Source: Terriglobales bacterium (lineage in GTDB: Bacteria; Acidobacteriota; Terriglobia; Terriglobales; Acidobacteriaceae). From it: a DNA stretch of 44,184 nt. Location of the stretch: NCBI GenBank assembly GCA_035624455.1, contig DASPRM010000053.1, positions 1 to 44,184 on the forward strand, read 5' to 3'. The stretch's first letter is position 1. Each line of letters begins with the position of its first letter. The notes under the pieces were generated by a model, which worked only from the letters and a program-made list of their open reading frames with translations, did not search any database and was not told the DNA's origin. Shown piece by piece: positions 1 to 44,184 of this stretch. Both the position numbers and the translations under genes were made by a program.

Positions 1-10
1 CGGTCGTTTT

Positions 11-814
11 ATGGACTATTTGTACGCAAGTTCGATCATGCCCGTAATCGGACGGATGCCAAGAATTGCTGACGATAACGAGGAACCCAACAGCCGCCAC
101 GCTAGTCAATTCAGTGATGGCAGCCTCCGTCACGTCACCCCTGTTTCGAGTTACTTCATCCAATGCGACCTCTCATTGCCAGAGTGTCGCGACGATGCGA
201 CTGCAACACCAGCGCACGAGTCGCTACAGCAACTTTTCGTGATTGTCACCAGTCCTTATACTCGTGGAGCGGACTTCGTCCCAGTTGCTGACAGCAGCTG
301 CTGCCGGCCAGGCACGATGCTGATTACGAAAGGCCCGAAGGTTATGCGTAGGACTATTGCCTTAATGGTTGACACACCCTACCGTTCGGACCTCGACTCC
401 ATGTGGATTGCGAACGACATGCTGCAGTGGCGGCTAGAGCTGTACGAGAATATGGCGAGTGGGAGGGACTCGGATTCACGCCGCCACCTCGATCTTTCGC
501 CTACGTCAACGTTCCCGGTCGAATCGTATAACCACGATCCCGGGCAAGACTACGTGGCATCACGGCCTTACATGATCGCTCTGATTAAGCCGGAAAAGGA
601 AACAGCCGACATTGCCAATCTTCTCTCGCTTTCTCCTCGGACTATTCGCGAGCAATTGCTCTCGGGATGCATGGCCGCCGACCAGGTGATGGCGTCACAG
701 TTTGGGTTACCACCAATGGATGAAGCATGCAGGGCCCGTTTCCCTTTTAAGGTGTTGCGAACCATGGGCCGGAGCGGAGCCCTGCAAAGCGAAGCGGAGG
801 CGGAGCACAAGTAA
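11..814 (+). CDS. Hypothetical protein (orphan ORF, possibly 5'-incomplete)
   Basis: An open frame of 267 codons that I do not recognise. There is no signal peptide and no membrane segment. Near residues 200-220 a short stretch (DIANLLSLSPRTIREQLLSG) could form a helix-turn-helix-like pair of helices, but this is weak. Third codon positions are less GC-rich than in the neighbouring genes, which fits either a recently acquired gene or a chance ORF. No clear ribosome site precedes the first ATG, and the frame stays open to the window edge, so the true start may lie outside. Whether it is expressed is uncertain. Confidence 0.4.
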   Translation: MDYLYASSIMPVIGRMPRIADDNEEPNSRHASQFSDGSLRHVTPVSSYFIQCDLSLPECRDDATATPAHESLQQLFVIVTSPYTRGADFVPVADSSCCRPGTMLITKGPKVMRRTIALMVDTPYRSDLDSMWIANDMLQWRLELYENMASGRDSDSRRHLDLSPTSTFPVESYNHDPGQDYVASRPYMIALIKPEKETADIANLLSLSPRTIREQLLSGCMAADQVMASQFGLPPMDEACRARFPFKVLRTMGRSGALQSEAEAEHK

Positions 815-862
815 CTGCCGCCTAACATGGGTCTTTGTCAGATCGAGTTTCAGCTAGAACAA

Positions 863-1810
863 CTAAGGATGATCGCCTGCCGGGGGCGGCAGGAGTTGCT
901 CTGGGGCGGAAGAGTCGGCGGAGCCGCCGCGCCCTTGTCCCTGGAGTTTAACCATCCAGCGGGCGGCTTCGGGGTTATCCTTGGGGAGACGTCCTTCGTT
1001 GTACATGACGGCCAAGTTATGCTGCGCTTCCAGCGAGCCAGCCTCGACGGCGCGCCGGTACCATTCGAAAGCCTGGCTGAGATCGAGGGGAACTCCACGC
1101 CCCTTCTCGTAGGCGACGGCAAGATTGTTCATGGCTGAGGCCGACTTCTGCTCCACCGCTTTTTTGGTCCACTTCACGGATTCAGCGTAGTCCTGGTGCA
1201 GCCCGACGCCGTGGGCATACATCCAGCCCAGCGTTTCCTCGGCGGCAACCAGTCCCTGCTTGGCGGCTGCCTGATAGAGGTGAGCGGCGGCCGTTTCGTC
1301 CTTCTGCACTCCCAGACCGTGAAGCAGCATGAAGGCAAGCGCGGATTGCGCGGGAGCGTAATGCTGGTCGGCAGCGCGGCGGTACCACTGGACGGCTTCG
1401 GTGAGATCCTTCTTCAGCTCGCCGCGGCCTTCGGCCCACATCATGCCCAGGTTGGTTTGCGCGGGAGCGAATCCGTCAACCGCGGCGCGCAGGTACCACC
1501 TGGCGGCCAGCGCTTCATCGTGAGGTACGCCCTTGCCTGAGAGATAGAGATTGCCCAGGTTTGTCTGCGCCGCCGAAAAGCCCGCGTCGGCTGCCTTCTG
1601 ATACCAATGGGCGGCTTCGGTGAAGCTCTGCTGCACTCCCTTGCCGGTCTGATAGTAGAGGCCGAGGTTGAACCTGGCGGCCTGGTTGCCGTCATTGGCC
1701 TGGCGGATAACCTTGTCGATGTTCGGCGTCTGGGCAAAGCCGACGGGGCAGGCAAAGAAAATTGCTACCAGGAAGAGCACGAACCGGGACGGAGGCGGAG
1801 AGTAACGCAT
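863..1810 (-). CDS. Secreted Sel1-repeat (TPR-like) protein
   Basis: The N-terminus has a basic start, a hydrophobic core and a likely signal-peptidase site near GFAQ (about residue 26), so export is expected. The rest consists of about seven Sel1-like repeats of roughly 36 residues, each with the pattern A-x-x-x-L-G-x-x-Y-x-x-G-x-G-V followed by A-x-x-W-Y-x-x-A-A. The last repeat is degenerate and is followed by a short Gln/Gly/Pro-rich tail. Sel1 arrays are alpha-solenoid scaffolds for protein-protein contacts; nothing here identifies the partner. It is a single gene, not in an operon, with a sigma-70-like promoter about 100 nt upstream. Fold confidence is high, function unknown. Confidence 0.88.
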   Translation of the reverse strand: MRYSPPPSRFVLFLVAIFFACPVGFAQTPNIDKVIRQANDGNQAARFNLGLYYQTGKGVQQSFTEAAHWYQKAADAGFSAAQTNLGNLYLSGKGVPHDEALAARWYLRAAVDGFAPAQTNLGMMWAEGRGELKKDLTEAVQWYRRAADQHYAPAQSALAFMLLHGLGVQKDETAAAHLYQAAAKQGLVAAEETLGWMYAHGVGLHQDYAESVKWTKKAVEQKSASAMNNLAVAYEKGRGVPLDLSQAFEWYRRAVEAGSLEAQHNLAVMYNEGRLPKDNPEAARWMVKLQGQGRGGSADSSAPEQLLPPPAGDHP

Positions 1811-2285
1811 AGGACCCTACCCCACAACCGAACATCAAGGACGGGAACCCTGCTCATCCTCAAGCTGGTAAGTTGGCCGCCCCAATGAAGTACGGAATTA
1901 CGGCACTAATTGAGCTGACAGTAGCGCGGAGGCATACGGGTGTCAAGTAATCGGAAAGTGAAAAATAGTAGTGCAAACCGGGGAAGGATAGCGGGAGATC
2001 GGGTGAAGCGAGATGGTGAGAAGGCCGCCCAAGTGATACTCAAGCCGCCTGAGGCGTGGTAGCCAAGACTTGACCTTGCACAGCGTGCTGCAGGTCGATA
2101 ACTTGGGAGCGTACAGCATCCCGTTCGGAGACCGGCCTTCTGATCTCATCTGGTTTCGCCAGTTCTGATTGAGGAAGGCGGGAGACGCCGGCTCCTTTGA
2201 GCTTCAGTGTTACGGTTCGCCTATTGCTTCGATTGAGCAACGAACTGCTGTCCCTGACAACAATCCGTTCGGGAGACACCCGGCC
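1811..2285. other. Intergenic region between divergent genes
   Basis: About 475 bases between the Sel1 gene and the porin-like remnant. It contains a sigma-70-like promoter facing the Sel1 gene (listed separately). I see no RNA gene, strong hairpin or convincing small ORF in the rest; the short open frames on the minus strand resemble no protein family and have no ribosome sites. Confidence 0.5.
1918..1946 (-). promoter_or_regulatory. Candidate sigma-70 promoter for the Sel1-repeat gene
   Basis: On the minus strand a perfect -35 TTGACA (1941-1946) is followed after 17 nt by TACTGT (1918-1923), a poor -10. Transcription would start near 1911 and leave a leader of about 100 nt before the Sel1 start codon. 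Spacing is ideal but the -10 match is only 3 of 6. Confidence 0.4.
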
Positions 2286-2864
2286 ATGAAGCTCACGACG
2301 GCCCTACTGCTCTTGTGTCTGACTGCAGTTGACTGCCGTGGCCAGCAGCCCGCGGTTGACCTAACAGCGACGCCCAACCGTCCCACCGTCACCAACACGG
2401 CCGAGACCACGCAGTTTGGAGTGCTCGAGATCGAATTCGGCATTAACTCCGCCGCCCGGCAGCAGTCGCTCCAGGGTCTGCTGAAGTTCGGGTTACTACG
2501 TGATATGGAATTGGACTGGGCTGGGAATCCCTGGCAGCACGACGCTTCCGTGCATTACGTCGGTGTGGGCGATAACAGCCCTGGAGTTCGCTGGCGCTTC
2601 CTGCACCAGGCGAAGCGACAGCCGACACTCACCGTGGAGTACTCCGCCAAGCTCCCCACCGCGGGGCTGGTCGAAGGCTCGGGCGAGGTGGACCACGTGG
2701 TTACGCTGCTCGCCAGCAAGGACCTTCTCAAGCGCTTCCATGTCGATGCTAATCTCGGCTACACGTGGCTGGGACGCCCCGGCGGTGGCTTCGACGGTCA
2801 GTGTCGGACAAATGGAGCCTTTCCGACCCTGTCCGCAAGGTCGGGTTCAAACCATTACACCTGA
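2286..2864 (+). pseudogene. 3'-truncated outer-membrane porin/transporter-like gene
   Basis: The ATG at 2286 opens a signal peptide (about 20 residues, ending near RGQ). The mature part runs PTVTNTAETTQFGVLEIEFG, SLQGLLKFGLLRDMELDW, then YSAKLPTAGLVEGSG and LLASKDLLKRFHVDANLGYT. This is the layout of the MetA-pathway/phenol-degradation-type outer-membrane channel family, in which beta-strands of similar style continue for another 80-120 residues. Here the pattern stops after LGRPGGGFDG; about 20 residues of non-strand sequence follow before the stop. The last bases overlap the end of the convergent ligD gene by 10 nt. The missing C-terminal strands suggest a 3' deletion or frameshift with the remainder lost. 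Family assignment is from memory of the sequence style, not a search. Confidence 0.6.
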
Positions 2865-4831
2865 GGTGCAGGGACGGCGGACTCCAGTACGCACTCGCGG
2901 GGATTCTTATCCAGTCGCAGACCCTCGAATACCGGCGCTCGCATTTTGACCGAGCCGCTCTGGCCCTCATGCGTCCATTCGGTAAATTTGATTTCCGCCA
3001 CCAACTCGGGGCGAACCCAGTGCGGCTTGCGTCCCAGGTTCTCTACCTTGCCGTGGAAAGGATTTGTGGTGGTCGCGAGAGGCTTGAGGCGCTGCCATGT
3101 GTCAGCAAGAGTGGCGGAGTTGAATCCTGATCCGGCATGGCCGACGTGAATCAGCCGTCCCTGATCGTCATAGAGGCCCAGAATGACGGAGCCGAAATAC
3201 TCGCGGCCGCCGGCAGGATCGGTGTAGCCGCCGACAACGCACTCCTGGCGCTGTGTGATCTTGAGCTTCAGCCATTCGCGAGTGCGCTTCTCGAGGTAAC
3301 AGGATTGACGCCGCTTGGCGATGATGCCTTCGAGTCCGTGCTCCTTGCATGCTTCGTAGAGCGTGGTACCTGCGCCCACAAAGTACTCGGAAATGCGAAT
3401 ACTGGCCCCGGGAGTGACGAATTCTTTGAGTAGCTGCTTGCGCTGGTCGAGATCCACGCGCATAAGGTTGTAGCCGTCGAGATATAAAAGGTCGAAGGCG
3501 TAATAGAGCACGGGAATTCGCGAGTCGGGAGCCGTGCGGTGCCCACCGTGACGCAGCCCGGTTCGCTGCTGCATCAGGCTGAAAGAGGAGCGGCCCTGCT
3601 CGTCGAGGGCGACGATCTCGCCGTCGATAATCGCGGTTCGCGCCTTGACGTGTGCCGGCAGATCGCGCAGCTCGGGATAGCCGGCGGTCAGATCGTTCTG
3701 ATTGCGCGAGACCAGCCGCAGCTTGCCACCGTCGACGTAGGCAAGCGCGCGATAGCCGTCCCATTTGACTTCGAAAAGCCAGTTCTCGTCGTCGAAAGGA
3801 CGGTCGGTGAGGGTGGCGAGCATGGGAGTGATGGCCTTGGGCATAGGACCTGGCTGGACGCCCTTGATGTAAGCGAGTGGAGAGGAGGGTTCGCTTGCAG
3901 TAACTACCCCGCCCAATCCCGCTCCACGCGGATCGACAGCACGAGAGCGGGACTCGACAGGCGCTGGAGCGGGATTCGGGGCAGCCTCAGGAGTTTCGGC
4001 GCGCTCTGTGTGGCCCTCCGAATTTGAGTCGCTGGAGCGCGTGTTCGATTTAGCGCTGGATTTTTTGGAACGCGTCTGCCTGGAAGCTGACGTTCGCGTT
4101 GTCGTAGCCGATGCCGCTTTGGATGGCGCTTTCTTAGGTGGCGCGACGTTTTTGGTTGCGCTTTCCTCCGCCGCCTGCTGGCGACGTTTTGCCAAGGCTT
4201 CCGCCAGCCAGGGAGCTTTGGGCTTGCCGCGCGAGGCAGCGGGACGGCTGCTCTGCCATTCCCGAGCTCCCTCGTCGCCGGCGATTTCGGCCAGAGAGCG
4301 CTTGGTCAGAGCGGAATAATCATAATCATTGGCGTCGTAGGGACTCTGCACGTACTGATCGCGATGCTTAATGAGGAGCCACTCGGTGCCCTTGGAACCG
4401 GGACGCCGCGACTTGATGTGCACCAGCACGAAGTCGCCGTTCAGCTTCTGTCCATGCAGGCGAAACTTGAAATCGCCTTTCTTCATCATAGCGTCGGCGT
4501 CACCGAGCGGTTCAAAGGTGCCCACATCCCAAACCATGACAGTGCCGGCCCCATAATTTCCCGGTGGAATGATGCCTTCGAAATCGAAGTAGGAGACCGG
4601 GTGATCTTCGACCTGGGTTGCCAGCCGCTTGTCAGCAGGATCGAGCGACGGGCCCTTGGGCACGGCCCAGGACTTCAGCACGCCATCCATCTCCAGGCGG
4701 AAGTCGTAGTGCAGGCGGGTGGCGCGGTGCTTTTGCACCACGAAGCGATGCTGATCGCTGGGCTCGAGTTTGGGCGGAGGTTCAGGCGTGTCTTCAAAAC
4801 GCCGTTTACGCTTGTATTCTTCGAGGGGCAT
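2855..4831 (-). CDS. ligD: LigD-type DNA ligase: 3'-phosphoesterase + ATP-dependent ligase, no polymerase domain
   Basis: Residues 1-170 are the LigD 3'-phosphoesterase domain. His35, His41, Asp43 and His77 keep the 6/2/34 spacing of the catalytic residues known in the Pseudomonas enzyme. Residues about 180-325 are a low-complexity Lys/Ser/Ala/Pro linker. Residues about 330-650 are an ATP-dependent ligase with nucleotidyl Lys356 in EVKWDGYRA, then AFDLLYLDG (motif III), EGIIAKRR (IV) and WLKLKI (V), followed by an OB fold. The enzyme should process and seal double-strand breaks in bacterial end joining. The primase-polymerase domain of full-length LigD (800+ residues) is absent, and no ku gene is in the window, so partners must be encoded elsewhere. 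It is convergent with the truncated porin gene. Confidence 0.93.
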   Translation of the reverse strand: MPLEEYKRKRRFEDTPEPPPKLEPSDQHRFVVQKHRATRLHYDFRLEMDGVLKSWAVPKGPSLDPADKRLATQVEDHPVSYFDFEGIIPPGNYGAGTVMVWDVGTFEPLGDADAMMKKGDFKFRLHGQKLNGDFVLVHIKSRRPGSKGTEWLLIKHRDQYVQSPYDANDYDYSALTKRSLAEIAGDEGAREWQSSRPAASRGKPKAPWLAEALAKRRQQAAEESATKNVAPPKKAPSKAASATTTRTSASRQTRSKKSSAKSNTRSSDSNSEGHTERAETPEAAPNPAPAPVESRSRAVDPRGAGLGGVVTASEPSSPLAYIKGVQPGPMPKAITPMLATLTDRPFDDENWLFEVKWDGYRALAYVDGGKLRLVSRNQNDLTAGYPELRDLPAHVKARTAIIDGEIVALDEQGRSSFSLMQQRTGLRHGGHRTAPDSRIPVLYYAFDLLYLDGYNLMRVDLDQRKQLLKEFVTPGASIRISEYFVGAGTTLYEACKEHGLEGIIAKRRQSCYLEKRTREWLKLKITQRQECVVGGYTDPAGGREYFGSVILGLYDDQGRLIHVGHAGSGFNSATLADTWQRLKPLATTTNPFHGKVENLGRKPHWVRPELVAEIKFTEWTHEGQSGSVKMRAPVFEGLRLDKNPRECVLESAVPAPQV

Positions 4832-4933
4832 GGGACATCAGTTAAGCACAGATGGCAGAGATGCGCACAGGGGATCGTCGGTTGTCGATGGCGGCATTGA
4901 GGATGGCAGTCGACTTTTCTGTTGTTACTGTCG

Positions 4934-4977
4934 AGGCTTTCGCCTCGACCTGAACGGACGGGACGTCCGTTCCCACG
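4934..4977. repeat. REP-like palindromic element, copy 1
   Basis: Two adjacent hairpins lie in the gap between ligD and the VOC gene. The first is GTCGAGGC-TTTC-GCCTCGAC (8-bp stem). The second is AACGGAC-GGGAC-GTCCGTT (7-bp stem). The block from 4943 to 4977 recurs unchanged at 5785-5819, about 840 bp away. Size, pairing and intergenic position fit a repetitive extragenic palindrome. The rest of the 242-bp gap holds nothing I can support. Confidence 0.6.
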
Positions 4978-5073
4978 CGAGCTTCAGGGGCTGCGTGTGT
5001 TCAAGGCTCGGCGTTGGCGATCTCTGCCGGATAAGGGAGGGGCTGAGACCACCAAAGCCGAGTCTTGACTCGC

Positions 5074-5574
5074 TCAAGCGGCGTTTTGAGTTCCAGTCGG
5101 CTGTTGTTGCATCTGCTGCATCATCTTTTCTTTCATTTCCTTCATAGAGGGCTCAGCTTTGTGGGTGCCGATCATCCAGGTATAACCATCCGGGTCGATG
5201 ACTGTGCCGCAGCGGTCGCCCCAGAACATGTCCATCACGGGACCTTTGGCGGCAGCCCCAAGCTTAGTCGCCTTAGCAAAGGCCTTGTCCACATCCTCCA
5301 TGTAGATGAAGAGGCTCGCCGGCGAACCGCCCATGTTCTTCGCTGACTTTCTTCCCATGGAGGGCATTTCCGGTCCCAGCATTAATGTCGCGCCGCGCAA
5401 TGTAAGCTCGGCATGAATCGGCTTGCCGTCGGGGCCGTTCATGATGCCGCGCCTGGTAAAACCAAACGCCTTCTGATAAAAGCTCGCAGCCGCCGCCACA
5501 TCGGAGACTGTAAGCATTGCCGAAACCGCGCCGTAATTCTTCTTGTTGAGGGGGTCGATTTTCTTCTTCGCCAT
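5074..5574 (-). CDS. VOC-superfamily (glyoxalase/PhnB-like) protein
   Basis: A protein of 166 residues with the paired beta-alpha-beta-beta-beta layout of the vicinal oxygen chelate fold. The first module runs from SAMLTVSDVAAAASFYQKAF, the second contains SLFIYMEDVDKAFAKATKLG and ends with the family signature DRCGTVIDPDGYTWMIGTH. This matches the PhnB-like branch, whose members include putative metal-dependent lyases, dioxygenases and resistance proteins; the substrate cannot be told. The C-terminal tail is rich in Met, Lys and Gln. The start is well supported: AAAGGAG sits five bases before the ATG at 5574. It appears to be transcribed alone, between two REP-like elements. Confidence 0.85.
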   Translation of the reverse strand: MAKKKIDPLNKKNYGAVSAMLTVSDVAAAASFYQKAFGFTRRGIMNGPDGKPIHAELTLRGATLMLGPEMPSMGRKSAKNMGGSPASLFIYMEDVDKAFAKATKLGAAAKGPVMDMFWGDRCGTVIDPDGYTWMIGTHKAEPSMKEMKEKMMQQMQQQPTGTQNAA

Positions 5575-5871
5575 GATGCTCCTTTCGAGGGCACGACATT
5601 TTAGCGAAGAGCCATCCGGGGCGCATTCCTGTTTTCGCCCTGGAAATGGCCGAAATTGACCCTTTATCGTGGGTCAGCCGTGCAGCGCGAAAGTGCGCAC
5701 AGCGAGGATGGTCGAGGCTGCGGCTCGACTCCTACGTCTCTCGAAAGAGGGCGAACGTGGCCACCCCAGGCTGTGGAGCCTATGCCTCGACCTGAACGGA
5801 CGGGACGTCCGTTCCCACGTGGTTACAATCCGGGTTTTGGGTTAAGACCGGGACAGGCGAGATCGCCTGTC
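5575..5871. other. Intergenic region with palindromic elements
   Basis: About 300 bases without a gene. A small hairpin GTCGAG-n7-CTCGAC lies near 5710-5728. The second REP-like copy is at 5784-5819, and the strong hairpin listed as a terminator starts at 5851. Open frames here simply read through the palindromes. Confidence 0.55.
5784..5819. repeat. REP-like palindromic element, copy 2
   Basis: A 35-bp core (5785-5819) identical to 4943-4977, including the AACGGAC/GTCCGTT hairpin. The left-hand GTCGAGGC arm of copy 1 is replaced here by an unrelated sequence, so only half of the double hairpin is kept. Confidence 0.6.
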
Positions 5872-5872
5872 C
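5851..5872. terminator. Strong hairpin at the 3' end of the lipid operon
   Basis: GGACAGGCGA-GA-TCGCCTGTCC is a perfect 10-bp inverted repeat whose outer base touches the stop codon of the phosphopantetheinyl transferase gene, the last gene of the operon. There is no T-run on either side, so it may be a Rho-independent terminator of weak type, an RNA-stabilising 3' hairpin, or another REP-type palindrome. Confidence 0.45.
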
Positions 5873-6642
5873 TACATGGTCTTTGGGAGAGCAGGTCTGG
5901 GGGAGGCAACGAGCGTCCGCACGAGGTTGTCGCCGTGCAGCCACCAACCATGAAAGAGGAGATCATTCGGAGCCGAGACTTGCAACGGACGCCAAGTCTG
6001 CGCGTCCGCGGGAGGAAGAGGGTTGAAGTCAGTCTCGTTAGTCAGGACGCGCACATCGCGCGTATCCAGGCGAAGGCCTTCGTGCAGGGCTTTTAGCGCG
6101 CTTTCTTTCGCGCTCCAGAGCAGAGCCACTATAAGAGGTTGGCTGGCGGCTGGAGCGCGGGCAATCACGGACTGCTCGTCTGTGGTGAAGAAGTCGCGGA
6201 TGAAAGCATCAGTATGAGGCTCGATAACTTCCAGATCGCAACCCAGATCGGTGCCATGGCGGGCAACCAAACACGCGGCCGTCCCGGCTCGATGGCTGAG
6301 TGAGATGGAAACAGGCGCCGGCCGGTTCGCGATGAAAACTTCAGGCGCGCCGGAGGGCGCCGGGCGGATTTCTACTTTTCTTAGGGAATCTGCTTCGTGC
6401 GAGAGATTCAGATAGGCGGCAACGGCTTGCTTCGCTGTCCAACGGCCCAAACGCCAGTCGCAGCGTCTCTTGGGAATGCGCAGCCGCTGCAGGTGGGCGG
6501 CTTCGCTGGGGCTGAGCCAGTCTTCTTCAGCCGGAACACTTGCTTCCGTTTGCTCGAACCAACAGACGTTCGTAGCGGCGGGTTCGCCGGGATCTGCGAT
6601 CGGCGCCGATTTAACTTCGTTCAGCATACGCGCCATCACCAT
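5872..6642 (-). CDS. Sfp-type 4'-phosphopantetheinyl transferase
   Basis: It transfers phosphopantetheine from CoA to carrier-protein domains. Counting from the ATG at 6642 (256 residues), the Mg-binding motif GCDLE lies at about 134-138 and the second signature WSAKESALK at about 176-184; an Arg/Lys-rich CoA-contact segment and the SLSHRAG motif precede them. Length and motifs fit the Sfp/EntD class used for polyketide and PUFA synthases rather than the small AcpS class. It follows the megasynthase gene by only a few bases and is surely co-transcribed, which makes that protein its obvious client. I prefer the ATG at 6642, which has AGGTG just ahead, over the in-frame GTG at 6648. The clients' carrier sites are Thr, not Ser (see findings). 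Confidence 0.92.
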   Translation of the reverse strand: MVMARMLNEVKSAPIADPGEPAATNVCWFEQTEASVPAEEDWLSPSEAAHLQRLRIPKRRCDWRLGRWTAKQAVAAYLNLSHEADSLRKVEIRPAPSGAPEVFIANRPAPVSISLSHRAGTAACLVARHGTDLGCDLEVIEPHTDAFIRDFFTTDEQSVIARAPAASQPLIVALLWSAKESALKALHEGLRLDTRDVRVLTNETDFNPLPPADAQTWRPLQVSAPNDLLFHGWWLHGDNLVRTLVASPRPALPKTM

Positions 6643-6654
6643 CGGCACCTGCGG

Positions 6655-9600
6655 TTATGCCGCAACAGCTTCCAGGCTCATGGCACGCTGGAGTGCTTGC
6701 AATGCCTTGGGATCGACTGCATTGGGAACGCTCGCCGTGCGATATCCGCGCAGGTCGATGTAACAGTTCCCAGCCGTGTCGAGCACCTGCGCATCGAAGC
6801 CGCCAGAAATCAGGGTGACGACTGCGAACAGAGGTCCTTGCGCCTGGTCTGGCGAGCGCAGAATGCGGACCTGATCGATGTGCCGCGGCAGGCCCATCCT
6901 GCCTTGAACGCCCATCTCCCAAAGTCCGGCTGTCTGGAAGCAGAGTTCGATCAGCCGTGGCGCAGCGACCGCCGGCAACTCGGGCGGGACGTGATTCGTG
7001 GGCAGGTTCTTCGCCATGCGTCCAATGATGCGGTTCCCGTCCCACCATGCCCGCTCCACGACCTGATAGGCCGGTCCGTGGAAATAAGCGCGATAGATTG
7101 CGTCGGATTCGACCACGGCGCCAGCAGGAGTACCTAATGGAGGCAGACTCATCGCGCCGGGCGCTCGCCTGGTTAGCGTCACGCGTGCGGTGAAGTGTGT
7201 GGTGACTTGCGGCTCGGTTTGATTGGGGAGTGTCCGGCTGCCGATCAAACGGCAATCCGCCAGCAGACTGTCTTTCTGTGGGTGAATTAGAGTCTCGAAC
7301 CGTAGCGTGCGTGGCTCGTTGCGGTAAAACTTGAAGGGAGCAAGGAAGTTCACGTCTTCCAAGGCTTCGATTTGCCAGCCGGGAAGCTGGGCAAGGGCAG
7401 CTTCGGCGAAGCCTTCGATGCCCATGACGCCAGGAAGCACTGGCGTACGATCAATCTGATGATCATGCAGGAAAGGCTGAACGGTTGGATTCAGAGTCGT
7501 CTCGATGTCGAAGCCACTGTGCAGGCCGGCGGCAGTGATCTTGCCAAGCATCACTCCTGTTCCTGTTGCTGGCCCTGGTCCTGCTCCGGAGATGTGGAGT
7601 GATTTCTCGCTTGATGTCTGCGTGGTGGTATCAATTCCACCGCTGGCATCCCATTCATTCATGAGAATGCCAAGACGCTGGCCGATCAGGATCTCGCCGC
7701 GGGTTGCACCGGCAGTGAGCTCGCGGCGGATCAGCGGGACACCGGCTTCCGGTGGCAGCATATCGATGCCGGCCATGGCCATGACTTTGGGAATTGAACC
7801 GCGCGTCGCCATGCCGATCCCGCCCCATGCCGTCCAGTCGATGACGATGCCACGGGTCTCCGGGCGGGTAGTGCGGAAGCTGGATGTGATCTTGCACAAC
7901 AGATCGTTGGCGGAGCTGTAATCAGTTTGTCCCGGGTTGCCAAAGCGCCCGGCAATCGAGCTGAACGCGACTGTTGCCTTGAGAGGCATGTCGCCGATGG
8001 CGTGCAGCAAGTTGAAGAAGCCGTCGCTCTTCACGTCGAAGACCAAGTCGAATTCGCGCGGGTCCTTATCCGGCATGGGGTGACTGCGCTCCATGCCCGC
8101 GGCGTGCAACAGCACATCGATGCGGCCGTGCCGCTGGCGGATCTGGTTGATGATCTTGGCGACGGCGTCGGCATCGGTGAGGTTGACGCTGCAATAATGC
8201 GGCGTGCCTCCGGCGGCTCGAACCGCATCGATCGCGCTGCAGGCTGCCTGCGCACGTTCCAGGGCCGCGAGCTCTTTCTCAACCAGCGCAGGCGTGGCAC
8301 GTTCGCCCCGTGCCTGGATGCGAGCAAAAAGATCACGCTTGAGATTCTCTTTGTCGTTCACAAAGCGCTTGAGATCAGGGTTGTTGGGATCGGGTTCGGG
8401 CACCAGATCGAGCAGATAGAAGATGCCGCCCGAAGCTGTCGCAAGGTCAGCGGTGATGGCGGAAACAATACTGCCTGCGGCGCCGGTGATCAGAAAGACT
8501 GTGTTTTCATCCAGCGTCATGCCTGGCTGGCCGTCAGCTGCCGGTTGTTCGTGGAGGCCGACGGTCCAGCGCAATCCGTTCTTGCAGCCGATCTCGACTG
8601 CGCCAGGATCGCGTAGTGTTTCCTGGATGAGTAGATCGGCAACTTCGGCGGCCTTGGGTTCGGGTTCGAAGTCGACGGCCTTGGCGAGGATGTCGGTCCT
8701 CTCGCGCTTATAAGTTTTGGTGAAGCCTACGACTGCTCCGCCCAGCGGCGCAATCGCGCCCGCTTCGTCGTAACCATGCTGACCTCCGAGGCGAGTAGCG
8801 GAGACAAGGAAGGTACCTGGTTTGGCGATCTGCTCATAGAGAGTGCGCATGGTCGTGTAGAGCGATTTGAGACGCACATGTACGGCTGCATGCCAGGTAG
8901 CAAGATCCATGTCGCTGAGATGACCTTCGTTGTCCAGCGCGGGCAGCCAGTACACTCCGTGCACCGGGCCTGCGGCTGTCCATTCCTTGAGGCGGGCCGC
9001 GAGGGTGTCGGCATCGGGAGCGGCGTCGATGCGGAGGACCTCCACGCCGAGCTTCTTGAGCTGTTGGGTGAGGGCGTCGGCTACTCCAGTTTTGTCCGGC
9101 ATGATGAGGACGCGCCGGCCGGCTTCGAGCGCGACAGCAGTCGGCTTGCAGAGCGTGAGTGCGGGGCGCAGGATCGGAATTGGCACTCGGCGCGGAATGG
9201 AATTCGCAGCGTCAAGACTGGCGAGTGGCGGGCGCGGGGCTTTCGCGGCCGTCGGAGATACTGCCACCGGCTTCTGTGCTTTGGCTTCCGGCTTCTCCGA
9301 TGCGGCCACGGGCACTGCACTGGGCGCTTCTGCCAGTCCAGCTCTGTCATGCGCGAACTTAATCACGCTGGCCAGAGTCGGAAAGTCGCGCAACTTGAGA
9401 TTTTCATCCCGCGGAATGTTGTAGGCCGCGCGCACGGCGGCAAACATTTCTGCTTGCTTGACGGTGTCGATGCCGAGATCGGCCTCGAGGTCCAGATCGA
9501 GATCGAGCATGTCTTTGGGATAGCCGGTTTTTTCGGCCACGATTTCCAGGACTTTCTCTTTAATCGCTTCGTCGGTGATCGCTGGAGCGCTCACCGCGGT

Positions 9601-12600
9601 TGCGGTCGCTGAGGGTGTGACAACCGGTGGTGTGACTGCGAGTACGGTGGCCGTTTCGGCAGCGGTCGTGGACTGGCTTGTGCTGGCGGACGGCGGGGCA
9701 CCCTCGATCAGGTCAGGCCGCTTCTCGTAGACGAAGCGGATGACGTGCGCGAGGGTGGGATAGTCGCGAAGCTTGCGGTTCTCGTCGCGCGGGATGCTGT
9801 AGATTTCGCGAATGGCGGCAAACATTTCGGCTTGCTTGACGGTATCGATGCCGAGATCGGCCTCGAGATCGAGATCCAGATCGAGCATGTCTTTGGGATA
9901 GCCCGTTTTTTCGACTACTAAGGCCAGAATGCGGTCTTTTACAGAGTCGCCGGCGCCTTTCGCCGGAACTGCCAGAGCTGGTGCGGCGCTCTTTCTCTCT
10001 TCTACTTGCTTGGGCGCCTCTTGTAGTGGTTGTGGGGCCGCCGGCGATGGCGTTGCGGTAGCGAGGTCCGGACGCTTCTCGAAAACAAAGCGGATGACGT
10101 GCGACAGGGTGGGATAGTCACGCAGCTTGCGGTTCTCATCGCGCGGGATGTTGTAGATTTCGCGGATCGCCGCGAACATCTCAGCCTGTTTAACGGTGTC
10201 GATGCCGAGATCGGCCTCGAGATCGAGATCCAGATCGAGCATGTCCTTGGGATAGCCGGTCTTTTCGACTACTAAAGCCAGAATGCGTTCCTTCACGGAG
10301 TCGCCGCTGGCGTCTTTTGCAGAGATTGCTACGGATGGAGGCGCAGCCGCTTGAGCGGGGACAGGCGCAGCTGCCGGCGCGATGATCTCTTCTACAGGCT
10401 GTTGCGCTATGACAGTTGCGGTCGAGGGCGACTGTGCACTTACAAGATCGGGACGCCGTTCATGCACAAAACGAATCACGTGGGCAAGAGTGGGGAAGTC
10501 GCGCAGCTTGATCTGATCGTCGCGAGCGATGCCATAAGCTTCGCGGATGGTGGCAAAGACCTCGGCTTGCTTAACCGTGTCGATGCCGAGATCGGCCTCG
10601 AGGTCGAGGTCCAGATCGAGCATGTCAACCGGATAACCGGTTTTCTCGGCCACCAGGGCAAGGACGCGCTCTTGCACAGTAGTGTCCGCCGCCGCGGGCT
10701 TCGCCGGTGAAGGAGGAGGTGTCGGCGCGGCAGGCTGCACCTGCACGCTGGGCTGGGCAGGCGGGCGAGGAACTGGCGGCGCTTGCGGTGCAACCGCACG
10801 CGGCGGCGCGGTGCCTTCCGCGACTGGCGCGGGTGCGGTGGCTTTCGCGACTGGCGCCAGCGGCGCTTCCTGAACTGCTGGTACTTCAGGGCCGGTAGCC
10901 AGCGTTATGCGAACGGGAGCGGCTTCGACGGAACGTGCCATCGGGCCCCGATCGCGCACTCGCAGCGTGCGCTGGACGACTTCCAGATCGGTGCTGGAAG
11001 ATCCGGTCAAGCCAGAGAGCCAGCTGTTCCAGGTATTCCTATCCACAATGCGATAGGCATAGCCGAGTGCATTGGGGTTGCGGCGAACACCATCCTGGGT
11101 TGCCACCCAATGCAAGATAGTCATGCTGATTTGCGAACCGAAGCCGGCGCCCAGGCGTAAGGCGTATTCGACCGGGTAAATGCCGCCCTTAGAAAGGTTC
11201 AGTAAGCCCAGCTCAGGGTCTACTTCCTTGAAGTTCGCGACCGGCGGCACGATTCCGGTTTCCAGCGCTTTGACGGCCAAGACATCTTCCACTCCGGCGC
11301 CCATGGCATGGCCGGTGAAACCCTTGGTGTTGGCGATCACGATTTTGTCGGCAGAATCGCCGAAAGCATGACGCAGGGCGTGAATCTCGGCCGCGGCGCT
11401 GCCGCCCCGGGCGGGAGTATAGGTTTCATGGGAAATGAAGACTGTCTTGGGCGCGATCTCGTGACGGCGGACGCCGTAGTGGGTTTCCGCCTGGCGAACC
11501 AACTGCTCCATCACCTGGCTGATGTGGTCAACATCGAGACGAGTGCCATGGAAAGCGCTGTTGGCAGTCACAGCGCTCAGCACTTCACAGATGGGCTGGA
11601 TGCCACGCTCACGCGCAGCATCCGCACTCTCAATCACGAGGCCTGCCGCACCCATGCCGATAATCATGCCGTGGCGGCGGCGGTCGAAGGGGATAGCGGC
11701 TTCCTCGACCACTTCATCGGTCGCAGCGGCGCCGGTGGCCAGGAAGCCGGCGCCCATCCAGTCGATCAACTGATCGGTGGTGATGTCGTCGGCGGAAACG
11801 ACGACTACGCGGCGGCAGCGTCCGGCGCGGATCCAGTCTTCCGCCAGCGATAGGGCTTGCGTGGTACTGGCACAGGCGGAGTTGATTTGAGTATTGGGGC
11901 CGCGAGCGCCGACGAATTCGGCGAACTGCGAATGTCCCATGGGGAGCACGCGGAACAGATAGCGGCGGTCGAAATCATAGGGATTTTTCTCGATGGCGGT
12001 GCGCAACTCTTCGATGCGGCGAGAGATTTCCAGGCCTACTGTGGAATGTCCATTCACTTCCACTGCGTGGGCGAGCAGGTCCTGCAGAAGCGAGAGCTGC
12101 TCGCGGTGCTCGCGGTCGGTGTAGTAGCGGTACATTTCGTCGGCAAAGGAGTTCAGTCCGGGAAAAGCGGAAGCGAAAATTACACCCGTATCGTCGCGCA
12201 AAGCCTGGGGCAATACCCAGCGGTCGGGCAGTTGGGTGCCCTTGGTGGTGGTTTTGTAGCGCAGAACAAGAGGAATGCCGGCATCGCGCAACGCGTCGAG
12301 GCCGACCGCGATGGCTAGTTGAGTATCGCGGTCAAGAGCCAGCACACGCTCGTTGGAAACGCCGAATTCATGCTCCAGATCAAAAACGCCGCCGCGTCCT
12401 GCCAGCTTGATCACATCGGCGATGTTGTTGATGGTCTCAAACGTGGGCCCGCCGTTATCGCTCTTCACCAGCCGCGTGATGTGCTTGTCGAGCATGGCGC
12501 GCCGCAGGCGCGTGGGGATGGAGTCGATGAATTGATCGCCGCGCAATATGCGGCCGATGTTCTGGTCGTCGAAGATGTGATCCGTGCCCGGCAGGCCTAA

Positions 12601-15600
12601 GGCCGCGCCGGTGATGGCGACGGGAGCGTCAGTGTGTGGACGCTCCTGCCCGTGGGTGATCTGCCAGCCACGTTCGAGGGCATCAGCGAAGATGCGCCCT
12701 AATTCGACGTAGCGGTCGCTGGAGAGAGTGGCGGGCGTCGAAGAGCAGACGCTCGTTCCGGCTTCCTGTGCCACCGCAGGGATTGGAGGTTGCGGCGGTG
12801 CGGAAACCGCGGGTTTGGATGTATCCACCGGAGCGGCGGCGGGAGCCGATATCGATGCCGCGGTTGCTGCCACAACTTCGGCTCTTCCACGGCCCAATCC
12901 CGAGGCATAGAGGCAGCACAGAGCCTGGTTAAATGCAGGGATGTCGCCGACTTTCGGATGATTGGTGAAGATGGAAACCACATCAGCCCCGAGCACATCT
13001 TCAGCAAATCCTTGCAAGGCCTTCTTGGGTCCAACTTCGACAAACACGCGCGCGCCCGCGTTGTAGAGGGTGCGCAGGCCTTTCACGAATTGCACGGGAG
13101 CCGCCACCTGCTGCGCCAGAATGTCCAGCATCTGCGGAACGACATTCGGTCCGGTGGGATAAAACTCGCCGTTCGTGTTCGCGACAATGGGAAGGTGCGG
13201 CGATTCCAGATGCAGGCGCTCCAGCACGCGGCGCAAGGGTTCGCTGGCGGGAGCGACAATCGAGGTGTGGAAAGCATGGCTGACGGGTAGTGCCGCTACT
13301 TCGTATCCAGCCTTCTGGAACACTTCCATAGCGCGCTCGACCGCGCTGCTGGTGCCGCCGATTACAGCCTGGTGGTTGCTGTTGATGTTGGCGATGACCA
13401 GGTAGCCGTCGATGGTCTTCAGAATGCGCTCGATTTCCTCCAGTGGAGCGAAAACGGCGGCCATGCGGCCGTTATCGGCCATGGCAACGTGCGTCATCTC
13501 GCGTCCGCGAGCACTGACAGCTTCGAGGGCGTCGGCAAAGGGCAGAGCGTCGACAGCGACAAGGGCTCCGTACTCTCCGAGGCTGTGGCCCATGGTGAAG
13601 TCGGGTGTGATGCCGTAAGCCGCAAGAAGACGGGTGAGCGCGAGATCGGTCGCCAGGACGGCAGGTTGGGTGATTGCCGTCTGCTTGAGAGCTTCTTCCG
13701 CCTGCGCGACCGCGTTGGGATCGGCGCTGTCAACGAAGACGAACTCGCTGAGCGGGTTGCCGAGCAGCGGCGTCATTACGCGATCGGCTTCCGCGATGGT
13801 TTCCGCCACGATGGGCTCGATCTTCAGCAGTGGCTTGAGCATGTTCACGTATTGCGAGCCCTGCCCGGGATAGAGGAATGCCACTTTGGGCGCCAGCCCC
13901 TGGCCGCGGAAAATGCCTTGCGCACGCAGAGCTTTCCAGATCGGCGGTTGATTGGCAGCCAATGCCTTGAGAGCATTGCCTGCTTTCTCCGCCAATTCGG
14001 CGGCATTGGAATAGTCGATGGCCAGGCGCTCGGGAGCACGCAAGTCGGATTCGGCGGGCGGCGCAGGGGCCGGGGCACGGCCGGCGTCCGCTTCCTTCTT
14101 TATTGCGGTCAAACGCTCTGTGAGTTCGGAGGAGGAGGCTGCGCCGATCAAGAGGGCGCCGCGGAAGGGGGCCTTATAAGAAGATGCAAGGTTGGGAGCT
14201 ATATTTTTCGCAGTCATACCAGCCTCAGAAAATGTTGAAGACGGAATGTTGCCGACTGCCACCGAGCGCTTGCCATTGCCGGTGAGGCGATGGGGGATGT
14301 GCTCCTCGAGGACGGCATGGAAATTGGTGCCACCAAAACCGAAGGCGCTGAGACCCGCGCGCCGAACGCCGTCTGGAGGGATGTCCCAAGGTTTCAGTTC
14401 GGTATTGACGTAGAGCGGGGAGTGGGCGAAGTCGATATCCGGATTGGGATGCTCGCAATGAATGCTGGGTGGAAGCACCTTGTCGCGAAGCGCCAGCGCA
14501 GCTTTCAGCAAGCCAGCTGCACCGGCGGCTCCTTTGAGATGGCCGATATTCGATTTGACTGAGCCCAAGGCTACGGACGCGGGCGGCAGATGAGCACTGT
14601 TGATCACGTCAGCCAGACCCTGCACTTCGACGACGTCGCCGACGCGCGTCGATGTGCCGTGTCCCTCAAACAAGGTGGCCGTGGCGGGTGATAGTCCGGC
14701 ATTCTGCCAGCCACGTTCGACGGCTAATTTTTGGCCGAGTGGGTTGGGAGCGGTGATCCCCTTGCCTTTGCCATCACTCGATCCGCCTATGCCACGCAGG
14801 ACAGCGTAGATTTTGTCGCCGTCGCGCTCGGCGTCGGCCAGGCGCTTGAGCAGGAAAATGGCAGCGCCTTCGCCCATCACGAAGCCGTCGGCTCCCAGAG
14901 CATAGGGACGCGTGCCGGTAGCCGAGAGCGCGCCGATCTTGCAGAATTTCACGAAGGTGGGAGCGCCCATGTTGCGGTCAATACCGCCGGTGATCGCGGC
15001 GTCGAATTCGTTCTGCACCAGCCCCTCAATCGCAGCGCTGATAGCGGCCATGGCCGAGGCGCACGCCGCGTCACACACAAAATTGGGACCATGGAAATTG
15101 AAAACATTGGCCAGGCGTCCGGCGATGCAGTTGGCCAGTTCACCCGGCATGCTGTCTTCGGTCACGGGAGGCAGATGCTGCGCAATGCGGTCGTGCAGTT
15201 CGCAAGTGATTTCCCTACGCACGGATTCTGGAAGCGCCGCAAAGCTCGGGCTGTCGGCCAGTTCGCGGGCATACTCCGGGAAATAAATGCGGAATGAAGT
15301 GAGATAGTGTCTCTCACCCGCCATGGCGTTGCCGAGAATGACGGCGGTACGATCGAAATCCAGAGGCCGCTGGGGATGGCCGTAATCGAGGAGCACCTCG
15401 CGGACGCAGGCGATGGCCCACTTCTGCGCTCCATCCATGGCATCGACGACGCGCGGCGGGATGGCCAGCTTCCACTTCATGGGATCCCATGTGAATTCGC
15501 GCACCCAGCCGCCGATCTTGGAGTAAGTCTTGTCCGGCGCGGTGGGATCGGGATCGTAATAGAGCGCCGGATCCCAGCGCTCGGGATCGACGTCGGAGAT

Positions 15601-15711
15601 GCTGTAGCGGCCCTTCTTTACGTTCTCCCAGAAGGCGGCAACGTCGCGGGCATCGGGCAGAACGGCTCCTGCCCCCACAATCGCTATGGCGCGATGCGCG
15701 GTGCTTTCCAT
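6655..15711 (-). CDS. PUFA-synthase-like megasynthase: KS-AT-KS-ACP(x4)-KR-DH
   Basis: A single 3018-residue type I synthase. KS1 (about 8-470) has Cys217 in DAACASA, His351 in HGTST and His391 in GHLKG. AT (about 608-930) has GQGSQ at 616-620, Ser710 in GHSLGEYG and His815. A second, divergent KS (about 1030-1540) has Cys1280, His1428 in HET instead of HGT, and His1468. Pro/Ala linkers then separate four carrier domains (about 1679-2127). A structural plus catalytic KR (about 2195-2690) keeps Lys2561, Ser2585, Tyr2598 and Asn2602. The DH double hot-dog (about 2730-2990) has His2751. There is no enoyl reductase, thioesterase or chain-length-factor domain. AGGAG seven bases before the ATG supports the start. 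It should extend acyl chains with malonyl units, leaving hydroxyl or double-bond groups. The product is unknown. Confidence 0.92.
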   Translation of the reverse strand: MESTAHRAIAIVGAGAVLPDARDVAAFWENVKKGRYSISDVDPERWDPALYYDPDPTAPDKTYSKIGGWVREFTWDPMKWKLAIPPRVVDAMDGAQKWAIACVREVLLDYGHPQRPLDFDRTAVILGNAMAGERHYLTSFRIYFPEYARELADSPSFAALPESVRREITCELHDRIAQHLPPVTEDSMPGELANCIAGRLANVFNFHGPNFVCDAACASAMAAISAAIEGLVQNEFDAAITGGIDRNMGAPTFVKFCKIGALSATGTRPYALGADGFVMGEGAAIFLLKRLADAERDGDKIYAVLRGIGGSSDGKGKGITAPNPLGQKLAVERGWQNAGLSPATATLFEGHGTSTRVGDVVEVQGLADVINSAHLPPASVALGSVKSNIGHLKGAAGAAGLLKAALALRDKVLPPSIHCEHPNPDIDFAHSPLYVNTELKPWDIPPDGVRRAGLSAFGFGGTNFHAVLEEHIPHRLTGNGKRSVAVGNIPSSTFSEAGMTAKNIAPNLASSYKAPFRGALLIGAASSSELTERLTAIKKEADAGRAPAPAPPAESDLRAPERLAIDYSNAAELAEKAGNALKALAANQPPIWKALRAQGIFRGQGLAPKVAFLYPGQGSQYVNMLKPLLKIEPIVAETIAEADRVMTPLLGNPLSEFVFVDSADPNAVAQAEEALKQTAITQPAVLATDLALTRLLAAYGITPDFTMGHSLGEYGALVAVDALPFADALEAVSARGREMTHVAMADNGRMAAVFAPLEEIERILKTIDGYLVIANINSNHQAVIGGTSSAVERAMEVFQKAGYEVAALPVSHAFHTSIVAPASEPLRRVLERLHLESPHLPIVANTNGEFYPTGPNVVPQMLDILAQQVAAPVQFVKGLRTLYNAGARVFVEVGPKKALQGFAEDVLGADVVSIFTNHPKVGDIPAFNQALCCLYASGLGRGRAEVVAATAASISAPAAAPVDTSKPAVSAPPQPPIPAVAQEAGTSVCSSTPATLSSDRYVELGRIFADALERGWQITHGQERPHTDAPVAITGAALGLPGTDHIFDDQNIGRILRGDQFIDSIPTRLRRAMLDKHITRLVKSDNGGPTFETINNIADVIKLAGRGGVFDLEHEFGVSNERVLALDRDTQLAIAVGLDALRDAGIPLVLRYKTTTKGTQLPDRWVLPQALRDDTGVIFASAFPGLNSFADEMYRYYTDREHREQLSLLQDLLAHAVEVNGHSTVGLEISRRIEELRTAIEKNPYDFDRRYLFRVLPMGHSQFAEFVGARGPNTQINSACASTTQALSLAEDWIRAGRCRRVVVVSADDITTDQLIDWMGAGFLATGAAATDEVVEEAAIPFDRRRHGMIIGMGAAGLVIESADAARERGIQPICEVLSAVTANSAFHGTRLDVDHISQVMEQLVRQAETHYGVRRHEIAPKTVFISHETYTPARGGSAAAEIHALRHAFGDSADKIVIANTKGFTGHAMGAGVEDVLAVKALETGIVPPVANFKEVDPELGLLNLSKGGIYPVEYALRLGAGFGSQISMTILHWVATQDGVRRNPNALGYAYRIVDRNTWNSWLSGLTGSSSTDLEVVQRTLRVRDRGPMARSVEAAPVRITLATGPEVPAVQEAPLAPVAKATAPAPVAEGTAPPRAVAPQAPPVPRPPAQPSVQVQPAAPTPPPSPAKPAAADTTVQERVLALVAEKTGYPVDMLDLDLDLEADLGIDTVKQAEVFATIREAYGIARDDQIKLRDFPTLAHVIRFVHERRPDLVSAQSPSTATVIAQQPVEEIIAPAAAPVPAQAAAPPSVAISAKDASGDSVKERILALVVEKTGYPKDMLDLDLDLEADLGIDTVKQAEMFAAIREIYNIPRDENRKLRDYPTLSHVIRFVFEKRPDLATATPSPAAPQPLQEAPKQVEERKSAAPALAVPAKGAGDSVKDRILALVVEKTGYPKDMLDLDLDLEADLGIDTVKQAEMFAAIREIYSIPRDENRKLRDYPTLAHVIRFVYEKRPDLIEGAPPSASTSQSTTAAETATVLAVTPPVVTPSATATAVSAPAITDEAIKEKVLEIVAEKTGYPKDMLDLDLDLEADLGIDTVKQAEMFAAVRAAYNIPRDENLKLRDFPTLASVIKFAHDRAGLAEAPSAVPVAASEKPEAKAQKPVAVSPTAAKAPRPPLASLDAANSIPRRVPIPILRPALTLCKPTAVALEAGRRVLIMPDKTGVADALTQQLKKLGVEVLRIDAAPDADTLAARLKEWTAAGPVHGVYWLPALDNEGHLSDMDLATWHAAVHVRLKSLYTTMRTLYEQIAKPGTFLVSATRLGGQHGYDEAGAIAPLGGAVVGFTKTYKRERTDILAKAVDFEPEPKAAEVADLLIQETLRDPGAVEIGCKNGLRWTVGLHEQPAADGQPGMTLDENTVFLITGAAGSIVSAITADLATASGGIFYLLDLVPEPDPNNPDLKRFVNDKENLKRDLFARIQARGERATPALVEKELAALERAQAACSAIDAVRAAGGTPHYCSVNLTDADAVAKIINQIRQRHGRIDVLLHAAGMERSHPMPDKDPREFDLVFDVKSDGFFNLLHAIGDMPLKATVAFSSIAGRFGNPGQTDYSSANDLLCKITSSFRTTRPETRGIVIDWTAWGGIGMATRGSIPKVMAMAGIDMLPPEAGVPLIRRELTAGATRGEILIGQRLGILMNEWDASGGIDTTTQTSSEKSLHISGAGPGPATGTGVMLGKITAAGLHSGFDIETTLNPTVQPFLHDHQIDRTPVLPGVMGIEGFAEAALAQLPGWQIEALEDVNFLAPFKFYRNEPRTLRFETLIHPQKDSLLADCRLIGSRTLPNQTEPQVTTHFTARVTLTRRAPGAMSLPPLGTPAGAVVESDAIYRAYFHGPAYQVVERAWWDGNRIIGRMAKNLPTNHVPPELPAVAAPRLIELCFQTAGLWEMGVQGRMGLPRHIDQVRILRSPDQAQGPLFAVVTLISGGFDAQVLDTAGNCYIDLRGYRTASVPNAVDPKALQALQRAMSLEAVAA
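9331..10677 (-). repeat. Four tandem carrier-domain repeats within the megasynthase gene
   Basis: Four carrier-domain units with period about 350-380 bp, each encoding KTGYP-x-DMLDLDLDLEADLG, then IDTVKQAE, and ending in a FPTL/YPTL-x-x-VI motif. Units 2 and 3 (roughly 10087-10310 and 9725-9955) are nearly identical at the DNA level, including synonymous positions, while units 1 and 4 have drifted. The Thr codons at the attachment site are ACG in unit 1 (10576-10578) and ACC in units 2-4. Confidence 0.9.
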
Positions 15712-15789
15712 GATGACGCTCCTGCTTTTTGACCCGAGGCACCCGGGTGGCTGAGAGTCAGGCGGATGCCTGCCGAAGATTTATGAATG

Positions 15790-17463
15790 CTAGGCGGCTG
15801 CCGCGCGCTTCTGCGCGCGGTTGTATAAGACGTCAGCGATGTAATCCATATCTGCAATGAGGCCAGTCTGCGCCTGAAGAATGGCAGGGAAACCCAAACT
15901 TGTTTCGAAGGCGGGGATCTCCGCCGCACTCAGGCTGGCGGCTCCGATCGACAAACGCAGGCCTTCCTGTGCGACCTTAAGGGCAGCGTCGCGGGCGAAG
16001 ACTCGGCTCAGCGCTGCCAAAGCGTCGGGATCAAAGCGCCGGTTGGCTTTTTCGTTAAGCTTGTTATCCGCGGTCGCGGCGGCACGGCGGGCCAGGCATC
16101 CGGCGCACTCGGCGTAGGCGATCAACTCGCCGAGACGCAGGAGAATGTGCTGGAAGCGGGTGAGACGTGCCACTCTGGCCTTTTCCATTACCTCCGCAAG
16201 TGCATGCAGAGCCAGCGCGGCGATGTTGGCACCGACGTTGGGGCGCTGGGCGTGCAGGGCTTCCATTTTTTGCGCTTGCTCGTGATAGTACTGCCCGCGG
16301 GTTTTCAGATGGAGCTGCCAGCGGTCACGGCTGATGGTCATCTCCATGATTTCCGAGGTGCCCTCGTAGATGATGGTGATGCGAACGTCGCGGCTGATCT
16401 TCTCCACCATGTACTCGTGGGTGTAGCCGTAACCGCCCAGGGCCTGGATGCTGGCTTCGGCAGCCATATTGCCGGCCTCGGTGGCCATGTACTTGGCAAT
16501 GGCGCCTTCGGTGTTCAAGGTGCCTTCTCCGGCGTCAATGCGCTCGGCGGTTTCTTCGATATAGGCCCGGGCAGCTTCGAGGCGGGCGACGTGCGGGACG
16601 ATCAGTTTGTGGGTGTATCCCTGCTTTTCGGAGAGCGGCGCTCCTGCCTGGATGCGTTTTGTGGAATAGGGAATTGCACGATCCAGCGCCGCCCAGCCAC
16701 CTCCGAGTCCGAAGGCCGCAACCATCAGGCGGGTGTAGCCGAAGACAGCCTGCGCCTGGTTCAGGCCCTGGCCTTCCACGCCGCCGACCAGACGATCGGC
16801 ATCGACATAGACGTTGTCGAGCGCCAGTGCGGCGGTGTTGCTGAGGCGAATACCGTGCTTGTTTTCGGGCTTGTCGTGGGTGAAGCCCTTGGCCCCTTTT
16901 TCCACGATGAACCAACTGGGACCGCCGGGCGTGTTGGCCAGGATGGTGTAGGCATCGGCCACGCCACCATTGCTGATCCACTGCTTGTTGCCGGTGATCT
17001 TGTAGCCGACCACCCGGCCATTCTCGGTGACACGGTCCGCGGTGGTGCGCAGGGCTCCCAGATCACTGCCGGCTTCGGGCTCGGTGGCGCCGTAGGCGAA
17101 CAACAATCCTTCTTCCGCGATACGCGTCAGCCAGTGTTTTTTCTGCTCGGGAGTTGCACCGACGGTAATGGGATCGCTGCCCAGAAACGTGGCCAGTACC
17201 GATGTCGCCACACCCAGATCGACGCGCGCCATTTCTTCGCAGATGAGGTACACATCGAAGGCGCCGCCACCTAAGCCGCCGCAATCTTCGGGAACGAAGA
17301 GCAACTGAATGCCGAGCTGATCGGGATTGCACATGTAGCGGACGATTTCCATGGGGCATTCGTCTTTTTCGTCCAACTCGATGAGCTTCTCGTCGGGCAG
17401 ACGTTTCTTGGCGAAGTCTTTGAAGGATTTCAAACTCAGTTTCAGGGTTTTGAATGGGATCAT
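15790..17463 (-). CDS. Acyl-CoA dehydrogenase (long form)
   Basis: It oxidises acyl-CoA to trans-2-enoyl-CoA with FAD, passing electrons to ETF. The three-part fold is clear: an N-terminal helical domain, a beta domain with [15 protein letters not shown] and KQWISNGG, and a C-terminal helical domain with the catalytic-base region [10 protein letters not shown] (Glu near residue 367 from the ATG). About 160 extra C-terminal residues give the long form (557 residues against about 380 for short-chain enzymes), common for enzymes paired with membrane ETF acceptors. The ATG at 17463 has GAGGA ahead and is preferred over the in-frame GTG at 17478. It follows etfA by 11 nt and precedes the megasynthase by 78 nt. 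Because the synthase lacks an enoyl reductase, a reverse role is conceivable but unproven. Confidence 0.93.
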
Positions 17464-17474
17464 TACTGTTTTCC

Positions 17475-18461
17475 TCACTTTGCCGAAACGCTGCGCATTT
17501 CGCGGACTTTGTTGGTCAGTTCGGGCAGGAATTCCAGGATGTCATCGACAATGCCGACATCCGCTACCTGAAAGATGGGAGCCTTGGGATTTTTGTTAAT
17601 CGCGACGATGAATGGATTGCCTTTCAAACCGGCCAGGTGCTGGAACGCGCCGCTGATGCCGCACGCCAGATAGACCTTGGGCTTGACAGTCTTGCCGGAA
17701 GAACCGACCTGGCGGGATTTTTCCATCCACTTGGCATCGACTACGGGTCGTGAGCAGGAAACCGCTGCGCCCAGCGCGTCAGCCAGTTCCTGAGCGATGG
17801 CAACGTTCTCGGGTTTCTGAATACCTCGACCGATGGATACGAGGACGTTGTGTTTGGTGATATCGACATCGCCAGCTTCGGCCGCGATGGTCTGCAGATA
17901 ACGCCGGCCAGTGGTTAATGTGCCAATGGCTGCCGATTTGTCGAGCACCTGGCCATTTACGGCGGGGCCCTCAAGCGGCTTGAACGAACCAGGACGCACG
18001 CTGACAACCGCACCGGCTGAGGTGTCACAAGCCACGTGGGCGCTGACCTGGCCCCCGAATTCCTGGCGGACGACTTTGAGATGGGCACCATCCAGGCCGT
18101 CGATTGCGGTTACGTCGGAGACGAATGTTGACTTCAGCTTGATGGAGAGTCCCGGGGCCAGATCGATCCCGAAGTGCTCGTGCGCAACCAAGAGAATGCT
18201 GCCGGCAGGCACAACGCCTACGAGGGCTTTGCGGACCAACTCAGCGTTGGGATAGGCGAGAGCTTCATTCGAGATCTTCCAGACTTCAGCATAGGAAGCG
18301 CGGAGGGCGTTGCACGCGGACTCGAGGTCTGGACCCGAACCGGTGAGAATGGCGACGGGAGATGCGCCGGCATCAATCTTGCGTGCCGCTGCCGCCAGTT
18401 CCGCCGCGGGATCAGCGGGCACACCATCTTTGTGCAGGATGTAAGCAAAAATTCGAGGCAT
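17475..18461 (-). CDS. etfA: Electron transfer flavoprotein, alpha subunit
   Basis: A protein of 328 residues. The C-terminal FAD-binding domain is unmistakable: [20 protein letters not shown], then [20 protein letters not shown] and [20 protein letters not shown]. The N-terminal half is the usual alpha/beta domain that contacts EtfB. Its start codon overlaps the etfB stop codon by one base (TAATG), implying translational coupling and a 1:1 complex. With EtfB it should carry electrons between the acyl-CoA dehydrogenase encoded just downstream and the membrane oxidoreductase encoded just upstream. Confidence 0.96.
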
Positions 18462-19252
18462 TACTTCAACCCTCCTTTGGCTGCGACTAGCTCAAGAACT
18501 CTGTCGGCGTTTTCTTCGCGGCTGCCCTGCAGCATCTCGGCTCCCTTGCCGAGCGCGGGCACGAAATAGTCGAGACGTTTCACTTTGGCGCCGGTCTCGC
18601 CCACCGTGCCTGGATCGAGACCGAGGTCGGAAGTGGCGAAGGTTGGAATCGGTATGGACGCTACCTGGCGGATGCCGCGCATCCCGACGTAGCGCGGTTC
18701 GTTAATCCCGGTCTGAATCGAGAGCACACAGGGGAGATCGATCTCATTCATCTCCTTGTTGCCGCCCTCGATTTCGCGGCTGATCTTCAGCTTCTTGCTG
18801 TCGAGGACCTCGATGGAATTGACCAGAGACGCGAACGGATAATCGAGCATGGCGGCCAACATGCCTCCAACCTGGGCGCCGCCGTCTTCCGCCTGAACGC
18901 CGGTCAGGATCAGGTCGTAGTGACCCTTGTCGATGAAAGCTTTGAGGATGGTGGCGATACCTTTGCCGTCTGATCCGGTGAATTCCTCATCCGAGATCAG
19001 CACGCCCTGGTTTGCGCCCATGGCCATCTCGCGGCGCAGGACCTCCTCGTCGTCCTCGTTGCCCACGGTAACGACGGTGACGTTGCCGCCGAGCCTGGCG
19101 ACCAGCTGCAGCGCCTCTTCGACGGCATAGTTATCGGGTTCGTTGATGGAATAGACGAGGTCATCGCGCTCAATGTCGTTGCCGGCGCGGTTGAGCTGAA
19201 TCTCGTTTTCCGATGTGTCGGGCACTCTTCGTACGCAAACCAGAATTTCCAC
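18461..19252 (-). CDS. etfB: Electron transfer flavoprotein, beta subunit
   Basis: The EtfB start signature EILVCVRRVPDTSENEI is followed by NEPDNYAVEEALQL and a typical AMP/nucleotide-binding core with ILTGVQAEDGGAQVGGMLA. I place the start at the GTG at 19252 (263 residues) because GGAGGT lies four bases before it and the family begins at this point. The longer frame from 19276 lacks a ribosome site and would overlap the previous stop codon. It is the partner of etfA in the same operon. No NADH-linked bifurcating partner is encoded nearby, so the quinone-linked type is more likely. Confidence 0.95.
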   Translation of the reverse strand: MEILVCVRRVPDTSENEIQLNRAGNDIERDDLVYSINEPDNYAVEEALQLVARLGGNVTVVTVGNEDDEEVLRREMAMGANQGVLISDEEFTGSDGKGIATILKAFIDKGHYDLILTGVQAEDGGAQVGGMLAAMLDYPFASLVNSIEVLDSKKLKISREIEGGNKEMNEIDLPCVLSIQTGINEPRYVGMRGIRQVASIPIPTFATSDLGLDPGTVGETGAKVKRLDYFVPALGKGAEMLQGSREENADRVLELVAAKGGLK

Positions 19253-19272
19253 GTTTACCTCCGAACTGTTAT

Positions 19273-21351
19273 TCACGCCGCTTGCGCAGCTTCGCGGGCG
19301 ATGTGTTGGTCGACCAGTTCCGCCAGATCGATGGCGGTCATCTTTCCTTCCAGGCCTGCAACCTTGATGGCATCCTCAATGTTCACCATGCAGAACGGAC
19401 AGGCGGTTACGATCACGTTGACCCCAGCTTCGGCCGCCATCTGGACACGCTTTACCCCGATTCGCTCATCTTCCTTGGGTTCGTAGAACAACATCAGTCC
19501 ACCGCCACCGCAGCAGAAGGAGCGATCTCGCGAGCGGGTCATCTCGATCCGCTTGAGGCCCGGGATGGCATCGAGCACAGCGCGGGGCTCGTCGTAGACC
19601 TGGTTGTGCCGCCCCAGATAGCAGGGGTCGTGGAACGCGTAGACGCTATCGTTGTTTGCGATCGGGTGAAAGTTGAGCTTGCCGGTCTTAATTCCGCGGG
19701 CGATCACCTGGCTGATGTGCTCGACCGGGGGAAGGTCTTTGTAGTCGCGCTTCAGCGCGTTGTAGGCGTGGGGATCGGCGGTGACGATGCGGCTGACTCC
19801 TGAAGCCTTGATCGCGGCGACGTTCTGGTCGCGCAACGAGGCGAAGAGGAATTCCTCGCCGAAGCGCCGAACCTCATGACCGCTGTCTTTTTCCTTCGCG
19901 CCGAGGATTCCGAAATTCTCGCCTAGGTGGTCGAGGATTCTGGCTGTGGCCCGGCCAATCGACTGCATGCGGTCGTCGTAAGAGGTGATGCTGTCTACGA
20001 AGAAGAGGGTGTTGGCGCCATTCTTTTGGTCGAGAATCCTGACCTGGCAGGCTTGCTGGAACTCCTGGGCAGTGGCCCAGTCCGCCCTCTTCTTTTCCAT
20101 CTTGCCGTAGGGATTACCGCGGCTCTCCAGAGCCTTCAACGGTTTCTGCAAGGACTGGGGCACTCTTCCTTCATCGATCAGGCCGCGGCGCAGGTCGACG
20201 ATCTTGTCGATGTATTCCACCAGCAACGGGCACTCCTGTTCGCAGGCGCCGCAGGTAGTGCAGGACCAGATCTCATCCTCGGAATAGACATTCCCGACCA
20301 GGGGCGTGCTGTTGGTCGAGCTGCCGAACATTGGGTAATGCTGAAAGGCGTAATCTCGCGCCTTAATAGTGAGAAAGCGTGGAGACAATGGTCTGCCCAC
20401 CGAGTTGGAGGGGCAGTTATCCGAACAGCGGCCACAATCGGCGCAGCTGTAGAAGTCGAGCATGTGCTTCCAGGTGAAGTCCTCAAATTTCTTCACGCCG
20501 AAAGATTTCACCTGATCCAGTTGATCGTCGGAGATGCCCCATCGGACAGGCTTGAGCGCGTCGCGGTCGAGTTTGGCGAAGTAGACGTTGAACAGCGAGG
20601 TCTCCACGTGAAACTGAATGCCAAACGGCCGGTAGCAGAGCAGGAAGTAGAAAGTCAGTTCATGCAGGAGATAGGCGCCAATGTAGAGATTTCTCAGAGC
20701 TGTCAGCGAAGCGGAAGCGAAGGCGATCTGCAACATCCAAGGCAGGGACAAGAAGGCCAAAGCCGCCGCGGGTTGGCCGAGATGGGACTCACCGGCGGTC
20801 TTGGCGGCGGCGAAGGAACTGTCCGCCAGCATGAGTATGGCGATCAGCGCTAATAAGAAGATGGCGTCAATGGGATGGCCTTTGCCGAACTTTGCCGGCA
20901 CCGCGTAACGCGCAGGCTTGAAGACGGCGCGGCGAATGATCGCCACGATCATGCAAGCGAATACGACGGTAGAGGCGTAGTCGGTGATGAGGTCGTATAT
21001 CTGGCCGGCCTTGCCGGAGAGCATGGCGAAGTCCGGCCAGATACCGACGAAGAGCACGGTGAAGGCGCGCATGGCCAGCAGGATGAATCCGGCGAAGATC
21101 AGAATGTGAAGCGTTCCGGCGGTGCGGTAACGTGGGTGCTTCCATTGTCCCAGCCAATACTTGAAGACCATTCGCAAGCGGGCCCAGGGCTGATCGAAAC
21201 GGAAGTCGCGCTCCGCTTGCAGCAGTGGCGCCAGGCGTCGAGCCACGATGTAGGCAAAACAGGCGACCGCAAGAATGTGGATCATGAGGAACAGAACTTG
21301 CCCCGGGATCAACCAACTGGAGACTTGCGCTGCTGACGGGAGGTTTTCCAT
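19273..21351 (-). CDS. EMO-type ETF:menaquinone oxidoreductase (membrane + HdrD-like FeS protein)
   Basis: Residues 1-250 carry about six membrane helices of the nitrate-reductase-gamma/HdrE kind with His residues suited to heme b. Two ferredoxin motifs follow, CADCGRCSDNCP and CTTCGACEQECP (about 303-314 and 364-375). The C-terminal half has two CCG-type domains. The second is intact (HDPC, SFCCGGGG and ACPFC). The first has lost its cysteines, with FFVDSITSYDDR and EKDSGHEVRR where Cys is expected. Fusion of these parts beside etfAB is the hallmark of EtfAB:menaquinone oxidoreductases, which join acyl-CoA oxidation to the quinone pool. The ATG at 21351 is preceded by GGAGGAG and is preferred over the upstream TTG. 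The heme ligands are inferred. Confidence 0.9.
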   Translation of the reverse strand: MENLPSAAQVSSWLIPGQVLFLMIHILAVACFAYIVARRLAPLLQAERDFRFDQPWARLRMVFKYWLGQWKHPRYRTAGTLHILIFAGFILLAMRAFTVLFVGIWPDFAMLSGKAGQIYDLITDYASTVVFACMIVAIIRRAVFKPARYAVPAKFGKGHPIDAIFLLALIAILMLADSSFAAAKTAGESHLGQPAAALAFLSLPWMLQIAFASASLTALRNLYIGAYLLHELTFYFLLCYRPFGIQFHVETSLFNVYFAKLDRDALKPVRWGISDDQLDQVKSFGVKKFEDFTWKHMLDFYSCADCGRCSDNCPSNSVGRPLSPRFLTIKARDYAFQHYPMFGSSTNSTPLVGNVYSEDEIWSCTTCGACEQECPLLVEYIDKIVDLRRGLIDEGRVPQSLQKPLKALESRGNPYGKMEKKRADWATAQEFQQACQVRILDQKNGANTLFFVDSITSYDDRMQSIGRATARILDHLGENFGILGAKEKDSGHEVRRFGEEFLFASLRDQNVAAIKASGVSRIVTADPHAYNALKRDYKDLPPVEHISQVIARGIKTGKLNFHPIANNDSVYAFHDPCYLGRHNQVYDEPRAVLDAIPGLKRIEMTRSRDRSFCCGGGGLMLFYEPKEDERIGVKRVQMAAEAGVNVIVTACPFCMVNIEDAIKVAGLEGKMTAIDLAELVDQHIAREAAQAA

Positions 21352-21379
21352 GGTCTCCAACTCCTCCCCGTGGCGATTG

Positions 21380-22948
21380 CTAAGCGATCAATCGCGTGGG
21401 AGTTTCTTCCGCTTGCACTGCCAGCCCGGGCGTCGCGGGCAGATTGGCGCCAGGGGCGGGAACGGGGCCGGGAGTTTTCTTTGGTTTTGCGAGGGCCGGC
21501 TTCGAGGCCTCAATTCGCTTCTTTCTTTTGTTGCGTGGCGGCTGATGCCCTGCCGCCTGTTTCAGTTCTTTGAAGCTTGCTGACAAGAGTGTTTCCAGGC
21601 GCCGCAGATCCGGCGCCGCGTGTACCTCGCCGCTGAACCCGAAGTACATGGCTCCGTTGTAGCTCAGAATGGCGCAGTTGACGGCCATTTCGCCGCCGAC
21701 CGGGACGTAGGGGTACCACTGCAGCATCTTGTGGCCGATCAGGTAGAGGGGGAATTGCGGTCCCGGCACGTTGGTACAAACTAAATTGAACGGCGTAATC
21801 GGAAGCTGGCTGGCAATGGGACCGGCGAAAGCCTGCAACGAAGTGGGAAGCATTCCGACCAGACCGCCGGCCAGACTGACCAGCTCGGCGGCGTGCGACC
21901 GCTTGAGAAACTCAGTTCTCTTATGAACGGCGGCGAGCAGCTTTCGAGGATTGCGAATATCGAAGGGAATCGTGACCGGTACCAGCGAAATACGGTTTCC
22001 CATCTCGTTGGGCTGGCCATTCCCGCGCAGATTCACCGGAACCATGATGCGGAGCAGGCGGCCTTTTACCGGATCGCCATGGAGTTCGCAGTAGCGGCGG
22101 AAGGTAGCCGTCACCAGCGCGAGGATGACGTCGTTCACACTGGTTCCGCAAGCATGCCGGATCGCCTTGACCTCATCCAGAGGAATGTCTGCCCAGGCGA
22201 ACTTTTGCGGTCCGCGGTAAGGGAGATTGAATCGCAGCCGTTCGGTGAATGCCGTGATTTCCGGCAGCAGATGAAAGAATTCATCGGTTGAGGTACTGGC
22301 GCCAGTGGCCGCAGCCCGCTCGGCTATGCTCAGCAGGTCTTCGTAAGCGGAAAGAATTCGTCTGACGAAATCGGAATAGGAATCAATGACGCTGTTGGTC
22401 AGCGAGGTCCAGGCATTGCGTGGTGAGGCGACCTGGAGGCGTAGTTTCTTTCGAGGCAGTGGCTGCACTTCCGGGCTGGCATCGAGGAGAGCGTTCATGA
22501 TGCCCACTCCGGCGATGCCATCGACGACGCAGTGATGAATGCGGGCGATGAGGGCAGTGCGGTTACCTGTAAGACCGTGCACCAGGGTGAGGTCCCACAA
22601 AGGCCGGCGGCGGTCCATGACCTTGCTGAAGATTTTTCCGGCAAAGGTCTTCAACTCCGCCTCGGAGCCACGCTTGAGGGTCACGTCGAACACATGGTTG
22701 CGTATGTCGAAGTTGGGATCGAATTCCCAACTGGGCAGGCCAATGTTCAGCGGGGGAGCCACTAGTCTCTGGAGATAGCGGGGAATAAGCGGCAGTTTCG
22801 ATTCGACAAAACGGATGCAGGTTTTAAACGGAATCTGCCCATCGAACACGCAGACACTGGCCACGTTGAGCGGCATGTCCTTGCGCTCCAGGTTCAGGAA
22901 AACGGTGTCACCCCATGAGAGGCGATTGTCGAGAACGTCGTGCTGCAT
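21380..22948 (-). CDS. Wax ester synthase / acyl-CoA:diacylglycerol acyltransferase (WS/DGAT)
   Basis: It joins an acyl-CoA to a fatty alcohol or diacylglycerol to give wax ester or triacylglycerol, at the membrane/inclusion surface. The catalytic motif HHCVVDG lies at 138-144, preceded by RPLWDLTLV (about 115-123). The C-terminal half has the NDVILALV stretch and the PFNLVCTNVPGPQFPLYL motif conserved in this family. After about residue 470 there is a basic, Pro/Ala-rich tail not needed by the fold. It lies one base after the STAS gene and 28 nt before the EMO gene. With AdhE in the same operon as a possible alcohol supplier, ester formation is a plausible end step; glyceride acylation is the alternative. 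Confidence 0.92.
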   Translation of the reverse strand: MQHDVLDNRLSWGDTVFLNLERKDMPLNVASVCVFDGQIPFKTCIRFVESKLPLIPRYLQRLVAPPLNIGLPSWEFDPNFDIRNHVFDVTLKRGSEAELKTFAGKIFSKVMDRRRPLWDLTLVHGLTGNRTALIARIHHCVVDGIAGVGIMNALLDASPEVQPLPRKKLRLQVASPRNAWTSLTNSVIDSYSDFVRRILSAYEDLLSIAERAAATGASTSTDEFFHLLPEITAFTERLRFNLPYRGPQKFAWADIPLDEVKAIRHACGTSVNDVILALVTATFRRYCELHGDPVKGRLLRIMVPVNLRGNGQPNEMGNRISLVPVTIPFDIRNPRKLLAAVHKRTEFLKRSHAAELVSLAGGLVGMLPTSLQAFAGPIASQLPITPFNLVCTNVPGPQFPLYLIGHKMLQWYPYVPVGGEMAVNCAILSYNGAMYFGFSGEVHAAPDLRRLETLLSASFKELKQAAGHQPPRNKRKKRIEASKPALAKPKKTPGPVPAPGANLPATPGLAVQAEETPTRLIA

Positions 22949-22949
22949 C

Positions 22950-23270
22950 TCAGCTCTCCTTGCTTGGTGCGGCCAGGTGGGCGTCGTCGCTTACAAAAGA
23001 AAAGCGGGACGTTAGCCTGGACAGCTTAAGCACTTTGTAAACATCGACGCTCACGCCGTGCAATGTGACCTTGATGGCCTTGTCGTCGGCGCTGCCGGCG
23101 AATTTCGCCAGCGCGGCGAGCGCGTTGGGATCGATTCGGCGCACCGACGAGAAATCCAAGGCTAACTTGCCTTCGGCCCTGTCCAACTGCTCCTCGGCAG
23201 ATTGCAAAGCACGGGTCAGGCACTCTCCGTCAATCTTCAGTGACATTGGAATTGTCATAATCACAGCCAT
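22950..23270 (-). CDS. STAS-domain protein (anti-sigma-antagonist-like)
   Basis: A protein of 106 residues with the STAS fold: LDFSSVRRIDPNALAALAKF (38-57) aligns with the usual LDLSxVxxIDSSGLxxLL core, followed by an alpha/beta C-terminal half. The serine that is phosphorylated in SpoIIAA-type antagonists is replaced (Asp47-Pro48-Asn49-Ala50), so control by a kinase at that site is unlikely. It may instead act as a binding module, as in MlaB-type lipid-transport proteins. It sits 3 nt after adhE and 1 nt before the WS/DGAT gene, so it is part of the lipid operon. Its partner is unknown. Confidence 0.78.
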   Translation of the reverse strand: MAVIMTIPMSLKIDGECLTRALQSAEEQLDRAEGKLALDFSSVRRIDPNALAALAKFAGSADDKAIKVTLHGVSVDVYKVLKLSRLTSRFSFVSDDAHLAAPSKES

Positions 23271-23273
23271 TTC

Positions 23274-25949
23274 TTATGCCGTCTGTTTTTGCTGAACTGC
23301 AGTGACCGCCTCGGCCGCGCGGCGGCCCTCATAGGCCTTCCAGAACAATCCTGTTAATTCGCTGATCAATGGCATGCGAGGATTCGACAGCCAGGAAGGA
23401 TCGTCAAAAGCGGCCTTGGCCAATTCCGGTACCGCCCGCTCGAAGTCTTCCCTGGGGATTCCCAGGGAGGCGATGGAGCGGGGCATTCCCACGCGGTCAA
23501 GCAATGCCTCTACGGCTCTAATGAGGTTGTTAACTTTTTCTTCGACCGATTGACCGCCAAGTCCAAGCGTGTCCGCCGCGGTCGCATATTTTGGGGGTGC
23601 GACATATGCCCGCTGGTTGGGGGACGGCTTGAACTTGGCGGGGACCGACGCGTTGTAAGCAATCACGTGCGGCAACATGAGGGCATTCGCGCGTCCGTGC
23701 GCAACACCGAAGCGCGCGCCGAAGGCATGCGCCAGAGCGTGATTCACGCCGACCGACGCGTTGGCAAAAGCCATAGCCGCAATGCAGGCGGCGTTGTGCA
23801 TCATGAAACGCGCTTCTTCATCCCTGGGGTGCTCATAGGCGATGGGAAGGTACTTGAATGCCAGTTGAATCGCTTGCAGGGCGTTGGCGTCGGTGTAAGG
23901 AGAGGCGTAGACGGAAACCCAGGATTCCAGGGCATGGGTCAGGCAGTCCACCCCCGTATCTGCGGTGAGAGCTCTGGGCATGGACATGACGAATTGCGGA
24001 TCGACGATGGCTACATCCGGGCTCAGTGAGTAGTCAGCGAGAGTCACCTTGCGTCCGCGTGCTTTATCGAAGAGGACGGCAAAGGGAGTTATTTCACTTC
24101 CAGTTCCGCTGGTAGTGGAAATAGCAATCAGGCGCGCATGGTTAGTCTTGTCGGTTGGGAACTCGACGACGCGCTTGCGGAGGTCTAAGAAGGGAGCGGC
24201 CAGTTCGTCAATGTCAGCCTGCGGCGACTCGTACTTGAGCTTCATGATCTTGGCCCCATCAATTACCGATCCGCCGCCCAGGGCGATGATCTGGTCGGCT
24301 TTGTAGAAGTTGAGAGTTTCGACGCCCTGGGTGACGACCTTAAGCTCGGGCTCGGCGTCGGGGATGACCAGCACGTGGACTCGGGTCTGTGGAGGAAGGC
24401 AGCGCCGGACGGTATCGGCGTGGCCGATCTGCTCCAACGGCGCACTAGTAATAATGATGGTGGACTTGCTCGGGAACTGGCGCACGTTCTCGACGGCGTT
24501 CATGTTGAAGTAAATCTGATTGGGAACGCGGAACCACATATGCGCAGGTGTCCTGCGAGCCAGGCGTTTGATATTCAGGTAGTGATAGACATTGACGTTG
24601 TCGGTGGTGCTGTTGCCGCCGCCGGTTCCGCAGCCGAATGAGAAGGTGGGGACCATGTCGTTGTAGACTCCGCCCAGGGCGCCAATGGATCCGGGGGAGT
24701 TCACGATGATTCGCCCGGCATTGATCAGTTCACCAAACTTGCGAATGATGTCGTCGTTGTGCGAAAAGATGACGGCGGTGTGTCCCAGGCCGCCGGCATG
24801 ATTCACATCCAGGCAGACCTTGAGCGCCTCATCGGTGGAGTTCGCGCGATAGACTGCGAGCAGGGGAAACAATTTCTCGACAGACAAAGGGTGCTCGCGG
24901 CCTACGCCGTGAATGGGAGCAATCAGTAGCTTGGTATCGGGCTTAACCGAAAGACCAACCACACGGGCGATGTCGGTGGCTTTCTGCCCGACGGCCATGG
25001 GCTGCATGAAGCCGGTTTGGGGATCGATGACGGTACGCCCCAGCAACTCGGTTTCGTTTTCGTTACAGATGTGTGTCCCGAGATCGGCGAACTTCTTCAA
25101 CACGAGGTCATAAATTTCGTCGTCAATGACTACGGTCTGCTCGGAGGCGCAGATGGTTCCGTTGTCGAAAGTCTTGGAGGTGATGATGTCGACCACCGCC
25201 ATGTCCAGATCGGCAGTTTTTTCCAGATAGACGGGAGTATTGCCGGGCCCGACGCCCAGCGCGGGCTTGCCCGAGCTGTAAGCAGCTTTCACGGCGCCGG
25301 GGCCGCCGGTGGCGTCGATCAGTCCGATATCTTTGTGGCGCATCAGATAGGCGTTATCTTGCAGGGTATGCGCTTCCAGGCAGGTGAACACGCCTTCGGG
25401 AGCGCCGTGCTTGAGCGCCGCCTCATACATGATCCGCACTGCTTCGTAGCCACAATGACAGGCGCTGGGGTGCGGACTGAAGATAACGGCGTTCCGGGTT
25501 TTGATCGCCATGATGCATTTAAAGAGGACGGTGGAGGTCGGGTTGGTTATGGGAATGAGAGAAAAAATGACGCCGATCGGTTCCGCCATCTCCACCAGAC
25601 CACGCTCAGGAAACTCGCGAATGACGCCGACGGTGGGTTTGTCCTTAACGTAGTTGTAGACAAACTCCGTTGCCACCATGTTCTTGATGACCTTGTCTTC
25701 GAGAACACCCAGGCGGGTTTCTTCGATTGCCAGGCGGGCCAGATACTGAGCCTGGTCGAGTCCGGTCAAGACCATGGCTTTGACAATGCGATCGACGTCC
25801 TCCTGAGTGAATTGAGTAAAGACGGCGGCAGCGGCGCGGGCTTGACGGACGAGTCCTTCGAGACAGGCAATGCGCTCCGGACTGAGCACGCCAGAATTTT
25901 CTGCTTGCGAAACGCGGGTTCGCTCCTGCACATCGTTGCTCGTGATCAT
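23274..25949 (-). CDS. adhE: Bifunctional aldehyde/alcohol dehydrogenase AdhE
   Basis: It reduces acyl-CoA (classically acetyl-CoA) to aldehyde and then alcohol with NADH. The N-terminal CoA-acylating aldehyde dehydrogenase (about 20-450) has catalytic Cys267 in GTICASEQ. The C-terminal iron alcohol dehydrogenase (about 480-880) has GGGSVIDGAK and metal ligands Asp668, His672, His737 and His751, with the spacing seen in E. coli AdhE and FucO. The length (891) is normal. The ATG at 25949 has GGAGG four bases ahead. It is the first gene of the nine-gene operon, below a -24/-12 promoter. Here it could serve fermentation, or supply an alcohol for the WS/DGAT; sequence alone does not tell chain-length preference. 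Confidence 0.95.
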   Translation of the reverse strand: MITSNDVQERTRVSQAENSGVLSPERIACLEGLVRQARAAAAVFTQFTQEDVDRIVKAMVLTGLDQAQYLARLAIEETRLGVLEDKVIKNMVATEFVYNYVKDKPTVGVIREFPERGLVEMAEPIGVIFSLIPITNPTSTVLFKCIMAIKTRNAVIFSPHPSACHCGYEAVRIMYEAALKHGAPEGVFTCLEAHTLQDNAYLMRHKDIGLIDATGGPGAVKAAYSSGKPALGVGPGNTPVYLEKTADLDMAVVDIITSKTFDNGTICASEQTVVIDDEIYDLVLKKFADLGTHICNENETELLGRTVIDPQTGFMQPMAVGQKATDIARVVGLSVKPDTKLLIAPIHGVGREHPLSVEKLFPLLAVYRANSTDEALKVCLDVNHAGGLGHTAVIFSHNDDIIRKFGELINAGRIIVNSPGSIGALGGVYNDMVPTFSFGCGTGGGNSTTDNVNVYHYLNIKRLARRTPAHMWFRVPNQIYFNMNAVENVRQFPSKSTIIITSAPLEQIGHADTVRRCLPPQTRVHVLVIPDAEPELKVVTQGVETLNFYKADQIIALGGGSVIDGAKIMKLKYESPQADIDELAAPFLDLRKRVVEFPTDKTNHARLIAISTTSGTGSEITPFAVLFDKARGRKVTLADYSLSPDVAIVDPQFVMSMPRALTADTGVDCLTHALESWVSVYASPYTDANALQAIQLAFKYLPIAYEHPRDEEARFMMHNAACIAAMAFANASVGVNHALAHAFGARFGVAHGRANALMLPHVIAYNASVPAKFKPSPNQRAYVAPPKYATAADTLGLGGQSVEEKVNNLIRAVEALLDRVGMPRSIASLGIPREDFERAVPELAKAAFDDPSWLSNPRMPLISELTGLFWKAYEGRRAAEAVTAVQQKQTA

Positions 25950-25979
25950 GCGGCCTCCGTCATGCTGTTCTTAGCAATT

Positions 25980-25995
25980 TGCAATCAACCTGCCT
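25980..25995 (-). promoter_or_regulatory. Candidate sigma-54 (-24/-12) promoter for the lipid operon
   Basis: On the minus strand the sequence AGGCAGG-TTGA-TTGCA matches the consensus TGGCACG-N4-TTGCA at 10 of 12 positions, with GG (25993-25994) and GC (25981-25982) separated by exactly 10 nt. Transcription would start about 12 nt further on, leaving a short leader with the GGAGG ribosome site of adhE. A sigma-54 activator is encoded at 41339-43561. No upstream activator site could be identified. Confidence 0.5.
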
Positions 25996-26044
25996 CCCCG
26001 CATCGAGCACTAAACAGTCGCGTGATGGAGCAGGGAGAGATTTC

Positions 26045-26491
26045 CTAGGCGTAGTCGATTGGGTTCTGTTCCAGCCAATGCTCATCACGCGCCCTGCTGA
26101 CGCTGTGCATGGCTCCCGAGGCAACACTCGCCGCCAATAGCCGGCTCCTCCAGACAATGCTGGCGCCAAAGCCGACCACACCACCGATCAGGCCGTAGGC
26201 GATCGCCCGGCTTGCAGAGCTACGACGCTTCGCGGAGCAGCAACCCAACAAGCTCACACACAGCCCAACGATGGCAGGCTTCAGCGCACCGCGAACGGAC
26301 TCGGCAAGGAAGGGATTCAGAGGTTTGCCGTGGAGATAGGTTTCTCCGCCGTAACGTGCTCCTTCGAGTGCGGAGCTCAAGAGCTTCCTGCCGTACTCCA
26401 CGCTGGATGTTGGATGGTTGGGATGACTCATTGCCTGACCGACTCTCTGGAATTTCGCGGGGGGAGCGCTAACTGTTGCTGTTCCGCTCAT
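26045..26491 (-). CDS. Hypothetical membrane protein
   Basis: A protein of 148 residues from the ATG at 26491, which has GGGAGG ahead; the GTG at 26497 would overlap that ribosome site. It has a soluble N-terminal part with GARYGGETYLHGKPLNPFLA, then two probable membrane helices (about residues 71-86 and 97-116, the second Gly-rich) separated by a short basic loop, and a charged tail. I do not recognise a named family. It lies 95 nt ahead of adhE on the same strand, so it could be the first gene of the operon, although the promoter in between suggests separate control. Confidence 0.6.
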   Translation of the reverse strand: MSGTATVSAPPAKFQRVGQAMSHPNHPTSSVEYGRKLLSSALEGARYGGETYLHGKPLNPFLAESVRGALKPAIVGLCVSLLGCCSAKRRSSASRAIAYGLIGGVVGFGASIVWRSRLLAASVASGAMHSVSRARDEHWLEQNPIDYA

Positions 26492-26917
26492 GGCCACCTC
26501 CCTGCTCTACACAAAAGCGTCTGTGTGTTGAAGGACCGCGTGCAATCGGAAGTAGCGTCGTGGAAGCCGGAACGGACCCGTTTCCGGCTGGCAGTTTGGA
26601 TTATGGTTTGCACGAGCCCCAGGGTCTGTGAGAGTGATCACAAGCACGCGTTCAAATTCCCATCACGCAGCCCCGGGTGTCGGGGGAGACAGATGTTGTC
26701 CGGCGAGGCGCTTCATCGTAATCATCATCATAAGTATAACCAAAAAACCCAGGTGTGGGGGCATTATCACCGCACCAGGTGCCTCGCATCACAGACGGGA
26801 GCCCGCGTATGGGGAAAACTGCATAAGGGAAAAGATCAGCGCAGGCCACTCTGTCACCTCTGTCAACCTGGTCCACAGTCATCAACCCTTCTCGCGGGAG
26901 CACGACGGAGAGCCGGT
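26492..26917. other. Intergenic region between divergent small genes
   Basis: About 425 bases with no gene I can support. Near 26760-26773 there is a GG-N10-GC arrangement (GGCATTATCACCGC) that weakly resembles a sigma-54 site pointing to the gene at 26918. A short inverted repeat GGCA...TGCC lies in the same place. Open frames running across are not preceded by ribosome sites. Confidence 0.4.
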
Positions 26918-27310
26918 ATGAATCATCAGCCTGGAAGTCCGTTCGACAGTATCGAGAGCGCCTATGATTTTCTCGGCCTTTTGTCCGAGGTGGTAGACGA
27001 AACCAAAAAGGCTATTAATGAGGATGTAGAGGGAGAGTCGACTTCTAAAGCTCCGCGCCGCCTGGACGCTCTGCGTCTAGCTTTCTACAACCTGGAAAAG
27101 CTCGAAGTCCACATGAAGAAGAGCGTGCGCATTCTGAATGATCTCCGCTCCCTGCGAAGGCTGCTATTTGAGGAACGGCAACCCAGCCCGAAGATGGAAG
27201 CTAAGCCAGCGCCAGTGGTTAAGACGAAGCCCGCAGTTGAAGTCCTCGCTACGAGGGTGCCGGCGCAGGTTGGGAGCTCGGATAGAGCCATCAAGATCGC
27301 CGCCGCGTGA
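26918..27310 (+). CDS. Small hypothetical protein, helical
   Basis: A protein of 130 residues from the ATG at 26918, chosen because CGGAG precedes it by about seven bases and the longer upstream frame has no protein-like character. Residues 10-95 are rich in charged and Leu residues and should be alpha-helical (for example LDALRLAFYNLEKLEVHMKK). The last 35 residues are a Lys/Pro/Ala/Val tail of low complexity. There is no signal peptide, membrane helix or known motif. It is followed after 45 nt by another small gene in the same direction. Confidence 0.6.
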   Translation: MNHQPGSPFDSIESAYDFLGLLSEVVDETKKAINEDVEGESTSKAPRRLDALRLAFYNLEKLEVHMKKSVRILNDLRSLRRLLFEERQPSPKMEAKPAPVVKTKPAVEVLATRVPAQVGSSDRAIKIAAA

Positions 27311-27355
27311 GTCAGCAGCCGTGCCGGGAAAAGGAATCAGCTTGGTGAGGCGTGT

Positions 27356-27604
27356 ATGTCGAGCGTGAAGCAGTATCCAGATTTGTCGTCCGTGTCAGAG
27401 CTGCAAGGCAGGCCAGATTACGAGACCTGGCTGGAAGACGTCCGCGCGGTACTGCTGTCCATGAACGCAGAAATGCGCCTGTGGCAGGACAACTGGAGGT
27501 ATGATTTTCGCCAGGCTTACGAAGCTGGAACGAGCGCGCACGAGGCAGCGATGGATGCGCGGGAATTCTGGTGGCGCGAATTGCTGACGGAATGCTGGAC
27601 GTAG
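27356..27604 (+). CDS. Small hypothetical protein (82 residues)
   Basis: A compact acidic protein rich in Trp, Tyr and Glu (ETWLEDVRAVLLSMNAEMRL and DAREFWWRELLTECW), likely helical. GAGG lies a few bases ahead of the ATG. The Trp count and coherent helices argue for a real gene. No family is recognised. It probably shares a transcript with the gene at 26918. Confidence 0.55.
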   Translation: MSSVKQYPDLSSVSELQGRPDYETWLEDVRAVLLSMNAEMRLWQDNWRYDFRQAYEAGTSAHEAAMDAREFWWRELLTECWT

Positions 27605-27651
27605 GGGATGGGGTGGCTTGCGTCTTCCTTTCCGCTTTCGGGATTTCCGAT

Positions 27652-28122
27652 TCACCTGTCTGAGCTGATGGCTGCCTCTGCCCTGGCAATGGCTTTTTCG
27701 TGCAGGTTCCAGGAATCGATAGCTTTTTGACATCCCTCGCGCGCCAGACGGGTGCTCAATTGTCTCTCAGCCTCATCAAACGTGGCCTCCGCATCCAAGT
27801 GGGCACGATAAGCCGCATCATCGGCTTCCCTGATTTTCCTGGCCAGGAGCAGCAGTTGAGCATCGATAGCGTCTGGCACTGGCCGCTGCCCCGCTCCGGG
27901 TCGAGGTGTATCACCCGACTGCGGCGAAACGGCGCTGTAGGCGGCCTTCAGTTGGTTGCTCCAGCCCACTTTGATCTCTTGCTCGAGCCGGTCGAGAGCG
28001 GCGTTCGCTTTGTCCGCGGCTCGGCGCACCCTTTTCTTTTCCCGCAACCAGCGCACCACCGACCACTCGCGAGCTTCGGTCATGAGCGCTCTGGCTTCTT
28101 CCACCTCGGCCAAAGTTCGCAT
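27652..28122 (-). CDS. Hypothetical coiled-coil protein
   Basis: A protein of 156 residues from the ATG at 28122, the start of the helical part; the frame extends upstream, but that extension is not helical and overlaps the start of the divergent gene. It consists of heptad-like helices full of Ala, Glu, Arg and Lys (for example RAADKANAALDRLEQEIKVG and EATFDEAERQLSTRLA), broken by a Pro/Gly-rich hinge in the middle. There is no signal peptide. Function unknown. It is divergent from the GMC oxidoreductase gene, with only 74 nt between the starts. Confidence 0.6.
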   Translation of the reverse strand: MRTLAEVEEARALMTEAREWSVVRWLREKKRVRRAADKANAALDRLEQEIKVGWSNQLKAAYSAVSPQSGDTPRPGAGQRPVPDAIDAQLLLLARKIREADDAAYRAHLDAEATFDEAERQLSTRLAREGCQKAIDSWNLHEKAIARAEAAISSDR

Positions 28123-28196
28123 AGTCACCCGCACAAGGGAAAGACAACGGCTGCCGACAGTAGTCCTGCTTCCCGCCAAAGTAAAGCGCGGCAGCC

Positions 28197-29915
28197 ATGA
28201 GGCCGGAGAATCGCGCATTCGATTTCGATTTCATCGTAATTGGCTCCGGCTTCGGAGGCAGTGTCGCCAGCTACCGCCTGGTGCAGAAGGGCTACCGCGT
28301 CGGGGTGATGGAAATGGGGCGGCGTTGGCGACCCGAGGACTTCCCGCCGACAAGCTGGTGGTTGCATCGCTGGTTCTGGCGGCCGAAGCTGGCGTTGCGC
28401 GGATTTTTCAACATGCGTTTCTTTCGTCACGTGACCATCCTGCATGGCTGCGCGGTGGGCGGGGGCTCGATCACCTATGCTGCTACGTTGCTGCGGCCTC
28501 CCGACAAGATCTGGGACATGGGATCGTGGGCGGAACTGGCCGACTGGAAAGCTGAAATGCCGGCTCACTATGACACGGCCACGCGCATGCTAGGAGTGAG
28601 AGAGAATCACATTCTAGGGCCGGCTGACAACCTGTTGAGCCGAGTGGCAGAGGCCACCGGCATTGGTCACACTTACTATCGAACCAGCGTGGCTATCTTC
28701 GAACCTGCGAAGGGAGAGACAGGAGGGGAGACCTTTCCCGATCCCTTTTTCGGAGGAGAGGGCCCGCCGCGAACTACGTGCATTGCTTGCGGGGGATGCA
28801 TGATGGGCTGTCCGCATGGCGCCAAGAACAGCCTCGATATGAATTATCTGTACCTGGCCGAGAAGCAGGGGGCCCAGGTGTTCCCGGAAACCAGGGTAGT
28901 GGATGTGCGGCCGCTCGCGGGAACTCGGGACGGAAGCCAGGGATATGAAGTGCGCGCGGTCCGCTCGACTGCGTGGGTATCTCTGACAAAGAAAAGGTTC
29001 ACATGCCGGGGCGTGGTATTTGCGGCATCGTCATTGGGGACGATGGAGTTGCTGTTCCACTTGAAAGAGAAAGGGTCGCTGCCCGCGATCAGCGGTCAAT
29101 TGGGCCAGCGTGTCCGGACGAACTCCGAATCATTGATTGGGGTGCGGATACCGGGATGCAGCGAGGATTTGTCGAAGGGCGTGGCGATCGGGTCAGGAGT
29201 TTACATTGACGAGCACACCCATATAGAAGCGGTGCGCTACCCGAGCGGTTCGGACGCGATGAGCCTGCTGGCGACCATCCTTACCGGCGGGCGCCCGGGA
29301 CCACTGCGGGTCGCGCTATGGATGAGGAATGTGGCCGCGTCGCTCCTGCGGCATCCCCTCAAAACCTTAAGGTTGTTTTGGCCCCACGGTTGGGCCAGAG
29401 AGTGCATCATCCTGCTCTGCATGCAAGCCCTGGAGGGACACATAAGTATGCGCTGGGAACGGCCATGGTTTTGGCCATTCCGAAAGTTTCTGGTTAGCTA
29501 TGGCAAGAAGGTGCCTACGTTCATACCGCAGGCCAACCAATTTGCCGAGCAGTTCGCGCGGCTGACCGGAGGGACAGCCATGAGCATGTTGCCAGAGGTG
29601 CTGTTCAATGTGCCCAGCACCGCGCATTGTATCGGAGGTTGCGCGATCGCGGACTCGCGCCAGACCGGTGTGGTTGACCGTCAGCATCGTGTGTTCGGAT
29701 ATCGCAATATGTATGTGTGCGATGGTTCGGTGATTGCGGCGAATCTGGGTGTGAATCCGAGCCTCACGATTACGGCTTTGGCGGAAAGAGCCATAAGCTT
29801 TATTCCTCCCGCGTCAGAGACGATATGGAATGATGCTGCAGAAGAGGAGTTCGGATCGAGTGCGAAGATCGACGAAGTTGCTAAAGCACCTAGGATAGTG
29901 GAGAGCGAGACATGA
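28197..29915 (+). CDS. GMC-family FAD oxidoreductase, cholesterol-oxidase-like
   Basis: A flavoprotein of 572 residues. The dinucleotide motif IVIGSGFGGSVASYRLVQ lies at 13-30. A GMC-type segment GCAVGGGSITYAATLLRPP is near 85-102, and the C-terminus has STAHCIGGCAIADS and NLGVNPSLTITALAERA, conserved in the cholesterol oxidase/GMC branch. At 195-205 it carries C-x2-C-x2-C-x3-C-P (CIACGGCMMGCPHGAKN), a ferredoxin-like cysteine set typical of this branch. The substrate is unknown; sterol-like or other bulky alcohols are likely. The last four bases overlap the start of the next gene (ATGA), so the two are translated together. Confidence 0.88.
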   Translation: MRPENRAFDFDFIVIGSGFGGSVASYRLVQKGYRVGVMEMGRRWRPEDFPPTSWWLHRWFWRPKLALRGFFNMRFFRHVTILHGCAVGGGSITYAATLLRPPDKIWDMGSWAELADWKAEMPAHYDTATRMLGVRENHILGPADNLLSRVAEATGIGHTYYRTSVAIFEPAKGETGGETFPDPFFGGEGPPRTTCIACGGCMMGCPHGAKNSLDMNYLYLAEKQGAQVFPETRVVDVRPLAGTRDGSQGYEVRAVRSTAWVSLTKKRFTCRGVVFAASSLGTMELLFHLKEKGSLPAISGQLGQRVRTNSESLIGVRIPGCSEDLSKGVAIGSGVYIDEHTHIEAVRYPSGSDAMSLLATILTGGRPGPLRVALWMRNVAASLLRHPLKTLRLFWPHGWARECIILLCMQALEGHISMRWERPWFWPFRKFLVSYGKKVPTFIPQANQFAEQFARLTGGTAMSMLPEVLFNVPSTAHCIGGCAIADSRQTGVVDRQHRVFGYRNMYVCDGSVIAANLGVNPSLTITALAERAISFIPPASETIWNDAAEEEFGSSAKIDEVAKAPRIVESET

Positions 29916-30406
29916 CGAAATCTCGGGGAGTTGGCCTGCTGCTGTTGTTGATTTGGTTTCCATTTGCGGCAGCAGCCCAGAGTTCTCCAAACGCTTTTGA
30001 GACATTTAAGGGTTTGCGTGGAAGATGGCAGATTCAATCGGGTGGAAGAACTCTCCCCATCGAGATGTCCTATGACCTTGCTTCCAACGGTTCGATTGTG
30101 ACTGAGCAGTTCGGCAAAGAGCTTTCCGTAATCTACCCAGACGGCGACAGCCTGTTGATGACCCACTTTTGCAATAGCGGTAACCAGCCGCGCCTTCGGC
30201 TGAAGCAAGGTGGACGGTCCGGAGTCTTTGAATTCGAAATGTTCGACATTACGAATTTGAAAGATGCAACTCTGGCGCACGTAGAAAAAATCGCTTACAG
30301 GGTTGTCGACAATCAAAAAATGGAAGTTGAAATACTTTGGAAGAAGGGCGAATCGCAAGAGTCCGAGAAATACACCCTCACGAGGATCCCGTCTGGTCCC
30401 GCGTAG
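29912..30406 (+). CDS. Secreted hypothetical protein coupled to the GMC oxidoreductase
   Basis: A protein of 164 residues with a clear signal peptide: a Lys/Arg start, a run of Leu, then AAAAQSS as the likely cleavage site near residue 23. The mature part is strand-rich (FKGLRGRWQIQSGGRTLPIE and others), resembling small lipocalin-like periplasmic proteins, but I cannot name a family. The ATGA overlap with the upstream GMC gene implies a functional link. It ends one base before the convergent phaR stop codon. Confidence 0.7.
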   Translation: MTKSRGVGLLLLLIWFPFAAAAQSSPNAFETFKGLRGRWQIQSGGRTLPIEMSYDLASNGSIVTEQFGKELSVIYPDGDSLLMTHFCNSGNQPRLRLKQGGRSGVFEFEMFDITNLKDATLAHVEKIAYRVVDNQKMEVEILWKKGESQESEKYTLTRIPSGPA

Positions 30407-30407
30407 G

Positions 30408-30935
30408 TTAACGCTTCTTGCGCCGTCTGGACCTGGCTCGTGGCTTCTCTCTTGGCTTCTGCAGACGGCTTTCTAACTCGGCTATTCGGGCATGGAGCAG
30501 TTGCAATTCGCTCGCAGCCGGCGGTTCCGAGGTTCGCCCCTGAAGGAAGTTCTTGACCGTCTCCAGCGGAGACAAGGCGGCGGAACGCATTTCTGATAAG
30601 CCGCTGTCCAGAGCACCTTGCACTTTTTGATAAGCGCTGAAAGCAGATTTCAAGTACCACATCACGAATTCCCGTCCCACCTGGTCGGTGGCAACGATCA
30701 ATTGACGCAAGAGTTCCAGGGGCAGGCCGGAGGGTTGGTTCTTGACGTCTTCGGAGATGATTTGGGTCAAGGTCAGGCGGGTGAGATCTTCGCCGGTCTT
30801 GGCGTCGATGACTTGGACTTCTTTCCCATTTCGGACCAAGGCTGCAATGTCGTCAAGATTGATGTAGCGGCTGGTGGATGTGTCGTAGAGTCTGCGGTTT
30901 CCATACTTGCGGATGACAATAGCGGATGTTTTCAC
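30408..30935 (-). CDS. phaR: PhaR-type polyhydroxyalkanoate synthesis regulator
   Basis: Residues about 4-65 match the PHB/PHA accumulation regulator DNA-binding domain (VIRKYGNRRLYDTSTSRYIN, then EVQVIDAKTGEDLTRLTLTQ). The second regulator domain follows (about 75-120), then a coiled coil (about 145-162) and a very basic tail rich in Arg and Lys. In known systems PhaR represses phasin genes and lets go when it binds PHA granules. I start at the GTG at 30935, which has AGGAG nine bases ahead; the TTG further up gives a tail foreign to the family. It is divergent from the phasin-like gene at 31051, with 115 nt between them. Confidence 0.9.
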   Translation of the reverse strand: MKTSAIVIRKYGNRRLYDTSTSRYINLDDIAALVRNGKEVQVIDAKTGEDLTRLTLTQIISEDVKNQPSGLPLELLRQLIVATDQVGREFVMWYLKSAFSAYQKVQGALDSGLSEMRSAALSPLETVKNFLQGRTSEPPAASELQLLHARIAELESRLQKPREKPRARSRRRKKR

Positions 30936-30979
30936 CGGAACGGTTCTCCTGACGCACCGCAATAATTGAGGTTCTTATA

Positions 30980-31008
30980 TTGACACAAATCCATATAAAT
31001 ACTAGATT
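30980..31008 (+). promoter_or_regulatory. Sigma-70 promoter of the phasin-like gene
   Basis: A perfect -35 TTGACA (30980-30985) is followed after exactly 17 nt by TAGATT (31003-31008), matching the -10 at 4 of 6 positions. Transcription should start near 31015, at the left edge of the palindrome at 31016-31032. Confidence 0.6.
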
Positions 31009-31015
31009 GCAGTTG

Positions 31016-31032
31016 ATGCTGCAGTGCAGCAT
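31016..31032. promoter_or_regulatory. Probable PhaR operator (17-bp perfect palindrome)
   Basis: ATGCTGCA-G-TGCAGCAT is a perfect 8-bp inverted repeat around one base. Its core CTGC-AGT-GCAG (31019-31029) is of the CTGC-N3-GCAG type that I recall as the binding site of Paracoccus PhaR at phaP. It covers the expected transcription start of the phasin-like gene, a position suited to repression, and phaR is the divergent neighbour. Confidence 0.65.
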
Positions 31033-31050
31033 TAAAGAACGGAGGGCATC

Positions 31051-31980
31051 ATGCCAAGAGTTACCAAGCCCGGCCCCACCGCTCACACCCATCCCTCTTC
31101 TTTTCTCGGATTATTGTCCGGGTGGGTGCAGCAGGGAGTCGAAAGCTTTTTTGCAACGCAACGAATCCTGGTTGATCTGGCAATGCGCCAGAACGCGGTT
31201 GCCATGAAGAGCCTGCGGGAAGGACTGTCAGACCCAGAGCATTCCCCCATCGCCATCCTGCGCGAGCTTGCGGTGGAAGGAACCTCGAGCTTCATCGAGG
31301 CGCAGAGGATCCTGCTCAACCTGGCGCAGCAGGAGAACGAGATTGTGATGACCGGGATCAAGGAGCGGGTCGCGGGCTCCGTGCCTGCGGTCGCAATGAC
31401 CGACCTGGTGCGGCGCTCGATCGGAACTTTCCTTGGGATGCACGAGGACTTCCTGAAGATCACCAGCAAGCAGACGCTGGAGTGGCTGGAGGAAACCAAG
31501 AAGTCCGTTACCGGAGGCACGCATCTGGTGGATCTTGCCCGGCAGGCGATGGAAACCTTTGTCCACGCGCAGAAGAAGTTCCTGGACGTGGTGGCGGAGG
31601 AAACCACGCGGGTGACTACGGGCAGGCCAGATAAGACGGCCCGGATGGTCAAAAAGACCGCATTGGCCAAGCTGGCGCGCGATGCCAGTAACGCCTTCAT
31701 CGACGCTCAGAAAAAGCTGCTGGACACGGCCGGCCAGCAGATGAATGTCAATCTGAAGGCGGCAACGCGGACGATGGAGTTACTGAATCCCGCCCGCCTT
31801 ATACCCATGGCGAACATTACGGGAGAAGGGGTAAAGAGCTTCGTTGACGCTGAAAAGGCGCTGATTGACTCGGTCGTAAAGCCTCGCGCCGGCTCGAAAC
31901 ATATGTCCGAGCGCCGCGTGAAGCACCCGGTTCGCCGTAAAGCAGCGACGGCGCAGGCTGCTCATCATGCTGTTGCCTGA
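31051..31980 (+). CDS. Phasin-like protein with six ~46-residue repeats
   Basis: A 309-residue amphipathic, helical protein with no signal peptide. It contains six copies of a phasin-style motif, roughly G-x-x-S-F-x-x-A-Q-K/R-x-L-L-D-x-A-x-x-Q. They start near residues 29, 77, 123, 166, 212 and 260 and are spaced 43-48 apart; copy 3 is the most diverged. The tail (about 280-309) is basic and Ala/His-rich. Normal phasins have one such unit in 110-190 residues. Phasins coat polyhydroxyalkanoate or other lipid granules. The ATG is preceded by GGAGGG. The PhaR gene and operator next to it strongly support a granule role. No PHA synthase is in the window. Confidence 0.75.
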   Translation: MPRVTKPGPTAHTHPSSFLGLLSGWVQQGVESFFATQRILVDLAMRQNAVAMKSLREGLSDPEHSPIAILRELAVEGTSSFIEAQRILLNLAQQENEIVMTGIKERVAGSVPAVAMTDLVRRSIGTFLGMHEDFLKITSKQTLEWLEETKKSVTGGTHLVDLARQAMETFVHAQKKFLDVVAEETTRVTTGRPDKTARMVKKTALAKLARDASNAFIDAQKKLLDTAGQQMNVNLKAATRTMELLNPARLIPMANITGEGVKSFVDAEKALIDSVVKPRAGSKHMSERRVKHPVRRKAATAQAAHHAVA

Positions 31981-32036
31981 TGGTGAAACGGGCAAACCAG
32001 TCTGGCAATGACCATCGGGCTTGGCGCGGCATGATT

Positions 32037-32073
32037 ACGGACGTGCCCTTGGGGATACCACCGGCACGTCCGT
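32037..32073. terminator. Hairpin after the phasin-like gene
   Basis: ACGGACGTGCC and GGCACGTCCGT form a perfect 11-bp stem around a 15-nt loop, about 57 nt after the phasin-like stop codon. There is no T-run, so it is a terminator or an mRNA-end hairpin. Its CGGACGT arm resembles the REP-like elements near 4950 and 5800. Confidence 0.5.
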
Positions 32074-32165
32074 TCCAGCATCCATAGTTGCAGCAGGGCC
32101 GGTGGTGTGTTATTGAAGATAGTCACAGCCGGGTGACAAAAAAAGGGGCTAAGACACGGTCGTCT

Positions 32166-32954
32166 ATGGCACCGCGCCAGGATAGGATCGCCGACGACGA
32201 AGCTGGCAGTAACATGCCAATCTGGAAGGAAGCGCTGTTTGGCGCCGAGCTCCTGCTGCTGCACGCTTCCCCGGTGTTTTATGGCATGGGTATTCCGCGA
32301 GGCGATAATTCCGGGGTGGTGGTAATCCCCGGCTTTCTGGGCACCGATCTTTATCTTACGCATCTCAGCTCCTGGTTAGGGCGAATCGGTTACCGCTCCT
32401 ATGTCTCGGGTATCGGGCTGAATGCCGAGTGCCCCAACCTGCTGATCAAATACCGTTTGACGGCAACCGTCGAGAAGGCCCTCAAGCAGACACGGCGCAA
32501 GGTGCACCTGATTGGGCACAGCCTGGGCGGGGTAATGGCCCGTTCGCTGGCCGCACAGAGACCGGAAGATATCGCCTCGGTGATAACCCTGGCCGCACCT
32601 TTCCGCGGGGCGGTGATGCACCAGAGCATCAGCCGAGCGGCGTCTGCGGTTCGCCAGCATATTATCGATGTGCATGGGCGTGACGTTTTACCCGACTGCT
32701 ACACCTCCCGCTGCACCTGCGACTTCGTCAACTCCGCGCGATGCGAGATGAGTGATGGGGTGATGCATACTGCCATTTACACCCGCGACGATGGGATTGT
32801 GGATTGGCGTTGTTGCCGCACGGGCGACAAGAAAAACGATTTCGAAGTATCCGGCACCCACATTGGGCTGGTTTTCAATCCTGCGGTGTATAGCATCGTT
32901 GCCGACCGGCTCAACCAAGCAGCGGTTGACGGCGACCGCGAGGCTTCCAGCTAG
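32166..32954 (+). CDS. Alpha/beta hydrolase, lipase-like
   Basis: An alpha/beta hydrolase with the nucleophile elbow GHSLGG (Ser near residue 119 from the ATG at 32166). The oxyanion region is VVIPGFLGTD, with likely acid Asp in TRDDGIVDW and His in GTHIGLVF. A Cys-rich segment (DCYTSRCTCDFVNSARCE) before the acid may hold disulfides. The order and spacing fit triacylglycerol lipases or esterases of the LipA/EstA kind. The start is uncertain: TTG 32088, ATG 32166 and ATG 32214 are in frame and none has a good ribosome site. It lies downstream of the phasin-like gene, so a role in mobilising stored lipid is possible but only inferred. Confidence 0.8.
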   Translation: MAPRQDRIADDEAGSNMPIWKEALFGAELLLLHASPVFYGMGIPRGDNSGVVVIPGFLGTDLYLTHLSSWLGRIGYRSYVSGIGLNAECPNLLIKYRLTATVEKALKQTRRKVHLIGHSLGGVMARSLAAQRPEDIASVITLAAPFRGAVMHQSISRAASAVRQHIIDVHGRDVLPDCYTSRCTCDFVNSARCEMSDGVMHTAIYTRDDGIVDWRCCRTGDKKNDFEVSGTHIGLVFNPAVYSIVADRLNQAAVDGDREASS

Positions 32955-32992
32955 AATCCTTCAGCATGTTCCACTTCCCAGATGGATGCGCA

Positions 32993-34747
32993 TCAAGATG
33001 GCGCACGCTGTGGCAGGTTGCCATTCGGGGGTGCCACGGGTAGGAACCGATCCAGCAGATTTTTTTCGCTTTTGAGCCAGAGACGGCTTCCATAGAGTAA
33101 GGCACTGCACTGGACTGTGATCCAGTCGGCGGTAGTGAGCGGGGAAGCGAACAGCTTGCGGTTGCTCAGCCAGCGGCGCGCAATATGCTGGGCCACAACC
33201 AGTCCCAAGGTGGAGCTGGAACCACCGATATCCTGCAGAATCCCATCCAGGGTGAACATCACCTTCGACAGCATGATCAAGGCCGAAGGAAAACGCACGC
33301 CGTGCATCGCAACCTCTTCCAGAAGTTGCATAGCATCGACGGCGCTGGGCAGACGTTTCAGGGGCACCTGGTCGAGAAAACGGCTGGCGCGGTCATGGAT
33401 CATACGTCCCTGGCGGGAACGAGGAGGGATTCGCCTTTCCGCCAAAGTGGCGATGGCATGGGAAGCGCCGACCGGATCGCGCAGGGCAACCATCAGAAAC
33501 AGCAGCGCCAGGTAACGGCGCTGGCTGCGGGTCAATTTTTCCCGCAGAGCCCAATCGATAAGGATTAATTCCCCCGAATGGCTGTCGTAGAGCAGATTGC
33601 CGGCGTGAGGATCGGCGTGAAAGAGGGATCGCTCGCCAGCGGCGAAGAGCGGTACTACGACCAGAGCCTCGATGAGCTGGTCGGCGACCAGGCCCCGACG
33701 CCATGCCGGCATGTGCACCACGGCGTCAGTGATCTTTGATCCGGTTTCTTCGGAAATCGCAGTGATGGTGGCAGTGCACAAGGGGCGGATCACGCGCGGA
33801 ACGCGGACACTGCGAACTTGCCGGTACTGCTCCCAGGCTTCCAGCAGGGTTTTTTGCTCGCGGGGAAAATTCACTTCGTGCTGAAGAAGGCGCCGGACTT
33901 TTTTGAAGGTATCGGGAATCAAGCGCACCGCCGGCCCGTACTCGTGGTGTCTGCCGCCAAAGAACAGGGCAAGCTGGTGCAACAACTCCATATCCTCGCG
34001 GAAGTAAGCCGGAATATGTGGTTTCAAAACTTTGAATACACCGCGCTCGCGGTCCCCGCTTGCGGGATTGCGCCAGGTAAAGCGGACGACCGCGCTAACA
34101 CTGGCTTCCGAGAGGATGGCAGGCTCGATCTTCACCGCATACTTCTCGAGCGCGGAGCCCAGTTGCTGGTGAATCAGGGTCGACACCCCGGCGAAATTCA
34201 CGTCATGAATGCCATTTTCAAGCTCTGAGAGCGCCTTGCGCAGAGCGGGACGGAGATGGCGGTTCCGCGCTATTACCTGGCCGAGTTTTTGCAGGCCTGG
34301 CACCTTCGCAATCAGCAGCAGCAGACGTTTTTCGGCCCGAGTGCTGGCCGGCAGTTCAAGTTGTTCCAGGAGCTTGGGGGCGAGACGGTCATCCGAAAGG
34401 TGGCGGACTACAAACATCATGGCATCCCGCACCGGTGGGCGCCAGGCCACATATGCCTGTGGCACGAGTTGGTCGACTGGAACCAGGTGGTCGGCTATCC
34501 ATGCTCCCATCTCGTTACGCAGTGCCCGGCCCATGGGGCTTGCCAAAGCGGCGGTAATAGTGGAGATGCGCTGCTCCCGCGTCGCGCCCGCGGGCAACAG
34601 GCCCGCGAGGGCCTGGCGCAGTTGCTCCGGCCGCAGCTTATCCAGGTCGGATGGAATAGAAGTCACTCCCGGGACAGGGAACGCGGATGGCGTCCGATGG
34701 TTAGAATCCGCTGCTCGGGTCCTCGACATATCTCTAGGCACGTCCAT
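32993..34747 (-). CDS. ABC1/UbiB-type atypical kinase
   Basis: A 584-residue protein. The N-terminal 145 residues are helical and unlike standard UbiB. The kinase-like core follows, with KLGQ (154-157, the KxGQ motif), an A-rich-loop region LSEASVSAVVRF, candidate ATP-site Lys239 in GVFKVLKP, the catalytic HADPHAGN (377-384) and metal-binding Asp398 in LIDWA. ABC1 kinases support quinone or other lipid biosynthesis and lipid homeostasis. No typical C-terminal membrane pair is obvious. It stands alone. The start could be 34747 or the inner ATG at 34729. Confidence 0.85.
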   Translation of the reverse strand: MDVPRDMSRTRAADSNHRTPSAFPVPGVTSIPSDLDKLRPEQLRQALAGLLPAGATREQRISTITAALASPMGRALRNEMGAWIADHLVPVDQLVPQAYVAWRPPVRDAMMFVVRHLSDDRLAPKLLEQLELPASTRAEKRLLLLIAKVPGLQKLGQVIARNRHLRPALRKALSELENGIHDVNFAGVSTLIHQQLGSALEKYAVKIEPAILSEASVSAVVRFTWRNPASGDRERGVFKVLKPHIPAYFREDMELLHQLALFFGGRHHEYGPAVRLIPDTFKKVRRLLQHEVNFPREQKTLLEAWEQYRQVRSVRVPRVIRPLCTATITAISEETGSKITDAVVHMPAWRRGLVADQLIEALVVVPLFAAGERSLFHADPHAGNLLYDSHSGELILIDWALREKLTRSQRRYLALLFLMVALRDPVGASHAIATLAERRIPPRSRQGRMIHDRASRFLDQVPLKRLPSAVDAMQLLEEVAMHGVRFPSALIMLSKVMFTLDGILQDIGGSSSTLGLVVAQHIARRWLSNRKLFASPLTTADWITVQCSALLYGSRLWLKSEKNLLDRFLPVAPPNGNLPQRAPS

Positions 34748-35269
34748 CGTAGTTGGTCAGCAGAGCGAACGCCAAGGATCGGCGAACACGAATGCACGCC
34801 AAGCCCGAAAAGGGATTTGCCCTCAGGCGAGAGCGAGCCGGATTCGGTGGGGTGGTGTGGGGAGGTGGGGGTGAGGGTGTGTGCGCAGTTTGTAATAGCA
34901 GCCGACGGTTGCAGCTTCTTACGTGAGGTCGGGGCGCGCGGGGAGCATGCAGCTGTCCCACGGCAGGACAATCCGAGATGAACAGAACGAGGCTATCGAT
35001 CACGAGGTCGATAGCCTTGCGGCTTTACCCGCCCCTGGCGGTGCGTCGAAGCATCGACATCTGCCGACAGCCGCCAGCTACTTACCCGGGTTGAATTAGC
35101 AGGTCCTCCTTCTCCGTAATTTGAACAATTCGCAGTCGTTAGAGAATACGGCCGCACCGCGGGGCGAGTGGAAGAATGGATGCATTGGTGTGGTTAACCT
35201 GGGTGAGGATCGTAGACCAGAAAGTCTGTTTGGGACTTGCCCAGGCCTCTGAGGTGGAGGCCAGGGAAG
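34748..35269. other. Intergenic region between the ABC1 kinase and RND genes
   Basis: About 520 bases between divergent genes. One strong hairpin is listed separately (34990-35017). A G/T-rich stretch lies at about 34850-34880. I find no promoter with convincing -35 and -10 boxes and no credible small gene; the frames here are either antisense to the kinase gene or lack ribosome sites. Confidence 0.45.
34990..35017. other. Isolated stem-loop of unknown role
   Basis: AGGCTATCGA and TCGATAGCCT form a perfect 10-bp stem around an 8-nt loop. It lies about 250 nt before the RND operon and about 240 nt before the kinase start, so it ends neither gene. It could be an attenuator or leader structure, part of a small RNA, or a protein-binding palindrome. 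Confidence 0.35.
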
Positions 35270-38200
35270 ATGTGGATTGTTCGACTCGCGTTACGCCGGC
35301 CCTATACGTTTGTGGTGGCGGCGATCCTGATTCTGATATGGGGCTGCCTGTCGATCTTTCGCACTCCGACCGACATTTTTCCCAACATAAATATCCCGGT
35401 GGTCAGCATTATCTGGAACTACACCGGTCTGAATGCGGAGGAAATGAGCGGCCGGATCATCTCGATTACTGAGCGGTCGCTGACTACCACGGTCGATAAT
35501 ATCGAACACATCGAGTCGCAATCGCTGAATGGCGTGGCCGTGGTTAAAGTTTTCTTCCAGCCGCACGCCAGCCTGGAACGGGCGATTGCGCAGATCACGG
35601 CCATCTCCCAGACCCAGCTGCGGCAGTTGCCCCCAGGAACGACGCCGCCGTTGGTCATCAGCTATAGCGCGTCGTCTGTGCCGATTCTGCAGCTCGCGTT
35701 GTCGGGCAGCGGACTTTCCGAGCAGCAGCTCAATGACTTGGGACTGAACTTTGTTCGCACCCGACTGATCACGGTAGAGGGAGCCGCGGTTCCTTATCCC
35801 TACGGAGGTAAGCAGCGCCAGGTGCAGGTGGACCTGGATACGACAGCGCTGCAAGCGAAAGGACTTTCGCCGCTGGACGTGGTGAATGCCATCAGCGCGC
35901 AGAATCTGATCCTTCCGGCAGGAACGTCGAAGATCGGCACTCGCGAATACGATGTGGATATTAATGCCGCTCCTAAGACTATAGCGGAATTGAACCGCAT
36001 CCCGATCAAAAGCGTAGGCGGCACGACGATCTATGTTCAGGATGTGGCTTTTGTTCGCGACGGTTTTCCACCACAGACCAATATTGTGCGTGTGGATGGT
36101 TCACGAGCGTCGCTGTTGACCATTCAAAAAGCAGGGAATGCTTCGACGCTGGACATCATCTCGGGAATCAAGGAGCTGCTGCCGCAAATCAAAGCCGGTC
36201 TTCCGCCGCAGCTCGACATCCGTCCGTTGGCCGACCAGTCGCTGTTTGTGCGAGCTTCGATTCAGGGCGTGCTCAAAGAAGGAATCATTGCGGCCTGCTT
36301 GACCGGCTTGATGATTCTTATTTTTCTGGGCAGCTGGCGGAGCACGCTGATCATCGCGGTTTCGATTCCGCTTTCGATTCTGACTTCGATTGTCGTGCTG
36401 AGCTCGCTGGGCGAGACCATCAACATCATGACGCTGGGTGGGCTGGCGCTGGCGGTGGGTATCCTAGTTGACGATGCCACGGTAGAAATCGAGAACATCA
36501 ACCGCAATATTGCTGAAGGGAAGGAAATTCAGCAGGCCATTCTCGACGGTGCACAGCAGATCGCCGTTCCCGCGTTTGTTTCAACTCTCTCCATTTGCAT
36601 CGTGTTTGTACCGATGTTCTTTCTGGCGGGCGTGGCTCGCTACCTTTTTGTGCCCCTGGCCGAGGCAGTGGTATTTGCCATGCTGGCTTCGTATCTACTC
36701 TCTCGGACACTGGTTCCGACCATGGCCAAGTACCTGTTGCGAGGCCATGAGCAGGAAGCGGGACATATTCCGCCGGCGAATAGCCCGAATCCGCTGGTGC
36801 GGATGCAGGCTGCTTTCGAGATCGGCTTCGAGCGTTTTCGTGACCGTTACCATGCTGCACTGGCGGGCTGCTTGCGGCACCGGCGGGTGTTTCTGCTCGG
36901 CTTCCTCGCCATTTGTGTGCTCTCGCTGGTGGGGCTGGTGCCGTGGCTGGGCCAGGACTTCTTTCCCTCAGTAGATGCCGGCCAGTTCAAGCTTCACTTG
37001 CGGGCGCCGACGGGCACGCGCATCGAAGAGACGGCACGCTTATGCGATCTGGTGGAGCACTCGATCCGCGAGCAGATACCGCAAGACGAAATAGGCACGA
37101 TTATCGACAACATTGGGTTGCCCTACAGCGGAATCAATCTCTCGTACAGCAACTCGGCTCCCATCGGCACAGCGGACGCCGACATCCTGGTGAGCTTGTC
37201 GCCCAAACACCATCCCACCGAAAAATATGTTCACGACCTGCGGCTGCGGCTGGCAAAGGAGTTCCCTGGAGTTGCGTTTTACCTCCTGCCGGCGGACATT
37301 GTGAGCCAGATTCTGAATTTCGGGTTGCCGGCACCGATTGACATCCAGGTCACGGGATACAACCTCGAAGCCAATCGGCAGTTCGCGGACAAGCTGCTGA
37401 GCCAGGTTCGGGAAGTGCCTGGGACTGCCGACCTGCGTATCCAGCAGCCATTCGATCAACCGAAGCTGCACATTTGGGTAGATCGCACCAAGGCAGAAGA
37501 AATCGGCTTCACGCAGCGGGAAGTTGCCCAAAACCTGCTGATATCGCTGAGCGGGAGCTTTCAGACATCGCCAACGTTCTGGCTCGATCCGAAGAACGGC
37601 GTCAGCTATTCCATTGCTACTCAGACGCCGCAGTACCGCGTCACCAGCCTGCAGGATCTCGAAAACATTCCGGTTACCGGACCGAATCCCAATGCGCCTT
37701 CCGAGATCCTGGGCAATCTGGCGGCGATCAACCGGGGAGCCGGGCTGAGCGTAGTCTCGCACTACGATATTCAGCCGGTGATCGATATTTTTGGTTCAGT
37801 GCAGGGTCGCGATCTGGGGGGAGTCTCGCGGGATATCGCCCGCATTGTGAAAGAGAACAGCCACGCTTTGCCACGCGGTTCGCGAGTGGTGATTCGCGGG
37901 CAAGTGCAGACCATGCGTTCCTCTTATGTCGGGCTGCTGGGTGGACTGGTGTTCTCCATCATTTTGGTCTATTTGCTGATCGTGGTGAATTTTCAGTCGT
38001 GGCTTGATCCCTTCATCATCATCTCGGCATTGCCGGCTGCATTGGCGGGAATTGCCTGGTTCCTGTTTATGACGCGCACGACTCTGAGCGTGCCGGCGCT
38101 TACCGGATCCATCATGTGCATGGGCGTGGCTACAGCAAACAGCATTCTGGTGGTGAGCTTTGCGACCGAGCAAATGGGCGAGGGCAAAGACTCGGTAGCG

Positions 38201-38443
38201 GCGGCTCTGGACGCGGGCTTCACTCGTTTCCGGCCGGTGCTGATGACGGCCCTGGCCATGATGATCGGCATGGTGCCGATGGCGCTCGGGTTGGGGGAAG
38301 GCGGCGAGCAGAATGCGCCTTTGGGCCGCGCGGTCATCGGCGGCCTGATGTTCGCCACGGTAGCGACCTTATTTTTTGTGCCAGTTTTTTTCAGCGTGCT
38401 GCACGGCTTACGCGGTCGCACAACCGAGGCCGCGGGGCAGTAA
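35270..38443 (+). CDS. RND-family efflux pump, inner-membrane permease
   Basis: A proton-driven exporter of 1057 residues from the ATG at 35270 (AGGGAAG just ahead); the earlier ATG would add an arginine-rich leader before the first membrane helix. It has TM1 at the N-terminus (RPYTFVVAAILILIWG), a periplasmic porter loop, the TM4 proton-relay pair Asp401-Asp402 in GILVDDATVEIEN, a second porter loop and TM7-12 near the C-terminus. The double six-helix plan and length fit the AcrB/MdtB group. The Asp-Asp-Ala-Thr-Val-Glu form is frequent in the broad soil-bacterial branch of the family. It is the first gene of a three-gene operon with its adaptor and outer-membrane factor. The substrate is unknown. 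Confidence 0.95.
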   Translation: MWIVRLALRRPYTFVVAAILILIWGCLSIFRTPTDIFPNINIPVVSIIWNYTGLNAEEMSGRIISITERSLTTTVDNIEHIESQSLNGVAVVKVFFQPHASLERAIAQITAISQTQLRQLPPGTTPPLVISYSASSVPILQLALSGSGLSEQQLNDLGLNFVRTRLITVEGAAVPYPYGGKQRQVQVDLDTTALQAKGLSPLDVVNAISAQNLILPAGTSKIGTREYDVDINAAPKTIAELNRIPIKSVGGTTIYVQDVAFVRDGFPPQTNIVRVDGSRASLLTIQKAGNASTLDIISGIKELLPQIKAGLPPQLDIRPLADQSLFVRASIQGVLKEGIIAACLTGLMILIFLGSWRSTLIIAVSIPLSILTSIVVLSSLGETINIMTLGGLALAVGILVDDATVEIENINRNIAEGKEIQQAILDGAQQIAVPAFVSTLSICIVFVPMFFLAGVARYLFVPLAEAVVFAMLASYLLSRTLVPTMAKYLLRGHEQEAGHIPPANSPNPLVRMQAAFEIGFERFRDRYHAALAGCLRHRRVFLLGFLAICVLSLVGLVPWLGQDFFPSVDAGQFKLHLRAPTGTRIEETARLCDLVEHSIREQIPQDEIGTIIDNIGLPYSGINLSYSNSAPIGTADADILVSLSPKHHPTEKYVHDLRLRLAKEFPGVAFYLLPADIVSQILNFGLPAPIDIQVTGYNLEANRQFADKLLSQVREVPGTADLRIQQPFDQPKLHIWVDRTKAEEIGFTQREVAQNLLISLSGSFQTSPTFWLDPKNGVSYSIATQTPQYRVTSLQDLENIPVTGPNPNAPSEILGNLAAINRGAGLSVVSHYDIQPVIDIFGSVQGRDLGGVSRDIARIVKENSHALPRGSRVVIRGQVQTMRSSYVGLLGGLVFSIILVYLLIVVNFQSWLDPFIIISALPAALAGIAWFLFMTRTTLSVPALTGSIMCMGVATANSILVVSFATEQMGEGKDSVAAALDAGFTRFRPVLMTALAMMIGMVPMALGLGEGGEQNAPLGRAVIGGLMFATVATLFFVPVFFSVLHGLRGRTTEAAGQ

Positions 38444-38476
38444 AAGAACGTCCCAATGCGGCTTCTGGAGTCAAAT

Positions 38477-39769
38477 ATGCTTGTGGAACCAACCGTAGAA
38501 CGGCCGACGAGTGCGACGCCGAAGAGCGAGCTGAGGCGGCCGAATCATCCCCACCGGCGCTGGATCGTGGCAGCGATTGCGTGCGTTGTTGTTCTGGGAG
38601 CAATTGCGTACGGGGTGGTGCCCCGAGTGCGAGCCCGGCAACAGGTACGCTCGGAGACGGCGGAAATGGCTCTTTCCGTAGTGTCAGTGGTCCATCCGGA
38701 GAAGACCGCTCCCTCGGACGAGCTGGTGCTGCCGGCCAATGTTCAGCCTTATATAAGCGCTCCGATTTATGCTCGCACCAATGGCTATTTGAAGGGCTGG
38801 TACGCGGATATCGGGACCCACGTAAGAAAAGGCCAGCTGCTGGCGGAAATCGAAACCCCGGAGCTGGATCAGCAATTACAGCAGGCGCGTGCCAATCTGA
38901 ATACCGCCCAAGCCAACTTGCAGCTCTCGGAGATTACGGCGAACCGGTACCAGGGTCTTCTGAAGACGAATTCGGTGGCGCAGCAGGATGCCGATAATGC
39001 CGTCGGCGCTAATAACGCGAACAAAGCGATCGTGCAGTCAAATCAGGCAAACGTGCGCCAGCTCGAGCAGTTGCAGGCGTACGAGAAAATCTATGCTCCC
39101 TTCGACGGCATCATCACGGTGCGTAATACCGATATCGGAGCGCTGATCAATTCCGGCAGCAGCAGCGTCCCCAATACGGAGCTGTTCCATATCGCTCAGC
39201 CAAACAGGCTGCGGGTGTACGTTGATGTTCCTGAAGCTTACGCCCCTTCCGCGAAGCCCGGACTGACAGCGGAGTTGACGCTGGCCGAGTATCCGGGGAG
39301 GCGGTTCCAGGGCAGACTGGTGCGCACCGCCGAAGCCATCAATCTCACGACTCGCACTCTTCAGGTCGAGATCGCAGTGGACAACCCGACTGGCACACTG
39401 CTGTCCGGCTCCTACGCGGAAGTGCACATGAAAGTACCGGCGCAAGCCTCGGCGTTTCTGCTGCCGGTGAGCGCGCTGATGTTTCGCTCTGAAGGTTTAC
39501 GAGTGGTGACAGTGGGAGAAGGAAATCGTGTTCAACTGCGGCAGGTAACTCCGGGGCACGATTTTGGAGATCGGATGGAGATCCTTGCCGGATTGAACGC
39601 CAACGACTCGGTAATCGTGAACCCACCGGATTCCATCGTCGATGGCGAACAGGTCAGGGTTGCAACGCCCGCGCCGCAATCCGGGCAGCAGGCTCAAGGC
39701 GCCGCGCAGCAGCCGGGCGGTGCTCCGCAGCAGCAACAGGGCGGGCAGCACGCGGGAGGCAAACAGTGA
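38477..39769 (+). CDS. RND efflux periplasmic adaptor (HlyD/MFP family)
   Basis: A 430-residue membrane-fusion protein. One N-terminal membrane anchor (WIVAAIACVVVLGAIAYGVV) is followed by the lipoyl half-motif APIYARTNGYLKGWYADIGT and GQLLAEIETPELDQQL, an alpha-helical hairpin, the second lipoyl half (APFDGIITVRNTDIGALIN), a beta-barrel and a membrane-proximal domain. The tail is a Gln/Gly/Ala-rich stretch of about 35 residues. It bridges the permease and the outer-membrane channel. I prefer the ATG at 38477, with GGAG seven bases ahead, over that at 38456. It lies 33 nt after the permease and overlaps the next gene by four bases. Confidence 0.93.
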   Translation: MLVEPTVERPTSATPKSELRRPNHPHRRWIVAAIACVVVLGAIAYGVVPRVRARQQVRSETAEMALSVVSVVHPEKTAPSDELVLPANVQPYISAPIYARTNGYLKGWYADIGTHVRKGQLLAEIETPELDQQLQQARANLNTAQANLQLSEITANRYQGLLKTNSVAQQDADNAVGANNANKAIVQSNQANVRQLEQLQAYEKIYAPFDGIITVRNTDIGALINSGSSSVPNTELFHIAQPNRLRVYVDVPEAYAPSAKPGLTAELTLAEYPGRRFQGRLVRTAEAINLTTRTLQVEIAVDNPTGTLLSGSYAEVHMKVPAQASAFLLPVSALMFRSEGLRVVTVGEGNRVQLRQVTPGHDFGDRMEILAGLNANDSVIVNPPDSIVDGEQVRVATPAPQSGQQAQGAAQQPGGAPQQQQGGQHAGGKQ

Positions 39770-41283
39770 AGAGCCTTTTCCAGCATGCCAAGTCCCGCTA
39801 CAGATTCCACGCGAGCTGGCTCGTCGTGTTGTTCGGACCTCTTCTGCTCACCGGTTGCGCAGTGGGTCCGAAATATCAGCGACCCGCAATGGCGGAAGTT
39901 CCATCGCAGTATCTGGAGTCAGGCAACCTGAAAGTAGCACAGCCGAGCGACCAGATGATCCGCGGAAAATGGTGGGAAGTTTTTCAGGATTCGCAACTGA
40001 ACGCGCTGGAAGGCCAGATTGAGGTCAATAACCAGACCCTAAAGCAGGCGCAAGCGCAATTCGCTCAGGCTCGCGCCATAGTTCGCTACAATCGCGCGGA
40101 TTTTTATCCGACGGTGACCGGCGGATTCACGCCGACGCGCAACCGAATATCTGCCAACCGGGCTGTGAAAACGTTGTCGGGTCAAACTTACAACGACGTT
40201 CTCCTGGGTCTGGACGTCTCGTATGAGCCCGATGTGTGGGGTCGAGTGCGGCGAACGGTGGAAGCCAGCCGCGAAAATGCCCAGGCCAGCGCTGCGGATC
40301 TCGAGACGGTGAGGCTCAGTCTGCAGGCAGAACTCGCGATGGATTACTTTCAGATGCGCAGCCTGGATGGGGAAGAACAACTCTTGCAATCCACGGTTCA
40401 GACCTATCAGGAAGCTCTGCAGCTTACGTTAAACCGTTTTCACGGAGGGGTGGCATCCGAAGTGGATGTAGATCAGGCACAGACACAGCTAGAGACAACG
40501 CGAGCGCAGGCGATTGACGTGCAAGTGCAGCGAGCGCAGTTTCAGCACGCAATCGCGGTGCTGGCAGGCAAGCCTGCTTCCAGTTTCCAGTTGGCATTCT
40601 CTCCCTTGCAGGCGCCGCCACCGGTGATTCCGCCCGGACTGCCCTCGCTGCTATTGGAGCGTCGTCCCGACGTAGCGGGCGCGGAACGCAGGGCAGCGGC
40701 TGCCAACGCCAATATCGGGATTGCGCGCGCCGCTTACTTTCCGTTGATAAGCCTGAGCGCCTCGGGTGGGGTGGAAAGCGCCGCCATGAGCACGCTGTTT
40801 AATGGTCCCAGCGGCTTCTGGAACATTGGCGCTTCGGTAGTGCAGACCGTGTTTGACGCCGGGCGGCGTCGCGCGGCTTCTGATCAGGCCTATGCCGCCT
40901 ACGATCAAAGCGCAGCGGCATACCGGCAGACTGTGCTTACAGCTTTTCAGGAAGTGGAAGACAACCTGGCGGCGCAACGAATCCTCGAGGACGAAGGCAA
41001 GACCCAGGAAGGAGCGGTGGCAGCCGCGCAGAAATTGCTGAATCAATCGATGACTCGCTACACCGGTGGTGTCACCACCTATCTGGAAGTACTCACGTCC
41101 CAGAGTACAGCACTATCCGACGAGCGGGTGGCGGTTCAGATCCTGGGGCGCAGGATGACGGCTGCTGTTCTGCTAATCAAGGCTCTGGGAGGGGGTTGGG
41201 ATGCGTCGCAGCTGCCCACGTTCACCGAGGTAAGCCGCAGGCAAGCTCCCGGAAGAACCTCGACACAATCGGCAGCCAAGTGA
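39766..41283 (+). CDS. RND efflux outer-membrane lipoprotein (TolC/NodT family)
   Basis: A 505-residue outer-membrane factor. The signal peptide ends in the lipobox LLTGC (Cys31), followed by AVGPKYQRP, the usual NodT-family opening. Two outer-membrane efflux protein repeats follow (about 70-270 and 280-480) with long helices and motifs such as LERRPDVAGAERRAAAANAN and AYFPLISLSASGG. The GTG start overlaps the adaptor's stop codon (GTGA), giving translational coupling. It completes the tripartite pump. Confidence 0.94.
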   Translation: MKSLFQHAKSRYRFHASWLVVLFGPLLLTGCAVGPKYQRPAMAEVPSQYLESGNLKVAQPSDQMIRGKWWEVFQDSQLNALEGQIEVNNQTLKQAQAQFAQARAIVRYNRADFYPTVTGGFTPTRNRISANRAVKTLSGQTYNDVLLGLDVSYEPDVWGRVRRTVEASRENAQASAADLETVRLSLQAELAMDYFQMRSLDGEEQLLQSTVQTYQEALQLTLNRFHGGVASEVDVDQAQTQLETTRAQAIDVQVQRAQFQHAIAVLAGKPASSFQLAFSPLQAPPPVIPPGLPSLLLERRPDVAGAERRAAAANANIGIARAAYFPLISLSASGGVESAAMSTLFNGPSGFWNIGASVVQTVFDAGRRRAASDQAYAAYDQSAAAYRQTVLTAFQEVEDNLAAQRILEDEGKTQEGAVAAAQKLLNQSMTRYTGGVTTYLEVLTSQSTALSDERVAVQILGRRMTAAVLLIKALGGGWDASQLPTFTEVSRRQAPGRTSTQSAAK

Positions 41284-41321
41284 GACGCAGCTCAACCTAG
41301 AGCAGAATTCCTTGAGAGTAC

Positions 41322-41343
41322 GATGATCTATTGATGATCTATT
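41322..41343. repeat. Tandem 11-bp direct repeat
   Basis: The unit GATGATCTATT occurs twice head to tail (41322-41332 and 41333-41343). The second copy contains the stop codon of the sigma-54 activator gene on the minus strand. It is probably a replication-slippage duplication with no function. Confidence 0.6.
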
Positions 41344-43561
41344 CCGGTTGGCGCGGAATTCCCAGCCGCCGCATTTTGTAGATCAGAGTGGTTCGGGGAA
41401 CTCCCAAACGGGCGGCGGCGCCGTCATTGCCGCCTAATACCCATTGAGTGTCGCGCAAGACTTCGGTGATGTGCTCCCGCTCCGCTTCTTCCAGCGTCCC
41501 GAAAGTCTTCGTCTTTCCTGGTGCCTTCTTGTGTATCGGCTTGAGTTCGCCGAGCGGAACATGCAGTTCCGGACCGGAAGATAGAATCACCGCTCGCTCA
41601 ATCAGGTTTTGCAGCTCGCGAATATTTCCAGGCCACTCGTAATGAACCAGGGCCTCCAGCACTTCCTCCGGCACGTACTCGATTTTTTTGTTCATCTGCT
41701 CCGAATATACGGCTACGAAATGCTTGACCAGGTGCGGAATATCGACGGCGCGCTCCCGCAGTGCCGGCATCTTGATGGGGAACACATTCAGGCGATAGTA
41801 AAGGTCGGCGCGGAACTGATTCTGTTCCACCATGCGGGCCAAGTCCTGGTTGGTAGCGGCAATCAGCCTGACATCGACCCGAAGCGATCGGTTACTGCCC
41901 AGGCGCTCAAATTCCTGCTCTTGCAAAACGCGCAGAAGCTTGGGCTGCAGCTCGAGTGGAATGTCGCCGATTTCATCAAGGAATAACGTGCCGGTGTTGG
42001 CCAGTTCGAATCGGCCGATCTTTTGAGTAATAGCGCCCGTGAAAGCTCCTTTTTCATGTCCGAAGAGCTCGCTCTCCAGCAGGCCAGAAGGAATAGCAGC
42101 ACAATTGAGCTTTACGAAGATGTGATCGCGCCGCGAGCTCAGGTTGTGAATGGCGCGCGCGATCAGCTCTTTGCCAGTTCCAGTTTCTCCCTGTATGAGA
42201 ACGGTGGATTGCGCGGGAGCAACGGTTTCGGCCTGCTTCAGTACGCGCTTCAGGATGGCACTCTCACCCACGATTTCTTCGAAATTGTGTTCGGTGCGGA
42301 TTTCATCTCGCAGGTAGAGCCGCTCGCTGGCTAACCGTTCCCGTGACTGGCTGAGCTCTCCGTACTCCAAGGCATTCTCAACAGCAATTGCCACCTGGGT
42401 GGCGACCTGGCAAAGGAAGTCGACATCCTGCTCGGCAAAGGCATTGGCTTTGCGATCGAGTAAGTGCAGGACGCCCAACTTGCGATTACGGCGAACCAGA
42501 GGCAAAAAGCATCCGGACTGGAAGCCTTCCGCCGCATTTGCCTCCATAGCAATCAAGGACAGAGTAGTAGGCGCGCTGCCCCAGACCAGAGGCCGCCCCG
42601 TGCTGTAAGCCGTGCCCGGACTGGAACCGTCGATGGGAAGCACCATGTCTTCGTGCAGGAAGCCGCGGGCATCGGGATAATCCAATCCCAGGATTTGCAA
42701 GTGAGTTCCCTCACTGTCGGGAAGTGATAGGCAGGCGGCATCACACTGCATCGCTGTCCGCACTTTGGCGGGAATTGCGCGCGCCAATTCGGATGGAGAA
42801 AGGTTGGAGACCACGGCGTTATTGACGTCTAACAGCAGCTTGAGATGGTCGCGCTCGCGAGTCACTTGACGCTGCAACTCTGTGGCTTCCTGATAGTTCA
42901 AGGCATTTTCCACGGCCAGGGCAACCTGCTCGGCGACGAGCAGCGGAAACTCCAAATCAGAATCGCTGCAGGCATCGGGTTGGCTGCTGCCAAGGGTATA
43001 TGCGCCCAGGCGGCGTCGCGGCGTGGTCAAAGGGAAACTAGAGAAAGAACGAACGCCGTATTCCCGCAGGATACGTATGGGCCGGGCAAAACGAATTTCC
43101 CGATCGATATCAGGAACAAACAACGGGCGCTGGTTGTTCCAGACCCAGCCAGACGGTGATTCATCAATCGAAAATTCCATCCCCGGACGCAAATCGCCCA
43201 GCCCATCCGCCTCCACGACGTGCATACGCATGACGTTCCGCAGCGGGTCGTGCAACACCACACTTAGATAATGGAAATCGACCACCGAGTGGAGATGGCG
43301 GGCCAGGTTTTGAAATAGCTCGCCCAGATCGCGGTGGTAAGCGACTGCCTTGGAGATTTCCAAAAGCTCAGCATAGCGGTGAACTGCTACCGCGCCGATC
43401 TTTCCCGGATCACTTGTGATCGGAGGAATCTGCTCGAGGCGTTTGCCTCTCAGGTCCTGGGATTGGAGATTGAAGCCGGGGGTGTCGGAAGCTGTCGAGG
43501 TTTCGACTTTCGCCTGCCAGGCCATATGTATGTGACGCGCGGGCAAAGCCGCGGGATTCAC
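41339..43561 (-). CDS. Sigma-54-dependent activator with two GAF domains
   Basis: An enhancer-binding protein of the FhlA/NtrC class, about 740 residues. GAF1 (about 78-220) and GAF2 (about 253-398) are presumed small-molecule or redox sensors. The AAA+ domain (about 425-665) has Walker A GETGTGKE (458-465), the sigma-54 contact loop GAFTGA (505-510) and Walker B LFLDEIGD. The C-terminal Fis-type helix-turn-helix (about 707-735) contains NDGAAARLGVPRTTLIYKMR. There is no receiver domain, so it responds to a ligand and not to phosphotransfer. The start is uncertain: GTG 43561 or ATG 43525, neither with a clear ribosome site. It is divergent from the aldo/keto reductase gene, which has a -24/-12 promoter, and convergent with the RND operon. 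Confidence 0.94.
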   Translation of the reverse strand: MNPAALPARHIHMAWQAKVETSTASDTPGFNLQSQDLRGKRLEQIPPITSDPGKIGAVAVHRYAELLEISKAVAYHRDLGELFQNLARHLHSVVDFHYLSVVLHDPLRNVMRMHVVEADGLGDLRPGMEFSIDESPSGWVWNNQRPLFVPDIDREIRFARPIRILREYGVRSFSSFPLTTPRRRLGAYTLGSSQPDACSDSDLEFPLLVAEQVALAVENALNYQEATELQRQVTRERDHLKLLLDVNNAVVSNLSPSELARAIPAKVRTAMQCDAACLSLPDSEGTHLQILGLDYPDARGFLHEDMVLPIDGSSPGTAYSTGRPLVWGSAPTTLSLIAMEANAAEGFQSGCFLPLVRRNRKLGVLHLLDRKANAFAEQDVDFLCQVATQVAIAVENALEYGELSQSRERLASERLYLRDEIRTEHNFEEIVGESAILKRVLKQAETVAPAQSTVLIQGETGTGKELIARAIHNLSSRRDHIFVKLNCAAIPSGLLESELFGHEKGAFTGAITQKIGRFELANTGTLFLDEIGDIPLELQPKLLRVLQEQEFERLGSNRSLRVDVRLIAATNQDLARMVEQNQFRADLYYRLNVFPIKMPALRERAVDIPHLVKHFVAVYSEQMNKKIEYVPEEVLEALVHYEWPGNIRELQNLIERAVILSSGPELHVPLGELKPIHKKAPGKTKTFGTLEEAEREHITEVLRDTQWVLGGNDGAAARLGVPRTTLIYKMRRLGIPRQPE

Positions 43562-43615
43562 TTAAGCTGATGAATTTACCGGAGGTTTACCGGCTATGGC
43601 GGCGGAGTTTCTAAC

Positions 43616-43631
43616 TGGAAAAGCAGTTGCA
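43616..43631 (+). promoter_or_regulatory. Candidate sigma-54 (-24/-12) promoter of the aldo/keto reductase gene
   Basis: TGGAAAA-GCAG-TTGCA matches the consensus at 9 of 12 positions, with GG (43617-43618) and GC (43629-43630) exactly 10 nt apart. It lies 35 nt before the ATG of the reductase gene and directly beside the gene for a sigma-54 activator, the usual arrangement for activator and target. Confidence 0.5.
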
Positions 43632-43665
43632 ATGGAAATGATTGCGAGCGGGGAGGTACTGAAAC

Positions 43666-44184
43666 ATGGAGAAACAAAGGCTGGGAAATAGCGATCTGGA
43701 GATTACGCGAGTTGGGGTTGGAGCGTGGGCGATGGGCGGAGGTGGCTGGGAGTTTGCCTGGGGGCCGCAGGACGATCAGGATTCTATTGCCGCCATCCAC
43801 GAAGCCCTGGACCGCGGCATCAACTGGATTGATACCGCCGCCGTTTATGGGTTAGGGCACTCGGAGCAGATCGTTGCCCGGGCGCTAGAAGGACGAGCGT
43901 CTCGTCCATATGTGTTCACGAAATGCTCGATGGTATGGGATGGCAGCGGAACCATTGGTCACTCCCTAAAGGCTGATTCCATTCGTCGTGAATGCGAGGC
44001 CAGCCTGCGGCGATTGAAAGTCGATGTCATCGACCTTTATCAGATTCATTGGCCGAACCCGGACAGCGAGATCGAAGAAGGTTGGGGCGAGCTGGCGCGA
44101 CTGCAAGAGCAAGGCAAGGTGCGCTGGATCGGGGTAGCGAATTTTAATGTGCAGCAAATGAAGCGTGCGCAGACGATTGCGCCG
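43666..44184 (+). CDS. Aldo/keto reductase, 3'-incomplete (cut by the window end)
   Basis: The first 173 residues of an NADPH-dependent aldo/keto reductase. The barrel begins MEKQRLGNSDLEITRVGVGA, and the catalytic tetrad Asp56, Tyr61, Lys86 and His128 is complete (WIDTAAVYG, FTKCS, YQIHWP). The branch resembles the YajO/IolS/general-stress-like enzymes. The frame is open to the last base, so about half of the protein lies outside. GGGAGG precedes the ATG by about 10 nt. It is probably controlled by the divergent sigma-54 activator. Confidence 0.92.
   Translation, partial: MEKQRLGNSDLEITRVGVGAWAMGGGGWEFAWGPQDDQDSIAAIHEALDRGINWIDTAAVYGLGHSEQIVARALEGRASRPYVFTKCSMVWDGSGTIGHSLKADSIRRECEASLRRLKVDVIDLYQIHWPNPDSEIEEGWGELARLQEQGKVRWIGVANFNVQQMKRAQTIAP

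What the first reader, a model, noticed from the sequence alone, without database searches (positions are those of the whole stretch)
9331..10677. All four tandem carrier domains have Thr in place of the pantetheine-bearing Ser
The attachment motif should read LG-x-D-S. Here it is LGIDTVKQAE in all four domains (Thr1712, Thr1839, Thr1957, Thr2083), with no other Ser near that helix. One codon is ACG and three are ACC, and the rest of the motif is strictly kept, so this looks selected rather than a sequencing error. Phosphopantetheinyl transferases normally need Ser, and one is encoded immediately downstream. Either it has adapted to Thr, or these domains act without the usual arm.
Basis: partly seen in the sequence, partly recalled or inferred. 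Interest (0 to 1): 0.8.

Follow-up and report, generated by a model that had tools for sequence, protein, structure and literature searches.

The report
Carrier domains anchored on threonine
A large bacterial lipid-making enzyme seems to carry its growing chain on domains whose attachment point is threonine instead of the usual serine, a swap kept across distant bacterial phyla and found together with its own attachment enzyme, which suggests a second way of arming carrier proteins that still has to be shown at the bench.

Summary
All four carrier domains of the 3018-residue synthase (6655-15711, minus strand) read LGIDTVKQAE, with Thr at 1712, 1839, 1957 and 2083. It is not local. In relatives fetched with a query lacking carrier domains, 240 of 240 readable sites in 80 loci are Thr, written with all four Thr codons. 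Record titles name Acidobacteriota, Chloroflexota, Myxococcota, Actinomycetota, Bacteroidota, Calditrichota and KSB1. Serine was read only in other synthases (DSIKRxE and similar); no synthase read mixes the two. Checked catalytic residues of KS1, AT, KS2, KR and DH are invariant in 47 of 47 distinct synthases. The PPTase gene is present in 56 of 56 loci with 7 kb of 3' room. In Myxococcota a second Thr-carrier architecture has the PPTase on the same polypeptide (7 of 7 fetched). Best reading: a dedicated PPTase puts the phosphopantetheine arm on Thr. That is inferred, not shown. The synthase matches Shulse and Allen's uncharacterised "Type R" secondary lipid synthase; my searches found no report of Thr there. 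Thr mutants of ordinary ACPs are reported dead, so Thr may insulate these carriers from AcpS.

The parts
6655..15711 (-). Type I iterative synthase, 3018 aa: KS-AT-KS2-ACP4-KR-DH
14302..15693 (-). KS1 domain (Cys217, His351, His391 invariant in 47 of 47 distinct synthases); boundaries approximate
   Evidence: Pfam
12997..13878 (-). acyltransferase (AT) domain, GHSLGE Ser710
   Evidence: Pfam
10912..12564 (-). second KS-like domain; Cys1280, His1428, His1468 invariant in 47 of 47 (boundaries approximate)
   Evidence: ketoacyl-synt second stretch and ACP_syn_III at 1276-1322
10456..10695 (-). carrier domain 1, Thr1712 (ACG, 10576-10578)
10075..10314 (-). carrier domain 2, Thr1839 (ACC, 10195-10197)
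9721..9960 (-). carrier domain 3, Thr1957 (ACC, 9841-9843)
9343..9582 (-). carrier domain 4, Thr2083 (ACC, 9463-9465)
7792..8514 (-). ketoreductase (KR) domain, approximate
   Evidence: Pfam
6712..7512 (-). dehydratase (PS-DH) domain, approximate; His2751, His2878 invariant in 47 of 47
   Evidence: Pfam
5872..6648 (-). Sfp-type 4'-phosphopantetheinyl transferase, 258 aa, the proposed partner of the Thr carriers
   Evidence: Pfam PF01648; model pLDDT 91.7; fold matches
15790..17478 (-). acyl-CoA dehydrogenase; a homologue is present in 47 of 47 loci with 1.7 kb of 5' room; proposed enoyl reductase in trans
17475..18461 (-). electron transfer flavoprotein EtfA-like (name recalled from the sequence, no family scan run)
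   Evidence: position; homologues
18461..19276 (-). electron transfer flavoprotein EtfB-like (name recalled from the sequence, no family scan run)
   Evidence: position; homologues
19273..21360 (-). Fe-S oxidoreductase (weak, below-cut-off resemblance to TfrB/LdhH models)
   Evidence: NCBIfam
21380..22948 (-). wax ester synthase/DGAT
   Evidence: Pfam; NCBIfam TIGR02946
23274..25949 (-). fused aldehyde/alcohol dehydrogenase (AdhE-like)
   Evidence: Pfam

Best explanation
The synthase is a catalytically complete iterative lipid synthase whose carrier domains are armed on threonine. The dedicated Sfp-type PPTase encoded next to it (on the same polypeptide in a Myxococcota branch) transfers 4'-phosphopantetheine from CoA to the Thr hydroxyl at the start of helix II. 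The armed domains then work as usual: AT loads malonyl units, KS1 and KS2 condense, KR and DH process, and enoyl reduction is probably done in trans by the neighbouring acyl-CoA dehydrogenase with ETF. In this window the product is perhaps fed to AdhE and WS/DGAT as wax ester. Shown here: Thr is fixed, the active sites are intact, the PPTase is constantly present. Inferred: that Thr carries the arm, that this PPTase puts it there, and that Thr keeps AcpS off. The product and the role of the acyl-CoA dehydrogenase are guesses from gene context.
For: Thr at 240 of 240 readable sites in 80 of 83 loci examined (one more has only a cut domain, two have none); codons ACG 108, ACC 108, ACT 14, ACA 10; the 80 loci were fetched with a KR-DH query lacking carrier domains. 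67 of 67 readable sites Thr in 29 Myxococcota loci, two of which repeat loci. KS1 Cys/His/His, AT Ser710/His815, KS2 Cys/His/His, KR Ser/Tyr/Lys/Asn and DH His2751 invariant in 47 of 47 distinct synthases, so they should need thiol-bearing carriers. PPTase homologue in 56 of 56 loci with at least 7 kb of 3' room, after the synthase in the listing (opposite strand in L109, L111, L115). PPTase on the same frame in 7 of 7 fetched Myxococcota Thr synthases, 0 of 5 Ser synthases (Pfam on two). Asp138, Glu140, Glu158, Lys181-Glu182, Lys186 invariant in 83 of 83 distinct Thr-associated PPTases with a letter there. AF2: PPTase (pLDDT 91.7) matches human PPTase-ACP (2cg5), Sfp-PCP (4mrt), PptAb-ACP (6rcx); carrier domain (pLDDT 85.5) folds as an ACP with Thr as first residue of helix II.
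Against: No modification was measured, and no report of a pantetheine arm on Thr was found. The two direct data on Thr are negative, though both concern ordinary ACPs and PPTases: E. coli AcpP S36T is described as not modifiable and non-functional (PMC3340395, passages), and spinach ACP-I Ser38 to Thr as losing function (cited in the introduction of PMC9310384, passages). PPTase linkage is not unique to Thr synthases: Ser-type loci L037, L189 and L191 also have a PPTase-like domain in a long ORF; in my alignment each of these three lacks one or more of the usual acidic metal-site residues, which may be real or misalignment. The PPTase of the Thr synthase in L193 does not group with the other Thr-associated ones. 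No PPTase residue was proven to set acceptor choice.
Confidence: 0.83

Rival explanations
1. The carriers stay unmodified and act as structural or docking domains; the synthase works on free acyl-CoA, and the PPTase serves other carriers.
For: Thr mutants of E. coli AcpP and spinach ACP-I are reported non-functional. CoA-type enzymes (acyl-CoA dehydrogenase, WS/DGAT, AdhE) surround the synthase.
Against: Thr, not Ala or Val, is kept at 240 of 240 sites; AT Ser and KS Cys stay invariant; a PPTase is present in 56 of 56 loci with room and on the same frame as the synthase in 7 of 7 fetched Myxococcota cases.
Confidence: 0.08
2. Thr is modified, but by a generalist PPTase or AcpS, and the Thr is a founder substitution fixed by descent with no role in insulation.
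For: Type R KS1 domains form one clade (28 rows, SH-aLRT 99), so inheritance from one ancestor explains part of the pattern. L193's PPTase is unlike the others, so several PPTase kinds may do.
Against: Ser is one base change away, all four Thr codons occur, and no reversion is seen in 240 sites; Thr also sits in other architectures with their own or fused PPTase. This genome shows only AcpS and the adjacent PPTase at the thresholds used.
Confidence: 0.07
3. The Thr hydroxyl is used for another modification, such as phosphorylation or direct acylation, and the KS domains accept that form.
For: A hydroxyl is strictly retained.
Against: Fold, position and PPTase association match canonical carriers. 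Neighbours beyond the 18 query proteins were not surveyed, so another constant neighbour is not ruled out.
Confidence: 0.02

Closest known systems
Type R secondary lipid synthase (Shulse and Allen 2011, PMC3098273; section 7 and passages read)
   Same: Single PfaA homologue KS-MAT-CLF-ACP(3-6)-KR followed by a PPTase gene; found there in Acidobacteria, Elusimicrobia and Chloroflexi; in Koribacter a carboxylase gene lies between them. Here a carboxylase homologue is found in 46 of 56 loci with room (only 32-38% identity in the Chloroflexota loci).
   Different: In the parts read the paper says nothing of Thr; the word 'serine' does not occur in its main text. It names the second condensing domain CLF, but the nucleophile Cys and both His are present in 47 of 47 here. 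Readable ACPs per locus range from 1 to 6, cut contigs included. Product unknown.
PfaA of PUFA synthases and other Ser-type PfaA-like synthases
   Same: KS-AT-ACPn-KR order; the window protein scores 1115.1 bits against TIGR02813 (cut-off 1010.1).
   Different: Ser with DSIKRxE or similar in every Ser-type synthase read; no KS2 hit between AT and ACPs in the five Myxococcota Ser synthases mapped.
Enediyne PKS CalE8 (PMC3107222, passages read)
   Same: Iterative synthase with a PPTase domain of its own, like the Myxococcota Thr synthases; its ACP also departs from the usual GX(H/D)S(L/I) motif. Domain order recalled.
   Different: Acceptor is still Ser (Ser971; S971A reported inactive there). 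Single ACP (recalled).
E. coli AcpP S36T (PMC3340395, passages read) and spinach ACP-I Ser38 to Thr (as cited in PMC9310384, passages read)
   Same: Thr at the attachment site.
   Different: Artificial mutants, reported as non-functional; the E. coli one is described as not modifiable and served as negative control.

Membership tests
Type R secondary lipid synthase | one PfaA homologue with KS-MAT-CLF/KS-ACP(3-6)-KR | tested here: met
   Pfam and alignment; four ACPs in the window
Type R secondary lipid synthase | PPTase gene downstream | tested here: met
   5872-6648, 6-base gap
Type R secondary lipid synthase | KS domain falls in the Type R clade of the published tree | not tested
   reference sequences of that paper were not fetched; own KS1 tree shows one clade of 28 rows across phyla
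Phosphopantetheine carrier domain (PF00550) | profile match and ACP fold | tested here: met
Phosphopantetheine carrier domain (PF00550) | Ser at the attachment site | tested here: not met
   Thr in all four domains; 240 of 240 in the loci examined
Phosphopantetheine carrier domain (PF00550) | carries a 4'-phosphopantetheine arm | not testable with these tools
   needs mass spectrometry
Sfp-type PPTase | fold and conserved D-x-E / E / W-x-x-K-E-x-x-x-K residues (residue list recalled) | tested here: met
PfaA (TIGR02813) | score above NCBIfam cut-off | tested here: met
   1115.1 against 1010.1 bits; but the extra KS2 and Thr carriers set it apart
PfaA (TIGR02813) | works within a pfaABCDE set making PUFA | not tested
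   no search for PfaB, PfaC or PfaD partners was made; only part of the window's proteins were scanned

The most novel reading that the evidence does not exclude
Carrier domains armed on Thr form an orthogonal activation code: dedicated PPTases (adjacent, or on the same polypeptide in Myxococcota) are specific for Thr carriers that AcpS and ordinary Sfp-type PPTases cannot modify, so a whole lipid pathway is insulated from the Ser-based carriers of the same cell. It has been kept in seven named phyla and three synthase architectures.
Probability: 0.55. Interest if true: 0.88.

Novelty: new variant of a known kind. Interest (0 to 1): 0.78.

Why it matters
Serine is treated as the universal attachment residue; motif searches and assembly-line annotation may discount a carrier without it. 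A natural, fixed Thr class would change that rule, give a ready orthogonal carrier/PPTase pair for labelling and engineering, and open a widespread uncharacterised lipid pathway (Type R and its Myxococcota cousins) to direct test. It also makes acceptor choice by PPTases testable, with Thr- and Ser-type enzymes to compare and Arg61 as a first candidate residue.

Tried and rejected
Sequencing or local mutation: rejected, Thr is fixed across phyla. Degenerate non-functional carriers: rejected, the stretch EADLGxDTVKQAE is nearly invariant. A unique Thr-PPTase signature: GLRxDTR is frequent in the main group but absent from L193 and from the fused PPTases, so dropped. Ser116 and Arg145 are weak candidates: 3 of 11 and 2 of 11 comparison PPTases share them. 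Arg61 (83 of 83 against 1 of 11) remains a candidate only; the comparison set is small. KQ in the motif as the cause of Thr: rejected, SLKQTE (L222) and SIKQVE (L244) have Ser. Regex counts of catalytic motifs were too strict (12 to 48 of 48) and were replaced by the alignment; one column was misaimed (Gly390 for His391) and is corrected. Plasmid search gave one record with a partial match, Nonomuraea gerenzanensis, 11.85 Mb; not followed. PDB search with the single PPTase found nothing at 0.001; the alignment did. Literature: ten searches, of which I saw listings; passages of seven papers were read and one section. In these I saw no Thr attachment site in a natural carrier; subscription journals are mostly not held.

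Limits: most relatives are metagenome-assembled genomes. The first scan kept 80 of 114 confirmed places. Several relatives have the synthase split over frames or contigs (for example L043, L097, L104, L113, L194). In Myxococcota 82 of 188 genomes matched at E 1e-10 or better; sites were read in 30, all Thr in the loci read, and in 5 weaker ones, all Ser; 47 were not read. Six of 246 carrier rows lack the site. L035 and L057 are the same DNA, as are L265 and L073, L266 and L084. Presence counts are BLAST hits (1e-12) anywhere in the locus.
Full report
1. The observation. The minus strand 6655-15711 encodes a 3018-residue protein with Pfam KS, AT, PP-binding, KR and PS-DH domains. Four carrier domains lie between the second KS and the KR. 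All four read LGIDTVKQAE; the site codons are ACG, ACC, ACC, ACC. Of the five other PP-binding matches in this genome, four carry Ser: two ACPs on one contig, a small ACP and one in a 931-aa frame; the fifth, below the family cut-off, was not resolved. The genome shows two PPTases at E 0.01: AcpS and the one next to the synthase.

2. Is Thr conserved? I fetched relatives with an alignment of the KR-DH part only, so the carrier residue could not bias the catch (80 of 114 places kept). I examined 83 loci (window, L033, L036 and L038-L117). 81 hold carrier rows and 80 a readable site; 246 rows, 240 with the site, all Thr; codons ACG 108, ACC 108, ACT 14, ACA 10. Record titles name Acidobacteriota, Chloroflexota, Deltaproteobacteria/Myxococcota, Actinomycetota, Bacteroidota, Calditrichota and KSB1; one is titled Rhodopila. 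Carrier-profile searches then sampled whole phyla. Acidobacteriota: 19 of 199 genomes matched at 1e-8; 15 have Thr, 4 have Ser with DSIKRxE. Chloroflexota: 7 of 151 at 1e-8; 6 have Thr (two of them also a separate Ser synthase), 1 Ser only. Actinomycetota: 13 of 296 at 1e-10; 2 have Thr, one of which also holds a Ser synthase, and 11 gave Ser. Myxococcota: 82 of 188 at 1e-10; the 30 genomes that gave loci all have Thr in the loci read (67 of 67 readable sites in 29 loci; L199), 5 weaker ones have Ser, 47 were not read. No synthase read holds both residues. The profile was built from Thr domains, but it finds Ser domains too, as these counts show.

3. Are the synthases alive? In an alignment of 48 long synthase frames (47 distinct), Cys217, His351, His391, AT Ser710 and His815, KS2 Cys1280, His1428 and His1468, KR Lys2561, Ser2584/2585, Tyr2598 and Asn2602, and DH His2751 and His2878 are invariant; His812 is Gln in one. 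Such an enzyme should need carriers with a thiol. The KS2 Cys speaks against calling this domain a pure chain-length factor.

4. The partner enzyme. Of 81 loci (window and L038-L117), 56 have at least 7 kb after the synthase: 56 of 56 hold a PPTase homologue and 46 of 56 a carboxylase homologue; 47 of 47 with 1.7 kb of 5' room hold the acyl-CoA dehydrogenase. In the order listed the PPTase follows the synthase, on the opposite strand in L109, L111 and L115. The carboxylase lies between synthase and PPTase in most Acidobacteriota loci and after the PPTase in Chloroflexota, where its identity of 32-38% may reflect shared domains only. In L033 it is an 1867-residue protein with biotin carboxylase, biotin, ACC_central and carboxyl transferase domains. 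The window lacks it, and the genome shows only separate biotin-carboxylase matches. A looser count gave a PPTase in 71 of 77 loci with 1.5 kb of room. PPTases next to Type R synthases form one group against the others sampled (26 rows, SH-aLRT 97); the PPTase of L193 falls outside it. Catalytic residues are invariant in 83 of 83 distinct Thr-associated PPTases with letters there. The AF2 model (pLDDT 91.7) has PPTase-carrier complexes among its best PDB matches.

5. Other architectures. In Myxococcota, 7 fetched Thr synthases (L293-L299) have KS, AT, ACPs, KS2, KR/DH and PPTase on one open frame; in two of them one ACP precedes and three follow KS2. Pfam confirms the PPTase domain in the two tested. 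Five Ser synthases (L300-L304) have no PPTase hit on the synthase frame. The seven were already known to have Thr; the five were picked for their weaker scores with residues not yet read. In one acidobacterium (L193) a KS-KS-AT-ACP3-AAT-KR protein with DTVKQAQ lies near a PPTase gene; its KS domains are far from the Type R clade, on long branches. Thr carriers therefore occur in at least three architectures. Against a neat rule, Ser-type loci L037, L189 and L191 also have a PPTase-like domain in a long frame.

6. Mechanism. Ordinary systems do not tolerate Thr: E. coli AcpP S36T is described as not modifiable and non-functional (PMC3340395, passages), and spinach ACP-I Ser38 to Thr is cited as losing function (PMC9310384, passages). 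The simplest account is that the dedicated PPTase has been adapted to Thr, and that Thr keeps AcpS away. The first part follows from invariance, active sites and linkage; the second is inference. Thr-associated PPTases share Arg61 (83 of 83 against 1 of 11 others); Ser/Thr116 (83 of 83, but 3 of 11 others have Ser) and Arg/His145 (83 of 83, but 2 of 11 others have Arg) are weaker.

7. Context. In the window, AdhE-like, STAS, WS/DGAT, Fe-S oxidoreductase, EtfB, EtfA, acyl-CoA dehydrogenase, synthase and PPTase lie on one strand; gaps are 19 bases or less, some overlapping, except 78 bases before the synthase. I read this as one operon that makes a reduced lipid, perhaps wax ester, with enoyl reduction by the ETF-linked dehydrogenase. 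That is a guess; no AdhE homologue and only two weak WS/DGAT homologues (L111, L117) were seen near other copies.

8. Known or new. Shulse and Allen (PMC3098273; section 7 and passages read) define Type R by the same architecture and following PPTase, in Koribacter, Solibacter, Elusimicrobium and Roseiflexus, product unknown. The word serine does not occur in the main text held, and my ten searches (listed in Tried and rejected) showed no natural Thr attachment site. So the synthase type is known; the Thr acceptor, its breadth and its link to dedicated or fused PPTases appear unreported in what I could search.

Distinct counts replace raw ones (47 synthases, 83 PPTases), loci with a readable site are 80, the Arg61 comparison is 1 of 11, the order in which the Myxococcota loci were chosen and read is put right, and the spinach result was added; confidence was lowered from 0.84 to 0.83 for the last.

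Noticed in passing
L293-L299 (Myxococcota): A Thr-carrier synthase class in open frames of 3065-4141 aa with the PPTase at the C-terminal end of the same frame, perhaps self-arming; I know of no name for it.
   Followed up: partly
L193:5631-15518 with PPTase 4324-4983: KS-KS-AT-ACP3-AAT-KR protein with an inserted AAT (PF03417) domain and DTVKQAQ carriers.
   Followed up: partly
window 10912-12564: The domain called CLF in Type R keeps the nucleophile Cys and both His in 47 of 47 distinct synthases.
   Followed up: yes
L033:12615-18218: An 1867-aa acetyl-CoA carboxylase-like protein with an ACC_central domain (PF08326) between synthase and PPTase, absent from the window.
   Followed up: partly
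window 28197-29915: GMC oxidoreductase whose homologue (71-76% identity) also lies near the cluster in about a dozen Acidobacteriota loci.
   Followed up: no
window 15790-25949: Acyl-CoA dehydrogenase, Etf-like proteins, Fe-S oxidoreductase, WS/DGAT and AdhE on one strand upstream of the synthase, suggesting wax ester formation.
   Followed up: partly
L296, one of its four carrier domains: Variant motif LGIDTVKTA, Thr kept while the Gln changes.
   Followed up: no
L037:13756-14184, L189:1977-2555, L191:4969-5445: PPTase-like domains near Ser-type synthases that lack one or more usual acidic metal-site residues in my alignment; possibly degenerate or misaligned.
   Followed up: no
window 22950-23270: Small STAS-domain protein inside the lipid operon.
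   Followed up: no
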